A DNA stretch of 64,000 nt from the NCBI GenBank assembly GCA_011800155.1, contig CM022374.1, positions 1 to 64,000 of the forward strand. Direction: 5' to 3'. The translations under genes and the position numbers were made by a program. Each line of letters begins with the position of its first letter. The stretch's first letter is position 1. Shown piece by piece: positions 1 through 64,000 of this stretch. This DNA is from Flammulina velutipes (lineage: Eukaryota > Basidiomycota > Agaricomycetes > Agaricales > Physalacriaceae). A model generated the notes under the pieces. The model searched no databases. It had not been told where the DNA came from and saw nothing but the letters and a program-made list of their open reading frames with translations.

Positions 1-92
1 CCTAACCCCCTAACCCTAACCCCCCTAACCCTAACCCCCTAACCCTAACCCCCTAACCCTAACCCCTAACCCTAACCCCCTAACCCTAACCC
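1..92. repeat. Telomere, C-strand repeat array
   Basis: The array is built of CCCTAA units, reading 5' to 3' into the chromosome as expected for the C-rich strand at a left end. The C run is not constant. It mostly alternates between three and five (sometimes four or six), so the array reads as a composite of about 14 bp, equivalent to TTAGGG + TTAGGGGG on the other strand. It ends abruptly at the first retroelement copy with no transition sequence. This identifies the window start as a chromosome end. Confidence 0.97.
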
Positions 93-475
93 TTCGCGAC
101 TATATCGTGCGCGCCGAACTCGGTCAATTTGATCGAGCTCATCCGGTCCTGTCTGCAGACGACGAGGGACTATCGGCGACTCACGGTGATCTTCGGACAC
201 TTGTGCAGACGTCTAACGGTCCTTCTCTGATGCCAGACATCCGGAAAATAAATATCCTTAATCGTCGAATGATTGTGAGTCGCAAACGCACTCGCAATTT
301 ATTCGATCTTACTAGTCTTTGGAAAAAGACGGTTGTCACCACTCTCGAACACGACATTGTCAACGAGAGTTCACAACTCAACGACGACGAGATAGATCTT
401 GTTGGCGTAAATGAAGCCGGTTTGGAGCCGGGGGATTTGGAGTATGTGTACTACCGTAACGTGTTTCCGATCTAA
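93..475 (+). pseudogene. C-terminal fragment of Penelope-like reverse transcriptase (copy 1)
   Basis: The open frame runs from the telomere junction to the TAA at 473-475 and encodes the last roughly 125 residues of the same protein as copy 2, with no internal stop. It holds only the post-thumb tail and lacks all catalytic reverse-transcriptase motifs. No GIY-YIG endonuclease domain follows, which fits the EN-minus branch of Penelope elements. It cannot encode an active enzyme; it is a by-product of 5' truncation. Confidence 0.85.
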
Positions 476-1186
476 GAGAGTTAAGCCGTATGACCGGCGA
501 TAGTTTACAATCGAACTTATTTAAGGTGACCTGTTGGCGTTTCGTTACAGGCTCTTTACCAGTCATGACGCCTCGTTGCTGTTTCGGCAGCGAGGTCTAG
601 CTGGACTTATCTAAGGCGGCTCACTGGCGTCTTGTACGCTACGAGTCTTGTCGGTGATTTAAAACTCTGTCGTTCGCGATGGATCTCTCTTTAAAATAGA
701 ACAATTCCTGAACCTTGCCAAGACGGTAAGTACTTCGGTTATTAGTACGTCTCAGACATACTAATCGTGGCTTTTGAGGACTTTCCTAACCCCCATTCCT
801 AACCCCTAACCGTAAGTGCGCTTGTTAGTCCAAGCGATTTCTAATAGACTGACGACATACTGGTAGCTAACCGCTAACCTAACCCTAGAACCTTTCCCGG
901 CTAACCCCGAAGGTACGAAGTGTGGCACTCACTTTTCTCTAGGGTTCTCATCACGTGATCCGTGGCTGTGGCGCTTCGTCCTGTCATGTGAGGTCATGTG
1001 ATCGTGTCAGGTGCGTCTCAGTCAGCGCCGAGTCTAACATGATTCAGCAGATATCACAAGGCCTTGCGCCACACGGTATCCGTCCAATAGCGTAAGTTTC
1101 TCTCGCTAACCATTAGAAATCACCGTCTCGGCGCCAGTCATCGCCAAGTCATCGATGACTGAGCGTTCACAAATCGTCGATCGCTA
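476..1186 (+). other. 3' non-coding part of Coprina-like copy 1
   Basis: No gene is visible. It contains short telomere-like tracts (CCTAACCCCC near 785-810 and CTAACCTAACCCTA near 869-890) inside the element, and repeated GTCATGTGA / TCACGTGA E-box-like words near 952-1003. The same features recur in copy 2 (2852-3561), so they belong to the element rather than to secondary telomere addition. Confidence 0.7.
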
Positions 1187-1257
1187 AGCAGGATCTGAAG
1201 AGCTTAAATGCGAAAGGTCCCAGGTACGTGGTTCCCCCACTACCGCCTTATCCTGCT
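1187..1257 (+). ncRNA. Hammerhead ribozyme (type I), Penelope copy 1
   Basis: All core elements occur in order. Stem I 5' strand AGCAGGAT (1187-1194) is perfectly complementary to ATCCTGCT (1250-1257). Core box CTGAAGA is at 1195-1201, a 2-bp stem II (GC/GC) with loop TTAAAT follows, then GAAA at 1212-1215. Stem III starts A-GG and closes with CC-T, and its inner part pairs GGTA/TACC and GTGG/CCAC around a C-rich loop. Predicted self-cleavage is after T1249 (UH site). Hammerheads in Penelope-like elements, including fungal ones folding stably as monomers, are established knowledge; this instance is read from the sequence. Its role is probably processing of element RNA. Confidence 0.85.
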
Positions 1258-1321
1258 GCGTCGCTCTTCAATAGAGTCATCTACAGTTTCCGCCACCCTC
1301 TCGTGCGTTGGATACTCATCT

Positions 1322-1358
1322 CCCTAACCCCCTAACCCTAACCCCCTAACCCTAACCC
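1322..1358. repeat. Interstitial telomere repeat between the two retroelement copies
   Basis: About 37 bp of CCCTAA-type repeat in the same orientation as the terminal array, again with alternating C-run lengths. It marks the telomere that existed after copy 2 had been capped and before copy 1 was added. Confidence 0.95.
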
Positions 1359-2851
1359 GGAGTAAGATTACCTTACCGAAAAGCCAACATACTGTGCCGC
1401 GCTTCTACGGTATTCCTAAAATACACAAGGAACCCGTTAAGATGCGCCCAATCGTGCCATGCCACAGCGCCATCCAAAATCCTGCCGCTAAGTACGTTTC
1501 GAAAAGACTCAAACCGATCGTTGAATCGGCGCCAACCATTATTCATGGATCTAAAGACCTGGCGCAAAAATTGAGCAAAGTTAAGCTATTAAAAAACCGC
1601 CGATGGTTCATCGTCACCGGTGATGTTGTCGCTTTCTACCCTAATATTCCGCTCAAACGATGTCTCGATATCGTCACTGATCTTCACGCGGAATTCTACT
1701 ACAAGGGACCAGTAAGCGAACATACGATTGAAGAATTATCCGAAGAGGAAATATTCATTCGCTGTATTAAAATAGCTAACAATAATCTAGTCTTACAGTA
1801 TGAGGATAAGTTTTACAAACAACAGCAAGGCCTAGCAATGGGCGTTGCTTGTTCGCCCGATCTAGCCAACCTTTATGGTTGGTATTTCGAGCGAGAACTT
1901 AACATCCTCAATCATCCGTTAATCCCCTTTTACGGAAGATATATCGACGATTGCCTGGCCATAGTCTACGCCTCTTCTGACAAGGAAGCGTTAAACATTG
2001 TCTCGCAACTCGCATACGATAACTGTACGATTGAGTGGAACGTGTCGGATCATTTCCAACCTTTTCTCGACATGACTATTTATCACGACAACGATAATAG
2101 TATACAACACATGCCGTACCGCAAAGCACGTAACCACCAGGAGAGAATTCCTTGGATATCTCATCACCCGCTTGACGTCAAACGGGGTACCTATATTGGT
2201 GAGATGTCGCGTTTAGCCACGCTGAGTAGTAAAATCGACCACTACTCCGATGCCATCAAAGCGTTAGCAGCTTTGTATGTCAAGCGCGGTTACCCGTACG
2301 AAATGGTATCGAAATGGACTAAGGAAAATTTCGCCACACGCTGGCAGAGACGGCTTGACGACACAGTTAAGTCGGACGCGAGCGACGTGTTGGTCCTTAA
2401 ATCCGAGTATAATACCGCTTGGAATTACTTCTCCGCTAAGGAATTGGGTGACACCGTCCTTGGATATTGGCGCGACTATATCGTGCGCGCCGAACTCGGT
2501 CAATTTGATCGAGCTCATCCGGTCCTGTCTGCAGACGACGAGGGACTATCGGCGACTCACGGTGATCTTCGGACACTTGTGCAGACGTCTAACGGTCCTT
2601 CTCTGATGCCAGACATCCGGAAAATAAATATCCTTAATCGTCGAATGATTGTGAGTCGCAAACGCACTCGCAATTTATTCGATCTTACTAGTCTTTGGAA
2701 AAAGACGGTTGTCACCACTCTCGAACACGACATTGTCAACGAGAGTTCACAACTCAACGACGACGAGATAGATCTTGTTGGCGTAAATGAAGCCGGTTTG
2801 GAGCCGGGGGATTTGGAGTATGTGTACTACCGTAACGTGTTTCCGATCTAA
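1359..2851 (+). pseudogene. Penelope-like element reverse transcriptase, N-terminally truncated
   Basis: The frame is open from the telomere junction (no ATG) to TAA at 2849-2851, about 497 codons. Motifs in order, counted from the V of VPRFYG (1394): FYGIPKIHK (residues 4-12), motif A GDVVAFYPN with Asp77, QGLAMG...SPDLANLY (145-161), catalytic YIDD (183-186), then FLDMTIY and a thumb with HHPLDVKRG. IPKIHK and YIDD are typical of Penelope-like reverse transcriptases, which are related to telomerase. No GIY-YIG domain is present. The N-terminal region that precedes the IPKIHK motif in full-length elements is missing, so the copy is probably unable to move by itself. Adjacent telomere repeats support the EN-minus, telomere-priming type. 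Confidence 0.9.
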
Positions 2852-3561
2852 GAGAGTTAAGCCGTATGACCGGCGATAGTTTACAATCGAACTTATTTAA
2901 GGTGACCTGTTGGCGTTTCGTTACAGGCTCTTTACCAGTCATGACGCCTCGTTGCTGTTTCGGCAGCGAGGTCTAGCTGGACTTATCTAAGGCGGCTCAC
3001 TGGCGTCTTGTACGCTACGAGTCTTGTCGGTGACTTAAAACTCTGTCGTTCGCGATGGATCTCTCTTTAAAATAGAACAATTCCTGAACCTTGCCAAGAC
3101 GGTAAGTACTTCGGTTATTAGTACGTCTCAGACATACTAATCGTGGCTTTTGAGGACTTTCCTAACCCCCATTCCTAACCCTAACCGTAAGTGCGCTTGT
3201 TAGTCCAAGCGATTTCTAATAGACTGACGACATACTGGTAGCTAACCGCTAACCTAACCCTAGAACCTTTCCCGGCTAACCCCGAAGGTACGAAGTGTGG
3301 CACTCACTTTTCTCTAGGGTTCTCATCACGTGATCCGTGGCTGTGGCGCTTCGTCCTGTCATGTGAGGTCATGTGATCGTGTCAGGTGCGTCTCAGTCAG
3401 CGCCGAGTCTAACATGATTCAGCAGATATCACAAGGCCTTGCGCCACACGGTATCCGTCCAATAGCGTAAGTTTCTCTCGCTAACCATTAGAAATCACCG
3501 TCTCGGCGCCAGTCATCGCCAAGTCATCGATGACTGAGCGTTCACAAATCGTCGATCGCTA

Positions 3562-3633
3562 AGCAGGATCTGAAGAGCTTAAATGCGAAAGGTCCCAGGT
3601 ACGTGGTTCCCCCCACTACCGCCTTATCCTGCT
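3562..3633 (+). ncRNA. Hammerhead ribozyme (type I), Penelope copy 2
   Basis: Same architecture as the first copy: AGCAGGAT (3562-3569), CTGAAGA (3570-3576), short stem II, GAAA (3587-3590), extended stem III, cleavage site after T3625, ATCCTGCT (3626-3633). The only change is one extra C in the stem III loop, which leaves all pairings intact. No second ribozyme is found 5' of the frame, where full-length Penelope elements often carry one, because that end is missing. Confidence 0.86.
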
Positions 3634-3697
3634 GCGTCGCTCTTCAATAGAGTCATCTACAGTTTCCGCCACCCTCTCGTGCGTTGGATACTCATCT

Positions 3698-3725
3698 CCC
3701 TAACCCTAACCCCTAACCCCCCTAA
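3698..3725. repeat. Innermost interstitial telomere repeat
   Basis: CCCTAA-type repeats (C runs of three, four and six) separating retroelement copy 2 from unique DNA. The repeat abuts the coding sequence of the next gene directly, so it marks the site where the broken chromosome was first capped. Confidence 0.93.
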
Positions 3726-5388
3726 GAATGTTCTTCTTATTTGCCCAGAAGCGCACAGTTGCGGTTGATTTGCCGTATCCGTCAATGATGTCGGTGTACA
3801 CAGAGAAAGGAAGACAAAGAAGAGCGATCTATAAGAATATCAAACATGTTAGATAGACTAGGAGAGTATAAGATAACTTACTAAAGCCATTGCGATGTGT
3901 GCTGTCATAATTTCATCCTCCAAAGAGGACTCCGAATCCAGTCGTTTATAGTTGGTATACTTGAGGATCTTGCTAGATTTCCAGTTTTGAACAAATTGAG
4001 GCAGAATAATCTAAGAAATATGTTAGCAACAAGAAGCAAGTATAACTTGTAAGATTGTACTTGTCTTGGGAAGATGAGAGAATCTCTGTGGCCTCTCATT
4101 CCTCTGTAGTTGTCACGAATGGAAATATCCAGCCATTCACTCTTCTGTCCCTCAACAGACAGATTGAGAACCTTCATGATCTCCGGGAGATTCTCCTCGA
4201 CAGTTCCTGTAGTGAAGGCACTCAGCCTATGAGCGTCTGCCTTTGAGAGAGAGGCAGGAGTCGGTGGCCAGTCGACATTGACTATGTTTGTGAGAACGAG
4301 TATATCGTGAAGCATCCAGGCAGTGAACTAGAAGAGATTCAACACATGAACCAAATAATTAGGAGAAGACTTACCGGCACCAATGGAATATTGCGAACAA
4401 GGTGAAAGATATGCAACTGATTTTCCAGTTGGCGGAACAGTGAACGATCGCCTCCATCAACACGAATGAAGTCCTGAAGCTTGTTGCGCCTTTTCACCTC
4501 TACCAGTTGCTCCCAAACGGAACGAAAGACCTCAGGGAAAGTCATCATGCCTAAGACTCCTTTGAAAGTCTCTTTCCATTCCTCTGTAAAGTGCTTTGCG
4601 TTGTCCGTGGCTAGAGGAAGTCGTCGTCGCTCGATAAGGTTCTGAATCTTGTTGTCGAACTCGCGGGTTCCAATAGGCAGTGTGAGTGCCAGTGTGATCG
4701 TCTCCAAAACAAAGGTAGCACAGTTGTTCAAGACGGGCTTAAAAACCAATTCGTTGCCGCTGTACATCATGCGTAGCAAGAATGAGTGATGCAGTTGAAA
4801 TGCAGCTAGTGACACAAGTTAATAGATCATTTCTCAGATAAAGGTGAGAGACATACCAGGATGAAAGACACGTGTAACGAACCGACCCAACGTATCAGCC
4901 AAAGTGATCTCACCCTTGGTGCGAGCGGAAGCCTCGGCTGCTATCGTAGCAGCAAGACGATGTCCTCCTTGCAGATGAAAGAAGGTAACATCGACATCCT
5001 CTGGAACCGTGATAATGTTGTTTTCGACGGTCCACAGATCACGAGCCAGAGCATCAGCGATGACAGCGTAAGAGTCAGTGTCTACGACACTGAGCATCCA
5101 GTTGAGATGATTATCGCCTTGCCAGGTGCCGTGGCCAAAATCAGCAGCGAGGTGGTCGACCTTGGATTGATCAAGCGCACGCTGATAGACGAGACCATTG
5201 TCGAAGGGCTTGAACTTGTTGGTCGGGACAGAGAATCCATACGAATGCCCTACAAGAATCAACTTGTTGGATTGAATGCTTTGAACAAAGTGATCAGGGG
5301 TGGTGATCTTCTCCATTGCACGAGAGATCTCCCTGTCAGAGAGCAGCGTAAGGTTGGAGGTGAGCGAAGATTGAGTGGCTTGAGACAT
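3726..5388 (-). pseudogene. ParB-like-motif protein, truncated in its last exon by the telomere
   Basis: Exons on the minus strand: 5388-4857, 4805-4375, 4327-4061, 4010-3882, then 3828 to the telomere. All junctions keep frame and have GT/AG (GTATGT, GTAAGT, GTACAA, GTAAGT donors). About 487 codons remain and no native stop exists; the frame runs into TTAGGG repeat. Near residue 141 the protein has the motif GGHRLAA, preceded by a beta-rich stretch, resembling the GxxR motif of ParB/sulfiredoxin-fold proteins. That is a motif-level guess and the rest is unrecognised. The leader carries the CCATCATCATC element at 5404-5414, as in its neighbours, and one GTGAC half-site lies near 5470. Probably non-functional or making an aberrant tail. 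Confidence 0.7.
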
Positions 5389-5521
5389 TGAGACTTGTTG
5401 AGAGATGATGATGGTAAGAAGACAAGAGTTGTTTGTCTTTATTGATTGATTGAAGGCCTTTAAAAAGAGGTGACATAAACAACTACAAATATAGAATCCC
5501 TATTGTTCTAAATATCATAGA
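5389..5521. promoter_or_regulatory. Leader/promoter of the ParB-motif gene
   Basis: On the minus strand this holds the leader with CCATCATCATC about 15 nt upstream of the ATG and a single GTCACC-type half-site. No full dyad was seen here, unlike upstream of the neighbouring genes. The 3' end of the next gene lies just beyond. Confidence 0.4.
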
Positions 5522-6198
5522 GATCTAAACGCATCCACATGTAACTAGCCATATCACCATGCAAAGCAATCTCCTCGATAACTCTTCCAATCTCCTTAGC
5601 GACTCTATCAGCAGAGTGAGCCTAACGTTGCGGATCCTGAGACTCCAACCCATCCGAAGCAAACAAGGCACCAGCATTGGTTGGATTAAACCACTGGTGA
5701 GCCACACGATTGACCTCGACTGCCAAGAATGTTGTGAGCAGCTGCTGCACAACAGGTTCAAAGATATCACTGCATTTCATACACATATTAGCAACATAAT
5801 ATCAGGAATAGGAATGAGAGAACGTACCATGCTGTATTGAGTTTCTGCAACTGAACTTCAAGATGAATTTGACGCTCCAACCGATTAGCTTCGAGAATAG
5901 CAAAAAACTCTGTCCAAAGTGGTGTGCCGCCGTGTTCATTGCGGTAGGAGTTTAAGATGACCTCCTCCATCCATCTCTGTGTCATAGCACGGGCGAGACG
6001 GTACAAGGTATGTGCCAGAAGAGATTGGAGATCCTCGTCGTCTTGAAACGTCATTTCTGACGAGCGAGCACTGGTTGGGATACGTTGCAACGTAGAGGGA
6101 ATAAAGGTAGCGATAGGAAGTGGGCTGATGAGTGGTACAACACTGAAAGGGAGCGTTGTATCAGCAGCTGTAGGGACAAAGGTCATCGAGATTTCCAT
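5522..6198 (-). pseudogene. Small two-exon subtelomeric family protein, copy B, with in-frame stop
   Basis: Exon 1 is 6198-5828 and exon 2 starts at 5769, joined by an intron with GTACGT donor and TTGCTAAT branch site. The frame hits TAG at 5624-5622 (172 residues). Beyond that stop the same frame stays open for about 38 codons to TAG at 5522, and that tail (RVAKEIGRVIEEI...) aligns with the C-termini of the two paralogs at 13.3-14.8 kb. The stop therefore looks like a disabling mutation rather than the natural end. Exon 2 shares the family signature VxxLLTTFLAVEV. Function unknown. A degenerate dyad lies upstream at 6285-6305 and a CCATCACCATC leader at 6202-6212. Confidence 0.72.
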
Positions 6199-6284
6199 GT
6201 TGATGGTGATGGTAAGAGGTCAAGAGAGCTTTGAGAACAAATAAGGCAAAACAAGCTACTTATGTCAGCAGTGACTTTCCAAAT

Positions 6285-6305
6285 GTGACCATCTGAGATC
6301 GTCAC
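6285..6305. promoter_or_regulatory. Dyad element upstream of gene B (one mismatch)
   Basis: Arms GTGACCATC and GATCGTCAC around a 3-bp spacer, one mismatched pair. It lies 87-107 nt upstream of the ATG. Additional GTGAC half-sites lie at about 6271, 6312 and 6346, so this promoter has a cluster of sites. Confidence 0.6.
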
Positions 6306-6367
6306 CAAACAGTGACATTTGCTGATGACATCCACATGTATTATAGTGACTGTATGCTACATATATA

Positions 6368-9300
6368 TCAAATATTAGGTGCAACATAATTGAGATAAGT
6401 CCAAAAAGCTGCAGCAAAGAGATTTGTCTTGTGCTCAGGATGTTCGTGTGTACACCATTGACCAAATGCCCAAGACGCAGAGGGACGATCTATCGGGGTA
6501 TAGCCAATGCCTGCTATCATCTCCTTCCAACACGTTGTATATGCAAAGAAAGCCATAGGTCCAATAAGGTTCTTGTTAACGCATCCACTGTACTTGATTT
6601 GATTGTCGTTCGTAGGGCCAACATATTCGGTGTGTAACAGGTCTTCTCCGACACTGATAACGTAGCATTTGAAGCAACAACTATTGGATGGAAAGCCGCC
6701 AGATGTGTTGGGAACCTTTTTGAGTCCTGATTTAAAGGCCCGATAGGCAGCGTTGTTCCGATCCTTCCCTTGCGAAAGCGACGGACAGATCCCCTTGTCG
6801 AATGGATCGTGAATGAGCACTTTGCCATAGCACAGACATAGACCACAGTTGTTGCCACCAAACTCCAACATATCCAAATATCCACCAAACTGTAAATGAA
6901 TCTCCTCTTGCATCATCAAGTATTTTGCTGTCGCAGCTTCTGTTATGCTATCGAAGCGCGTCAAGAGGTGACCACGTAGTTTGGTACTAGACATTGGCTC
7001 AAACACGGTTTGAGGTATATGGTCAAACGTCAGATCGTCGAATTCAGGCCTGAACTTGACATCAGGATGAGCGCGCTGCCATGTTTCGCATCCTATTAAA
7101 TTGAGTGCAGTGTGAGACAGGTAGAGATGAAAGAAAGCAGATGTTTCTGACCTTCACATAAGACAGTATCTGGTTGATAGTTGAAACATGATCGACCAGC
7201 AATGCCATCAAGTATCCAAGACTGTTGTGCGCGCCAGCACGTGTCGCTAGGTCCCTTGGGAGTATTGTTATGACCTTTGAGGTAATGGGTCATTGCGTTA
7301 ATGCCTTGAAGATGTCCTTCCTCTGAATCTGCGCCCTTTGTCTGAGCTGACTTGCGATCTGAGAAACGCAAGATCAACGACGTGAATCGCTTGCCATCTC
7401 TGCCTCCTCGGCCAACCTCTTGAGCAAAGCTCATCATGTTGTATGGATCCCCAAGATGTATGACTGCGCGAACACTGGGAAAGTCCATGCCAGCAGTGAG
7501 AGCAGTACTCGCAAGTAGTCCCTTGGTCGTTCCATCAAGAAAGCGATTCAGTATCTCCTTGTTCTCTCCGCCTGTGGCATCTCGTCCCTCCTTTGGCGCA
7601 TGATAGAACTCCACTCCTAGCTCCTGCGCTCTCTCTCGGCCACTCTTGACGAATGGTACAAACGCGATCCAACGATCCTGCGGTCCAAAGTTGTCAATGT
7701 CAATAGCAGGTGACTTGAGCCATTGTTTCAAAGCTTTGGACAGATTCGCTCCTTCATAGCGTCCTTTATCCATGACAAAGTAGGCCTCCTTTCGTGCAGA
7801 GTTCATGCGAATAACGATAGGTGTCTTCAAGACAAAGTTGGAGATAGCCCAATCAGTGGCCTGAGGTGGAAATGTGCCTGACATGAGAACAACTTGACAA
7901 GGAAACCGGGAGCGTAGCTTGAATGGGAACCGTAAAGAAGGACGAAAGCCTTTCTCCGAGATGTAGGCATGTGCCTCGTCGTAAACGATACGCGCAATGA
8001 TCATGCCTTGACCGACTAGATCACGAAGTGCTTTGCCAAATCGGCCCCAAGCCGCAACATCAGCAGAGACGAGGATAATCCCATTTTCGGTGCGCAAGGG
8101 TGTAGGTTTCGGAGTCTCTGCTACGCTGTCAAACACCTGGTAATGAACGCCCATTTGTTTGAGCCTCCGAACCCAATCATGCTTGAGAGCAAGATAAGGT
8201 ACCACCAGGACAGTGATACCATTTGTCATCTCTGCAGCAAGAACAACATCAGCACTTTTGCCGGATCCCGTGCGCATGGCCATGATAACGTCATGTTCCA
8301 TTTGCATTAACGCAATGAAAGCGTCTCGTTGTGCCACGCTCTTCCACCATGCACTTTCGTCATGCAGGATAGCCCGTAGACGTAGAATAACATCGTCCTT
8401 GAAGATATCGTGTGAGGACTCATACCGAGCGTGAATGAATTGTCCTCTGTGTTCTGTAAAGGTGGGGGAGCTATAAATGTGGCGCACAGGATCTACTGGC
8501 TCTGTGAGATTCAATGGTTCTATGTTAGAGACAGAGTCAGCTAAACGAGTAGGAACAGGTTGTCAGAAAGCACTATACCTTCAGCGTCAGACTCATCAGT
8601 ACTTGATACCCTATCAGGCGAAGGTGACCGCATGATCTCTTCAGGCTCGTTATCAAAAGAGGCTAACAGTTCGTTCTCATCAGATAGATGTTATCAAAGA
8701 AACAATATTCACTTACTAGGATTATAGTAAAAGTCGATATCCTCTTCATTTGGTTGTGGCTCAAAATCTGTCTCTAATGGTCTGTCCTTCTCTTCAGTTG
8801 GTTGAGGAGTAAACTCCATCATTGACGGTCGGTCTGGTCTGAGAGATTGCTGTTTCAGACTCTGCAATTCCTTGAACATATCTGACAACGTTGCCAGTAT
8901 GGTATTTCCAGTGGTTGTATGTTCCGCCTTGAGTTCTTGAAGCTCCTTCTTCACATCAGCAAGTTCCTCCCGTAGTCCTCCAGTATCCACCACACCACCC
9001 TCGGCCGGCAGTGTAGTCGTCTTCTCTTTCTTTCCACCTTTAATGAGACCACGCTCCACACACGATGTCCAGTTGGTATGCAAAGTCTCCGCGTACGTGA
9101 GATGCAAGCCACCAGGCACAACCTTGAGAGTAAGCTGCCAGTCAACCGAGTGCTGCAAGAAGATACGAATCATGTCTTCTGGTACGCCAGTCATGGCACT
9201 CATAGACAAGCCGTACCGTGAAACATCGGTCTTTCCACTGTGTCCCATTTGAAGTGCCCCGATAGTATCGCTCTCTCCAGCGTCATCAATAAGGTCCTCC

Positions 9301-12064
9301 ACATGCGGATGCAATTTCCGTTGAAAGGCTGCAAAGATATGACGATGCGTGTTGAGTCCCATCGCAAAGCCGACACTCTTTGTACTATGTTTCTCCATCA
9401 ACTCGCTGAGACGTCGTGAGGTGAACTCCTTGCCCAAGTCCATGAACATGTTCTCGCCGTACCACTGCGGGACCTGATGTTGACCTTTGAAGAGCCGAGT
9501 AGCCAGCCAGACTGCCATCGGGCGGGCCAGCGCATGAATGTTTACCAGTGTACGAGCTGTAAAGCTGTCTGGTGCGTTTGGAATAAGACGATCATGGCCA
9601 GAGGTGTGTGTCGTCTTGGTGTACTGACGTACGAGAGCAGTAAACTCTACCAAACCGAACCAGTTGCGCACCCTCCACTCAGTGTTGCGTGCCAGCATGG
9701 ATACTAGTTCGGTTCCTCTTGCGGGGCCTCCACTCATGAGCTGAACAGCGACCATAGCCAGTCCCTCTAGTTTAGCTAAAGATTGCAGCCACTTGCGAGC
9801 ACCAATTGGATTGATCTCTTTAGTGTTGGTAGAGAGAAACTGCCGACGAGTACTCTCGGAGGTGAGCAATGCTCGAACCAGGTCGTTTCGATGAGCTTTG
9901 AACTGCGGGTTCCCAGGATGATCAAGGAAACAGAACCCGGGGGTCTCCTCCGTCAGATTGTCCGTCAGGTCCTCGTAAGTGAGCTCGATGTTTAGCCCAA
10001 GACAGACCTCCTTCTCCCAGACCTCCTTCATCTGGTCCTGAATGTCGTAGGCCATCTTTTGCATGTACGAGAGCTTGAAGCGCTGACCGTGATACAGCAT
10101 TTCGGTAAAGTTCTCGTGATCGATCCAGAAGATAGGTGGCATGGAGGTGGTGTTGGTAGCCAGAGCGGCGGCGTAGGCCATGATCTGGCGAAGACCAGAG
10201 AACGTTGACTGAGTGTCCGCACGTACCCAGTCGTGTAGCTCCTGCATGACCTCGATATGCGACTTGGAGGGAATATCTTCGACCTGCTTATGTACCTCTC
10301 GGAGAGTGAAGAGTCGAATGGCCCGCATTATACGGGCAAGAGCAGGAGTGACATCAGCGGCGTTGTCAAACTCGCCGGTCGCGCGCAAGTGATGAATGGC
10401 TAGGAAGCAAAGAGTTGGATCCCCCCATGGAATAGCTTTGGTGACTGGCCAGTATACCATCCACAGGTGTCGAAACACTTCATGGACTGTCTCGTTGAAT
10501 TCGTCTTGTTGATTGTCAATAATCGTAGGACGTAGAACATTCAGCCAGTTGGTAAGGTCTTCGCTTTGAGGAAAGTGATAGTATCCTGTATCACTCTCCT
10601 CTGGCTCAAAGAGGAGACAACACAACAGATGTTGGATAGGAAGCACATACGACTTGATCGTAGTCGCGTGCTGATGATGAACAGGAAGAGGTGTGCGGTT
10701 AATGCCACTAGTTTGCCAAGTCAGTATTGATGACCACGAATATGATATGATTACGATACATACTCTCGAGCAGGATCCTCAGTGTTCAATGTCCTTAGAA
10801 CAAGTTCCTCCGTAGAATCAATCAAGTCCGAGACACCGTTAAAGTAACCCTCCAACAGCGAGCCAAGATGGGTGAGTGGATCGTCCTTTGCTGGCAAGGT
10901 CCATTGCTTCTTCACCATCTCTGTATTGGTTCCTTCCAACATAACGTGCCATCGTACACGTGCAAGTAAAGGATTGATCTTGCGCATGTCCTTCTCGTTG
11001 GATCGCACAAGGTTGCGATAGTTTAGTTCGCCTGCTTCTGTAATAGCCTCCTCAAACCAATCTGTAGGTGGCGGAGATTTAGGTGGCGCGACCGGTGGAA
11101 GTACTCCTCGGGCCTTGCTTTGATCGCCAGGCTGATACTTTTGAAAGAAGATGTTTTCGAGTATGTCTCGGGCCACGACATCCTTGTGAGAGCTTCGATG
11201 TGATCGGGCAGAGCCCAAGGTGCCTGCGACTGATCCGCACACACTGCACATGAAGCCACCGCTATGCACAACTAGTCCTTCCATTGGGGGAATGAGCTTC
11301 GGTGTGATAGCGATCTTGGTCATCTCTGGTGGAAGGCAAAGAGCGGCCATGACTGCGTATAATGGTTCCAAGGACGCAGCATCAATGTCCTTGTGATATT
11401 TATCAAAGTGTTTCCTGGCTCGAACTCGCTGACTGTTGATACAGACACCACAGGCTAGGCAGATGATCACGTTCAGCTGCTCCGAAAAGGCACAACGAAG
11501 ACCTTCGAGCTCAGGACATGTCCGCAGATACGATGTTCCTGGAAGAAGCGATAAGGAGTAGTCGCCGACACGAAGAATGGACGGTAGGATTGTAGAAGAG
11601 GACGATGAACCAGTGTTCTTGGATGCAGGATATGCCAAATCATGAGGCGAGAGAATAGCCTCCTCCTCGTCAGACAATTCTGGTATGTGCTGCAAGCAAG
11701 CGGTGATCAAGACAAGACTGAATATTGATGATAAGGTAGAACGTACCGCGCCCATCATTGTCGCGTACAATTGAGGACTTGTTGCGCTTCGAATCCGTTT
11801 AAAGGTCGGCGAAAGACCAGTCCCAGTCTGCGAGCCTCGCTTGGTTGGTGGATGAGGTGGACTAACACCTGCTGGTGGCGAGGCTGGTCGAGGAGGAAGC
11901 TCCAAAGATATTGCCATGCCATGGTCGCTGGTTTCAGAGTCAATAGACATTGCTGAGCTCGCAACAGAGAGTGCTCTGTTCCTTGTCTGTAAGCTGCCGC
12001 CTATCAGACTCTGGTAGCTGCCGCTAGCCAAAGGAGTGAACACAGTGTGATTGGAGTTGGACAT
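6368..12064 (-). CDS. OrsD zinc-finger / tyrosine recombinase / RecQ-like helicase fusion protein
   Basis: Six exons keep frame: 12064-11747, 11689-10764, 10707-8717, 8662-8579, 8519-7152, 7092-6368, giving 1803 residues. The first intron (11690-11746) is a multiple of three and could be misread as coding. Domains: paired C2H2-like fingers (CLACGVC...H...H near residue 182; MCSVCG...H...H near 254) of the OrsD type; a tyrosine-recombinase core with ARGTEL (Arg about 745), THRH (Arg about 869), GHS (about 904) and nucleophile Tyr about 913; a coiled coil near 990-1045; a RecQ-type helicase with Walker A RTGSGKS (about 1189), DEAH (about 1287), MSGT and QEVGRGGRDG (about 1473); a Cys-rich C-terminus. 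It is transcribed toward the telomere, as are telomere-linked helicases. I infer a DNA-rearranging or telomere-maintenance role. Confidence 0.85.
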
Positions 12065-12114
12065 TGGAGATGATGGTGGTTCAAGAACAAAGTCAGACAA
12101 GTGACAAAGGGTCG

Positions 12115-12135
12115 GTGACCATCTTGGATGGTCAC
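12115..12135. promoter_or_regulatory. Perfect dyad element upstream of the recombinase-helicase gene
   Basis: Perfect 9-bp arms GTGACCATC and GATGGTCAC with spacer TTG, 51-71 nt upstream of the ATG. A TATA-like ACATATAG abuts it on the upstream side (minus-strand sense). The position suits either an operator near the start site or a 5'-leader hairpin. Confidence 0.75.
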
Positions 12136-12222
12136 TATATGTTACAAGATAAGATAAGATAGATGTCATTGATATTGCAAAACAAAAAAAAACGTCGTTT
12201 CGTAGATACAAGTATACAAAAG

Positions 12223-13122
12223 TTAAGCTTCAACAGTGCGGCGGCCAGTACGCACCCATCCCTTCCTCTTGTTACGAACCTCGTCAACTACACCATCCAA
12301 GACTGACATGTACTGATCAGCTTGATCAGCATTGAACCTGACAACAGGGCCAGCGGGGTCGACTTGGTAGAACATCGCCTCGATGCCTTTGACGCCTTGC
12401 TTGGGGTTGTACTCGAGGTACTTGTTGGCCTTGTCTCGTTCCTAAAGCCAACACATCAGTTTCTCAAGGTTTGGTACAACTGAAACATTACTCACCAAGT
12501 CTGTGTACTCCTTGTACAGTTCGTCTTTCTGCTCTTCTATTTCAAAGGTCAGTATGAAGTTTAGATAGAAAAACAAAGAGAAAAAAACGAACCTTCGTAC
12601 CCAACAGTGCAGCTAACACGAATGATAGCACCAGGACCCTTCTCCTCCAAAAAGTGCTTGTAGACCAACTCGATCTTCTCGTCGAGATCGTCAGGATAGG
12701 GTGCCACACCCACGTGAGTGGCCTTCATGATATCAACCATGAACTTGTTGAGAAAGCCCTCGTTGTTGGCTCGGAGCTCGTCGATTGGCGTGAGACTACA
12801 TGTTTGAAGTTAGTGTAAGAACTTGGAGTAAAAAGTACAAAGCTCACGTGTTGAGGTTCTCACTGAATCCATACCACTTTGTAACAAAGCGGGGCTCAGG
12901 TACCACCTCACGATCCTGGAGAACAGTGAAGACGATCGAAATGACAGCCTCTGCAAAGATAAAAGTAAGTTGATACTGAAAATACTGACAATAAACACAA
13001 CACATACCAATGAACCACCTGACATCGGCAGTGCCGTCCTCGCTGCGCATGTACATGTGGGACAGGGTTGGAGGCCTCTTGCCACCCCTACCACCCTGAG
13101 GTCTGCTGCTTGCTGGAGCCAT
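12223..13122 (-). CDS. Unknown five-exon subtelomeric protein (226 residues)
   Basis: Exons 13122-13008, 12950-12848, 12795-12593, 12536-12496 and 12441-12223 join in frame to 226 residues ending in a TAA. Donors are GTATGT, GTGAGC, GTTCGT and GTGAGT; introns are 52-57 nt. The protein is acidic in the middle (DDLDEKIELVYKHF, EEEQKDELYKEYTDLERDK) with a basic N-terminus (RPQGGRGGKRPP) and basic C-terminus (RNKRKGWVRTGRR). No domain recognised. It sits directly upstream of the recombinase-helicase gene in the same orientation and shares its regulatory signature: perfect dyad at 13266-13286 and CCATCACCATC leader at 13159-13169. Confidence 0.8.
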
Positions 13123-13265
13123 TGAAAAAATTGAGAGATGAAAGAATAAGTTGAGTTTGATGGTGATGGTTCAAGTTCAAGAGAGGTTGATCTGTTTGAG
13201 TATGTTTGGACCCTATTTTAAAAAAGGTCATACTTTCCCACGCCCAAATAGGACAGTCACCTTAT

Positions 13266-13286
13266 GTGACCATCTTGGATGGTCAC
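13266..13286. promoter_or_regulatory. Perfect dyad element upstream of the five-exon gene
   Basis: Identical 21-bp sequence to the copy at 12115. It lies 144-164 nt upstream of the ATG. A second, shorter dyad (GTCACC-TTAT-GTGACC type) overlaps its left edge at about 13256-13271. Confidence 0.75.
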
Positions 13287-13334
13287 CTCTGAGTGTCACT
13301 CAGTTGCAGTGTGGAGGCATAAAGTACAAGTAAT

Positions 13335-14027
13335 TCATTCTACATGGCATATCATGTTGAGCTCTTTAAACAACCAATTTGCCAACCCATTCTTTGTATC
13401 CTCCAATAGGTCATTCACCTTCAAGTCCACATCATATGCCACCTTGTCAATCAACTGCATCCATTCATTGATGTCATGTCCAGTGACGATGAGCACATCT
13501 CTGTAGGAGATATTGTGCTGTTGCCAGCGTTCCAATACAAGTGGATTGACCACAGTAACCAAATAGCTGTCGATGAGACGCTGGACTTGAGTATCGTTGA
13601 CGTTCCTAGTGTGTGTGCGTACGACGTGAGCTTTGTTGGTACCATAAAGGAGGCATAAAGCTTACACCAAAGTACCTATTATCTCCACGCTGCTGCATAT
13701 CTGTGCGAGACTGTCTTTCCTTTGCGAGTGCAGCACTGTCTCAAAGACACGATACGTGTTGTAGTGGTCTTCGAACTGGCTGTCTGACATGCTCGCAGGC
13801 TGATGGTCGAGTTCAGCGTCCTTGATGAACCTGATCATCCATTCCTTGGCCATGACGTTGGCGAGACCTCCAATGCCTTCAGCCAAAGGAGCGCGTTTTT
13901 GGTCCTGCATTTGAATAGGCGTGTGGTTGGGTTCGAGGTATGGGGGAAGATGCTGGCCAATAGGAAAGGTCCTGCACATGGCAGGCAGAGCGAGAAGACG
14001 ATCTCCAAAGGAAACTGAGTACTGCAT
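13335..14027 (-). CDS. Small two-exon subtelomeric family protein, copy D
   Basis: Exon 1 14027-13666 and exon 2 13605-13335, 210 residues. The donor GTAAGC at 13665 was preferred over the GTACTT a few bases upstream because only it gives the frame shared with the paralogs. It begins MQYSVSF, has PIGQHLPPY and an EWMIRFI helix in exon 1, and NVNDTQVQRLIDSYL at the exon junction. It is a clear paralog of 14113-14794 and a more distant one of 5522-6198. No domain recognised; predicted mostly helical and soluble. The leader has CCATCATCATC (14032-14042), a TATTTATA box and a single GTGACC half-site instead of the full dyad. Confidence 0.8.
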
Positions 14028-14112
14028 GATTGATGATGATGGTGGTAAGAGGTAAAAGAAGGATACAGGGACAGTGACCTATTTATACGTGTTTTTGTTT
14101 ACATAAACCAAA

Positions 14113-14794
14113 CTATGCCAACGCGTTGAGCTGCTCCACTACAAAGTTTGCCTTTACGTCGTTCTCGTCCTCGACTTTGTTGATCACCGCCCAGTACATC
14201 TCTTTTGCTGTATTCTTCAGCAAACGCAACTGCAGCTTGACATCGTCCTTGTCAATAGCCAATCGATCGTCTGCATCAATGGTGTCCTGCTGAAAACGCT
14301 TCACAAGGAGAGGCGCAACCTCTGATGCCAAATAGGAATCGATAATCCTTTGGACTTGGGTATCGTGAACGTTGCTAAAGACAGACATTGAATGCGTAGA
14401 CAGTCAAGTGATTGAGACCCACGTACACAATGAGTGCCAAGTCCTCTATCGCGCTGGTAAGCATTGTAGAAATGGTGTGCTGTTTGTAATCTTTGAAGCT
14501 CAGGTCGAGCGAGAGATAGGTAACCTTGATGTTCACAAAGGTGGCGGAGGTCATGCCGCTGGGCCGGGAAGTGAGGCGGCCGCTACTGAGAAAGGCGATC
14601 ATCCACTCGACAGCCATAGCTTTGGCGATTCTACCCAGACCCTCAGCCAAGTCGCCGCGCCGCTCAGTGGTGTTGATTTTGGCAGCTGAACGATTGGCGG
14701 GCACATGGTAGGAGGTGTAGTGGCCAATAGGAAGACCAAGGCACAGAGGAGGAAGAGTGAGAGTGCGTGTAGCAAACTGAACTTGGTACTGCAT
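14113..14794 (-). CDS. Small two-exon subtelomeric family protein, copy E
   Basis: Exon 1 14794-14427 and exon 2 14374-14113, 209 residues, nearly the same length as copy D. The start is the MQYQVQF methionine rather than an upstream in-frame codon, because it aligns with MQYSVSF of copy D and leaves the CCATCATCATC leader untranslated. Shared blocks: PIGHYTSYHVP, AEGLGRIAKAMAVEWMIAFL and NVHDTQVQRIIDSYLASEV. Both family members place their intron in phase 2 at the same codon. Function unknown. A dyad with one mismatch lies 43-63 nt upstream. D and E are a tandem duplication with clear divergence, so the family is old. Confidence 0.82.
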
Positions 14795-14836
14795 GATGAT
14801 GATGATGGTAGCAGTGAGAGAAGAGTGATTGATGAT

Positions 14837-14857
14837 GTGACCATCTTGGATAGTCAC
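14837..14857. promoter_or_regulatory. Dyad element upstream of copy E (one mismatch)
   Basis: Arms GTGACCATC and GATAGTCAC with spacer TTG; one pair is lost compared with the perfect copies at 12115 and 13266. It is the most centromere-proximal copy and lies close to the edge of the gene unit. Confidence 0.7.
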
Positions 14858-14867
14858 AAGGTGTGAT

Positions 14868-14962
14868 GGTTACCCAAAAAGGGAGGGGGTTACCCAAAAG
14901 GGAAGGAGGCATCAGTTTAAATTGATGGCATCAGTTTAAAAGTGATGGTACCTTTTAAGGCT
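14868..14962. repeat. Short tandem duplications at the edge of the subtelomeric unit
   Basis: Two imperfect tandem pairs follow one another: GGTTACCCAAAAAGGGAGG / GGTTACCCAAAAGGGAAGG, then GCATCAGTTTAAATTGATG / GCATCAGTTTAAAAGTGATG. They lie just before the large inverted repeat begins and may mark a rearrangement junction. No gene here. Confidence 0.65.
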
Positions 14963-15284
14963 TGCCTTTAAATGAAAGACTTTTGTTAGGCGTAAATTGA
15001 TCTTGCCTTTGCCTAATATGTGTATCAAGAAGCCTGCCTCGATGGTCTTTCGATTTGAATAGTTGATAGTGCCTATAAAACTCACCGCTTGAACGGGAGA
15101 TATAATCTAGAATGTCCATTATCATACTATGCTGCTATAGAGCATTGCCTACCATATCAACAGTTTGCATCGAGACAGATATAAGAGCATCTTGCCATAA
15201 TACTAGCTCCATTTTTGTAGAAGATCTCGGTGTTACGTGAGAGCGCGGTGTATGATACACTGTTTCTATCGATTCGCAATTGTT

Positions 15285-16335
15285 AATCAGATGACGAATG
15301 CAAGTATACCTTCCCCCTTCGACATCTACATGCGCCCATATCGTAGGTCCCAAGAGGCGCTCAGATGATCCCTACACGATGCAGGATATTGACGGTCATG
15401 GGATACGGACTATAACTTGCAGATCGGTTCCATGGATCGTCGTCCAGTATCTAATCTTCCTGACTATAAGTTCTTTCGATATTGACATATACCCCTACAG
15501 TCAGCCCAATGAGGTATAAAGCATCGATCTCTCAGTAGACAGCTTTAACGGCGAACTTGCTATATTTCATTTAGACCCCGCACACGCGAGCATGATCGAA
15601 CACCTACAAGCGCCCATCCCGCTCAGCTGATCTGGGGTAATCGCACATCGTTTTAATTTGCCTCCGAGTGACTACTGGAACAGCTCTTTTAAACACAGCG
15701 TGAATGAGGATGCTCAGCTCACACCACTTAGTCAGGTGCCTTCATGGATAATCTCCATAACCTCCCGACCCGGGACTGTATGTCCGTTGATATCTGAGAC
15801 CTACCACATTGTCCCCGCAGGAGGGTCAAATTAATATCAAACTGCATTCATCGATGACGAATATCGTTATGTCATTCGGTATTCAGTAGTGCGCCACACG
15901 CACTTCAGAAGTGGTCGGAACCGGTACAATGAATATATTGAATATGTTATAGGAACCGTTGGTACCAGATTCACGGTGTGGGATTCATCCTCGTGGAGTC
16001 TGTGAGGCGCCCTGACGAACCCATACTCCCTTCTCCGTTTCGCACGTACCTTTCCTTAGCGAGTGCCCCTAATGCGTGAAGACTCTTTAAGCCAAGCCCC
16101 ACAAAAGGTCTTGACGGTGTTAACATTCGACAAATGGCTAATCGGCTATACACGCTCGGATTGGTAGGTCTCTGAATGATATTGAAGAACGGAGGACCGT
16201 GAGAAGAATACGAAGAGAAGTCTCCTTATCGCGAAGCGTTCCATGCACTCTACGCCTAAAATGTATTCCCCAGATTATCCGACCTCACGCCTTTTGGGCG
16301 ACGCGTTAGCCCCATGATCAGCAGACAAGTTCAAA
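15285..16335. repeat. About 1.05-kb repeat, copy 1 (no gene)
   Basis: Non-coding repeat with copies at about 22125-23285 (same orientation) and 31100-32160 (inverted). Landmarks in order: GCGCCCATA...GTAGGTCCC, GGTCATGGGAT, TTTAGACCCCGCACACGCGAG, CTGATCTGGGGTAAT, GCGTTAGCCCCATGATCAG. No convincing reading frame. Confidence 0.75.
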
Positions 16336-16619
16336 TCTGTTTCCGTATCCAGTGACCAACAAGCTAGGCATAACCCTAGCGTCTGCCTTTGTAGGGAGCT
16401 GTTGAAGGTAAGTCTCATTGATTCAAGTACCAATTTAGTACGTTCCAAGTACATATCTAACAACTCTGTATCACTAAAACGTCCACTTCGTTATTCAAGT
16501 TACGGTACCGAACATATTCTACAGCTGTTCTACAGTCCGCTAAGGCTGCATGCAGCCTCGGCTGATCTGGAATAGTCGACGCCATCTTGGATGCGGAGTA
16601 GACAACGGGGAACTCTCGT

Positions 16620-18080
16620 CCTTTGATTCATAGCTCCTCAACGACCGACGAGAAGACCATGAAACGACAGTCGACGGAGGAAACGATGCGTAGGTGGTAG
16701 GCTTCGACTTGCGGTAGCCTGAGATCAACAGGTTGAACGTTTCTGAGATCATGATCAGCGACGGAACGAACGAAGAGGAGAAAATGACATACTGAAAGAA
16801 TCCACCAGGAGAGTACACTGAGCCTCGTCATAGCATAGCTGTTGACAACGATCCCGTCAACTTTGTTCCAGGCGGAAACGTGATGATGTCCTTCTCCGCC
16901 TTGGATTTCAGTCAAGGTCGAACCCATAGGACGTTCCTTGACACGTTCCAGGGAAGCGCTGGCGCTGTAAGACGAGGAAGAGGTACTGAGCGACTTTCTT
17001 CCCTTTGCGTCTAATCCTCTTCTTCGCGTCGGTATCGAGCCCAGACGATGCAGAGAAAATTTCGTCCCCGTTCCCGTTTGAAGGGACGTTCTGCAACAAC
17101 CTGGTGGGAATGGGAGGCGGTAACAGCGCGACCTCTTTGGCCTCACACTGGGGTCCCGCGCCGTCATGTTTGGTCCACTGAAATCCAACTGATCCGAAGG
17201 GAACACTTCGTCGCGTGTACCAGCGATGGATAACGCTGGAGCAATGTTCACGCCCAAGTCTCCCCATCGGCTACTGCTCTCTTCTCGCTCTCTCTTCCAA
17301 ACTCGGCAAGCGGCGGACGCGCTCGTCTGCCTTGTGCTCCTTGCCGAGACGCGCCCAGGACGAGTCGATCGTCGTCCCAGTCAACGTCGAGAGACCAGAA
17401 TAGAAGTGGAAAGGACCCTATCGTATTGCTTGAGATACTGCTGTAAGAAGTTTTGGCGAGGTGCAACGTACTGGTCGTTGGCCGGAATTGCAAAGGAAAA
17501 CAACAGCGACCGGATCGATGGCGCAGGCAGTCGATGTCCTCGTTACTGTAGATGATTGAGACGCGGCAAGCAGACAGAGTATGAAGGAACGCACTGTTGT
17601 TACCCATGCGAGGTAGGTCCACGGCTCTCTCCATCTCCGACATCGCGATGACTATCGTATGATCCAGCGAATCTGTACGGCTGCCGCGTCCGCGTCGAGA
17701 CAATCGGGCGGGAACGGGGGACTCGTCCTAACGCGTTTCCTCTTCTTGCTGAGGTCTTCCCCCATCTTCGCTACGTCCCTCGTCCGGAGTCGCGCCGGGA
17801 AAACTTGATCACATAAACAATTAAGACGAGGGGTGCTGGTATCGGCGGGTTATCAACAGAGAGGCAGGAGTAAGGGACACATTTGGTGTAGAGGGCATCG
17901 ATGTGTTTGCTACTACTGCGCAAGTAGGGAGTAGTTCGTCCAGCGCAACGTCGAAATCGTCTGCGCCTTGTTCCATGCTTCCATTGTATTCACAGTCGGG
18001 AAAACGACCAACTCCTCCAGTTTGCGAACGGGTTCGTATTTGACGAAATCCGAACCGTTCTTCGGAGAGAAGCTATTCTG
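16620..18080 (-). pseudogene. Decayed gene of unknown family ('Y'), left-arm copy
   Basis: Frames aligning with the right-arm copy are broken into pieces: EMERAVDLPRMGN near 17.65 kb, SSWARLGKEHKADERVRR near 17.3 kb, and APALSIAGTRDEV followed by LTEIQGGEGH near 16.9-17.25 kb. They lie in different frames with stops between them. An intron-like segment (GTGCGTTCC...TCTACAG) is conserved between the copies near 17.55-17.6 kb, which argues that it was once a spliced gene. No domain recognised. Related remnants lie at 29340-30790 and 45190-46200. Confidence 0.55.
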
Positions 18081-19283
18081 CCGGGACAGTCAGCGACTGC
18101 CAACGAAAGTAAACAAGACTACCTAGCGCACGCACCTGCTTTTGCTTTTTCCATTTTTTCCTCATCGTCGTACTTCGACCGAGCCGATAAATCTTTGAGT
18201 ACGTGTCTGTTGGTGTCAAGCGGGCAATGTGCAGTTACCCTGACGGTCATGGTAGAGCCTGACGCCTTTTTCACGGCGCCGTGTGAACTGCAGAGCTGTA
18301 GCAACGCCATAGAAAAGTGGTTGATCAATGTAGGAGCGCAGTATCATGGAAGAACAAAATCAAGGCAAGGCAAGGACCAAACAAACACAATCTGTCCAAG
18401 ACTTCTGCTTGAACCTTGACTGCCACTGGCTGGCGATTCTCTGTGTCAATGTATCTATGACAATCCTCCAAGACGCTGTACGATCTCATGAACTGATGTC
18501 CTGGCTCTTTTTCTCATCGGATGTACGGACCGTCTCGCCGTCGGTCGAATCGTGGCGTCCTCTTATTTCTGCAGTCTGCATCTTTGCGAGGACTTGTACA
18601 TCTGGAAATGTGCTTTCGATTGCCATATTCCATCGTTTTCTATCCGCGTCCGACATATTCGTCGTCTATGAGCTCCTTACTTGCGTTACGGACCCAATGA
18701 CCAAATTCTCAAAATTGCATGGGTGACTAAGAGGTACGGTACTCCATCTCCGGCTTCAGGACTACGCTGATAGCTTCTAGATGGCCTCTAATATCTGCGG
18801 GAAAGCAAAACACTTTGACCTGGCAAGTTAACCCGAGCGTAATCGAGGAGACTATGAACCCTCGCCTTCCTTGCATCTTGCGAACCATACCATTCACGAA
18901 CGCCAAGCACTTGACCTGTGCGCTTTTTGCTGTCTATCGGGGAATTTCTAGCGCTCATCGTCTACGTTTCCTCAGGCTTTTATCCCTTACGTTGACCTGA
19001 TGATGTCAACGTTCAAGGTGAATGAATATCGTTCTCAAGGTTCTGCTCTGATATCAATAATCCGGAGGACAACAGGATGGTTTCAAAAGGAATCTACGTC
19101 TTCTTCCTCCCGCGCTAGCGATCATTCTGTCAAACTGAGGTGCAAAAATTCGACAATAGGTGCCCAATCTCTAGAGGATTCCAAGGCGACGCGCGCGTGA
19201 AGTATGATGAAGAAGCTCATGCTCGTGCCATATTACGTGTCTCGTTCCCAAGCACCCAGCGACTCGTGACGATTTCGAAGCTA
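18081..19283. other. Intergenic part of the left repeat arm
   Basis: Only short scattered frames. The sequence matches the right arm at about 28085-29340 in inverse orientation, but neither copy gives a continuous or spliced coding sequence I can support. Nothing else identified. Confidence 0.5.
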
Positions 19284-20287
19284 CATTCATTCTGATAGTC
19301 GAAGCCTGGAGCAATAAAAAAGCAAGCGCATCCGAAAATTCCTCAATCTACCTCGATGCCTCCCACAACGTCCTTCACGTTGTGTGACACCGACGTTGCA
19401 GCTTCCACAGCCTTTTCCGCTCTGAAATCCATCTATCGTCTAGTTATCGACTGTGAGGGACTCGATCTAGGCCGTGATCCCGGCCAGTTGTCCCTCCTCA
19501 CCATCGGCACAATAAGACGGCGTCGTCACTCGTCTTTGTCTTTGATATCCTCAGGCTTTCCACTGAGTCCCTCCAGCCCATCTTCGGCCTCCTCTCGTCC
19601 CCTACCTATACCAAAATCGTCTTCGATGGACGTATGGACTATTCTGCACTCTATCACGAGCACGGCGTCGAGCTCGTTGGTGTACTCGATCTCCAGCTTG
19701 CGGCTATACAGTCGCCAATCAACACATACGCGATGCTGGTTAAGTTCATGGGCCCGGCCATGGCTGAAAATAAACGGGACTACAAGAAGGTCCGCATGTT
19801 GCCTGGGTTGGGATACTGTATCAGCGTATGCAAAGTCAGTTCCGAGCGTGGTGACGGAAAAGTGAAGAGTAAGTTGTCGTCCTCCGACTCGCTACGGTCG
19901 GGTGCTAACAGTTTGCCGATAGTTGACCATCGTCAATGGCTCGTCCGTCCATTGCCTGCTCGCTATCTCGAGTACGCCGCAAATGACGCTATCCTCATCG
20001 CTAAACTCTACAAAGAGTTCGACACTCGTCGTTACAGCACGAAGAGGCTTTCGGAACAGAGCGCTCGATACATCACTCTGTTCAAAGGCGGGAAGAAATC
20101 CCCAGGGAATGGCACGTTTCACTCCAATCCATTCCTCCCGTTGGACATATTGACCTACAACGAACGAAACCCCAGGAAAGCGTGCTCCGGATGTAAAAGA
20201 CAGTTATCTCAGAAGTGTTTTCCGGAGGCGGAGGGTGCTGCGTATTGCTTTGTGTGCAAAGCTGTGTTGGCGAAGGCGGCTCAGTAG
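19284..20287 (+). pseudogene. DEDDy 3'-5' exonuclease, disabled left-arm copy
   Basis: Homologous over its length to the intact gene at 27055-28068. Three visible lesions: the initiator ATG of the intact copy reads ATT here (19284), a base is lost shortly after (near 19302), and about ten bases (TATCCCCACC in the other copy) are missing near 19511, shifting the frame between LLTIGT and the FDILRL segment. Downstream the original frame resumes and stays open (DGRMDYSALYHEHG, YLEYAANDAIL, C-terminal CSGC...CFVC). The 54-nt intron with GTGCTAACAG branch site is also preserved. The lesions look recent. Confidence 0.8.
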
Positions 20288-22124
20288 GTAAAACCATGTA
20301 TACCTCGGTTGTAACATCAGTGTAAGTGGTTAGTACATCTTCGTCCGACGTCCCAATGGTTTCTCTATCGCGTGGGCGAGCGCGTGATCTCCGACGCGTC
20401 TACAAGCGCCCATGCTCCTCCAGGTACCACTAAGGCGCAAGAGAACGGCGCTCAGCTGATCTGGGGTAATGTGGGGATTCTCTCGACGTCGGTCATGGGA
20501 TGCGGGGTAGTCTTAGCAGATCGAAGGTTAGCGTGAACTGAATGAAGCCATTCATTCTGCGCTGAAGCGAGTTTTACCGTTATGATCCTGAACGGGACCG
20601 GCGGGCGTAATCGATTCTCTAGCATTCGTCTCTACCTGCGTTCTATATGAATGTCTGAGAGTCAATTGATGGGGTGTAAATTGCGCGGAGGCCTTTGACT
20701 CTTGAATTCGAGACGTCTACATGTACCCACAACCCGCCCATCTCGCCTCAGCTGATGTGGGGTATTGAGTCCGCTTGTCATGGGATGCGGGGTCAATACG
20801 ATATGAGCTGGCGCTGTTTCAATTCATGACGCGCGTAGGGTATATCATGCGCCGACTGCTCTGCCTCGTAGATCTCCTACGTGACACCTAAAATTTCTTC
20901 ATCTGTAGCATACGGGACTTTGATCTCTATTCGCTCTCGGTATTGTGATATCCTAGTCGAATACTCTGCGAAGAATGGACTCGCGAGCGGAAGCTATAGT
21001 AGAGTGTCAAAGTAATCTCGCACAGGGAAGTAAACTCTCCATCAGACTCTGGCGTTGCGGGGAGAGGACGCTGGGAAAGTGCTCTTATCGATGAGCCTAA
21101 TCCGTCATGACAGAGAGAGAAAGGAACGAGATATGCTTGATGCGTGAAATCCGCTGTTGTCTCCGTGGGAACGCACGAATCAGGATAGAAAGGCGCACGG
21201 AGGCTCGAGAGCTCCAGTGGCCCAATCGCAGCCAGTCATCCCAAGTTGAGTTCCTCAGCATAAATTTGTTTCTAAATATGCCCTATTCATGATGATTCAG
21301 CTACCGGGTCCGACATCGCAAATCAGTGCAGACCGGCGGCGTGCGCCACACCGGGCTCCCTCGATCCCAAATCACCCATTATTGCTGAGCTCTTCAATCC
21401 ATTTGATTATATCTGACATGACGATATTCCGGGGCCACATTTTAGATTCGAGTCTATCCAATTCGACTCCAATCTAGCTTTTGATTGAGCTTGTTCCCTT
21501 CCACGCAAGTTTGTTCACTGTTAAGCTTTGTTATACTAAAGCGAGGTGCGCACCAGCCGTTTGGTCGTGTCTTTGACTAAGTCTTGCTGTGGCTGCTATA
21601 TCCTTTGAATCAGCTTGTTCATCGTTCTCCGGAGACCTGATTTCTTGACGACAAATTCCTCCGATACAATTTGTCTTTCTGCCGTAGATGCTCACCAACT
21701 TGCTCTAAAATATATCGCAAACTACCTTGACGACTGTGATATCTGATTAATCATACGCTTTTCACTGTGTTCAGCATGTTCAGCTTGGTCTTCAAGAAAA
21801 TTAATGACTGTGACATTCACAGTATCCGTCGACGCGCACGGGCGGTAGACTGCACGTACTTGGAAATCTCGACTAGTACTACGGCATTAGCAGACTGCAA
21901 TGATGAACGGCCAAGAATCACTATCTATCGAGGTAAACAAGACATTGGAACCGAAACTGTAACCTGGAGGCGCTCAACAATTCGGAGTACAGTGAAAGTT
22001 ATTATAACGATGTTTAGACTATCACCGCCCGTTAGCTAACCACATGCTTTGGAATGAACATGATATCCCTGTGTTAAGTGGTTCCATTAAGTTCAATTGT
22101 ATTGATACACAATGACTCTATATC
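20288..22124. other. Inner end of left arm and spacer, no gene seen
   Basis: Contains repeated short motifs CTACAAGCGCCCAT, CAGCTGAT(C/G)TGGGGTA and GGTCATGGGATGCGGGGT near 20400-20510 and 20725-20790, which recur throughout 15-33 kb. Frames up to about 90 codons exist (for example near 21.8 kb) but have no supporting features. Confidence 0.5.
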
Positions 22125-23285
22125 TTAGGCAGATGACGAATGCATATACCTTCCTAACTCGACGTCTACAGGCGCCCATACTGTAGGTCCCGAGAGGCGC
22201 CCATATGATCCCTACGCGATGCAGGATATCGACGGTCATGGGATGCGGGGTAAGACGCGTCTTACAAGTAGGGATCGTCGTTGGATATCTGATCTTCCTG
22301 GCTATACGTTCTTTTGATAGTATTCATAAGACCTACTGATATGCCTGCTCATACGAATGTAAGACCTCTCAGTATATGACTTGGACGACAAACTCCCTAT
22401 ATTTCATTTAGACCCCGCACACGCGAGCACGATCGAACATCCACAAGCGCCTACCCAACTCAGGTGATCTGGGGTAATCACGCACTGTTTGCCTCCGATA
22501 AAGTAGTACAGACATCGGATTTTAAGAACGCACCCTATAAGATAGTTCAGCTTGCGCCACTTACTCAGGAGTCTTAGTGTATGGATAATCTCCATATCCT
22601 CCCGATGCGGCAGCATACGTGCGACGTCAAAATCTGAGACCTGCCACCACACCGCCGCAGGGGCCGAGTCAAATTGAATTATACGCTGAATTCATCGATG
22701 ACGGACGTGGCTAGGTCATTGTCTCTCCGGTCGTGGTTGTATACACGCCACATAGACTTCAGAGTTCACGGTACCGGCAAGAAAAACACCATCAACGTAT
22801 CATCGGAGACTATAGTGCCATATTTACGGCGTGCGAAGCATTCTCATCGCTGGGAAACGAAGTACGGCAAATACTCCCGGCACCGTGGCGCACGCAAGGT
22901 TCCCTTCCCCGTATCGTATGTACCTTTGCTTAGTGAGACCTCCTAGACGTAAGGATTCATTTATGCCAAGCTCCACTCGAGGAGTTTACGGCCATACGTG
23001 TGTGTACAGCCTAATCGGCCGTTGTAAATATCCCCGCTCGGATTGGAGGGCCTAGGTGAAGTGGTGTGAGATTTGCATGGAGAATGCAGGCGTGAGAACG
23101 AATGGAAGGCTCCTCCTTATCGCGAAGCTCCCATGTCTTCGCCATGCAATAGCTTGCAATCAGTAACCTCTGCAGGTCGCTAGGCGAACTCAAGTCTAAA
23201 ATCTATACCCCAGATCATATGTACGCCTTACCCCAGATCATCCGACCTCGCGCCTTTTGGACGACGCGTTAGCCCCATGATCAGA
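22125..23285. repeat. About 1.05-kb repeat, copy 2 (direct, in the spacer)
   Basis: Direct copy of 15285-16335 with the same order of landmarks, including TTTAGACCCCGCACACGCGAG near 22408 and GACGCGTTAGCCCCATGATCAG near 23265. By eye, an 86-bp aligned stretch (15323-15408 versus 22162-22247) has ten differences. Eight are transitions and five of these fall at CpG dinucleotides. Confidence 0.75.
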
Positions 23286-23500
23286 CAATTTCAAACATAG
23301 TTACAAGTTACAGCTCAGAACAAGATGCTGGATTGGTTGCCACGGAAGAGATGGGCATCGTAAGTCAGGTATACCATAAGTACATGTAAGTAAATCGGGC
23401 AGTAAGTAGTGGTAATACAGCAAAGCATCGCAATAATCAAGAAAGCGAAGGGGAAGCATAAGTTTGAGACCGTCTGTGAGAGAAAGAGATGTCGCGCGTA

Positions 23501-24847
23501 TCATACATCCACGTCCATACCCTCGCCACGGTGCCTGCGTCTTCCCCGTCGTCTGCTCTCTTCCCCACCGCTTTCGCTATCATCGTCCGGATCCGGCTTA
23601 ACGTCCAGATCCTCCTCCTGGACGTCACCTAGCGGGGATCCAGAAAAGGCCGAGCCCGACTCGGACATGGTGTGCGTACCGTGGGCTGAAAAGCCGGTCG
23701 TGTGGTTGGTGTGGGAGTGCGAGGTGGAATGGTGATGGTAAGAAGGAAGAGGAGGCTCGCCCCGTATGCCTCGAAGTTCGCTTTCAAGTTCTCGGTTGCG
23801 GGCGCCTTGAGCAGTAACGAGTTGTTGCAGGAAGCTGAGCAGAATGAGCAAGGATAGAGAAGCGCAGAACAAGTCGACTCACCGAATGTACTCGACACTC
23901 TTAGTGAGTATCATGCCCTTGTTCGCCTTTATGACCCCACCGTTGACGTTGTTGGCACCGGGAACGAGTTCCGGCATAGATCCAGACGGCGGCGAGCCAC
24001 CGTCCTCCTTCAACAAGCCACCCCAAATCTCGTCCGGCGCGGGTGGAGAGCTCGCAGCCTGCGCGGTTGTTGAGCCGTTTGGCGTCGCACCTTCGAGAAG
24101 GCACTCTGGGATAAGCGTCGCCAGTTCGGTGATCTTTTCGTTGATGTTGTCCCTGCGACGACGCTCGACAGCATTGTGGGATTCGCGTCGACGTCGTCGT
24201 TTTTCGTTCGCCAGGAGAGATTGCTTGTCTTGGACGCTACCGCCAACACCGCCGGCCGAAGTAGGCGATTGAACGGGCGAGAAATTGGGGAAAGACGCGG
24301 GCAGACCTGACGAAGCGTCGTCATAGTGCGTGTAGGGCAAGGAATGCGGGTTACCGATGGAATCTGGGGTTGGTGGGATGTACCAGCCGCCAGTAGAGAG
24401 AGCAGAAGACGGTGGAGGTGGTGATGAGGCTTGGTGAGCGCGCGACGATGGAATCATGATGTGAGATGGGTTGGGACGTGAATGTGGCGGTGGCGACGTC
24501 GAGGAGATGGAATTGCCGCGTCTGCTGCGCGTCGGGCCTATTGAAGGAGGACGAGAACGGGACCGCGAGCGACTAAGATGGGAATGGGTGTGCGAGTGCG
24601 CAAGATGGCCGTTCTGCTCGTCGTACGACGCCAGTGGCGGGATGGTCGAGTTGAAATGCGGTGAAAAGTGGTAAGGCGGGTTGGTGTACGCTGGTGCGCT
24701 GATATCGAAGATGTTGTGCGGGTGTGACTGGCCGTTGCTCTGCGACTGCTTTGTCGTCGTTGAGCGCTCGCTGGAGACGAGGCCGACGAGGTCGTCGTCG
24801 TTGAAGTCCATGTTGGCGACGTTGTAGCTCGGGAAAAAGGACGACAT
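23501..24847 (-). CDS. bHLH-zipper transcription factor (USF-like basic region)
   Basis: Exon 1 24847-23883 and exon 2 23834-23501 (GTGAGT donor, 48-nt intron) give 432 residues. The start is the MSSFFPSYN methionine; the upstream open frame has no ATG. A Ser/Pro/His-rich disordered N-terminus is followed by basic region ESHNAVERRRRDNINEKI (residues about 225-242), helix 1 LATLIPE, a long loop, and helix 2 GMILTKSVEYIR, which is split by the intron and runs into FLQQL and a zipper-like ELESEL. The His-Glu-Arg pattern in the basic region predicts E-box (CACGTG-type) binding. The acidic C-terminus ends in a basic RRRGRRRHRG patch. Nuclear regulator; targets unknown. It lies between the arms of the inverted repeat. 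Confidence 0.88.
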
Positions 24848-24959
24848 TGGAGGAGAAGACGAAGAAGGGTCAGGACGACGTCGGCTGTTGGATATGCGAA
24901 TATCTGGGGCTTCCCCACGCTTCAAACTCCGCTGATCATCGATCGCTGACAAATCCGGA

Positions 24960-26689
24960 GTATTTGCCTTTGACTTTTTCCCCGCACGCGGGGTTAGGGG
25001 CTTTGCACGGCCGGCTGCCGTTCAGCTCTCCCTTTATGTGCGTCCAATTACTGACCTAGGCGGCCGTAAAGCCGCCACAGTGCCCCCAAACCCCTACGTT
25101 CCTCCCTCTGCCATTGCTGGACGAAACCCACCAATCGTACCTGAATTCTCCAGATCCATCTTTATCATTTCCAAATGTCTGCACGTTTTACTAATAATAG
25201 TAAATCCCTCAATCCATCAGAACGTTTCCTCCCCTCTTGCTTCGCCAAGCCTATCCAAATCAACTGGCCTTGACGTAACAAGCCCATTGTATCGCAAACT
25301 CTATCACTGTGTAGACCGCCCACCCGCACGCCACAACGAACGACATCCTCTTCGTCGCGCTAGATATCTTCCCTCCAGAGCGAGATGCCCCCGGCAAATA
25401 GACGTTTATGATCATCAAACAGAGTAAGTAGGGTGGTACTCGGACGCGTGGTCCCACGCGTCCCAATCAGTGTTCGAACTTACAGCCACCGTGTGGCCCG
25501 CTCAACGGAACGATACTGCCGTTTGCTTGCACGCCCTCCTTCCCATTCCAGTGGCGACGTGAAAGGTGCGTCGTTCTGCCTCACCCTTTTGTCACCTCCG
25601 TCCCCGGCCATCCACTGACTGAAAATATGTTCTCCTAGGTGTACATCTACGTGTAAATGATAGCAGGAGCACTATGAGGTACGACATCTGCTCGCGCATT
25701 ATAGAAATCACCGACGACTTCCCTCTTAACCGCACAGATTCGTAACTGTAACGGCCCGCTTGCCACCTTGATTCTTGACATTTCCCCGACCTACTGAATA
25801 CATCGGGCACTGTTCCTACGTATCGGGGTCGTCATCTCGCACCTCGTCGTTCGCTGCCGGCCCGCTCCATTCAATCCTCGCTCTTCTCGAGATTAACCAG
25901 TGGAATCAAATTAGCATCGTTACCAAATAAACATCGTTCATATCTCGCTTCGCGTCCGACAACACATCCATCGCGTCATACCGCTTACTCGAAAGAACCA
26001 ACCCTCGTAGCTGCACCAAATGTGTACGTCTCTCCACAACTTCCCATTCCCACTCACGAAGAACTAGAACGTTTACGCGTGTTTTTCGTCTTCTCATCCG
26101 CAACGCCGATGACGCCGAACGCTCTCTTCTTGTACGTCTCCCGTCTGCGGTGGAACGCTCGCTTCTCTCTTTCCTCAACGAGATCCGGAAAGGTCGGTCA
26201 ATGAAATGTAGCTCATTGACATTAATTCCTCATGGTACACCTCGATCTCGTCTCGATCCCGTAACCCCGCATTCGGAATCACAGTCCAACGTCTCCCGCA
26301 CCCGGATCCTGATTCCTACACCTAATTTCCTCATGTACTCGCACCGCCCTGCTGAAATTTACGCTCGCATCTACAGTAAAACGATGTGCAATCATTCATC
26401 CCCGATCGCAACGAGCGTGAGGATGATTACGAAGCGCGCCACATTACCCGATGAGTTTTCTCGCTATGTAAGTATTAGGAATAGATTGATGATCTCCTCA
26501 CCGAGACGCGGATTTTACTTCCGTTCAATTTACACCCGATCAGCTGAGCGCTGGAGCGGGATGGGCTCTTGTAGACGCTCAGTCATGGGGGCGCTCGCGT
26601 TAACGAACTCGTGGCAGGGACGTGTCGCGTTTCTAGGTAGAGATAAGATACGTTTAATTTCCATTTGTTCATCTTCGCCTGCTCTCAGA
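24960..26689. other. Spacer between bHLH gene and right repeat arm, no gene supported
   Basis: Upstream region of the bHLH gene followed by pyrimidine-rich DNA. A frame of 183 codons (26150-26701) has low-complexity composition and no conserved motif. The short motif GAGCGTCTACAAGAGCCCAT (complement strand near 26560-26580) shows that repeat material starts before 26690. Confidence 0.45.
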
Positions 26690-27054
26690 TGTAAGACATG
26701 ATATGAATGCTGAAAACCCGATTACGCCCGCCGGTCCCGTTCTGGATCATAACGGTGAAACTCGCTTCAGCGCGGAATGGAGGGAATGAAAGGCTTCATT
26801 CACTTGACGCTAACCTTCGATCTGCTAAGACTACCCCGCATACCATGACCGACGTCGAGAGAATCCCCACATTACCCCAGATCAGCTGAGCGCCGTTCTC
26901 TTGCGCCTTAGTGGTACCTGGAGGAGCATGGGCGCTTGTAGACGTCGGAGATCACGCGCTCGCCCACGCGATAGAGAAACCCTTGGGGCGTCGGACGAAG
27001 ACGTACTGAATATTTACATTGATGTTACAACCGACGAGGTATACAAGGTTTTAT

Positions 27055-28068
27055 CTACTGAGCCGCCTTCGCCAACACAGCCTTACACACAAAACAATAC
27101 GCAGCATCCTCTGTCTCCGGAAAACACTTCTGAGATAACTTTCTTTTACATCCGGAGCACGCTTTCTTGGGGCTTCGTTCTTTGCAATACAATATGTCCA
27201 ACGGGAGGAATGGATTGGAGTGAAACGTGCCATTCCCGGGGGATTTCTTCCCGCCTTTGAACAGTGCGATGTATCTAGCGCTCTGTTCCGAAAGCCTCTT
27301 CGTGATGTAACGACGAGTGTCGAACTCTTTGTAGAGTTTAGCGATGAGGATAGCGTCATTTGCGGCGTACTCGAGATAGCGAGCAGGCAATGGACGGACG
27401 AGCCATTGACGATGGTCAACTATCCGCAAACTGTTAGCACCCGACCGTAGCGAGTCGGAGGACGACAACTCACTCTTCACTTTTCCGTCACCACGCTCGG
27501 AACTGACTTTGCATACACTGATACAGTATCCCAAGCCCGGCAGCATGCGGACCTTCTTGTAGTCCCGTTTATTTTCAGCCATGGCCGGGCCCATGAACTT
27601 AACCAGCATCGCGTATGTGTTGATTGGCGACTGTATAGCCGCAAGCTGGAGATCGAGTACACCAACGAGCTCGACGCCGTGCTCGTGATAGAGTGCAGAA
27701 TAGTCCATGCGTCCGTCAAAGACGATTTTAGTATAGGTAGGGGAAGAGAGGAGGCCGAAGATGGGCTGGAGGGACTCAGTGGAAAGCCTGAGGATATCAA
27801 AGACAAAGACGAGTGGCAACGACGTCTTATTGGTGGGGATAGTGCCGATGGTGAGGAGGGACAACTGGCCGGGATCACGGCCTAGATCGAGTCCCTCACA
27901 GTCAATAACTAGACGATAAATGGATTTCAGAGTGGAATAGGCTGTGGAAGCTGCGACATCGGTGTCACACAACGTGAAGGACGTTGTGGGAGGCATCGAG
28001 GTAGATTGAGGAATTTTCGGTTGGGCTTGCTCTTTTATTGTTCCAGGCTTCCGACTATCAGAATCCAT
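27055..28068 (-). CDS. 3'-5' exonuclease, DEDDy (RNase D/WRN-type) with C-terminal zinc motif
   Basis: Exon 1 28068-27474 and exon 2 27419-27055, 319 residues. The 54-nt intron has GTGAGT, GTGCTAACAG and TAG; being a multiple of three, it leaves the unspliced frame open, but these splice signals argue for removal. Catalytic set: IDCEGLD (Asp56, Glu58), FDGRMD (Asp119 and Asp122), and EYAANDAIL, the YxxxD Exo III motif. The C-terminus has CSGC and CFVC spaced like a zinc ribbon. Expected to remove nucleotides from DNA or RNA 3' ends; substrate unknown. Its inverted twin at 19284-20287 is broken, so this is the only usable copy here. Confidence 0.88.
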   Translation of the reverse strand: MDSDSRKPGTIKEQAQPKIPQSTSMPPTTSFTLCDTDVAASTAYSTLKSIYRLVIDCEGLDLGRDPGQLSLLTIGTIPTNKTSLPLVFVFDILRLSTESLQPIFGLLSSPTYTKIVFDGRMDYSALYHEHGVELVGVLDLQLAAIQSPINTYAMLVKFMGPAMAENKRDYKKVRMLPGLGYCISVCKVSSERGDGKVKSELSSSDSLRSGANSLRIVDHRQWLVRPLPARYLEYAANDAILIAKLYKEFDTRRYITKRLSEQSARYIALFKGGKKSPGNGTFHSNPFLPLDILYCKERSPKKACSGCKRKLSQKCFPETEDAAYCFVCKAVLAKAAQ

Positions 28069-29339
28069 GTAGCTTCGAAATCGTCACGAGTCGCTAGGTG
28101 CTTGTGAACGAGACACGTAATATGGCACGAGCATGAGCTTCTTCGTCATATTTCACGCGCGCGTCGCCTTGGAATCCTCTAAAGATTGGGCACCTATTGT
28201 CGAATTTTTGCACCTCTTAGTACCCCAAGCGGTCTGACAGAATGATCGCTAATACGGCAGGAGGAAGACGTAGATTCCTTTGAACCATCCTGTCACCCTC
28301 CAGATTATTGACATCAGAACGGAATCTTGAGAACGATATCCATTCACCTTGAATGTTGACATCATCATGTCAACGTAATGAACTAGGGAAACGTAGACGT
28401 AGGGCGCCAATGATTCCATGACAGACTACGAAAAGCGAACAGGGCAGGTGCTGGGCATTCGTGAATGGAACGGTTCCCAGGATTCAAGCAAGGCGAGTGG
28501 TTCATAGTTTCCTCGATTGCGGACTTTCGAGGGAGCTCGTCAGATTCCTTTGAGAGACGCGCGGGCTAGCTTACCTCTAAATGACAGGCCAAAGCGTTTT
28601 GATTTCTTCCAGCGTCTATCAGAGGTAATCTAGAAAATATGAAGATCCTCAAACCAAGGAGTACCGTACCTCTTGATCATCCATGCGATTTGAGACGAGC
28701 GAGACTTCGGTCATCTCGTCCATAAAACAAGTAAGGAGCTCCTAGACGACGAAGAGGTCGGACGCGATTAGAGGACGATGTAATATTGCAGAATGAAGCG
28801 CCTTTTAAGTCCTTTCAAAGACGGTATAAGAGCACGCCACGGTTCGAGTGACGGAGGAACGGTCCGTACATCCGGTGAGAAATAGACCCAGGACATAGCC
28901 GGTTCCCGAGATTGTACAGCCTTGCGGAAGAGAATTGTAGGTCGCGCAGCAAGAATTCCAAGAATCAACAGCTGGTAGTCAAGGTTCAAAAGTTCGAGGT
29001 CAGTATTCAACAAATTGTGTTTGTTTGGTCATTACTTCGCCTTGACTTTGTTCTTCCATGATGCTCCTGCATTGATCAACCACTCGTCTACGGCGTTGCT
29101 ACAGCTCTTTCGTACACACGGCCCCATGGAAAAGGCGCCAGGCTTTATCATAATCTCCAGGATGACTGCACACTGCCCGCTTGCCACCCACAGAATCTCA
29201 AAGATGTATCGACTTCTTCGTCCAAGTAGGACGACGAGAAAAAAATGGAAGGGTAAATTCTGGTGCGTGCCCTGGGTATTCTCCTTTACCTTCTTTGGCA
29301 GTGGTTGACTGTCCCGACAGAATAGCTTCTCTCCGAAGA
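28069..29339. other. Region between exonuclease and gene Y in the right arm
   Basis: Upstream flank of the exonuclease and counterpart of 18081-19283. A minus-strand frame at 29032-29493 is open for 153 codons but overlaps gene Y on the opposite strand, and its left-arm counterpart is full of stops, so I treat it as spurious. Confidence 0.45.
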
Positions 29340-30790
29340 ATGGTTCGGATTTCGTCAAATCACGGACCCCCTCGCCTGCTGAAGGAGTTGGTCGTTTTCC
29401 CGCCTTCGAATACGATGGCAGCGTCTCCTCTGACTCGGAGTCCCTACGTGGAACAAGACGCAGACAACTTCGACGATGCGCTGGACGGAACACTCCCTAC
29501 TTGCGCAGCAGCCGACAGAACCGAATCGTTGCCCTCTACACCCAATATCTCCAATACTCCTGCCTCTCTGTTGATCCCCCTGTCGATGCTGGCGCCCCTC
29601 GTCTTACCTGTTTATGTTTACCAAGTTTTCCCGGCGCAGCGACTCCAGCTTCCGCACGGAGGACGCAGCAAAGAAGGGGGATGACCTCAGCGAGCAGAGG
29701 AAGCACGTTAGGAAGAGTTTCCCCATTCTCGTCGGAGTATCTCGACGTGGAAACTGCAGCCGTAGAGATCCACTGGACCCTACGATATCGTCGTCGTCGT
29801 AATGTCGGAGATGGAGGGAGCCGTGGACCTACCTCGCATGGGTAACAGTACGTTACTTCATACTTTGTCTGCTCGCCGCGTCTCATACATCTACAGTAAC
29901 AAGGACATCGTCTGCCTGAGCCTTCGATCCGGTCTCTGTCGTTTCCCTTTCCAAATCCGGCCAACGACCCACCGCACTCCGCCAAAAGTTCTTACAGCAG
30001 TATTTCAAGCGATACGGTACCGACGATATGGGTCCCTTTTTCACTTCTATGCTGGGCTCTCTCGGTTTTACGACCGGGACGACGATCAACTCATCCTGGG
30101 CACGTCTCGGCAAGGAGCACAAGGCAGACGAGCGCGTCCGCCGATTGCCGGGTTTGGAAGAGAGAGCGAGAAGAGAGCAGTAGCCGATGGGGAGACTTGG
30201 GCGTGAACGTTGCGCCAGCGTTATCCATCGCTAGTACACGCGACGAAGTGTCCACTTCCGATCAGTTGGGTTTCAGTGGACCTCCCATGACGGCGCGGGA
30301 CGCCAGTGAGGCCAAAGAGGTTCCGCGTCCCATTCCCACCAGGTTCCACTTGCAGCGCCCCGTCTTCCGCCCCTTCGGGCGGGAACGGAACGAGGACTTG
30401 TCTGCATCGTCTGGGCTCGACGCGAAGAATAGTTTAGACGCAAAAGGGAACAGTCGCCCAACACCTCTTCCACGTCCGACTGCTCCAACTCCCCTGGAAT
30501 GTGTCAAGAAACATCCCATGCGTTCGACCTTGACTGAAATCCAAGGCGGAGAAGGATATTATCTCAAAATTGGCGAGAGCGTTGTCAGCAACCATGTTAT
30601 GGCGAGGCTCAGCGTAACACTCCCGTTTCCAGTATGTTATGTTCTCCTTTTCGTTCCATCGCTGATCATGATTCCAGAAACGTTCGAACTGTTGATCTCA
30701 AACTACCGCAAGTCGAAACCTACTAACAGGACAATCCGTTACGCATCGTTTCCTCCGCCGACTGTCGTTTCATGGCCTTCTCGTCGTTGA
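29340..30790 (+). pseudogene. Gene of unknown family 'Y', right-arm copy (degenerate)
   Basis: Best-preserved of three related remnants. Segments with counterparts elsewhere: DADNFDDALDGTLPTC (about 29.46 kb), SEMEGAVDLPRMGN (about 29.8 kb), TTINSSWARLGKEHKADERVRR (about 30.1 kb), NVAPALSIASTRDEV (about 30.2 kb), RSTLTEIQGGEGY (about 30.55 kb) and KSKPTNR...SFPPPTVVSW (about 30.75 kb). They lie in more than one frame. An intron-like stretch near 29850-29895 ends in TCTACAG. I cannot assemble a single intact model, and no known domain is evident. Possibly several short exons, more probably decaying. Confidence 0.5.
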
Positions 30791-33182
30791 GGCTACGCAG
30801 CTATGCATAAAAGGACGTGTTCACCATTGTCTACCCTGCATTCGAGATGGTGTCGAGCTGTTGGCGGACGCAGCCGTCCCGGACTGGAGGGTATGTTTGA
30901 TACCGTAGCAATGGACGTTTTGGTGATACAGAGTTCGCATATGCGTTGTTAGATATGTACTTGGAACCTACTAAATTGGTTCTTGAATCGATGAGACTTA
31001 CCTTAGATAGCTCCCTCCAAAGGCAGACGCTAACTAGAGCGTAGGTTATGAGTGGAATGCCTAGCTTGTTGGTTACTGGATACGGAAACAGATTTGAACT
31101 TGTCTGCTGATCATGAGGCCAAGGCGTGAGGTCGGATAATCGAGGGAAGAGGAATCTGGGGAATACATTTTAGGTGTAGAGTGCACGGAAAGCTTCGCGA
31201 TAGTGGGCCATCTCTTCGTATTCTTCTCACGGTCCTCCATTCTTCACGATCATTCATAGACCTACCAATCCGAGCAGGGATAGCCGATTAGCCATTTGTC
31301 GAAAGTTAGCACCGTCAAGTCATGTTGTGGGGCTTGGCGTAAAGAGTCCTTACTCATTAGGGGTACTCGCTAAGGAAAGGTACGTGCGAAACGGAGAAGG
31401 GAGAATAGGTGTGCCTAGGCGTCAGCATAGAGTCTACGAGGATGAATCCCACACCGTTAGCCTGGCACCAACGGTTCCTGTAACGTGTCCGATACATCTG
31501 TCGTACCGGTTCCGACTGCTCTGAAGTGCGTGTGGCGCACTACTATAGATGAAATGACATAACGATATTCGTCATCGATGAATGCAGTGTGAAATCCAAT
31601 TTGTCCACCCTGCGGGGACGATGTGGGAGGTCTCAGATATCAACGGACATACAGTCCCGGGTCGGGAGGTTATGGAGATTATCCATGAAGGCACCTGACT
31701 AAGTGGTGCGAGCTGAGCATCCTCATTCACGCTGTGTTTAAAAGAGCTGTTCCAGTAGTCACTCGGAGGCAAATTGAAACGATGTGCGATTACCCCAGAT
31801 CAGCTGAGCGGGATGGGCGCTTGTAGGTGTCCGATCATGCTCGCGTGTGCGGGGTCTAAATGGAATATGGCAAGTTCGTCGCTAATGTTGTCTACTGAGA
31901 TGTTTATATTTTATAGCTTATTCGACATACCGTAGGGGTGCATACATGTCGAATAGCGAAAGAACCCATAGTTAGGAAGATTAGATACAGTACAACGATC
32001 CGTGGAACCGATCTGCAAGTTATAGTCCGTATCCCATGACCGTCAATATCCTGCATCGTGTAGAGATCATATGAGCGCCTCTCAGGACCTACAATATGGG
32101 CGCATGTAGACGTCGAGGGGGGACGGTATACTCACATTCGTCATTTGATTAACAAATGCGAATCGATAGAAACAGTGTATCATAGTTCGCGCTCTCACGT
32201 AACGCCGAGTTCCTCTACGGAAAATGAGCTAGTATTACGCTAAGATACTCCAAAATCTATCTCGAGGCCGACCGCTGACATGATATGCAATCCCACTTCA
32301 GATAGCGTAATGATAGTCATTCTGAGTTCTAGTTCATTCTCCGGTGCAAGCGGTGAGTTTGTAGGCACTATCAACTATTCAAATCGAAAGACCATCGAGG
32401 CAGGCTTCTTGATACACATATTAGACAAAGGCAGGCTCAATTTGCGCCACATTTCGCTAAATCAAGTAATGGTCAGCGAGCACGGTAACAGAGATAGAAT
32501 TGAGGCTTATGAACGTGGTTCGCATCAAGGAACTATACGAGAAGGATGAAGAACAAGAATGGGAAACGACGGAGTAATTGAACCACCCGTGCGGCCTCAG
32601 TATCATTGCATGTGCACTTCAGTGTTCTTCCCAAACCGAGCGACTTCAATTCCTTTTCCTCCGTCCTGAGACGGATTGGGCACGATCGATAAGAAAGCTT
32701 CCCCTCCATACTCTGGGTCTGATGGAGAGTCTACTTCCCTGAGGGATTTTATCCTCCCCAGAGGCTATATCTCCCGAAGCACGCTGATCTTTCCCAGCCA
32801 TGTATCTCCGACGAGATTACCCCGGATATCGAGAGCGAGAAGACATCACAGGGACTTATGCCACGTAGCCAGAGCCTTTGCACATAACCCTTCTACATGG
32901 ATCGTCGTCGCACTGACTGACAGAGTAGAATGCTCCGCCAAGCTGCCCATACCACTACATATTTACCCCGCAGACGGGTTCAATTACCCCACATCAGCTG
33001 AGGCGGGACATCCGGGTTGTGGGTGTATGTGGAAACCAAGGAGCAGAGCGAAAAGTACACTTCGACACAATCATCATGTTTCATGAAGGCAGGGTATACA
33101 AGTTGATAATCTGCATATATCTCATTCTGCATCGTCATCAGCGTTAGGTTCAATGAACAACTCAAAGAACGCACTTCAACAC
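30791..33182. other. Outer right arm and unique flank, no gene seen
   Basis: 30791-32448 is repeat-arm DNA including the third copy of the 1.05-kb repeat (31100-32160). 32449-33182 is unique. A frame at 32676-33086 (136 codons) is unsupported, and the CATCAGCTGAGG...GGGTGTATGTGG word near 32990 is another short dispersed motif. Confidence 0.5.
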
Positions 33183-34345
33183 TCAGATCAACCGCCCAAA
33201 CTTCCCATCGCGCTTAGATTGCTCTTCAGACACTACAGCACAATATATCAGTCTCCGTCCCAAGCTCGAACCAAATAAAAGAACATACCAAAACCATTCG
33301 CCCCAGTCCAGAGCGCAGGACCCGGCATCTGGTACTGGCTCGCAGGATAATCATAGACGTTGAATTTCATCCCAGGCGACGAGTCAGTATAGGCTCTGTT
33401 ACCCCAATATCAGAGATCGCAATAGAAAAACGGGTTTGATGAAGAACATACCCAGGGAACGCAACGCCCGACGAAGGAAGACTGACGGAACCAGAGCCCG
33501 TGACGGTAATCTGATTGCATGACGGGTCTACATCAACAAATCATGAGCACATATCGGACGAACAGTGAAACAAAGACGCACAAAGTTGGACGCCCCGCAA
33601 AGGATTCTGGCTGTAAAGGTCGTTGGCCTCATGCAGAGTGACAAGTTCGACCCTCATGAGGTATTCCCCAGGCGCGAGGTTCGAAGGGATCTTGAAATCG
33701 ACTTTGCCTACATTTCCAGTGTTCATCGATCCGCGAACTTGGTAATGGAAAACGACGGCGTACCGCCATTGTTCTTCATCTTGATCACAGCCCATTGAGA
33801 GCCGTCCCATCCACTCTCGAAGATCTTGACCCACGATGCTTGACCAGCGCTAACGCTCTGAAGATCGATGATTATCAAGGAACTCCAACGGCCACGGAAC
33901 GTTGAGATATTACCTTCGGTGCGAGATACACGACAATTGGCCCGACATGACTAGCCTCGATGATATCGTCGTTACTAGACACATAAACCAGTTAGATGAA
34001 GAACAAACACAACATCATCTCGGACGTACCGATAATTATGGAACCACTCAGAGGTAACAGTCGCCCCCGCCGGGATAGACACAGAGCTGGAAACCGCAGA
34101 AGTTCCACCGACGTTACAGAACACGTCGTTTCTAGTTCGCGAAATCAATAAGATATGACTACGCAGGAAAGGTCATACGATTTAAGATCCTTGACGGGGT
34201 TGTTCGTCGGCGGCTGACGAATATATTTCCCTGCGCCTTGACCTTGGTCAGCCCCGTTAACGTAGAGAGACCATTCCCGAGTGTGCGCCGATACAAGGCC
34301 GAACAGCGCACTAGCGAGGATAGACGACGCAATGGAGAACTTCAT
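33183..34345 (-). CDS. AA9 lytic polysaccharide monooxygenase (secreted, copper-dependent)
   Basis: Eight exons: 34345-34179, 34131-34030, 33974-33914, 33857-33764, 33707-33582, 33527-33452, 33395-33289, 33232-33183; 260 residues with all phases consistent. A signal peptide ending LVSA precedes HTREW, making His21 the first copper ligand (histidine brace). The second brace histidine is in EASHVGPIVVYLAP. The axial tyrosine is in VQLYPSCNQI. Other AA9 hallmarks: NNPVKD, VFCNVGG, IPSNLAPGEYLMR. It oxidatively cleaves cellulose or related glucans and works with cellulases outside the cell. No carbohydrate-binding module follows. The many short exons caused the frame to look fragmented. Confidence 0.94.
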
Positions 34346-34924
34346 CGTATGTATGAATGACGAAAAATGAAAGGACGAGAGTCGGGAAGCACAATTGGCG
34401 CTCTCTCGAGGTTAAATAGCGGAGTGTGTTGCTAAGGAGGGTATGAGCCACACCAAGGCCGGGGTTTTAGCGACCATGGGTTGGTACACGTGCTACATTT
34501 AGAGTGCGCTCGGACTGCGTATTCGCCACCATTCACCGATAAAAGACCATTTAAATCGTAAGCCAGCAAGGATCAAAAGACAAGGATCAGACACGGCGAT
34601 GACGCCTTGCTGAAGATGATTCAGTTTGGAATATAACGAGGACAGCTTCGGGGAAAGTACTCCACGAATCGCGAGAATCATAGCCCCAGATATCCCAGCC
34701 CCATATCAAACGCGTCGTAGGTATGTCGCACAGTTTGAGTGTATGTGCCTCCGGACCCAAATCGGAAAAGCCAGTTTCCCGGAACATCCTTCACCATGAC
34801 TGCACTTGGCTGTATTGCTCTCAAGAATGCGCGTTGATTTATGGTTGATTAAAGGCGGCCACTCGAATACATACAGGCGGGAGGGGATAACATGCAAAAG
34901 AATTCTCTTCCCGAGCTGAGTCTC
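34346..34924. other. Upstream flank of the AA9 gene, no further gene
   Basis: Promoter side of the AA9 gene. Only short overlapping frames without motifs; nothing else recognised. Confidence 0.4.
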
Positions 34925-36315
34925 AGGAAAACCAGTAAGCGCCAATTCGTCCTCGTATGTAATCCTGCCTAGATCTCACCCCACTTTCAGTAGACATCAG
35001 CACCATTCCAATAGACTGGACGCTGTATGACTCACCCGAAATCGACCCAGCTCCGAAGCCAGTCTTTAATTGCACAGAAGGGGTCAAATTTCTTGGATTC
35101 TGATCACTATCGATGACGAGCATGAGTACGAGGTCGACGATGAGGACAGGAAATCGACAAACCAGATATACGCACCATCCTCATGCCCTTGCTCCAGGTG
35201 TTCGCCTTGTCTGGAGTCGACCTCGTCGATGAATCTCGCTCGCTCACAAAGCCCTCATAGAATTCCCTCTGGTCTTCGTATTCGTACCCTGATTCTTCTT
35301 GTAGAGAGCTCGAGAATGTATGCTGTGATCCAAAGTAGCGACACGAGCATCGTCTTTCCAGCGTTCTCGACATGGATGTGAACCACCGATTTGGTACGGA
35401 GTAATGTCTACGTACGATGTTAGAGATACGGCTAAGAGGGCATGACTAGAGGATACTCACATTTACGACGCTCATGTTGGGTGCGCAAGGAGGTCGATAG
35501 CTCGTCCAAAAGGTGACGTCATCAAGTTCGTCTGCCTGCGAGATGCGAGAGAGCGAGACGCAAGGGTAGGATGCCAACAAATGGATGACTGGCAGTGAAG
35601 TAAACACCAACTCATCCTCGTTTGCAATCCCGCCTGGCTCTCACCGCACTTTCAGTGGACATAAGTACCATTCCAATCATCAAGACGCTGTATGGCTCAC
35701 CCAAAATCGACCCAGTTCTGAATTCTTTTTTTTTCATAAGGAAAAGGTCAGACCTGCTAGATTAGGATCACTAGCGATAACGAGCATGAGTACGAGGTCA
35801 ATGATGAGGACAGGAGGTCGACAAACCAGATATATGCGTCGTCCTTATGCCCTTGCTCCAGGTGGCCGTCTTGTCTGAAGTCAACGACGTCGACGAAATC
35901 GAGCTCGCTCATAGAACCCATATGGTTCTCGCCCCTGGTATTCGTATTGGAACCTGTACTCTTCTTGTATGGAGGTCGGCGAGATAAAAGCTGCGATCCG
36001 ACACGAGTATCGTCGATGGGCGCGTTTTCCCAAGTTCTTGGCCCTTGCGTCTTCTTCAATCCAGCGTTTTCGACATGGATTTGAATCATCGACTTCGTTG
36101 CGCAGTATTGTCTACGTATGATGTTAGAGACGTGACTTAGAGGGCATGGCTGGACGATGCTCACATTTGCGACGCTCATGCTGGGTACACAAGAAGAAGG
36201 TCCACAAAGAATAGCTCGTCCGTAAGGTGACGTCATCGGCGTTGAGCATAATGCCGTCTGCAAGTAAAGGAGGTCGTCTGCCTGCAAGATGCGAGATAGC
36301 GAGATGTAATGGTAG
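34925..36315. repeat. Tandem direct duplication of about 0.7 kb
   Basis: 34925-35575 and 35590-36315 are diverged direct repeats. Shared blocks: CGTCCTCGTATGTAATCC / CATCCTCGTTTGCAATCC, CACTTTCAGT(A/G)GACAT, CACC(C/A)AAATCGACCCAG, GAGCATGAGTACGAGGTC, and AAGGTGACGTCATC near both ends. Minus-strand frames in both units share an HVENAG segment and acidic tails, so each is probably a piece of the same decayed gene. No intact gene supported. Confidence 0.7.
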
Positions 36316-36759
36316 GATCCCAAACGAGGTCTTGGAATGCGAATGCCGAGATAATTGGCCTTGCGAATAAAGGACGCCGAAAGGCAACGAGCCAGGGACA
36401 TCATGGCTGAGGATATGCGGTTCCTATAGAGCTGGTATTGAGAAAGTGTGCAGCGAAGGGAAGTGTAGACTAACCTGCTGCTCTCGTTGCACTGTGGATC
36501 GAAGAGCGAGTTTAGACCTTGCGGTACTCTTGTCGCACAATTAAAGGGATTTATGCCGTCCTCGGGGGTTCTCGTACGGAAAGGAGCAAGACAATCATAG
36601 CAGGTTGAAGAGGTGGGTCGATGGTCCGGCAGGCGATGAGCTGGATACGGTTGAAACGACGATTCCGGTGGATGATCCAATGTCTGCAAGGAGATCAAGA
36701 CGACGAAGACAAGGAGGTAGGTAGGAACGCACATCTTCGAGACGCGCCAAAGGAGCGGT

Positions 36760-37470
36760 TCAGGCGGCGGCGTCGTCAAGGATCAACCTAGAGCATGTAT
36801 GAGGATATCGAACAAAACGAAAACGATATAACGCACCCGCGTAGGGTACACAACCGTCGCTATCACGCAACCAACCTCCAATAAAAGCGCGTTCCTTGTC
36901 CGTTATCCTACGAAAGCCTTGGAGACGGTCGATTCTTGGCGGCCTACAGGCTTGGGCCCGTCCGCAGTATAGTCCCATCGCTTTGATACCATTGAAGTAT
37001 TGCGTCTTCCGTCGTCCTACATGAGCGAGGTTCATCTAAGACGTGCATCTGGGTACGATTTGAGAATACGTGTTGCATGCGCCTATCCTGCACTGGTATT
37101 GAGCAAATGAAACAGAAAAAACGACGACGGAACAGACCTTGCGCGTGGCGATGTTCGCGACTAGGCGACACAGCGTTCGTGAGCATTGAGACGCATAGAA
37201 ACAGCAAGTGGTAGCATGCCAAACAGACGCAGATGGGTAGATGGAAGTACGAAAGCAAGACGCGTTCAGTTTGGCCGTATTTGGCATGCATCCACTCATT
37301 CCCGACATCAAACACGCGATCGATGTCTTTCCCACGGAGCACTCTATAATCTTGCAATAAATAGCGAGAATAACGAGAGGTAACAGCCCTTTTCAAAATA
37401 TAGAACGCACGACGTATGCCAGACAAATCACTTGAATTTACGTCACTAAGCGATATCATCTACCTCATCA
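36760..37470 (-). pseudogene. Possible 3' part of a gene split by the DNA transposon
   Basis: Minus-strand frames (for example RAFYILKRAVTSRYSRYLLQDY near 37.4 kb and GRAQACRPPRID near 36.95 kb) lie directly next to the transposon's left terminus. The frames are short, and I cannot join them with certainty to the coding sequence on the far side of the transposon. Product unknown. Confidence 0.3.
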
Positions 37471-37620
37471 CAGGGGGATACCATCGGCCGTTTCCGTGAA
37501 ATCGACTCCTTTCGTATGGTCGTGGGATACTTGAGGGTAACCAAGGTATGCCGCTCTTTCCGGCGCGCCGAATCACTGATGCATGATGCGCGCCTCTCCA
37601 TTGTCGCGTTCATCGCGTCG
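37471..37620. repeat. Transposon terminal inverted repeat, left
   Basis: Pairs with 42180-42342 inverted. After position 37597 the left side lacks about ten bases present in the right terminus, then similarity resumes (GTCGCGTTCATCGCGTCG). Confidence 0.85.
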
Positions 37621-37665
37621 TATTACTACTGCGTGTATTGTAGCATTCGGTAATATAATAATATA

Positions 37666-40600
37666 CTACTCATCTGGGTCTTCTGTAATGCTATGAACCC
37701 TTGACCGCTTCGCAATAGCAGTAGCTAATTGAGTTTGCTCTGCTGTATTAGATCGTGCTCTCTTTGTTGTGTCTAAACGTAACGCCTCTATCGCGTCGCT
37801 ATCTGGCACACCATGTTCTTCTCTCCAATTACCTGTATTCTCCTCCGGCACTCCCAAGTTGTCCTCCTCGCGTGCGGATATGTGCATATCTACCATCATA
37901 GATGCTGGTACCACTGGCGCGGTTGTACCGTCTGTGGAATGCTCTGCAAAGAGATGATAAACCGCGTTGTACTTCCATACAGTGCGGGGCTTTCCATCTA
38001 GCTCGCACAGTGCACAGAGTATAGGAACATTCGTACATGGTGTGGTCCTGGAGTAAACAGCGGCACGGGAATATATCATCTCCTCGTAGTGGTAATCACA
38101 GTCTGACTGGATGCGTGGTGATTTCCCGGCCCTTCGTGTCATCTGAGTAACACATCCATCTGCTCCACAGAAGCCGCAAGGCTCGACACCAATATCCAGA
38201 GCATGACTAGGATCACTAAGCTCCCGCGCGTTGAGAAGGATGTGATTTCCAACATGATTCCTATGTTCCTTTAGTGGCATTTGCTTCTTGCAGAATCGGC
38301 AAGTAGTTGGAGACGTGGGAGTGAGTTTCTTCTTGGTGAATGATGGCAGATCATTCTTGTGTAGATAGAGTTTTCCTTCGGGATCTGAGTAGGGAAGATC
38401 ATTGACCTTGTCAAGGCTAGGTAGTAGTTGAACATTGCGCATTAGGTCCTCCCCACTCTCGGGATCCAGAGCACCCCAAGCAGCATCAAAAACATCGGAT
38501 AGCTCCTGGTCTGAGATCATCCATGTAATTGCGCTAGGATCCATTGATTGCGGGACATGAACAACAGACGGTACGAGGCGATGGACAGAATATGCAGGAA
38601 CCTCAAGTGTCAAGTGCCGTTGAGTGATTCGCGTGTCCGGGGCACTAGAGACAAGCTGAATGTACTTTCCCGGAATCCATCGCCAATAATCCTGGATCCC
38701 GTCGAAGTGCGGTGCACGCACTATATGGAGAATCTGGCCAGACACGGTGATCTTCTGTGTGGCATCGTTGAAGGTTTCCTCGGAGATAGAAAAGTGCATA
38801 ACCTTCTTTCCCCCACTCTGAATCCGGAAGCTCGTCATCTCCAGAACGGCCAAGCATACACCCCGGTCATATCTGACGAGAATAGCACCCAAATCTCCAG
38901 CTCTCATAACTCCCTCGCCACTATCACTATCATCCAGCTCTAGTGATTTCAAGCCTGACTGTCTCAAGTCCTCCACAGCCACACCACGGACACGCATCGT
39001 TCGCATTGGGACTTTGCGGCCACGATCCGGATTAAGGCCAGTCACAAGTGAGTTCTTCAGGTAATCACTACCCTCGAACGTAAGAATTCTTTCCTTGGAT
39101 GCAAAGCTCAATGGGTCTCCGCCTGCATTGTCGGGCAAGAAGTCTTCGATATCCATGCCAAGCGGATCATCAGCATCTTCGCTATCGTCTGACGGAGACG
39201 GAGGAGGGGATGAATGGGAAGGAGGATTATCGGGAATAGAAGTTTCATAGCGTTCTGACCGCATATCATCTTCAGTAACTCGCACACCAACATACTCTCC
39301 TCTGGGACGAAGAAGGTCAAAGCCAGGCTTTGAAAAGTGGCTTGAAAAGTCTTCAACATAGACATCCCCGTAGTATTTACGGAGGAGGCTATTTGCATCT
39401 TCCTGCCCTTGTTTCCACTCTTTTTCTAGGTCGACATTTCCAACAACGACATCACCCTCCCACGAATTTGGATTGACGTGGTCAATGCCGATAGCACCGT
39501 CGAGCTTCAGACGTGTATGCCCACGATCCAGATCTGGGTTGCGCTGGAGCGCAGCACGAATCAAGTAGCCGACACTCAGCTTTTGGGAGAGCTGCAGGAT
39601 ATCAACGTTCCGTGCATGATCCTGGGTGCGTACATCTGAGAACAGTAGCTCTAGACGATCGGTGCCTTCAAATATGATATAGAAGCGGAGATGTGGGTTG
39701 AGAAGCTTCATCCGTGCAATAGTGAAGATGATGCTTTTCACGATACTCTGAGTATCAGCATAGAGTGCGCCCGTAAGACATGCTGTGCCATGCCGCCTCT
39801 GCATGACGAATGTCAAATGTGCATAGGTAGAAAGCGATCGAACTTGATCCGAGAGTGAAAGTTTGATATTGATAAAGGGATCGACGAAATGTCCAAGAAC
39901 GTCTGAGAAGAACACCAATGATTTTCGATGTGCTGTTTCAGATGGTGACAGGGAAGGCGAAAGTGTGTGGAGAGTGTTGAGTGTCTGTATGAGGCTGACT
40001 GCTTTCGGGACGTTCTGTTTGTCGGCAGGATCAAGGAGGCGTACTGCACTATCGTGGGAAATATTTGGAAGTTGTTCAAGCGTCTTGATTATGAACGAAG
40101 GATTGACAGAGTCCATGAAAACCATAACACCTTTTTCATTCCTCAGTAGTGTTGCAAAACCTACTGAAGAATTAATTTAAGCTTCTTTGAAAGGATTGAA
40201 TACTCACGTTTGATAACATGCTTTGGATCGCATGTCCCGACAATCTGATCACTGGATGTGAAGAGATTCAAGCCTTTCAGCGGTGAAAGGAGTGCACCAA
40301 GAGCAGTATCTGGTCCGACAGGTGTCTTCATACAGAGAAGATGCTTGGCGAGACGAAAAGAAGCATCACCGTCACTTGCTATTGCCCACATCGGACCACT
40401 GAGAGCTGCACCGAGCTTATGTGTCTTCCACGAGTCAAAAACAATGCGTAACCACGCGGCAAGCTCGACTCCTGTCTCAGATTTGTCGGTGGGAGAAACG
40501 ATAATCGGCACCGGCGCATAGTAGTCGTGGCGTCCCAAAGGAGCTACTGCAACAACCGTCGCATTGCTTCCCAAACAGACTTTCGTTGCTGCGTCCTCAG

Positions 40601-42131
40601 ATGCTAGCCTACGTTCGATGTCCTTAATCATCTCCATGCTCTCGACCTTCAGATTCACGCCATTGGAATGAACATGCTCCCGGCAAAGTCCACAAATAGA
40701 ATCGCGTTGACCGTCGTATCGCGGAATACTGTCAATCGCGATGTCATCAACCATCAGAGTCATCCCAACAAGGTTCTCCGTCGGGGTAGTAGTAGGAGGT
40801 GGAGCAATGGAAGGATCAAAGAATGCAGATATGTTATGATTGCAATCACCCAAAGTAGGAACATTCAATGAGGGTAATAGACGAGGGATAGGCTGGTTAC
40901 GACGAAGGGTTGTTAACGATGGGAGCCCACAGGACTTCTGTAGAACGAATAGAAGTTTTGGACCACCTAACGATTTGACAAGGAAGGCGATATCTAGTTC
41001 CCGTGAAGAATAACCTCCACGGGGACGATAGACAAGTTGGATGGCTTTCTCGAGGCTATTGATCATTGATTGTGGGCTTGCGCCTCGACGCATTGCAGCC
41101 GCGAGCAGTCGACGCAAGCCAGCAACCTCATTCCTCGAGATCAACATCATGATCCGCTTGTAATCCTCGAGCCGTTTCTGGTGTGTTCGGACACGCCGCT
41201 TTAGATTGCTGACCTATTATGCAAAAAAGTTAGACGGACTCATCGACAAGATTTGATCAAGACTTACATCCGTCTGAAGGACTTTGCACTTTCGTGCCAA
41301 TCGATGGATAACAGCGACGGACTGTTGATGATTTAGATACTTGTGTGGTGTGTGGGCCTTCGCTTCATTTGTCGCGACATCGACAAAGTGACGGAACTTT
41401 TGCGACATTGATATACGATGGCATTTGACGCAGGGAATCTTGCCATCGGAGCCCGTCGAAGGGAACTCACACTCATCAGAGCGGATGCGGAGGGATTGTT
41501 CATTTGGACCAAAACCGATTAGTCTCCATCCAAGGTTTCGTTGCTTGTGTTGTTGGTAAGGATAGTCCTCCCAAAGGGAAGAACCGATTGGCCAACTGAT
41601 CATCATGCCCGGACACGCAGCGGTAAGTCCCAGCGAAAGAGGCGCTAGCGGGAGAAGAGGGACAGTCACAGTGAAAGGAAGGGGTTCGAAAGGCAGAATG
41701 GGTTCGCATGTATTATCATCTATAGCGGGGAGAGGAGGTGAGGATGCTATCGGGACTCCGAGCTCTTGGTCTTGAGAAAGAGCAACAGCAGAGAGCTGGG
41801 ATACGTAAGGATATGTAAGGCAGGTGGATTGGTTTATGCAACATACATTTTCACGTAGTACTGAAAGCGAGCGCGAGGAAACGTGGAGGCGGCGGCTGCT
41901 CGTCGTGCTGGGTCCCGCGGTACTCTGAGACGAGACCTTGCGTTGTCCTATCTTGCACACTTTTGAGTCATAATGAGTCTCAAATTTTGTCGTGTTTCCA
42001 TGATGCGAGACAGATATTTTGCTCGTACACAGAGGACAGGCCACTGTGTGTTTGCCAGTTGCATCAACGGAAGTGGTGAACGGCCCAGTTCCATCACGCG
42101 TGTAGAATGTGCGGGGTTGTAAATGAAGCAT
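37666..42131 (-). CDS. Transposase of the long-TIR element (P/THAP9-like motif order, tentative)
   Basis: Exons 42131-41847, 41795-41268, 41213-40208, 40160-37666 join in frame to 1437 residues. The first intron (51 nt) is frame-neutral. The N-terminus has a Cys/His cluster (CPLCTSK...HHGN), and a basic coiled coil follows (SNLKRRVRTHQKRLEDYKR). Then come MVDDIAID (candidate catalytic Asp), a CGLCREH knuckle, CDPKHVIKRFATLLRN, LDPADKQNVPKA, and GTDRLELLFSDVR. This order resembles P-element/THAP9 transposases (acidic residue, DxxHxLK, a C-terminal ...D.LE.LFS.(I/V)R segment), but that is my inference. The C-terminal part has CRFCKKQ...H...H and further Cys pairs. It appears intact. Confidence 0.75.
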
Positions 42132-42179
42132 AGAATTGAGAAGTAGATGTATGTGCTCCAAGAGTGAATGTATAGAAGA

Positions 42180-42342
42180 TGCGACGCGATGAACGCGACG
42201 ATGGAAGATAAGAGAAGAGGCGCGCATCATGCATCAGTGATTCGGCGCGCCGGAAAGAGCGGCATACCTTGGTTACCCTCAAGTATCCCACGACCATACG
42301 AAAGGAGTCGATTTCACGGAAACGGCCGATGGTATCCCCCTG
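42180..42342. repeat. Transposon terminal inverted repeat, right
   Basis: Inverted copy of the left terminus, with the small extra segment TATCTTCC-type near 42203-42213. It probably carries the promoter of the transposase, whose start codon lies about 50 bp inside. Confidence 0.83.
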
Positions 42343-43663
42343 AGGATGACCAAGAATGAATGGATAACCCAGAATACAGGACCGAGCAATAATCCCATTA
42401 GGTTGGTCCAAATCTACAAAAGCCTCCGAGTCAGAATCGAGAATATGGATACCGACGGTAATAGACTCACGCCAACGGCAAGGATAAGCACGTTGATGTA
42501 TCTCATGGAATCAACATGTTTGCTGAGTATCGGGTAATCGAGGACCTCCGCCAAGTTCCGATAGTTCGCCAGGACCTTGCACAGCACGACCATGTTCGCA
42601 ATATACGTCTGCTTTCCAAATACTGGTGTAAGATCCGGTATTCCCAGTCTTTTGTGTAGATCATCGATTGGCGCCTTCGGCTCCGGTTTGTGTGTCTGTT
42701 CCTTGGTGGAAAGCCAGATCTCTCGGAGGTAGAGGCTAGAAAAATAGACAAGGAAAGACAACGGCACAATCGATAGATTCACCCATAGCCCTTCCATGGC
42801 CCAACCACTCCTCCACTGCCTATAACACCATCTAGCCGCCAGTCCGGGAGTGTCAATGGTACTGTTTCCGCGCAACGATGGATAGTAGCTCAGCCCGTCA
42901 GCGCTACCAAAGCTTTCGTTGCACTCTGACAAAAGAAGTTCCTTGATAAATGTCCGTTAGAGTAATAGGGGTAGTTAATAGTATGTGGCGCACCCGGTGG
43001 CCCCAGGACAAGTTGAAATCCATGACGTCTTCCACTATAATGCCAGGGACGATGACGATTATGGAGCTCAAGGCGAGTATGAAGGTATACAATCCTCTAT
43101 AGAACAACCCGCAGTATCCTGCTAGCTACGCTCCGACTCGTTTTAGAATCCGGAATTGAAAAGGTAGATGGACGCGTACTGTGATACCGAAAAGGAACCC
43201 TCTGATAAAAAACTTCTTGATGATGTAAGCCCTGATAGTACGATGTACATCGTCTCGCAAGTCCGTCAAGTCTCCTATACCATAAAAGAACGACGCGACC
43301 ACCCAGAAATGCGGCACCAATGAGGCCTCGACAATCCAATTTCCGGGGTCAGACTTTCGAATGATATCGATGACAGATTTCATGTTCATGGTAGAAAGAA
43401 AGGTGGATGCGAGATCTCGATCATAAGCAGTTCCCGATATGGGTGAATTTGATCGACGGCGCCACAGTAGTATGATTTCTGGACGCGAGATACTTTAAGA
43501 GCGGACTTGACAGCTGTCGCTGTCTGTCCATCAGACTGATGGTTACGATACGACGGAGTGTAACTCTCATAAACTTGCGCCACACAGCATTGTTGCATTC
43601 CAGAACCGTAACAAGCCGGAGAATATCGACACTTCCGATGAGAACACTCCAGAACAAAAACAA
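42343..43663 (-). pseudogene. Multi-pass membrane protein gene interrupted by the transposon (5' part)
   Basis: Minus-strand exon-like frames with hydrophobic segments: LVPHFWVVASFFYGIG (about 43.3 kb), FILALSSIIVIVPGIIV (about 43.07 kb), LSIVPLSFLVYFSSLYL (about 42.75 kb) and YINVLILAVG. The last joins through a GTGAGT...TTTTGTAG intron (42470-42414) to an exon encoding LLLGPVFWVIHSFLVIL that stops exactly at the transposon boundary (42343). At least four membrane spans. Family not recognised. The first exon is uncertain. Confidence 0.5.
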
Positions 43664-43678
43664 TCCTATTCTTTGTAA

Positions 43679-44197
43679 CTAATAGCCCCCAGGACTGTCT
43701 TCCTCTGGTTCAGACGTTTCTTTTTCAGATTCCTCCTCCATTTCGATAATGACCCACAACTGCTTATCCTTGTCCTGCCCAGACGCGAGAAATTTCCCCA
43801 TCTAGAAGATCTCAATGAGAAATGTACCATAGCATGAACAAAGAGACCCACAATTTTCGCCTCATTCACTAGCGACTCATAGTCTTCCTCCTGTACCTTT
43901 ATCGCCGTCGCTGGTTCCCAGAATTTATACTGACCTACCCATTCAGCTTTATATTTAATAACATTCGGCCAGTCGGACGACATTTCTTTCCCGAGCTCGA
44001 TTGTCGTTATTGGGGAGGGTGGGTACTTAAAGAGCTCGATTTCGTTTGACCCGCGCGGTGTGTAGGAATTCGGGCTGTATGGTGGCGGTGAGCGTAGTAT
44101 AGAACGTTAGAAGAAGGACTTACTACGCGCTAACGAGCAACGCAGGTATCAGTAAAGCAACACAGGAGAATCGGAGAGAAGATGAGAAGAAATGCAT
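43679..44197 (-). CDS. Small secreted protein (139 residues)
   Basis: Exons 44197-44124, 44074-43852, 43801-43679 (GTAAGT and GTGGGT donors, introns 49 and 50 nt). A hydrophobic N-terminus (FSCVALLIPALLVSA) gives a signal peptide cleaved about residue 24. The mature part begins YPNSYTPRG, contains a WVGQYKFWEPATAI stretch and ends in a very acidic tail (EMEEESEKETSEPEED). No cysteine in the mature protein and no known domain. The second intron was chosen over read-through because the alternative would give a basic tail running into the next gene. Confidence 0.6.
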
Positions 44198-44399
44198 AGT
44201 AGTGAGGAATGAGAAGGAATTCCGCTGTTTATAATCGCGAAAGAATGCAGTGTGTCGGCCGTCGACATGTGTTGAAACGCAGTTGAAAAGCAACGAGTAG
44301 ACAGAGATACGAGGCAAGCAAAAGCCTAATAAGCGCGTACTGTCCATGACATTACACCCGTCTTTCCGCTCTTGAGATGAAAAATTTGGCGGCAAGACG

Positions 44400-45189
44400 A
44401 CGATAGGCCATATTCATCATCACAGAATCATAGCCAGAAGCGTATATGCAGGCTGGGGACTATGTGCGGCCCGACGCGTCCTTCAGTCGGATGAAACGCG
44501 TTGGGCGGCAGATACGAAAATGGACAGCCGAGGGATTTTATCGCTATTCACTGTGGATGGGTACGTTTTGCCTAAATTACTCTGATTAACGGAATGCGTT
44601 AGGTAAGAAGTTTGCACGCACCAGATGTCTATACGATCCCCCACGCCTGGATAGTGAGTGAGATACACGTTGATGATGGCAAGTAGCAGGAAAGAATTGC
44701 CTGCCATGAAGCCATCATCATTTTCTTCCTTCTCTACTCCCATCATCTGCAACAATTCTGGCAACCCTCACGCTCGCGTCTAACTCGCTCAAATACTGAT
44801 CTCAAAGTGTCTCTAGGTCCCTCTCTGTATATTCTTGATCCTTCCATAACGAAGCCGAGACGACTGAAAGACAAAGAGATCGAGACGAGACCTGTGCGTT
44901 GCCCTGGCGTCATCCCGCATGTATCGCAAACAACTGACTTCCGCCATAGGATATACGAGTCTGTGATCTACCCAGTTACTCCTGCCTCCTCCCCCTCCAT
45001 TCGCACCCAAATTTTCTCGGTGCAGCCTGAGCAAGTCGAGCTCTCGCACGTCTACCAAAGAGAGGGATGCGACTCTTCCCATGAAGCGCGTCATCTTCTC
45101 CTCTTTCGCGCCCTCTTTCGCTGGCAAGAACATGACGCGTTTCATTCTTACGAAGACTGGCTTGGACGTTAATTATTCATTATCGTCCT
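44400..45189. other. Region without a supported gene
   Basis: A short minus-strand frame at 44483-44764 (MMGVEKEEND, then a hydrophobic LLLAIINVYL) with a possible GTGCGT...TTTAG intron could encode a peptide of about 56 residues. Evidence is too weak for a gene call. The rest shows no feature. Confidence 0.3.
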
Positions 45190-46200
45190 CCTTTGTTCGC
45201 ATACGCGTCGCGGCACGAACGAACGCCGCCTCCTTCAAGATATGATATAAGGATCCCGTCATCGTGCACGGGGATACGTTCTCCTCCAATGTCCGTATTG
45301 GAGCCTCATCCACCTCGTTGGGGAGTGGAATCGTCGCTTACGGACTCCGGGAGGGAAGTCACCTGGTCGACACAAGTTCGTGACAACTATCAGCATTTCG
45401 CCTCAAATCTCGGCATATCAACGTTATCCGTTCCCTTGTGCGCAACCCGACGACCATCAACTCGTTCTGGGCGCGTCAGAGCAGGACGATCTCGCCATCG
45501 CGGAGCCTAATCGTTGGGAAAGGAGTGGGATAGTGAGAAGGCGATAGCGGATGGAAGCGGACGTGAGCGTCATTCCAACGATATCTATCGCCGGTACACC
45601 TACCGAAGCGGAAAGTAGTGACGCATCGGTTAGTGCGTCTGTTTCGAAAATGAGATGAGAGGCTTATCGCTCAAGATATAGTTCATATCACAGCCCGTAG
45701 AGAGCTTGAAGAGATAGCACTCACAATGCGACGGAATGGGCACCAACTTCACACTTGGCCAAAGTCCTGGTAGCTATTTATCCTCGATGTGGCGAAGAAA
45801 TACCTTTGGACCCGTTGGCTTTCAAAGGACGATGTGTCGAAGAGCGCCTCCTGCCATCCGATCGCAAGATCATCGCATTTCACTCTACTTACTCGATGTC
45901 TTCGGATGAGGACGAGGATTTACCTTTACCGCCTGGACTTCATGCATCCCTTCGACTACGACTCTAAGGCAAAGGTGGACATCGTCACGTCTGAGCCTCG
46001 TCATACGTTGCTGGGGTCGTCAAGGAATTTGACCTGGCGCAATGAGAGCATCGCATCGTCGACAAGGAACCTAGGAGCTGGGCGCGAACTTGGCGACATC
46101 ATTGTGCAGAATCGCGTGGCTGGAGGTCTTGAGGAGGCACTGCAGATGTATGTGGGACAAGGAGCTCGTTTAGTAGGCCCTGTCAGATCGTCGTGCTAGG
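45190..46200 (+). pseudogene. Remnant of gene family 'Y', third copy
   Basis: Contains PTTINSFWARQ (about 45.45 kb), EKAIADGSGR with the overlapping-frame segment DVSVIPTISIAGTPTEAESSD (about 45.55 kb), matching TTINSSWAR and APALSIASTRDEV of the copies at 17 and 30 kb, in the same order but in shifted frames. Downstream a SSDEDEDLPLPPG and a RELGDIIVQNRVAGGLEEAL segment follow. It shows that the Y family is not confined to the inverted repeat. Not intact. Confidence 0.45.
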
Positions 46201-46599
46201 GATTGTCACTAATATCTATCTTCTTTAGGCGAACCTTTTGTTCGCGGATGGGCACAACAGAGGAGAGATACCGGTGGTGGATAATGCCGCGAGATCATGG
46301 GTGGGTCTCCCATTTTGCATGTTATTATATCACATATCGTCAATTCAAGGAATGGAATCGTCAAGTGTCAGAACGGTAGTGGACGGTTTCGATCAAAAAA
46401 CATTGATGTAGCACGAGGTTGTAAGCAACCTCCCTTCCAACCACCACGACCACCACCGCACGACGAGTACGGGTGAATGTTTGCATCGGCCGGGCATACC
46501 GCGTGGATGATGGAAAGTCATCGCGGATAGCCTGCAGATAGGAGGTCCGACAGACGACGTAACCCTGCCCAGTGCCCTTGCCTTTTACCACCACCGACC

Positions 46600-47607
46600 A
46601 TGGCTCACGCTCACCAACTCCCGACTCCGGAATCGACCTACTACTACCCGGGCATGAGTACGACGACGGCACAACCACGCGCCTGCCAGGGCTCTGTGCC
46701 ACCACCTTCTTTGAACGAATCGTCTTGCTTGACGACCGTAGAGTACCCGACACCCCCTACATCGGCGCAAGCTGCCAGAAAGGAGTTGGAAGCGCGAAGG
46801 CTACCACCGATACCTCAGCTTGGTGCGTCCAACGTACATCCATTTGACTTGCAGAGACTAACCAAAACCAAAGATGTTGATACGAGCTGGGTATGCGACA
46901 TGATCTGCCATCTCTGGTTTGCTACGTCGTCCTACACTCCATCCCCGTCCTTTCATTCTTTCCTGCACAAAATTCTTTCAGCGACCCAGGTCTCATCCCA
47001 AAGCATCCTCCTCGCGATGTACTACATCCGCCTCCTCAAAGCCACGAATCCCTCCTCTCCTCCTCCACAACCAGGCAGCGAGTCCCGCATAGCCGTCGCA
47101 GCGCTCATGGCTTCCAACAAGTACCTCGAAGACCACACCTACACGAACAAGACATGGGCCGATGTCTCTGGAATCCGCCCAGTCGAAATCGAGACAATGG
47201 AGCGCGAGCTTCTCAGCGGTGTTGGATGGAGATTACACGTCGACGAGCACACTTGGAAGGCCTGGGTGCGCTGGGTGGGTGATTGGCGCATGCACAAAAA
47301 GCGCAAGGCGGAAAATTCTCGTTCGTATCGCAGGCTGCCCCGTCTGGATATACCACCTTCGCTGGTACACGCCACGTCGCCTCTTTCATTACGGCCGTAC
47401 TCGCACGTATCACCCCTTTCATCACACCCATACGCCCACGCCTCGCCTCACCGTCGCGCCTCCTCGTATGCTACACCACCATCGTCCGCTACCAGATCCA
47501 GACGACGACTCTCACCCCCATACACTTACGCACATCAACATCGTTCCACTCGCCCTTCTTCTACCTACTCTTCTCCTTTGCACATCCAAACCTCTCACCC
47601 CTACTAA
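46600..47607 (+). CDS. Pcl/Pho80-type cyclin
   Basis: Single exon, 335 residues. The N-terminal 75 residues are Pro/Ser/Thr-rich. A cyclin-box region follows (about residues 85-225) with VCDMICHLWF, FLHKILSATQVSSQSILLAMYYIRLL and the typical block ALMASNKYLEDHTYTNKTWADVSG...ETMERELLSGVGWRL, as in the Pcl1/2 cyclins that activate Pho85-type kinases. The C-terminus is a low-complexity Ser/Pro/His/Tyr tail with basic clusters. Likely a regulatory subunit linking the cell cycle or nutrient state to kinase activity. The start is supported by a good ACCATGG context. Confidence 0.88.
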   Translation: MAHAHQLPTPESTYYYPGMSTTTAQPRACQGSVPPPSLNESSCLTTVEYPTPPTSAQAARKELEARRLPPIPQLGASNVHPFDLQRLTKTKDVDTSWVCDMICHLWFATSSYTPSPSFHSFLHKILSATQVSSQSILLAMYYIRLLKATNPSSPPPQPGSESRIAVAALMASNKYLEDHTYTNKTWADVSGIRPVEIETMERELLSGVGWRLHVDEHTWKAWVRWVGDWRMHKKRKAENSRSYRRLPRLDIPPSLVHATSPLSLRPYSHVSPLSSHPYAHASPHRRASSYATPPSSATRSRRRLSPPYTYAHQHRSTRPSSTYSSPLHIQTSHPY

Positions 47608-48119
47608 TAGCAATACACTGGACCAATTTCTTCCGCTGCATATCATTCTCGCATACCATTACACTCCACATTCTATACATCACATAATTATTGTAATTAT
47701 CTTTTGTATTCACTGTCCTCATTCTTCCACTCTTCGACTGACTCGCTCAAAGCTCTCTCCATTCGCTATCCTCGATCCCCGACTCTTGTTCTTTCTTTGC
47801 TCTCCAACTGACTCGCTTCAAGTTCTTCGGTGATGGACTGCTGCCATTCTCCCATCTCCGAGTCGACCATCACTGCGACGCCTTGTGTAGCATGCGTAAA
47901 AACGTATTGTCGCTGCAGATCCTGACTTGCCGTGAACACGCACGACCTTTGTACTCGAAGGTGAAGCCAAATCTCATAATTCAGTCGTTTGCTTACGTTC
48001 GTTACACAGTGTTGGATTTCTTCTTCTCCAAACTCATTCGTTCGACTACTATGTCGTGTACATATTCACATCGGATATCATCATGTCATAAATAATCCTC
48101 AACAATTTCTCCCTTTCAA
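47608..48119. other. Intergenic, CT-rich, between convergent genes
   Basis: 3' flanks of the cyclin gene (plus) and the proline-rich gene (minus). Pyrimidine-rich with two related GACTCGCTCAAAG / GACTCGCTTCAAG words near 47740 and 47810. No coding sequence. Confidence 0.5.
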
Positions 48120-48867
48120 TCAACGGCGATGATCCCTCGCCCTGCTATCCAACTTCCTCTGCGCCTCCTGCTTCGCCATCTCGGGGTATGGTATCACGCC
48201 CGACAATAACCTAGTCGGGACGGGCTGCGGCGGCGTCTCCGGAAATGGCAACGGTCCCCTCGGTGGTTGAGCAATGCCACGTTGACGAGCAGCAGCATTC
48301 ACGCGTCTGGCTACTTCCTCATGCTCCGGGGGAAAGCGCGGGGGCGCCTGCGTACTCTGGAAACGCTGTTGGAGTGTCGGAGGATGCATGGACATTGTGG
48401 GCGCTCTGGTCTGAGCGTGAGCATGAGACGGGGGTCGGGCGTTAGCTTGAGGATGTGTGGGCATTGCAGGGCCTCTGTTCTGGGTATGACCGGGAGGAGG
48501 AGCGTGAGACGGGGCTCGGACGGTAGCCTGAGGCTGAGGATGGAGGGAAACACGGTTGGGCGGCATGCCAGCTTGAGTGCTCGGGGCGATCATGTCTTGA
48601 GAGTGGAGCGTCGGGAGCGAGGAGGCTCCATGTTGAGGATACGGTATGTCGGGCGGCACGCCAGGGCGCCATGCATATTGGGTGGGCTGGGATGAAGATC
48701 AGTTGTGGTAAAATATTGTAGTATTGATCACTTACTTCGCTGATGGCACCTATAGGCTGAGGTTCGACAGTGAAACACGTGACTGAGGAGTGTGCATCGG
48801 GAGGGATGCCATGCCGGGGGTTGGTATAGGTTGGATTCTGTACGGTCTTGAAGTGGCGGGGAGGCAT
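48120..48867 (-). CDS. Proline-rich disordered protein, member 1 of a three-gene family
   Basis: Exon 1 48867-48736 and exon 2 48686-48120 (GTAAGT, 49-nt intron) give 232 residues. Composition is dominated by Pro, His, Gln, Ala and Arg. Repeated motifs: RPPSHA(P/H)/RAPSHAP and QTRAPTM/QNRGPAM. Conserved block with member 2: LQQRFQSTQAPPRFPPEHEE followed by VARRVNAAA, and PETPPQPVPTRLLSG. No folded domain expected except perhaps the helical RRVNAAARQRG segment. TATA box ATATATATCGCG about 45 nt upstream. It is head-to-head with member 2. Confidence 0.78.
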
Positions 48868-48909
48868 TGGAGGTAGATGGGGGCTTGATGAAGCTGAAGG
48901 CAGGCTTGA

Positions 48910-48923
48910 CGCGATATATATAT
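48910..48923 (-). promoter_or_regulatory. TATA box of proline-rich member 1
   Basis: CATATATATATCGC on the minus strand, about 45 nt upstream of the ATG. The same word with the same following bases (CGCGTCAA) stands upstream of member 2, showing that the two promoters are duplicated. Confidence 0.6.
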
Positions 48924-49542
48924 GATTTCTTTTGAAACAGAGCACAATGGTGAGGATGTACAATGAGAGGGTATCACTGGTCTTGCATGCCATCGCTAAT
49001 AATGGATGGCATTATCGTGAACAAGGAACCACCATTACCATCCCAAGTAAAATCTCCTTGCCTCGGAGGAAAGGGCGCAGTAGTTATGTAATGGTGTAAA
49101 ATAATATCTACTCACACATTACAATGGTTGAATCATCCATTGTATCCCCTCCACTCAATATCACGCCCCGCCAATCTCCGCTTCGCCAATGCCACATCAT
49201 TGTCGATACTGCATCCTTCAAGTCCCTAACACAAGTCGTAATGCCGATCAATCTGGTGAATATCAAAAACGGGGATTCATGTAGTAGTGGTCAAGAGCCT
49301 GCTGGGTGGATCTCCTCGTGCTGTGGCGTCTCGGGCACAATGTATGATTTAGCCGTTGTGACGATGTGTGCAAAAATATGATTGTGCACAATGAATCAGC
49401 GCTCTTGTGTCGATCGGGCCAAGAAATAGACTAGGTATGGTAGAGGCTTTGTTCACCCGTCAATCAAACACAAAAAAGATTAGCAACACATTCTCATTGT
49501 ACACTACACACATGCCCACCCTCTCCTTTGTTCCAAAAAAGC
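48924..49542. other. Divergent intergenic region of proline-rich members 1 and 2
   Basis: Shared promoter space of about 0.6 kb. AATGGATGGCATT (about 49001) and a mirrored AATGGTTGAATCATCCATTG (about 49122) form imperfect inverted elements. The right half matches the promoter of member 3 (about 50930-51075), including AGGCTTTGTTC and TTGTACA words. No gene. Confidence 0.5.
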
Positions 49543-49592
49543 ATATATATATCGCGTCAACCTGACCTTAACCTCCATCCAACCGTCCCAAA

Positions 49593-50469
49593 ATGCCCCG
49601 CCCCAAATCAACTCACAAAGCTCCCTCAGCTTCGCCATGGTCCGTTGAGCTAAACCACGCCGATCGCACATTCGTCCTCACTCGCGTTACACCTCAAGAT
49701 GAACCCATCCAAGTACGTGATACCCTTCAATCCCACATGACTTCAACGCTGATATACACCGATCCAGTACGTCCAACCCCCCGCTAATCCTCCACCGCAA
49801 TACAACAACTATCCTCAATCGGGGACCCATGGCGCCCCACCCCCAAGACAGCATCCCCCGGGGTTCCAAGCTGGTATGCCCCATCCTCCGGGATTTCAAG
49901 CTACCACGACACTTCCCCCTGGCTTTCAGGCTGGCACGCCCCGTCCACCGGTATCTCAAGGTAGCATGTCACATCCCCCGGGATTTCAAGCTGGCACGCC
50001 ACGCCCTCCCGCTCCCCTTCATCCTCAGGCTCAAAGCGCTCGACCCCCGTCTCACGCTCCTCCTCCCCAGAACACTGGATCCCCCGCGACCCACCCATAT
50101 CATCAGGCTCAGAACGCTCAAGTCGTCCGACTCCCATCTCACGCTCACGCTCCTCCTCCTCAACATCAAAACAGAGCCCCCACAACGACCATGCATCCCC
50201 CCAATCTGCAGCAGCGTTTTCAGAGCACGCAGGCGCCTCCACGATTCCCCCCGGAGCACGAGGAAGTAGCCAGACGAGTTAACGCTGCTGCTCATCAACG
50301 TGGCGTTATTCCACCATCGATATCGAGGGCACAGTTGCCGTATCCCGAGACGCCGCCACAGCCAATCCCGACTAGGTTGTTGTCTGGCGGGATACCGTAC
50401 CCCGAGACGGCAAGGCAGGACGCGCAGAGGGAGTTGGATAGGTTGAGGGGGAGGGATCAGCGTCGTTGA
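49593..50469 (+). CDS. Proline-rich disordered protein, member 2, with PPGFQAG repeats
   Basis: Exon 1 49593-49712 and exon 2 49768-50469 (GTACGT, 55-nt intron), 273 residues. The first exon encodes a folded-looking stretch (WSVELNHADRTFVLTRV). Exon 2 begins with four to five copies of a roughly 10-18 residue unit around HPPGFQAG (about residues 62-115), then the same PSHA and QNRAPT motifs and C-terminal blocks as member 1. Member 1 lacks the PPGFQAG array, so this was gained by internal tandem expansion. TATA box at 49544-49553. Function unknown. Confidence 0.8.
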
Positions 50470-51066
50470 TTGAAGGGGATGATTTCAAGGATTGAAACGA
50501 ACGTTAGTTATGACATGATGATATCAGCTGTGAATGTATATACGACATAGTAGTCGTATGAATGACTTTGGAGAATAAACTTGAAGGATCGAATTGTTTG
50601 ATTACATCCTCTATGAATATATACGCGTCGTCTGCGTTGAGAAATGTCGGTCTGCAGCATCGATAGATCCTCAATATGCGTAGACCGGATCGAAGTGGAA
50701 AGGTTCAGTCCGTCTTGAGGAAACAGGTAACGATTTGATTGCGCAAAGTGTGGCGTTGATAATTAGGCAGCAGTTACCCACGCTCACTCTCTGTCTGTTG
50801 CCCTTTCACTCCCTTGATTACCAATACGGAACGAAGAGGCAAGAGGTTATTCAAGCATTCGCGAGGCGGGAAATGATTACCACTGGAGAGGATGCATCAT
50901 GCAATGTATGTATGATTCAGCCGTTGGATTTGCGCACAACGAACCAGTGTCGCTTTCTTTCCCGATCGGGTGAATAAATACTATGAACCGAGAGGCTTTG
51001 TTCGCCGAAAAGATATTCTTATTGTACAGCCCATGTAATAATTTTCTTTGTTCCTCCCGAAAAGAG
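50470..51066. other. Promoter region of proline-rich member 3
   Basis: 3' flank of member 2, then DNA homologous to the member 2 promoter (AGGCTTTGTTCGCC, TTCTTATTGTACA, TTTGTTCC) ending in a TATATATA box at 51067-51074. No gene seen. Confidence 0.5.
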
Positions 51067-51123
51067 TATATATAGCGGTCCAACATGACTTCCACTTCAT
51101 CCAATCCCCAGCTACATACTTCA

Positions 51124-51720
51124 ATGTCGCACCACACTCAGAGAATCCCTGAAAGTGCTCGTCCCTCTACCACCACCTCTCGTGTCGAACACACGGCTGA
51201 ACTGGGGTGTGTGAGCGATCCGAGCAAAGTCATAGATCAAGATCACACTATCTCGTCCCAGCATGCCCAAGCCCCATCGCGCTCTACTACATCCGCTACT
51301 CTTGGACCGCAGTCCAACTCTCAGCCTTCTCTCCACCCTCAAGAACGTATCCCCCAGGATGGCACGCCATCCAATCGCGTTCTCCATCCTCAGGCTGCCT
51401 CTCAGGACGCCGAAGCCTTACGTGCTGCGGCTCGGAAGAGATTTCAATGTACGCCACCGACCCCGCGCCTTACCCCCGAGGAGAAGGCCAAACGCTTGCA
51501 TCGCTATTATAAGCAGCGTGCGCTTGATAACGCACTGTTACCGAAGAGGACTCAGATGCACCTCGAATTGTTGGAGGATCCCACTGGGTTATCGGACCCA
51601 AATGCGATCTGGATAAGGAAAGGGGAGTTGGAGGAGTTGCAGCCGATGTATAGGATAACGTTCAAGCGTGAGGATGAGAAGTGTGAAAGGTCTGAGCAGG
51701 GTAGCACTAAGCGTCCTTGA
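51124..51720 (+). CDS. Proline-rich disordered protein, member 3 (divergent)
   Basis: Single exon, 198 residues from the MSHHTQ methionine. An ATG at 51085 is in frame but lies only 11 nt after the TATA box, and aligns with leader sequence of member 2, so I reject it as the start. The family link rests on RFQCTPPTPRLTPEEK (versus RFQSTQAPPRFPPEHE) followed by a basic helix, and on the homologous promoter. It differs by a C-terminal extension (LELLEDPTGLSDPNAIW, then YRITFKRED) that looks folded. Function unknown. Confidence 0.72.
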   Translation: MSHHTQRIPESARPSTTTSRVEHTAELGCVSDPSKVIDQDHTISSQHAQAPSRSTTSATLGPQSNSQPSLHPQERIPQDGTPSNRVLHPQAASQDAEALRAAARKRFQCTPPTPRLTPEEKAKRLHRYYKQRALDNALLPKRTQMHLELLEDPTGLSDPNAIWIRKGELEELQPMYRITFKREDEKCERSEQGSTKRP

Positions 51721-52107
51721 AGGACGAGGGGAAGATGGCTGGAAAAAAGTGATGACATGATCATATCCAATGTGAATATGTAAACGACATAGCAGTCGAA
51801 CGAATAACTTTAACGATATGGCTTCAATTCCATATGTCGTGCGCTGTGGCTGCTTCGAGTAAAAAGGTAGTGTCATGTGGTAGAGCTATGATTGCACAAG
51901 AGATCGGTCGAATGTGGCGTATCTGATTACTAAGCACCTGCCGGCGGTTTGTACATGATTGGGAGGATCGACGTTTGCTTACTCTGTCTCTCTGTTTGTT
52001 ACCACCACCACCTCGATTACTCTCGCCCGCTTCACTGCCATTCTTTTATCTCTGTACATTATCTGAAGCAGCATATTGTAGCGGATCTATCGAAACGCAG
52101 ACGAACG
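51721..52107. other. Intergenic
   Basis: 3' flank of member 3 and leader of the membrane-protein gene. TTACCACCACCACC and pyrimidine-rich runs near 51990-52050 precede the ATG. No additional gene. Confidence 0.4.
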
Positions 52108-53391
52108 ATGGCAGACGGCCCCGACTCGCCAATGGAAGATTACACTGCGCCACCTAATGGCTCTCCTCCTTCCACCAGCACTGATTCCACCGTTCTCATA
52201 CCGCCACCTTCATTCCCGACGGAAGGAATAACGTCGGTCCTCTCGCACGATCCACCACCGCCATATCCCACTCCAGGCCGTTCTCGTCGTCCTCGCGGTC
52301 CTCGACGCAGCCTTGGGCACCACCAACAGCTTTCCTCGGGCGATTCGATGGACGCTTCGGAGACGACGACTTTGCTGTCCCCACCACGACAAGGCCCAGG
52401 TCCAGGTCCACGGCCCAGATCCAACTCGAACGGTAGCCTCTGGTCCAATATCTCGGGCTCGCCGTCGTTGGCCCATACGATGTACACCTTCTTTGACGGG
52501 AACGAGGACGACGAGGACGGAGCCAGTGTTAGGTGCAACGCCCTCTATTCGCCAGTCCTACGTCGTCGGTCAAGCGACGACGACCAGGTACCTACGACGC
52601 GGGATAGCGAGCCTGTGGATGTACGTGTCGAGGGAAGGGAGAGCAAGTGGCGGGCGTACTGGCGTCCAGTGACGAAGAAGACGTATTACGCGTCGGTCGT
52701 CCATCTCATGCTCGTCAACTTTCCGATGGCGCTATTCACCTGGATAGCATTGTTCGTTTTCACCTTGGTGCGTTATCCTCCACTCCTCCTTATCGTCGTC
52801 TCACCTCTTCTCCAGCTCGGAACGACTCTATTAATGGTCCTTCCGCTCGGATTATTACTCTGCTTTATCGATTTACTATGTGCTAGGCTGTTGACCAGAT
52901 TCGAGGTACGCCCATTCCCTTCCCCTCATTCGTTGACTCATCTCCCTCCCAGCTCTACCTCCAGATAACATTCCACTTCCCCCACGCCGTAATCAGACGC
53001 AAACCTGTCATTTTTACCAGACGCCGTCCATCTCCTTCCCGAGACGAAGAATCACCCCTCCTCCGCGATGAAAACCTTCTCCTGGACGAAACGTCCTTCT
53101 ACAAAAACTCTTACGCCATGGTAATCCTTTCCTTTTGACTCGTTCTCGTCACCCAACTAACGCCTTTGTTAGTTCACCGACCCGACGTCATATACATCGT
53201 TGTTCTACTTTCTCGTCATCAAGCCTCCAATCGCGTTGTCTTTTACGCTCATATCCCTAATCGTCATATTACCGTTGATGGTGAGCATCGTGGGCGCGCC
53301 TCTCGGACTGCGGATGGGTCGGCGTTTGGGTCTATGGCAGGCAAGGGTGGCTATTGAAGGCCTTGCGACACCCCGCGATGAACAGAGTTAA
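52108..53391 (+). CDS. Membrane protein with disordered N-terminus (sensor-like fold, tentative)
   Basis: Exons 52108-52905, 52953-53120, 53173-53391; 394 residues. The first about 165 residues are Pro/Ser/Arg-rich with an ETTTLLSPP motif. Then YWRPVTKKTYYASVVHLMLVNFP leads into hydrophobic spans LFTWIALFVFTL, LLLIVVSPLLQLGTTLLMVLPLGLLLCFIDLL, a cytosolic linker (RRRPSPSRDEESPLL), and a final pair around LSFTLISLIVILPLM. The YWRP...Y..L.HL...NFP layout recalls putative-sensor-type membrane domains; this is a resemblance only. The terminal exon is duplicated at 53950-54156. Confidence 0.8.
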
Positions 53392-53879
53392 TGTGTTTGG
53401 CTTATCTTTACGTTACTCTCTGTCTTATTATCTCTTGCTATCCATTATCTCTCATACCTTCTAGTTGTCTGCCAGCGAACTTCGAGGTTGATATCTTTTC
53501 GGTCGTGATCTAGATTAGTACCACACCCTCTCCTCCTTCTCGATTCTTCCTCAAAACGCAGTTTACCTCTCCAATTGCTGCGATGTGACATCATTCGCCC
53601 ACTACCGTTCTTCCTCCGTGTCCACAACTCCTGCAACCACACCAAGCCGTTTTCCATATAACAGCCGACTCTCACATTCAACGACGGAATACATGTCTGG
53701 TCCAGGAATCCCGAAGAACGCCTTAATCCACCCCTAGGACGTGCTTCTCTTCGTGGTCTATATCTGCACCAATACTCTTGTGGATGCTTGGGAGCTGTGT
53801 CGCTTCCGATCCTGACATCAACGGCAGGTGGTATGCTCCCCGACGGCTAGATGCCCAGGTTGCTAACTTTCTTATCAGG
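53392..53879. other. Intergenic between the membrane gene and its duplicated exon
   Basis: No gene. The part 53700-53880 (GGAATCCC...ACGCCTT, CTTCGTGGTCTATAT, GCTTGGGAGCT, CCCCGACGGCT) has a diverged copy at about 57110-57360. Confidence 0.5.
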
Positions 53880-54156
53880 AAAACTCTTACACCATGGTCA
53901 GCCTCTCCTCTTCCCTCCTCGTCACCCAACTAACTCACGCCTCTCCTAGTTCACCGATCCCACGTCATATACATCGTTGTTGTACTTTCTCGTCATCAAG
54001 CCCCCAATTGCATTGTCTTTTACGCTCATATCCCTAATTGTCATGTTTCCATTGATGGCAAGCATCTTTGGCGCGCCATTGGGACTGGGGATGGGTCTGT
54101 GGCAGGTGAGGGTAGCTGTTGAAGGCCTTGCGACACCTCATGATGAACAGAGTTAA
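53880..54156 (+). pseudogene. Duplicated 3' end of the membrane-protein gene
   Basis: AAACTCTTACACCATG, a GTCAGC-type donor, a short intron and the exon 53950-54156 repeat the end of exon 2 and exon 3 of the gene just upstream. The exon frame is fully open, from FTDPTSYTSL to DEQS and stop. It differs by a clean 9-nt deletion and a mix of silent and mostly conservative changes (about half silent by eye). It could be an alternative terminal exon or the last piece of a degraded second gene copy. Confidence 0.65.
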
Positions 54157-54544
54157 CATGTTGAGCTTATCTTTACGTTATTCTGTCTTATTACTTCTTG
54201 CTATCCATCATCTTTCATACTTTCTAGTCCCGCCAGTGAGCTTTTTGAGTTGGTATCTTTCTGGTCGCGATCTAGATAATAGCATGTCAATGGGTGTTCT
54301 GACACCGCATGTGGGCATGTTTTCCTAAGGGAATCCCCACCCGAACTAAACTGGGATGATGGGTACGCCACAGGTGATATAAATTCCATGGAGTTCGTAA
54401 TGTGCTTAATAATTACAAACTATTGTCTGCGCGACAAAGCCCCTCCGGTGAATGCGTCGGAGAGGAATCTTATAGGCACGTTGACGCAGCGAGTGCCTTG
54501 CAATTTTGATTGGTTACACACCAGATATTGCACGAAAGACAAAC
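54157..54544. other. Intergenic
   Basis: Repeats part of the 3' flank of the membrane gene (TTACTTCTTGCTATCCATCATCT; GTTGGTATCTTTCTGGTCGCGATCTAGA, compare 53435-53512), so the duplication extends past the stop codon. No gene. Confidence 0.5.
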
Positions 54545-55993
54545 CTACTTCCTAGTATACCACACTCTCTCATCCTTCTCGACGATACTGACCTGCCCAC
54601 AAAACGCAGTCCACCTCTCCAACAATTTAGGTTGCTCTGATATGACCCTCTTCGCCCACTCCCGTTGTTTCTCCGTGCCCACGATTACCAGCTCCACGAG
54701 GCGCGCCACACCTGCAGGTCCAGTTGAACGCGACTCAATGGCCTCAAAGAAAATGTTGCCGTTTCTTCTCATCGTTTCCGCGTCGACCGACAAGCTCGTC
54801 AAGCTCGGCAAAATGACGGGATCTCCTGGGGTGACAACTAGAGCTCTCAGCACGCCGTGACTGGAGGTGTGAAGCGATTCGATGGAGTCGTGCATAGTGA
54901 GGAATGCGGAGATGTCTTCTGGATAGCCGAGGGTAACTAGGCCCAGGTTCCGGAGGTGGGGTAGGCGCCCTGGGAATGCTGGCAACTCATGTCCTTGAGA
55001 GACGATTTCGAGAGTATTTAAAGACGGAAAGTCAAGGAGCTTTGACATTTCGTCGATGGATATGCGGGTACTTCTGTCCTCTGTCATGGACAGCGCGAGG
55101 ACACTCGGGGTTGATACCGGGACTGTTAAGGCGGGTCCCGCATTGTATGTGGGATGGGTGAGATCCAATGTGAGACGTTCCACCTCTGTGAGCCTTGGCA
55201 GGTATTGGAACCCACAGCTGTTACAGGAGTAATACCTGATCCGGTCCCATTTCACAATAAGCTGTGACATTCCAAATACCTTCAAACGGCTAAGAAGCGA
55301 CGCGGTCGAAAAATCGATTTCCTGATTTGAGCCAGAATAGGTCCATACCAGATGGGTGAGGCGTTCGAATGTGCATCCAGCGAAGGACGCGGAAATAGAC
55401 CAGCTGGCATGGATGACCAGAGTCCGCCAGCGTGCCGTCGTCTGGGATAGGAGACGAAGACTATCAATCAAGGATGGGATGCTGGGCTTTATGCCGCTAT
55501 CATCAATCGTCACTAGCATATCACAGTTCCTTGAACGTCCAATGACCAAGTCCCATCTGTGACTGAGGGTGCGCTTGCCATAAACGGGGCGATCTTGGAC
55601 GATGATGGTACTCCACAACAGAGGCGACGAAAGGGTAAGCGCGCGCCAACGCTGTGAGACTTGAGATAATGTCCAAGGTGATCTGCGAACTTGAAAGTGC
55701 AGTCTCTCGGGGTTTTTTTGAGGCACGTCTATTTCCGTGTGGTGCCAGCCAAATATGTTGAGGAGGATGTCGTCGGGAAGTGAACGGATGGGATGCCATC
55801 GGATCGTCACCTCGTGCTGGTGAATCAATAGCGCACAGGCGGCTTGAGATTTCTGTAACACTGCGATATATTTTTGGATCTTGTTTGAGAAAGAATGCAT
55901 GACGTCGAGGCTAGAACGTAAAGACGCGAGGAGAGTGTTGTCGGGAGGATGGGGATCATTGGTAGAGAAGAGATGGTTGAAGGCATCAGGCAT
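54545..55993 (-). CDS. F-box protein with leucine-rich-like C-terminal region
   Basis: 482 codons without interruption from ATG 55993. An N-terminal coiled coil (residues about 20-55) is followed by F-box IRSLPDDILLNIFGWHH...PWTLSQVSQRWRALTLSSPLLWSTI (about 69-126), then roughly 350 residues with irregular leucine-rich spacing. This is the common basidiomycete F-box layout; it would act as a substrate adaptor of an SCF ubiquitin ligase. In-frame sequence upstream of the ATG (HECPICICEAIPQ) preceded by CTTTCTATCTACAG suggests an extra 5' exon; its donor could not be fixed, so the true start may lie near 56.1 kb. Confidence 0.85.
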   Translation of the reverse strand: MPDAFNHLFSTNDPHPPDNTLLASLRSSLDVMHSFSNKIQKYIAVLQKSQAACALLIHQHEVTIRWHPIRSLPDDILLNIFGWHHTEIDVPQKNPERLHFQVRRSPWTLSQVSQRWRALTLSSPLLWSTIIVQDRPVYGKRTLSHRWDLVIGRSRNCDMLVTIDDSGIKPSIPSLIDSLRLLSQTTARWRTLVIHASWSISASFAGCTFERLTHLVWTYSGSNQEIDFSTASLLSRLKVFGMSQLIVKWDRIRYYSCNSCGFQYLPRLTEVERLTLDLTHPTYNAGPALTVPVSTPSVLALSMTEDRSTRISIDEMSKLLDFPSLNTLEIVSQGHELPAFPGRLPHLRNLGLVTLGYPEDISAFLTMHDSIESLHTSSHGVLRALVVTPGDPVILPSLTSLSVDAETMRRNGNIFFEAIESRSTGPAGVARLVELVIVGTEKQREWAKRVISEQPKLLERWTAFCGQVSIVEKDERVWYTRK

Positions 55994-56039
55994 TTGGGGG
56001 ATCGCCTCGCAGATACATATCGGACATTCATGTTGTATG

Positions 56040-58064
56040 ATGCTGTAGATAGAAAGGATGTGTTAGCTGGCAGAATACCAGGACATTGAACCATTTTCTC
56101 GCCTGGTTGGGTGGTTGTGTGTATGTCGAGGTTCAGGGAACACCTCATTAGTCTTCTAACAGAGATATTGATGTCAGTTATAGAGGTATTCTTTGTGTCA
56201 AATAAAATACATGCCATCGTCACGGGGAGAAGGCAAGACACAAATCGGAGACATCGGTCCGAAATCATGTATATGTCCTCTGTAGGAAGCCACAAAACGC
56301 AAGAGTCAAATTCGTGGCAGAGATGGTCTACCCTTCGCCTTTCACGATGCTAAGTTGGAGCCAATATATCTGTGGGCGTTCATTGCCTATCCGGGATGCC
56401 GACGTCATGTTTGCCTCTGCTTTCTCAAAGCTTCGGTGTTTCCCTCTCTGCTTGCCACTACCATCTTCCGTAGGCGATTGTCGCCTCTCAAGGTCGTTCT
56501 TTTCGACGCTGAAGCGTATCTTGGCGTCCATGTTCAGCATACGACAGTCCGAGAATAGTCTGGCGTCAACGAGGCTCGTCGTTAGGCGTCGTATGGGAGG
56601 GACATGGAGGAAGCTATGAAAGGGAAGGCAGCAGCATGGCAGCTTCGTAGGATGCCATCGTTCGTTTCCTCCTCGGTGCGTCGTCCTTGATTCCCTTTGT
56701 TTTCTATCTCATACGTTTGTGCAGCCGACGACGCGGCGACTCGGACGATTACTGCTTGCTTCACTCCAAGAGTTTTGCATGGTTCCAGGTGTTCTTGCCC
56801 CTCCCTAAGGCTGATATTTTCTTCCAAGATCGCGTCCGTTTCTCCTCCTCGCTGGCCGGAGCCCAGCCTAACGTCTGGGGAGGTTCGATCCCTCCGAGGA
56901 AGGCATATTCGCTACGGTGACGTTGGGATACTAGTCGAGACATTCTCACGAACGTCCCGACGCGGCTGGAACGCGCACCAGGTTAGTGTTCGCCTTTCTC
57001 CATATACCGCTTACAAACGATATCTAGATGCACCGTGGAATGTCGACTATCGTATTCAACGGGTAAATAGTGCCAGGTTTACCTGCGTTTCGAAAAGGAC
57101 ACGTTTGGCTCAGGAATCCCCAGTAACGCCTTCAACATCCATCCCCATTGGGCGTGCGCTTTTCTTCGCAGTTTATATTCGCAGTTAATCGTCAGCTCTG
57201 CAGTCAATTGTTGACGATGACTGCTACTGATACTTCTGGGAGGGCTTGGGAGCTATTCTACGACTCGGAGACGTATGGACGGGGGCATAGACCCAGTAAG
57301 CCATATATGTTCCCCGCCGGCTCGATGCCCACGGTGTTAATTCTCTCATCAGGACTGATCTTCCAGCAGTCAATGGCGAGATGAACGACGCGGGAGGCGG
57401 ATGGGGTTGAGAAGATGTGATAAATCACTAGGTCCCATGGGTGCGTACAAAGGGTACTTCCCCCGACTCCCAACGCTGACCTTCCCCCAGATAGTGTATT
57501 TTGCTACTTGCAACCCGCCATAGGAACAAACGGGTCTAGGGCAGCTTCAACTATGCTAAGTATTGCGTCTTGTTCACTGCGCGACTAAGTAGGTACCAGA
57601 CAATGAGGTATACGTTGTTCTGTACCTCTCCATCCAATGAATTTGACAGAGATCCATTCAGCGTTTTGGTGATGTACAAAGATCCTTTCCGCTGTCGGGC
57701 GTCATTCCCAGTGAAAAGTGCCTATGCTCAAAACGAGGAATATCGTCGGTTTGCGACTAGTGATCGTTCCGATTCAAGCGATATCGTGGGATTTCTACTA
57801 AATACGTGATCATAATTGATCGCGCCTCTTGCGCTCGATTTTCCACGATATTCACATCTCGTCGGCTGGCCATGGCGCTAACTCGAAGCATCGCCCGGAG
57901 TTGTATCGTTTCTAACCCAACGGTAGCGGCGGTCCGTTGCCTCGCCAACTTGTCGCATCAACTTCAAGTCTGTGTACTGCTGTCTACATATCGTATAGCC
58001 TTGTGGCTTTGGATTTAAACCACAGAATAAAATTGTCTACAAGCCCACATTACCATTCCCTACC
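56040..58064. other. Intergenic with repeat fragments
   Basis: No supported gene. About 57110-57360 is a diverged copy of 53700-53880. Frames of up to 163 codons (56697-57188) overlap several others and lack motifs. The last 300 bp form the upstream flank of the Plavaka transposase; I could not find a matching inverted terminus downstream of that gene. Confidence 0.45.
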
Positions 58065-61000
58065 ATGCCATCCACTGAATATCTTTGTGTCTGCCGTCGC
58101 TGCCTCCAAAATTCCGCGGAGGGGCAATATCATAGCCAACGACGAACCGTCCAACAACACGAAAAGAAGTACGGGACCAATGCGCTGAGCGCTGAGATTC
58201 CCAGAAGGCATCCCAACAGTACAACACCGAGACGTACTGTTTTCAACGAGGCGGACATTGAGAAAGCCCTTGCGCTGGTCGTAGGCGGCTCTCCTCTGCC
58301 AACACGTACGCGTACACAGACTGCTCCCATTAGCCCGGCCCAGATAGATTTTGATACTCTGTTTGAGCGACCGGAACAAGAAGAGGACATCGAAATGATA
58401 GATGATTTCCTTGATGTGAGTCCTCCATTTCCTACTGGCTTATAATAACTGATTGGGTACGTAGATGCCGCCACTGAGAGATCCATCTTCGGATGAAGAA
58501 AGTGATTCTGAAGCAGACGAGGCACCCGTAGGACAAGCACCCTTGATGATACCCATAATCCTGATAAAATTTCCAGACTTTCAATGTCCCCTTCATACCC
58601 AGTTCAGAGCCACCCGCGCACGGGGCTAATGGAAGTAATCTGTTAGATCGTGGATCTCTTGCGCATCTTCAGGACGAGGATATGTCGGATGACGACACTC
58701 TTCGTCGCTATACAACCCAAGAGTTAGAGAAGGAAAGCTCCGAATCAGATCCGGAGGATAGAGGCTCCGGAAATGAGCAGAACACAAGTCAAGACACGGC
58801 CCCTGGAAACCCCCCTACATATCACATTGAGGAAATCCAGATAGCGCGGAAATTTATACACGCCCTTGAGACCGCCTCACTCGATGATATCGACCCGGAT
58901 GTACGCCACAACATGCACAACCCTCCAGATCAGCCACCATCATTGTCATCATCACAGTTATTCTCGATCGAAGTGTTTCTTGCTACGTCAAATGCTTCGG
59001 AGGATACTTACAACAACGTCCAACGAGCGTATGAGCAGCGTCATCCCGAAAATGAGATGCTGACTCTTTACAAGGTCACAAAATCTGCTCTCTCTCTTGA
59101 TATCAATTTACTCATTTTCTCGAAGGTGAAGAAACTCGTTCAAGAGCTCAGTGGTGTTATTCCTGTCACCACGGACATGTGCTATAACTCTTGTACTGGC
59201 TTTACAGGGCCCTTCTCTGCGTTGCTTATATGTCCGTACTGCGGGGAAGACCGTTACACTACCCCAGATGGCAGTACACCCCGTAAAACGTTCCATACCA
59301 TGCCAATAGGACCCCAGTTGCAAGCATTGTGGCGCAGCTCTGATGGGGCCACTGCTATGCAATACCGTAAAGACTATACAGAACATATCACTAAAGAGCT
59401 AGGAGCCAACGCGGGCGTGCGATCTTCACCTTATCGCGACATTTTTGACGGATTTGGGTATCTTGATGCAGTCAAGAGAGGGGATATCACGGAGAATGAT
59501 ATGGCAATCATGTTGTCGATCGACGGAGCCCAGCTGTATCGCATGAAGGCATCTGATTGTTGGATATATATCTGGGTCAGCCTTTGATTTAGGATATGCA
59601 TTCTATCTAGCTTACTGATCTACGGCAGGTTATTCTTGATCTGAATCCAAATATACGGTACCAGAAGAAACATGTCATTCCTGGTGGCGTCATTCCAGGA
59701 CCAAACAAACCCAAAAACTTGGACTCATACCTTCTCCCTGGTCTCGTTTATCTTGCCGTTGCACAGAAACATGGACTCCGAGTGTGGGATGCAAGATCAT
59801 TGGCTCTCAAGATGTCCAAGCCATTCTTTGTATTTGGTACGGCAGACGGTCCTGCTATGGCTGCAATAAGCGGATGTGTTGGGCATCATGGCAAGTATGG
59901 CTGTCAACTTTACTGCCCTCTAACTGGACGCCACAAACCGGGAGGAGCTCACTATTATCCAGCCTTGTTGAAACCAGATGGGTTCGCAGTTGCAGGTTGT
60001 GATCACACGGATGTCGACCTTATACGCTTGTTGAAGGAATTCAACTTCACATCAGCTCGAAAGCGCTATGAGCAGAATCTCACCTTGGTGGAATCATCCT
60101 GCAGCAAAAATCAGTATGAGAGGAATCGTCTGGAAACGGGAATCTGTCGGCCCAGTCTATTCTCCGGACTTCCTCAGTCAAAGACGTTTAGCGTCCCGGC
60201 AATGTTTCCTGGTGATAATATGCATTTACCATGCCTCAACATAACTGACATATATTTTGCATTGTGGCGCGGCACTCTTGATTGTGACAAATCCGACTCG
60301 AAAGCCAATTGGGATTGGGTAGTGCTTGTTGGGGATACTTGGAAGACTCATGGAGCTACTGTCGCGGCTGCTACACCATACATTCCCGGTTCTTTTGACC
60401 GCCCACCAAGGAATCCGGCCGAAAAAATCTCGAGTGGTTACAAGGCGTGGGAATTTCTACTTTACTTCTATGGGCTCGGGCCCGCCCTTTTCCACGGGAT
60501 TGTGCCGACACGTTATTATCGTCATTACTGCAAGCTCGTACGAGGGATGCGCCTAATGCTCCAGGAAGATATTGCACCAAAGGAACTATTGGAGGCTGAC
60601 AAACTTCTTAGTGAGTTTGCTATAGAGTACGAGGACCTCTATGTGCAGCGTCGTGCAGACCGGATCCACTTTGTCCGTCAAAGCATTCATGCACCTGTAC
60701 ACATGGCACACGAGGTGGTTCGTTGTGGTCCAGGGAAGATCTACTCTCAATGGGTTATTGAGAGAACGATTGGTAATCTTGGTGAAGAAATCCGCCAGCA
60801 TTCTAACGCATTCTCCAACTTGGCTCAGCGCGCAGTTCTACGTTGTCAAGTCAATGCAATGAAGGTTATCATGCCGGAGCTTGATCGAGACACACAAACA
60901 CATCTACCACGGAATGCTCTTGACCTCGGCCATGGTTATGTTCTTCTTCCAGCTCGGGATTCTGCCTCCCGCCTCATTTCTGAGATGGAAACAGAACAGA

Positions 61001-61551
61001 TCCATCAGTATCTATCTTCTCTTGGTACCCATTTGCAGTCAAAGAAAACAAAGATCATTCGGTGGGCCCGTCTAAGGCTTCCAAACGGCCAGATCGCCCG
61101 TTCGAGGTGGAAGGAAGCGCACAAACCCGTGGATAAACTTCGTTGTGCCCGTCATGTTCGGGTATGCATAATTTAGTTTCTTTGCCCAATCTAATATCAT
61201 CTCTAGATAATCGCTGACGAGACTGACAATGTAGCATTCCATGTTGCAGAGGTCTTGTATTACATGGTTTTTAAAATCCAGAATATCAAGAAAGCATGCG
61301 CTATGGTCTCCTACTTCAACCATCCGGACCAGCACCTACTCGAAGAGTCCTTCCAGACATATTGGACAGCAACAAAGCGTGTCGATGGTGGTCTCAAAGT
61401 GATCGATACCGAGAACATACAGTCTGTAGTTATGATGGCACCCGATCCTCGTCATAGTACTCCTGGACATTGGTACTTAATGGAAAAACCAGGACAAGGA
61501 TCACTTCAATCTATAGATGAGGAACTTGACGACGAAGAGGTTTCCGTATAA
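58065..61551 (+). CDS. Plavaka-type (Tnp2/CACTA-like) transposase
   Basis: Exons 58065-58415, 58465-58527, 58577-59575, 59629-61161, 61207-61551; all frames agree, 1096 residues. The N-terminus has a zinc-finger remnant CVCRRC...QQHEKKYG, then a disordered acidic stretch. CPYCGEDRY and MPIGPQLQALWRS precede the catalytic region: SIDGAQLYRMKASDCWIYIW (split by an intron), KKHVIPGGVIPGPNKPKN, FGTADGPAMAAISGCVGHHGKYGC, GCDHTDVDL. These blocks are diagnostic of the Plavaka family, expanded in Agaricomycetes, which catalyses cut-and-paste transposition through a DDE-type RNase-H fold. The gene looks complete and undamaged, suggesting recent mobility. Confidence 0.92.
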
Positions 61552-61625
61552 TACTGTATATGTTTAGAGTAGTTCGTGATCGAAATATACAAGGGCTGTA
61601 ATATTCAAATATCGGCAATCCTCAA

Positions 61626-64000
61626 ATGACAATATTGGTTGGGGCAGGGCTAGAAGCACCTCCACGTCTGTCTCTTTCCCCCATGTCATCGCCGTCGCCA
61701 TTCTCGTTTTCAGCATCGTCTCTGCCCTCCATGATGCCGGCACCACTTCCGAACTCATTTAACGGGACACCAGTTAACTGGCCCGCTACTGGATGGACTG
61801 CCAACGAAGGGCTAGGACATTTCTCAGCGTCGTCCTTTGGTCAAGGGAATCAAATGGAGACACACCAAGCTCAGATGGAGACCTTCGCGTTCCCAGCTGC
61901 AGCTTCTGCCATCCCGCGCCACGTTCATCACCGGAGTGTCTCGTCGTCGCCAGGAATCTCTCGCCAAAGCTCGCCACTGGCGTTATCTCCAGTCCCGTCA
62001 CAGAACATACATATCCAGCTCCAGAATAAGATCACCGAGCTCGAGGACAAGCTGGCCACCCAGGTTCAGGTGACTGCATATACTGAGTATGTCGCAAGTT
62101 ACAGTACAAGAATATTGCTTACCGTTTGTATAGGGGCTTGCTTCAGAAGACAAGAGACAGTCTGACGGCGTATGAAGCCAACGACAAGCGCAACTCGCAC
62201 GAGATACCTCTGGAATACCAAGGAATCAAACTTTTTTGGTTCCGCAGCGATTGGACCGGCAATACCGATGGCGTCTCTGGGAACGAGTCAGTAGCAATGG
62301 GATTCCTTGTCACACCAACAGGCGCAGTGGCTCCATTCGATGTCATGAAAGCTACTCGCGAAGAAGCATACGCGTTCTGGACCGACCTCCTACCAAAAGG
62401 TCGGTATGTCGACTCGTGGGGGAATGCAGGTGCCGGTCTTCGCAAGGATTTCTTTGACTTTATGGACACAAATTGTCCACTGACCCGTCTCTGTTCCTTC
62501 AACTGGAAGGCCGACATGGTGGCGACGATGTACTATCCGGCCTGGAAGAAATCGAGGCTACGCCAAATTGAGGAGGCATCACTAATGCTGAATCGGAACA
62601 AGCTTACCTCCATCGTATGCGAGACTCTCTTCGAACGGGTCCACCAAGGAACGATGAGAATCGATGCACTTGTTTCGATCTTGAAGACCGTCTTCAATGG
62701 AGGCGATGATGTGAAGACCATAGACGATGTACTGCGTCTTGGATTAAAGCGCGGTCGGGAGATGGATGCCGCTGGGTCGGCGGAAGAGCCAATAGAGCTT
62801 GTAGACGAGGAGCAGGATGATCGCAAGAACAGGAAGAAGAGAAAATCACAGAAATGTGACAAAGGTGACAAGGTAACCATTTCTCTTTCTTCCAATACCA
62901 TCGCGCTTACAATGCTCTTAGCAGTCTCAACCGTCCAGTCCCGTGGAATCCTCGATACTCGTATCTGATGTCGAACCTCCTGCTGCAATATCGGCCATCG
63001 AAATGAATGGCTTGATTTCCTTCAACGACGAGCCGGACGACAGCGATGCAATGTTGGTCGACAGCGCTGATCTCAACCAAGTTACGGCGGGCGAAATGGC
63101 AGTAGCGGAATCTGTTAATGCCACGGTCAGCAACACCGCTAGCGATAATGGAAATGCGGGCCCCGTTTCCAGCGAAGTCAGTGATACCGACAATGGACCA
63201 GTCATGGAGAACGAGGCGGCAACAGCAACGGGCTCGATGGTGGACGAGAATCAGGGAAATGACACATCTTCCAATGCTCACTCGACAGAGCACGAGGCGG
63301 CGGTAATGAGTCCAGGAGACGAGGGTAATGGGAATAGTACTCTATCGGAGGAAAAGACTTTTGAGGTGTGTACCTATATGTTGTGTGTGACGGACTGTAC
63401 TGATCGCAACCAGCTCGTCAATCCACTACTGTCCGACAATCGGTATAACTTACCAGAGCAGCCTGTTCCAAGCTCCGCGCCTACAGGCAACACGTCGTCG
63501 ACCACCATTAGCGCTATGGAGGTTATCCCCGCAAACACTTCGATGTCTACTGGCTCTGCTGCTCCGGCCAGTGCTATTCAGAAGAAGGCTGCGAAATACA
63601 AGCCGACGAAATCAACGACGGCACGGTAAGTGTTTGATACTCCTTTGCACCACCATACTGAACAACTCTCTAGAAATTTGTGTGGAATAGAGTGGCTCGC
63701 AAAGCCGGAGAACAGCCCAAGCAACGGCCATGCTCGGACGACCAACGAGTTCGAAGTGTACTGGCAGGCTCTCTCCGAGAGTGATAGAGAGGTTGGTTTC
63801 GCATTTCTCTCAGTCTGTTGAAAACTAACCCGTCCGTTTCTACAGGTATACACCAAGAAAGAGAAGGAAGCAAAGGATTTGAAGAAGAGGGCCTCCGGGG
63901 CAAGGAAAAGTGTGAGACTGCTTTATCCATATTCCTACACAACGCTGACTATCCCAAACAGGTGCTTTGATTTTCCAGCTGATGTTGTGGCGACGCAGAA
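61626..64000 (+). CDS. Nuclear-like low-complexity protein, partial (runs off the window)
   Basis: Exons: 61626-62086, 62134-62872, 62922-63365, 63414-63625, 63674-63791, 63846-63910, 63962 onward. The intron at 63366-63413 is frame-neutral and less certain. The start could also be the Met at 61683. Ser/Pro-rich N-terminus, short coiled coil (ITELEDKLATQ), then a globular part with LFWFRSDWTGNTDGVSG and DSWGNAGAGLRKDFFDFMD, a basic RKNRKKRKSQK signal-like stretch, a long acidic Asn/Ser-rich linker, and near the edge FEVYWQALSESDREVYTKKEKEA, weakly resembling an HMG-box helix pattern. Family not recognised. It begins only 75 bp after the Plavaka gene. Confidence 0.65.

Follow-up and report, generated by a model that had tools for sequence, protein, structure and literature searches.

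Helicase genes are reported close to telomeres in several fungi, including UTASa and UTASb of Ustilago, tlh of fission yeast, the telomere-linked helicases (TLH) of Magnaporthe and Fusarium, and the subtelomeric RecQ genes of Agaricus bisporus, and the reason for this placement is a standing question. In the sections of the reports available here, an OrsD domain is present in Ustilago UTASb (PMC10532341), and the TLH regions of Fusarium are intermixed with telomeric retroelements (PMC12857005). The Y′ elements of Saccharomyces are likewise subtelomeric and helicase-coding, and are found either alone or as tandems containing interstitial telomere repeats, according to the portion consulted of PMC13177704.

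We analysed a window of 64,000 nucleotides of Flammulina velutipes, which begins at the end of contig CM022374.1 (C7). Six predicted genes, modelled without RNA evidence, are found from the telomere inward up to position 14989. All six occupy the minus strand and face the telomere array at 1–92, as the earlier note had described. That note ended the block at 14857; the block is real, but its inner end is position 14989, a sharp border common to other contig ends. The features are as follows.

1..92, no strand: telomere repeat array (CCCTAACCCCCTAA)n at the contig end, from the repeat listing
94..3697, plus strand: telomere-associated reverse-transcriptase element, a truncated and a longer copy in tandem (repeats D1/D2/D9)
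3698..3725, no strand: outer-junction telomere repeats, which provide gene A with its final codons and stop
3706..5388, minus strand: gene A, 5 predicted exons, 493 aa as read, 3′ end cut by the telomere junction, GGHR motif
5622..6198, minus strand: gene B, 2 predicted exons, weak relative of E/F
6285..6305, no strand: dyad upstream of B
6368..12064, minus strand: gene R, 6 predicted exons, 1803 aa, OrsD zinc-binding region, tyrosine recombinase and RecQ-like SF2 helicase
12115..12135, no strand: dyad upstream of R
12223..13122, minus strand: gene D, 5 predicted exons, 226 aa
13266..13286, no strand: dyad upstream of D
13335..14027, minus strand: gene E, 2 predicted exons, 210 aa, E/F family
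14113..14794, minus strand: gene F, 2 predicted exons, 209 aa, E/F family
14837..14857, no strand: dyad upstream of F
14837..14989, no strand: conserved inner terminal segment, common to the C6 copy and both C12 copies

Like the fungal TLH loci, the unit carries a RecQ-like helicase gene within ~12 kb of the telomere (R, at 6.4–12.1 kb), with relatives at other ends. It differs from them in that OrsD, tyrosine recombinase and helicase form a single protein, and in that six genes stand together, with a dyad in common and an inner border exact to the base. The term 'recombinase' is absent (0 occurrences) from both PMC10532341 and PMC7473861, two papers only, and a prior description elsewhere is possible. 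The label of a candidate undescribed system, given to the locus at first, must therefore be narrowed, since RecQ-like telomere-linked helicases and, in the sections cited, OrsD-bearing subtelomeric sequences of Ustilago are already known. What is new here is the base-exact chromosome-side border, which is common to three shorter copies at other ends.

The last base of the element is 14989, and its minus strand starts CTAACAAAAGTC. The same border, starting CTAACAAAAG..., marks the start of three shorter copies, one at the C6 contig end and two in tandem at the C12 end, although the C12 tandem could be an assembly artefact. The copies are 96–98% identical over ~100 bp at the border, whereas the proteins adjoining it are only 31–33% identical, and the four flanks outside it show no similarity to one another. 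This border at four junctions and three contig ends, with genes always facing the telomere, together with the dissimilar flanks and the C12 tandem, supports the earlier suggestion of a mobile or amplifying subtelomeric element, and we infer that the unit is mobile. At the two junctions with a visible uninterrupted form, 1 and 2 bases are shared; a second copy of the flank was not found for C6, and the C7 flank has one diverged paralogue. A terminal hairpin was considered as a special structure and was unconvincing (z −1.05). The sole tandem array in the repeat listing of the unit is a 19-bp unit in 2.1 copies at 14908–14948, and an Rfam scan of the window and of stretches L062, L063 and L027 gave none reaching the gathering score.

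We favour, at roughly 55%, the reading that the unit represents a single copy of a mobile DNA element of subtelomeres, similar to TLH regions and Y′ elements, with a fixed inner terminus, an open outer end and a shared promoter code. The fixed inner terminus (CTAACAAAAGTC...) would attach to chromosome ends that are broken or eroded, and the outer end would remain open, with telomere repeats added wherever it was last cut. Such addition would account for the C7 copy stopping inside A, at the telomere junction at 3725, and for the C6 and C12 copies, which are without R, D and A, ending some hundred bases past two E/F-type genes. The predicted introns and outward-pointing genes suggest that the element moves as DNA rather than RNA. 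The outer terminus is absent in all four copies, so the complete structure, a target duplication and excision are not visible, and the border is present at three contig ends only. In layout, the arrangement resembles that of Y′ elements: the short C12 copies stand in tandem with telomere repeats between them, and C7 and C6 hold a single copy. Unlike Y′, the unit has no 36-mer-type tandem array, has extra genes, and adjoins dissimilar sequence at its inner border.

The copies could also have arisen by passive subtelomeric duplication, in which ectopic recombination or break-induced replication copies host genes of a TLH neighbourhood between ends and the unit drives no movement. The C6 and C12 copies are 98% identical over 2.7 kb, tail included, and may thus be one event copied between ends. 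Helicase-bearing ends are reported to be variable in Agaricus bisporus (PMC7473861) and Fusarium oxysporum (PMC12857005), in the excerpts consulted, and the other relatives of R, at the ends of C3, C4 and C9, have neither border nor dyad in common with the unit. Passive copying would, however, be expected to give variable breakpoints or common flanks, in contrast to the identical breakpoint base at four junctions with dissimilar flanks, and conservation is far higher at the border than in the genes beside it. We therefore regard this explanation as a serious one but unlikely.

The R relatives at C3, C4 and C9 lie within 52 kb of those contig ends and face them, whereas those at C8 (261 kb), on C23 and on C7 (1.43 Mb) do not fit the terminal pattern. 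The closest paralogue of R, at C8 (53%), stands alone inside its chromosome, as does the paralogue of D at C9:1416458-1417242, a predicted protein of 197 aa whose gene likewise has a dyad and a leader; both statements cover the 9–10 kb around each locus. The genes of the unit are thus not inseparable. Singly scattered homologs, which the earlier note had set against a coherent unit, were found in these two cases, so that this objection applies in part.

The fusion of recombinase and helicase in R, proposed from the letters alone, is borne out. The tyrosine recombinase catalytic residues (R745, K779, R870, H904 and Y913) are invariant in 6/6 proteins of alignment A4 and 6/6 of alignment A5, which have three proteins in common and both leave out the C3 and C23 relatives. 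The predicted model of this region matches the Xer/Cre catalytic fold. A Foldseek search gave 117 matches at E ≤ 10, of which none reached E ≤ 0.001. The helicase core is recognised by Pfam (DEAD 3.2e-12, Helicase_C 1.4e-10) and holds GSGKS at 1191, DEAH at 1287 and QEVGRGGRDG at 1473. PDB sequence searches with alignments A3 and A4 and gene A returned nothing. A viral origin was rejected after a recombinase profile scan of viral contigs, in which 5 stretches fitted the pattern and 0 were relatives.

An element that carries its own tyrosine recombinase recalls Cryptons and Starships, and the unit might be such a transposon, moving by site-specific strand exchange, with outer halves lost by breakage and telomere healing. 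The active-site residues, the matching model and the fixed inner terminus agree with this. In the unit, however, the recombinase is fused to OrsD and helicase, one terminus is seen, and all four copies are terminal and co-oriented with a telomere tract replacing the outer flank, where random insertion and loss predict otherwise. Cryptons are described, in the part consulted of PMC3212892, as bounded on each side by direct repeats of 4 or 6 bp; here, neither a terminal direct repeat nor an empty site has been demonstrated, and the outer terminus is missing from every copy. The recombinase exon gave two weak, unrelated Pfam rows only at E ≤ 0.1 and none for the Starship captain-type family, of which a diverged member could escape such a scan. 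We consider this origin improbable. Under the favoured reading of an end-joining DNA element, R would carry out or assist the joining or amplification.

The genes also share upstream elements. A CCATCA-type leader lies ≤50 nt from the ATG in 6/6 unit genes, against 27/1848 ATGs in window positions 15001–64000 with a slightly looser pattern. The 21-bp dyad, of the GTGACCATC-NNN-GATGGTCAC type, precedes B, R, D and F and is absent for A and E, so the claim of shared promoter and leader elements holds fully for the leader and for four of the six genes for the dyad. With ≤1 mismatch, the dyad has 10 sites in 38 Mb, 10/10 of them at the three element-bearing ends (C7, C6 and C12). This confinement rules out a dispersed promoter motif and answers the concern that the dyad might stand genome-wide before unrelated genes. 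In the C6 and C12 pairs, the second gene has neither dyad nor leader. The dyad appears to be a regulatory site, and dyad and CCATCA leader probably switch the genes of the unit on together.

A bolder proposal, which we hold to be rather doubtful, is a telomere-capping DNA element in which R would process the element to its fixed terminus (CTAACAAAAG...) and join it to broken ends, with dyad and leader forming one regulon. The element would then spread by serving as a ready-made new chromosome end. HeT-A of Drosophila forms new chromosome ends via RNA. The sharp border, the recombinase-helicase fusion and the shared promoter code make the question of helicase placement testable, namely whether R acts on border DNA and whether the element lands on broken ends. 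Border and dyad together provide a marker for such elements in other long-read fungal genomes.

Directly outside the unit lies the reverse-transcriptase element, whose ORF at 1328–2851 matches RVT_1 at 1.4e-06, just below the Pfam cut-off. Its candidate kin are presumably the telomeric Penelope-like elements Coprina and Terminons. Such elements occupy the same chromosome ends as the unit but are RNA-based, oppositely oriented and only its neighbour. That the unit is cargo of a Terminon-like giant retroelement would fit this adjacency and the retroelement fragment between the two C12 copies. Telomere repeats, however, separate the retroelement from the unit, their genes are antiparallel, and the fixed end is without the C-rich repeats expected at the RNA 3′ end of such a retroelement. 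Copies occur at eight contig ends, and the border was not found at the seven beyond C7. The cargo reading is thus very improbable; the retroelement is a separate addition, attached outside the unit through telomere repeats.

Gene A had been called ParB-like, with a role in partition. The partition role is unsupported, because gene A offers a GGHR motif only, with no match in Pfam, PDB or the protein database. A second copy was not found in the genome, and exon 1 folded alone from a single sequence gave an unusable model (pLDDT 30). The possibility that gene A is homologous to the DGHHR/DGTHR gene adjacent to R on C3 and C4 was discarded at the sensitivity reached (hhalign, probability 0.4; shuffle tests, 0.33 and 0.17). 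The five-exon protein singled out previously is gene D, with five exons predicted. As for the three paralogous small proteins, E and F are clear paralogues (33% identity), while B is a weak relative (18–23%) whose frame is broken by a TAG after 172 codons, beyond which 37 more codons stay open in that frame. Relatives of F were found only at the C6 end, at the C12 end and among database proteins, as three unnamed entries. In a tree of five E/F/B proteins, F groups with E and the two C6 genes group together, with weak support (59 and 84).

The unit of six minus-strand genes (A, B, R, D, E and F) at the start of contig C7 (2,963,594 bases, in a genome of 38.1 Mb and 23 contigs) has an exact inner end. 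Searched against the whole genome, its chromosome-side border (14837-14998) matches the unit itself, one place on C6 and two on C12, and nothing elsewhere. When the four copies are aligned in the chromosome-to-telomere direction, each begins at CTAACAAAAGTCTTTCATTTAAAGGCAAGCC, upstream of which alignment found no similarity among them; on the plus strand of the window the last base of the element is 14989. Identity from the border is 96-98% across 102-104 bp and 88% across a further 43 bp, after which the copies diverge. The unit flank has a diverged inverted paralogue at 32358-32448, whose match stops at the border, and no additional copies of this flank were found. C12 copy 2 begins within retroelement sequence, the uninterrupted version of which, present in the window, runs on differently. 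The junctions were compared using the uninterrupted forms of these two flanks, a search for that of the C6 flank having found none, and the bases common at the junction are two at C12 copy 2 and one at C7. One fixed start with four dissimilar flanks thus indicates that four different sequences were each joined to a donor whose end is fixed. The copies are not four independent lineages, since the two on C12 share 99.93% identity across 2986 bp, and identity between C12 and C6 is 98.1% across 2.7 kb; the joining events may be fewer than the four junctions. The element is attached to the end of one arm of a ~5.6-kb inverted duplication (14990-20627 and 26705-32448; pieces 75-91% identical), each arm of which bears a DNA_pol_A_exo1 (3'-5' exonuclease) gene.

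The outer end is not fixed, as it differs between C7 and the shorter copies. On C7 the open frame of A, the GGHR-motif gene, continues into the telomere repeats with no earlier stop, indicating that A is truncated, while on C6 and C12 sequence unlike that of C7 lies some hundred bases past the second gene and is followed by TTAG-type repeats. That the element is a recombinase transposon whose outer half has since been lost appears quite improbable. Predicted introns in all six genes, together with a gene orientation directed outward from the fixed end, favour an element that moves as DNA. The element shares with Y'-like and telomere-linked-helicase elements the repeated use of one exact inner end, an outer end left open, copies in tandem alongside telomere repeats, and a helicase gene; it differs from them in its fused recombinase, extra genes and common dyad. 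It is unlikely, if less so than the lost-half transposon, that the unit was spread by passive copying between chromosome ends. That R (an OrsD, tyrosine recombinase and RecQ-like helicase fusion) performs the joins is a guess. Among the best matches listed from titles and abstract openings in the open PMC literature, no description of this gene combination was found.

The unit genes can live apart. The closest paralogue of R in the genome (C8:260928-263488; 53%) lies 260.9 kb inside its chromosome and matches the OrsD region and recombinase, with no helicase part among the matches and no other unit genes in the 10 kb examined around it. Distant relatives of R on C3, C4 and C9 lie within 52 kb of the contig end and face it, and neither dyad nor border was found there. 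The earlier note had itself foreseen homologues scattered singly as evidence against its reading, and this is partly what is seen. The R relatives at C3 and C4 are each followed by a large gene carrying an ADGHHR/ADGTHR motif:

L067:3785-6652 (C4), plus strand: ADGHHR/ADGTHR-motif gene, with three open frames (259, 168 and 558 aa)
L066:5334-3708 (C3), minus strand: ADGHHR/ADGTHR-motif gene, downstream of the C3 R relative

Pieces of the two are 43-51% identical, weaker relatives lie at C4:3628589 and C3:40442, and no Pfam family was found for this gene. It was first taken as the counterpart of A, but similarity to A was not demonstrable.

Within the E, F and B paralogue family, E and F are 33% identical, and B, whose reading frame is broken by a TAG, is 18-23% identical to the other members. 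In the genome search, E/F-family genes outside the window were confined to two contig ends:

C6:903-2473: two E/F-family genes
C12:2196475-2201031: two plus two E/F-family genes

The family profile gave three matches among 2404 candidates in the protein database, all three without a name; for A there were no relatives among 7997 candidates and no second copy in this genome. D has a single paralogue, mid-C9; it reads as 197 aa across four predicted introns. Synonymous against non-synonymous changes number 4 and 3 for F1, and 5 and 6 for F2 (~130 and 480 sites), and synonymous sites are near or at saturation in the D and R comparisons; purifying selection is suggested, resting on few changes.

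The 21-bp dyad, allowing up to three mismatches, gave 41 rows genome-wide against 29 for the reversed control. With at most one mismatch there are 10 sites (four in the unit, two at C6 and four at C12), and two mismatches add one upstream of the C9 D paralogue and one stray on C3. No dyad lies within 260 bp of A, E or the second gene of each pair. The CCATCA-type leader motif stands no more than 50 nt from the ATG in all six unit genes, and in 9 of 11 genes when the C6 pair, first C12 pair and C9 gene are included; it is absent from the second gene of each C6/C12 pair. Across the rest of the window, a slightly looser pattern occurs at 27 of 1848 ATGs.

A 28-bp telomere tract (3698-3725) links the unit to a reverse-transcriptase element at the contig end:

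1-92: telomere repeats, the contig end of C7
94-3697: reverse-transcriptase element, one truncated and one longer copy, directly inside the telomere repeats

The element, which scores 28.6 bits for RVT_1, below the Pfam cut-off of 29.6, looks like the telomeric endonuclease-less Penelope elements (Coprina), which is a candidate label for it. Copies occur at eight contig ends (C4, C6, C7, C8, C9, C10, C13 and C19), within C8, and in C1 at some distance from its ends. Identity is 92-100% for most pieces, 74 and 85% for two short ones, and 30% for one relative located at C8:1.80 Mb. The deep copies at C8:731967-737666 and C1:110454-111953 (110 kb in) are 99-100% identical, and these internal copies are possibly old fusions or assembly joins. 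Elsewhere in the window, 127-bp perfectly complementary repeats (37471-37597 and 42216-42342) flank open frames of 836, 350 and 338 aa, the first two without a Pfam match at 0.01, and the segment they bound is likely a DNA transposon. A Transposase_21-like (tnp2) open frame lies at 59611-61176 and scores 24 bits, below the Pfam cut-off of 28.6.
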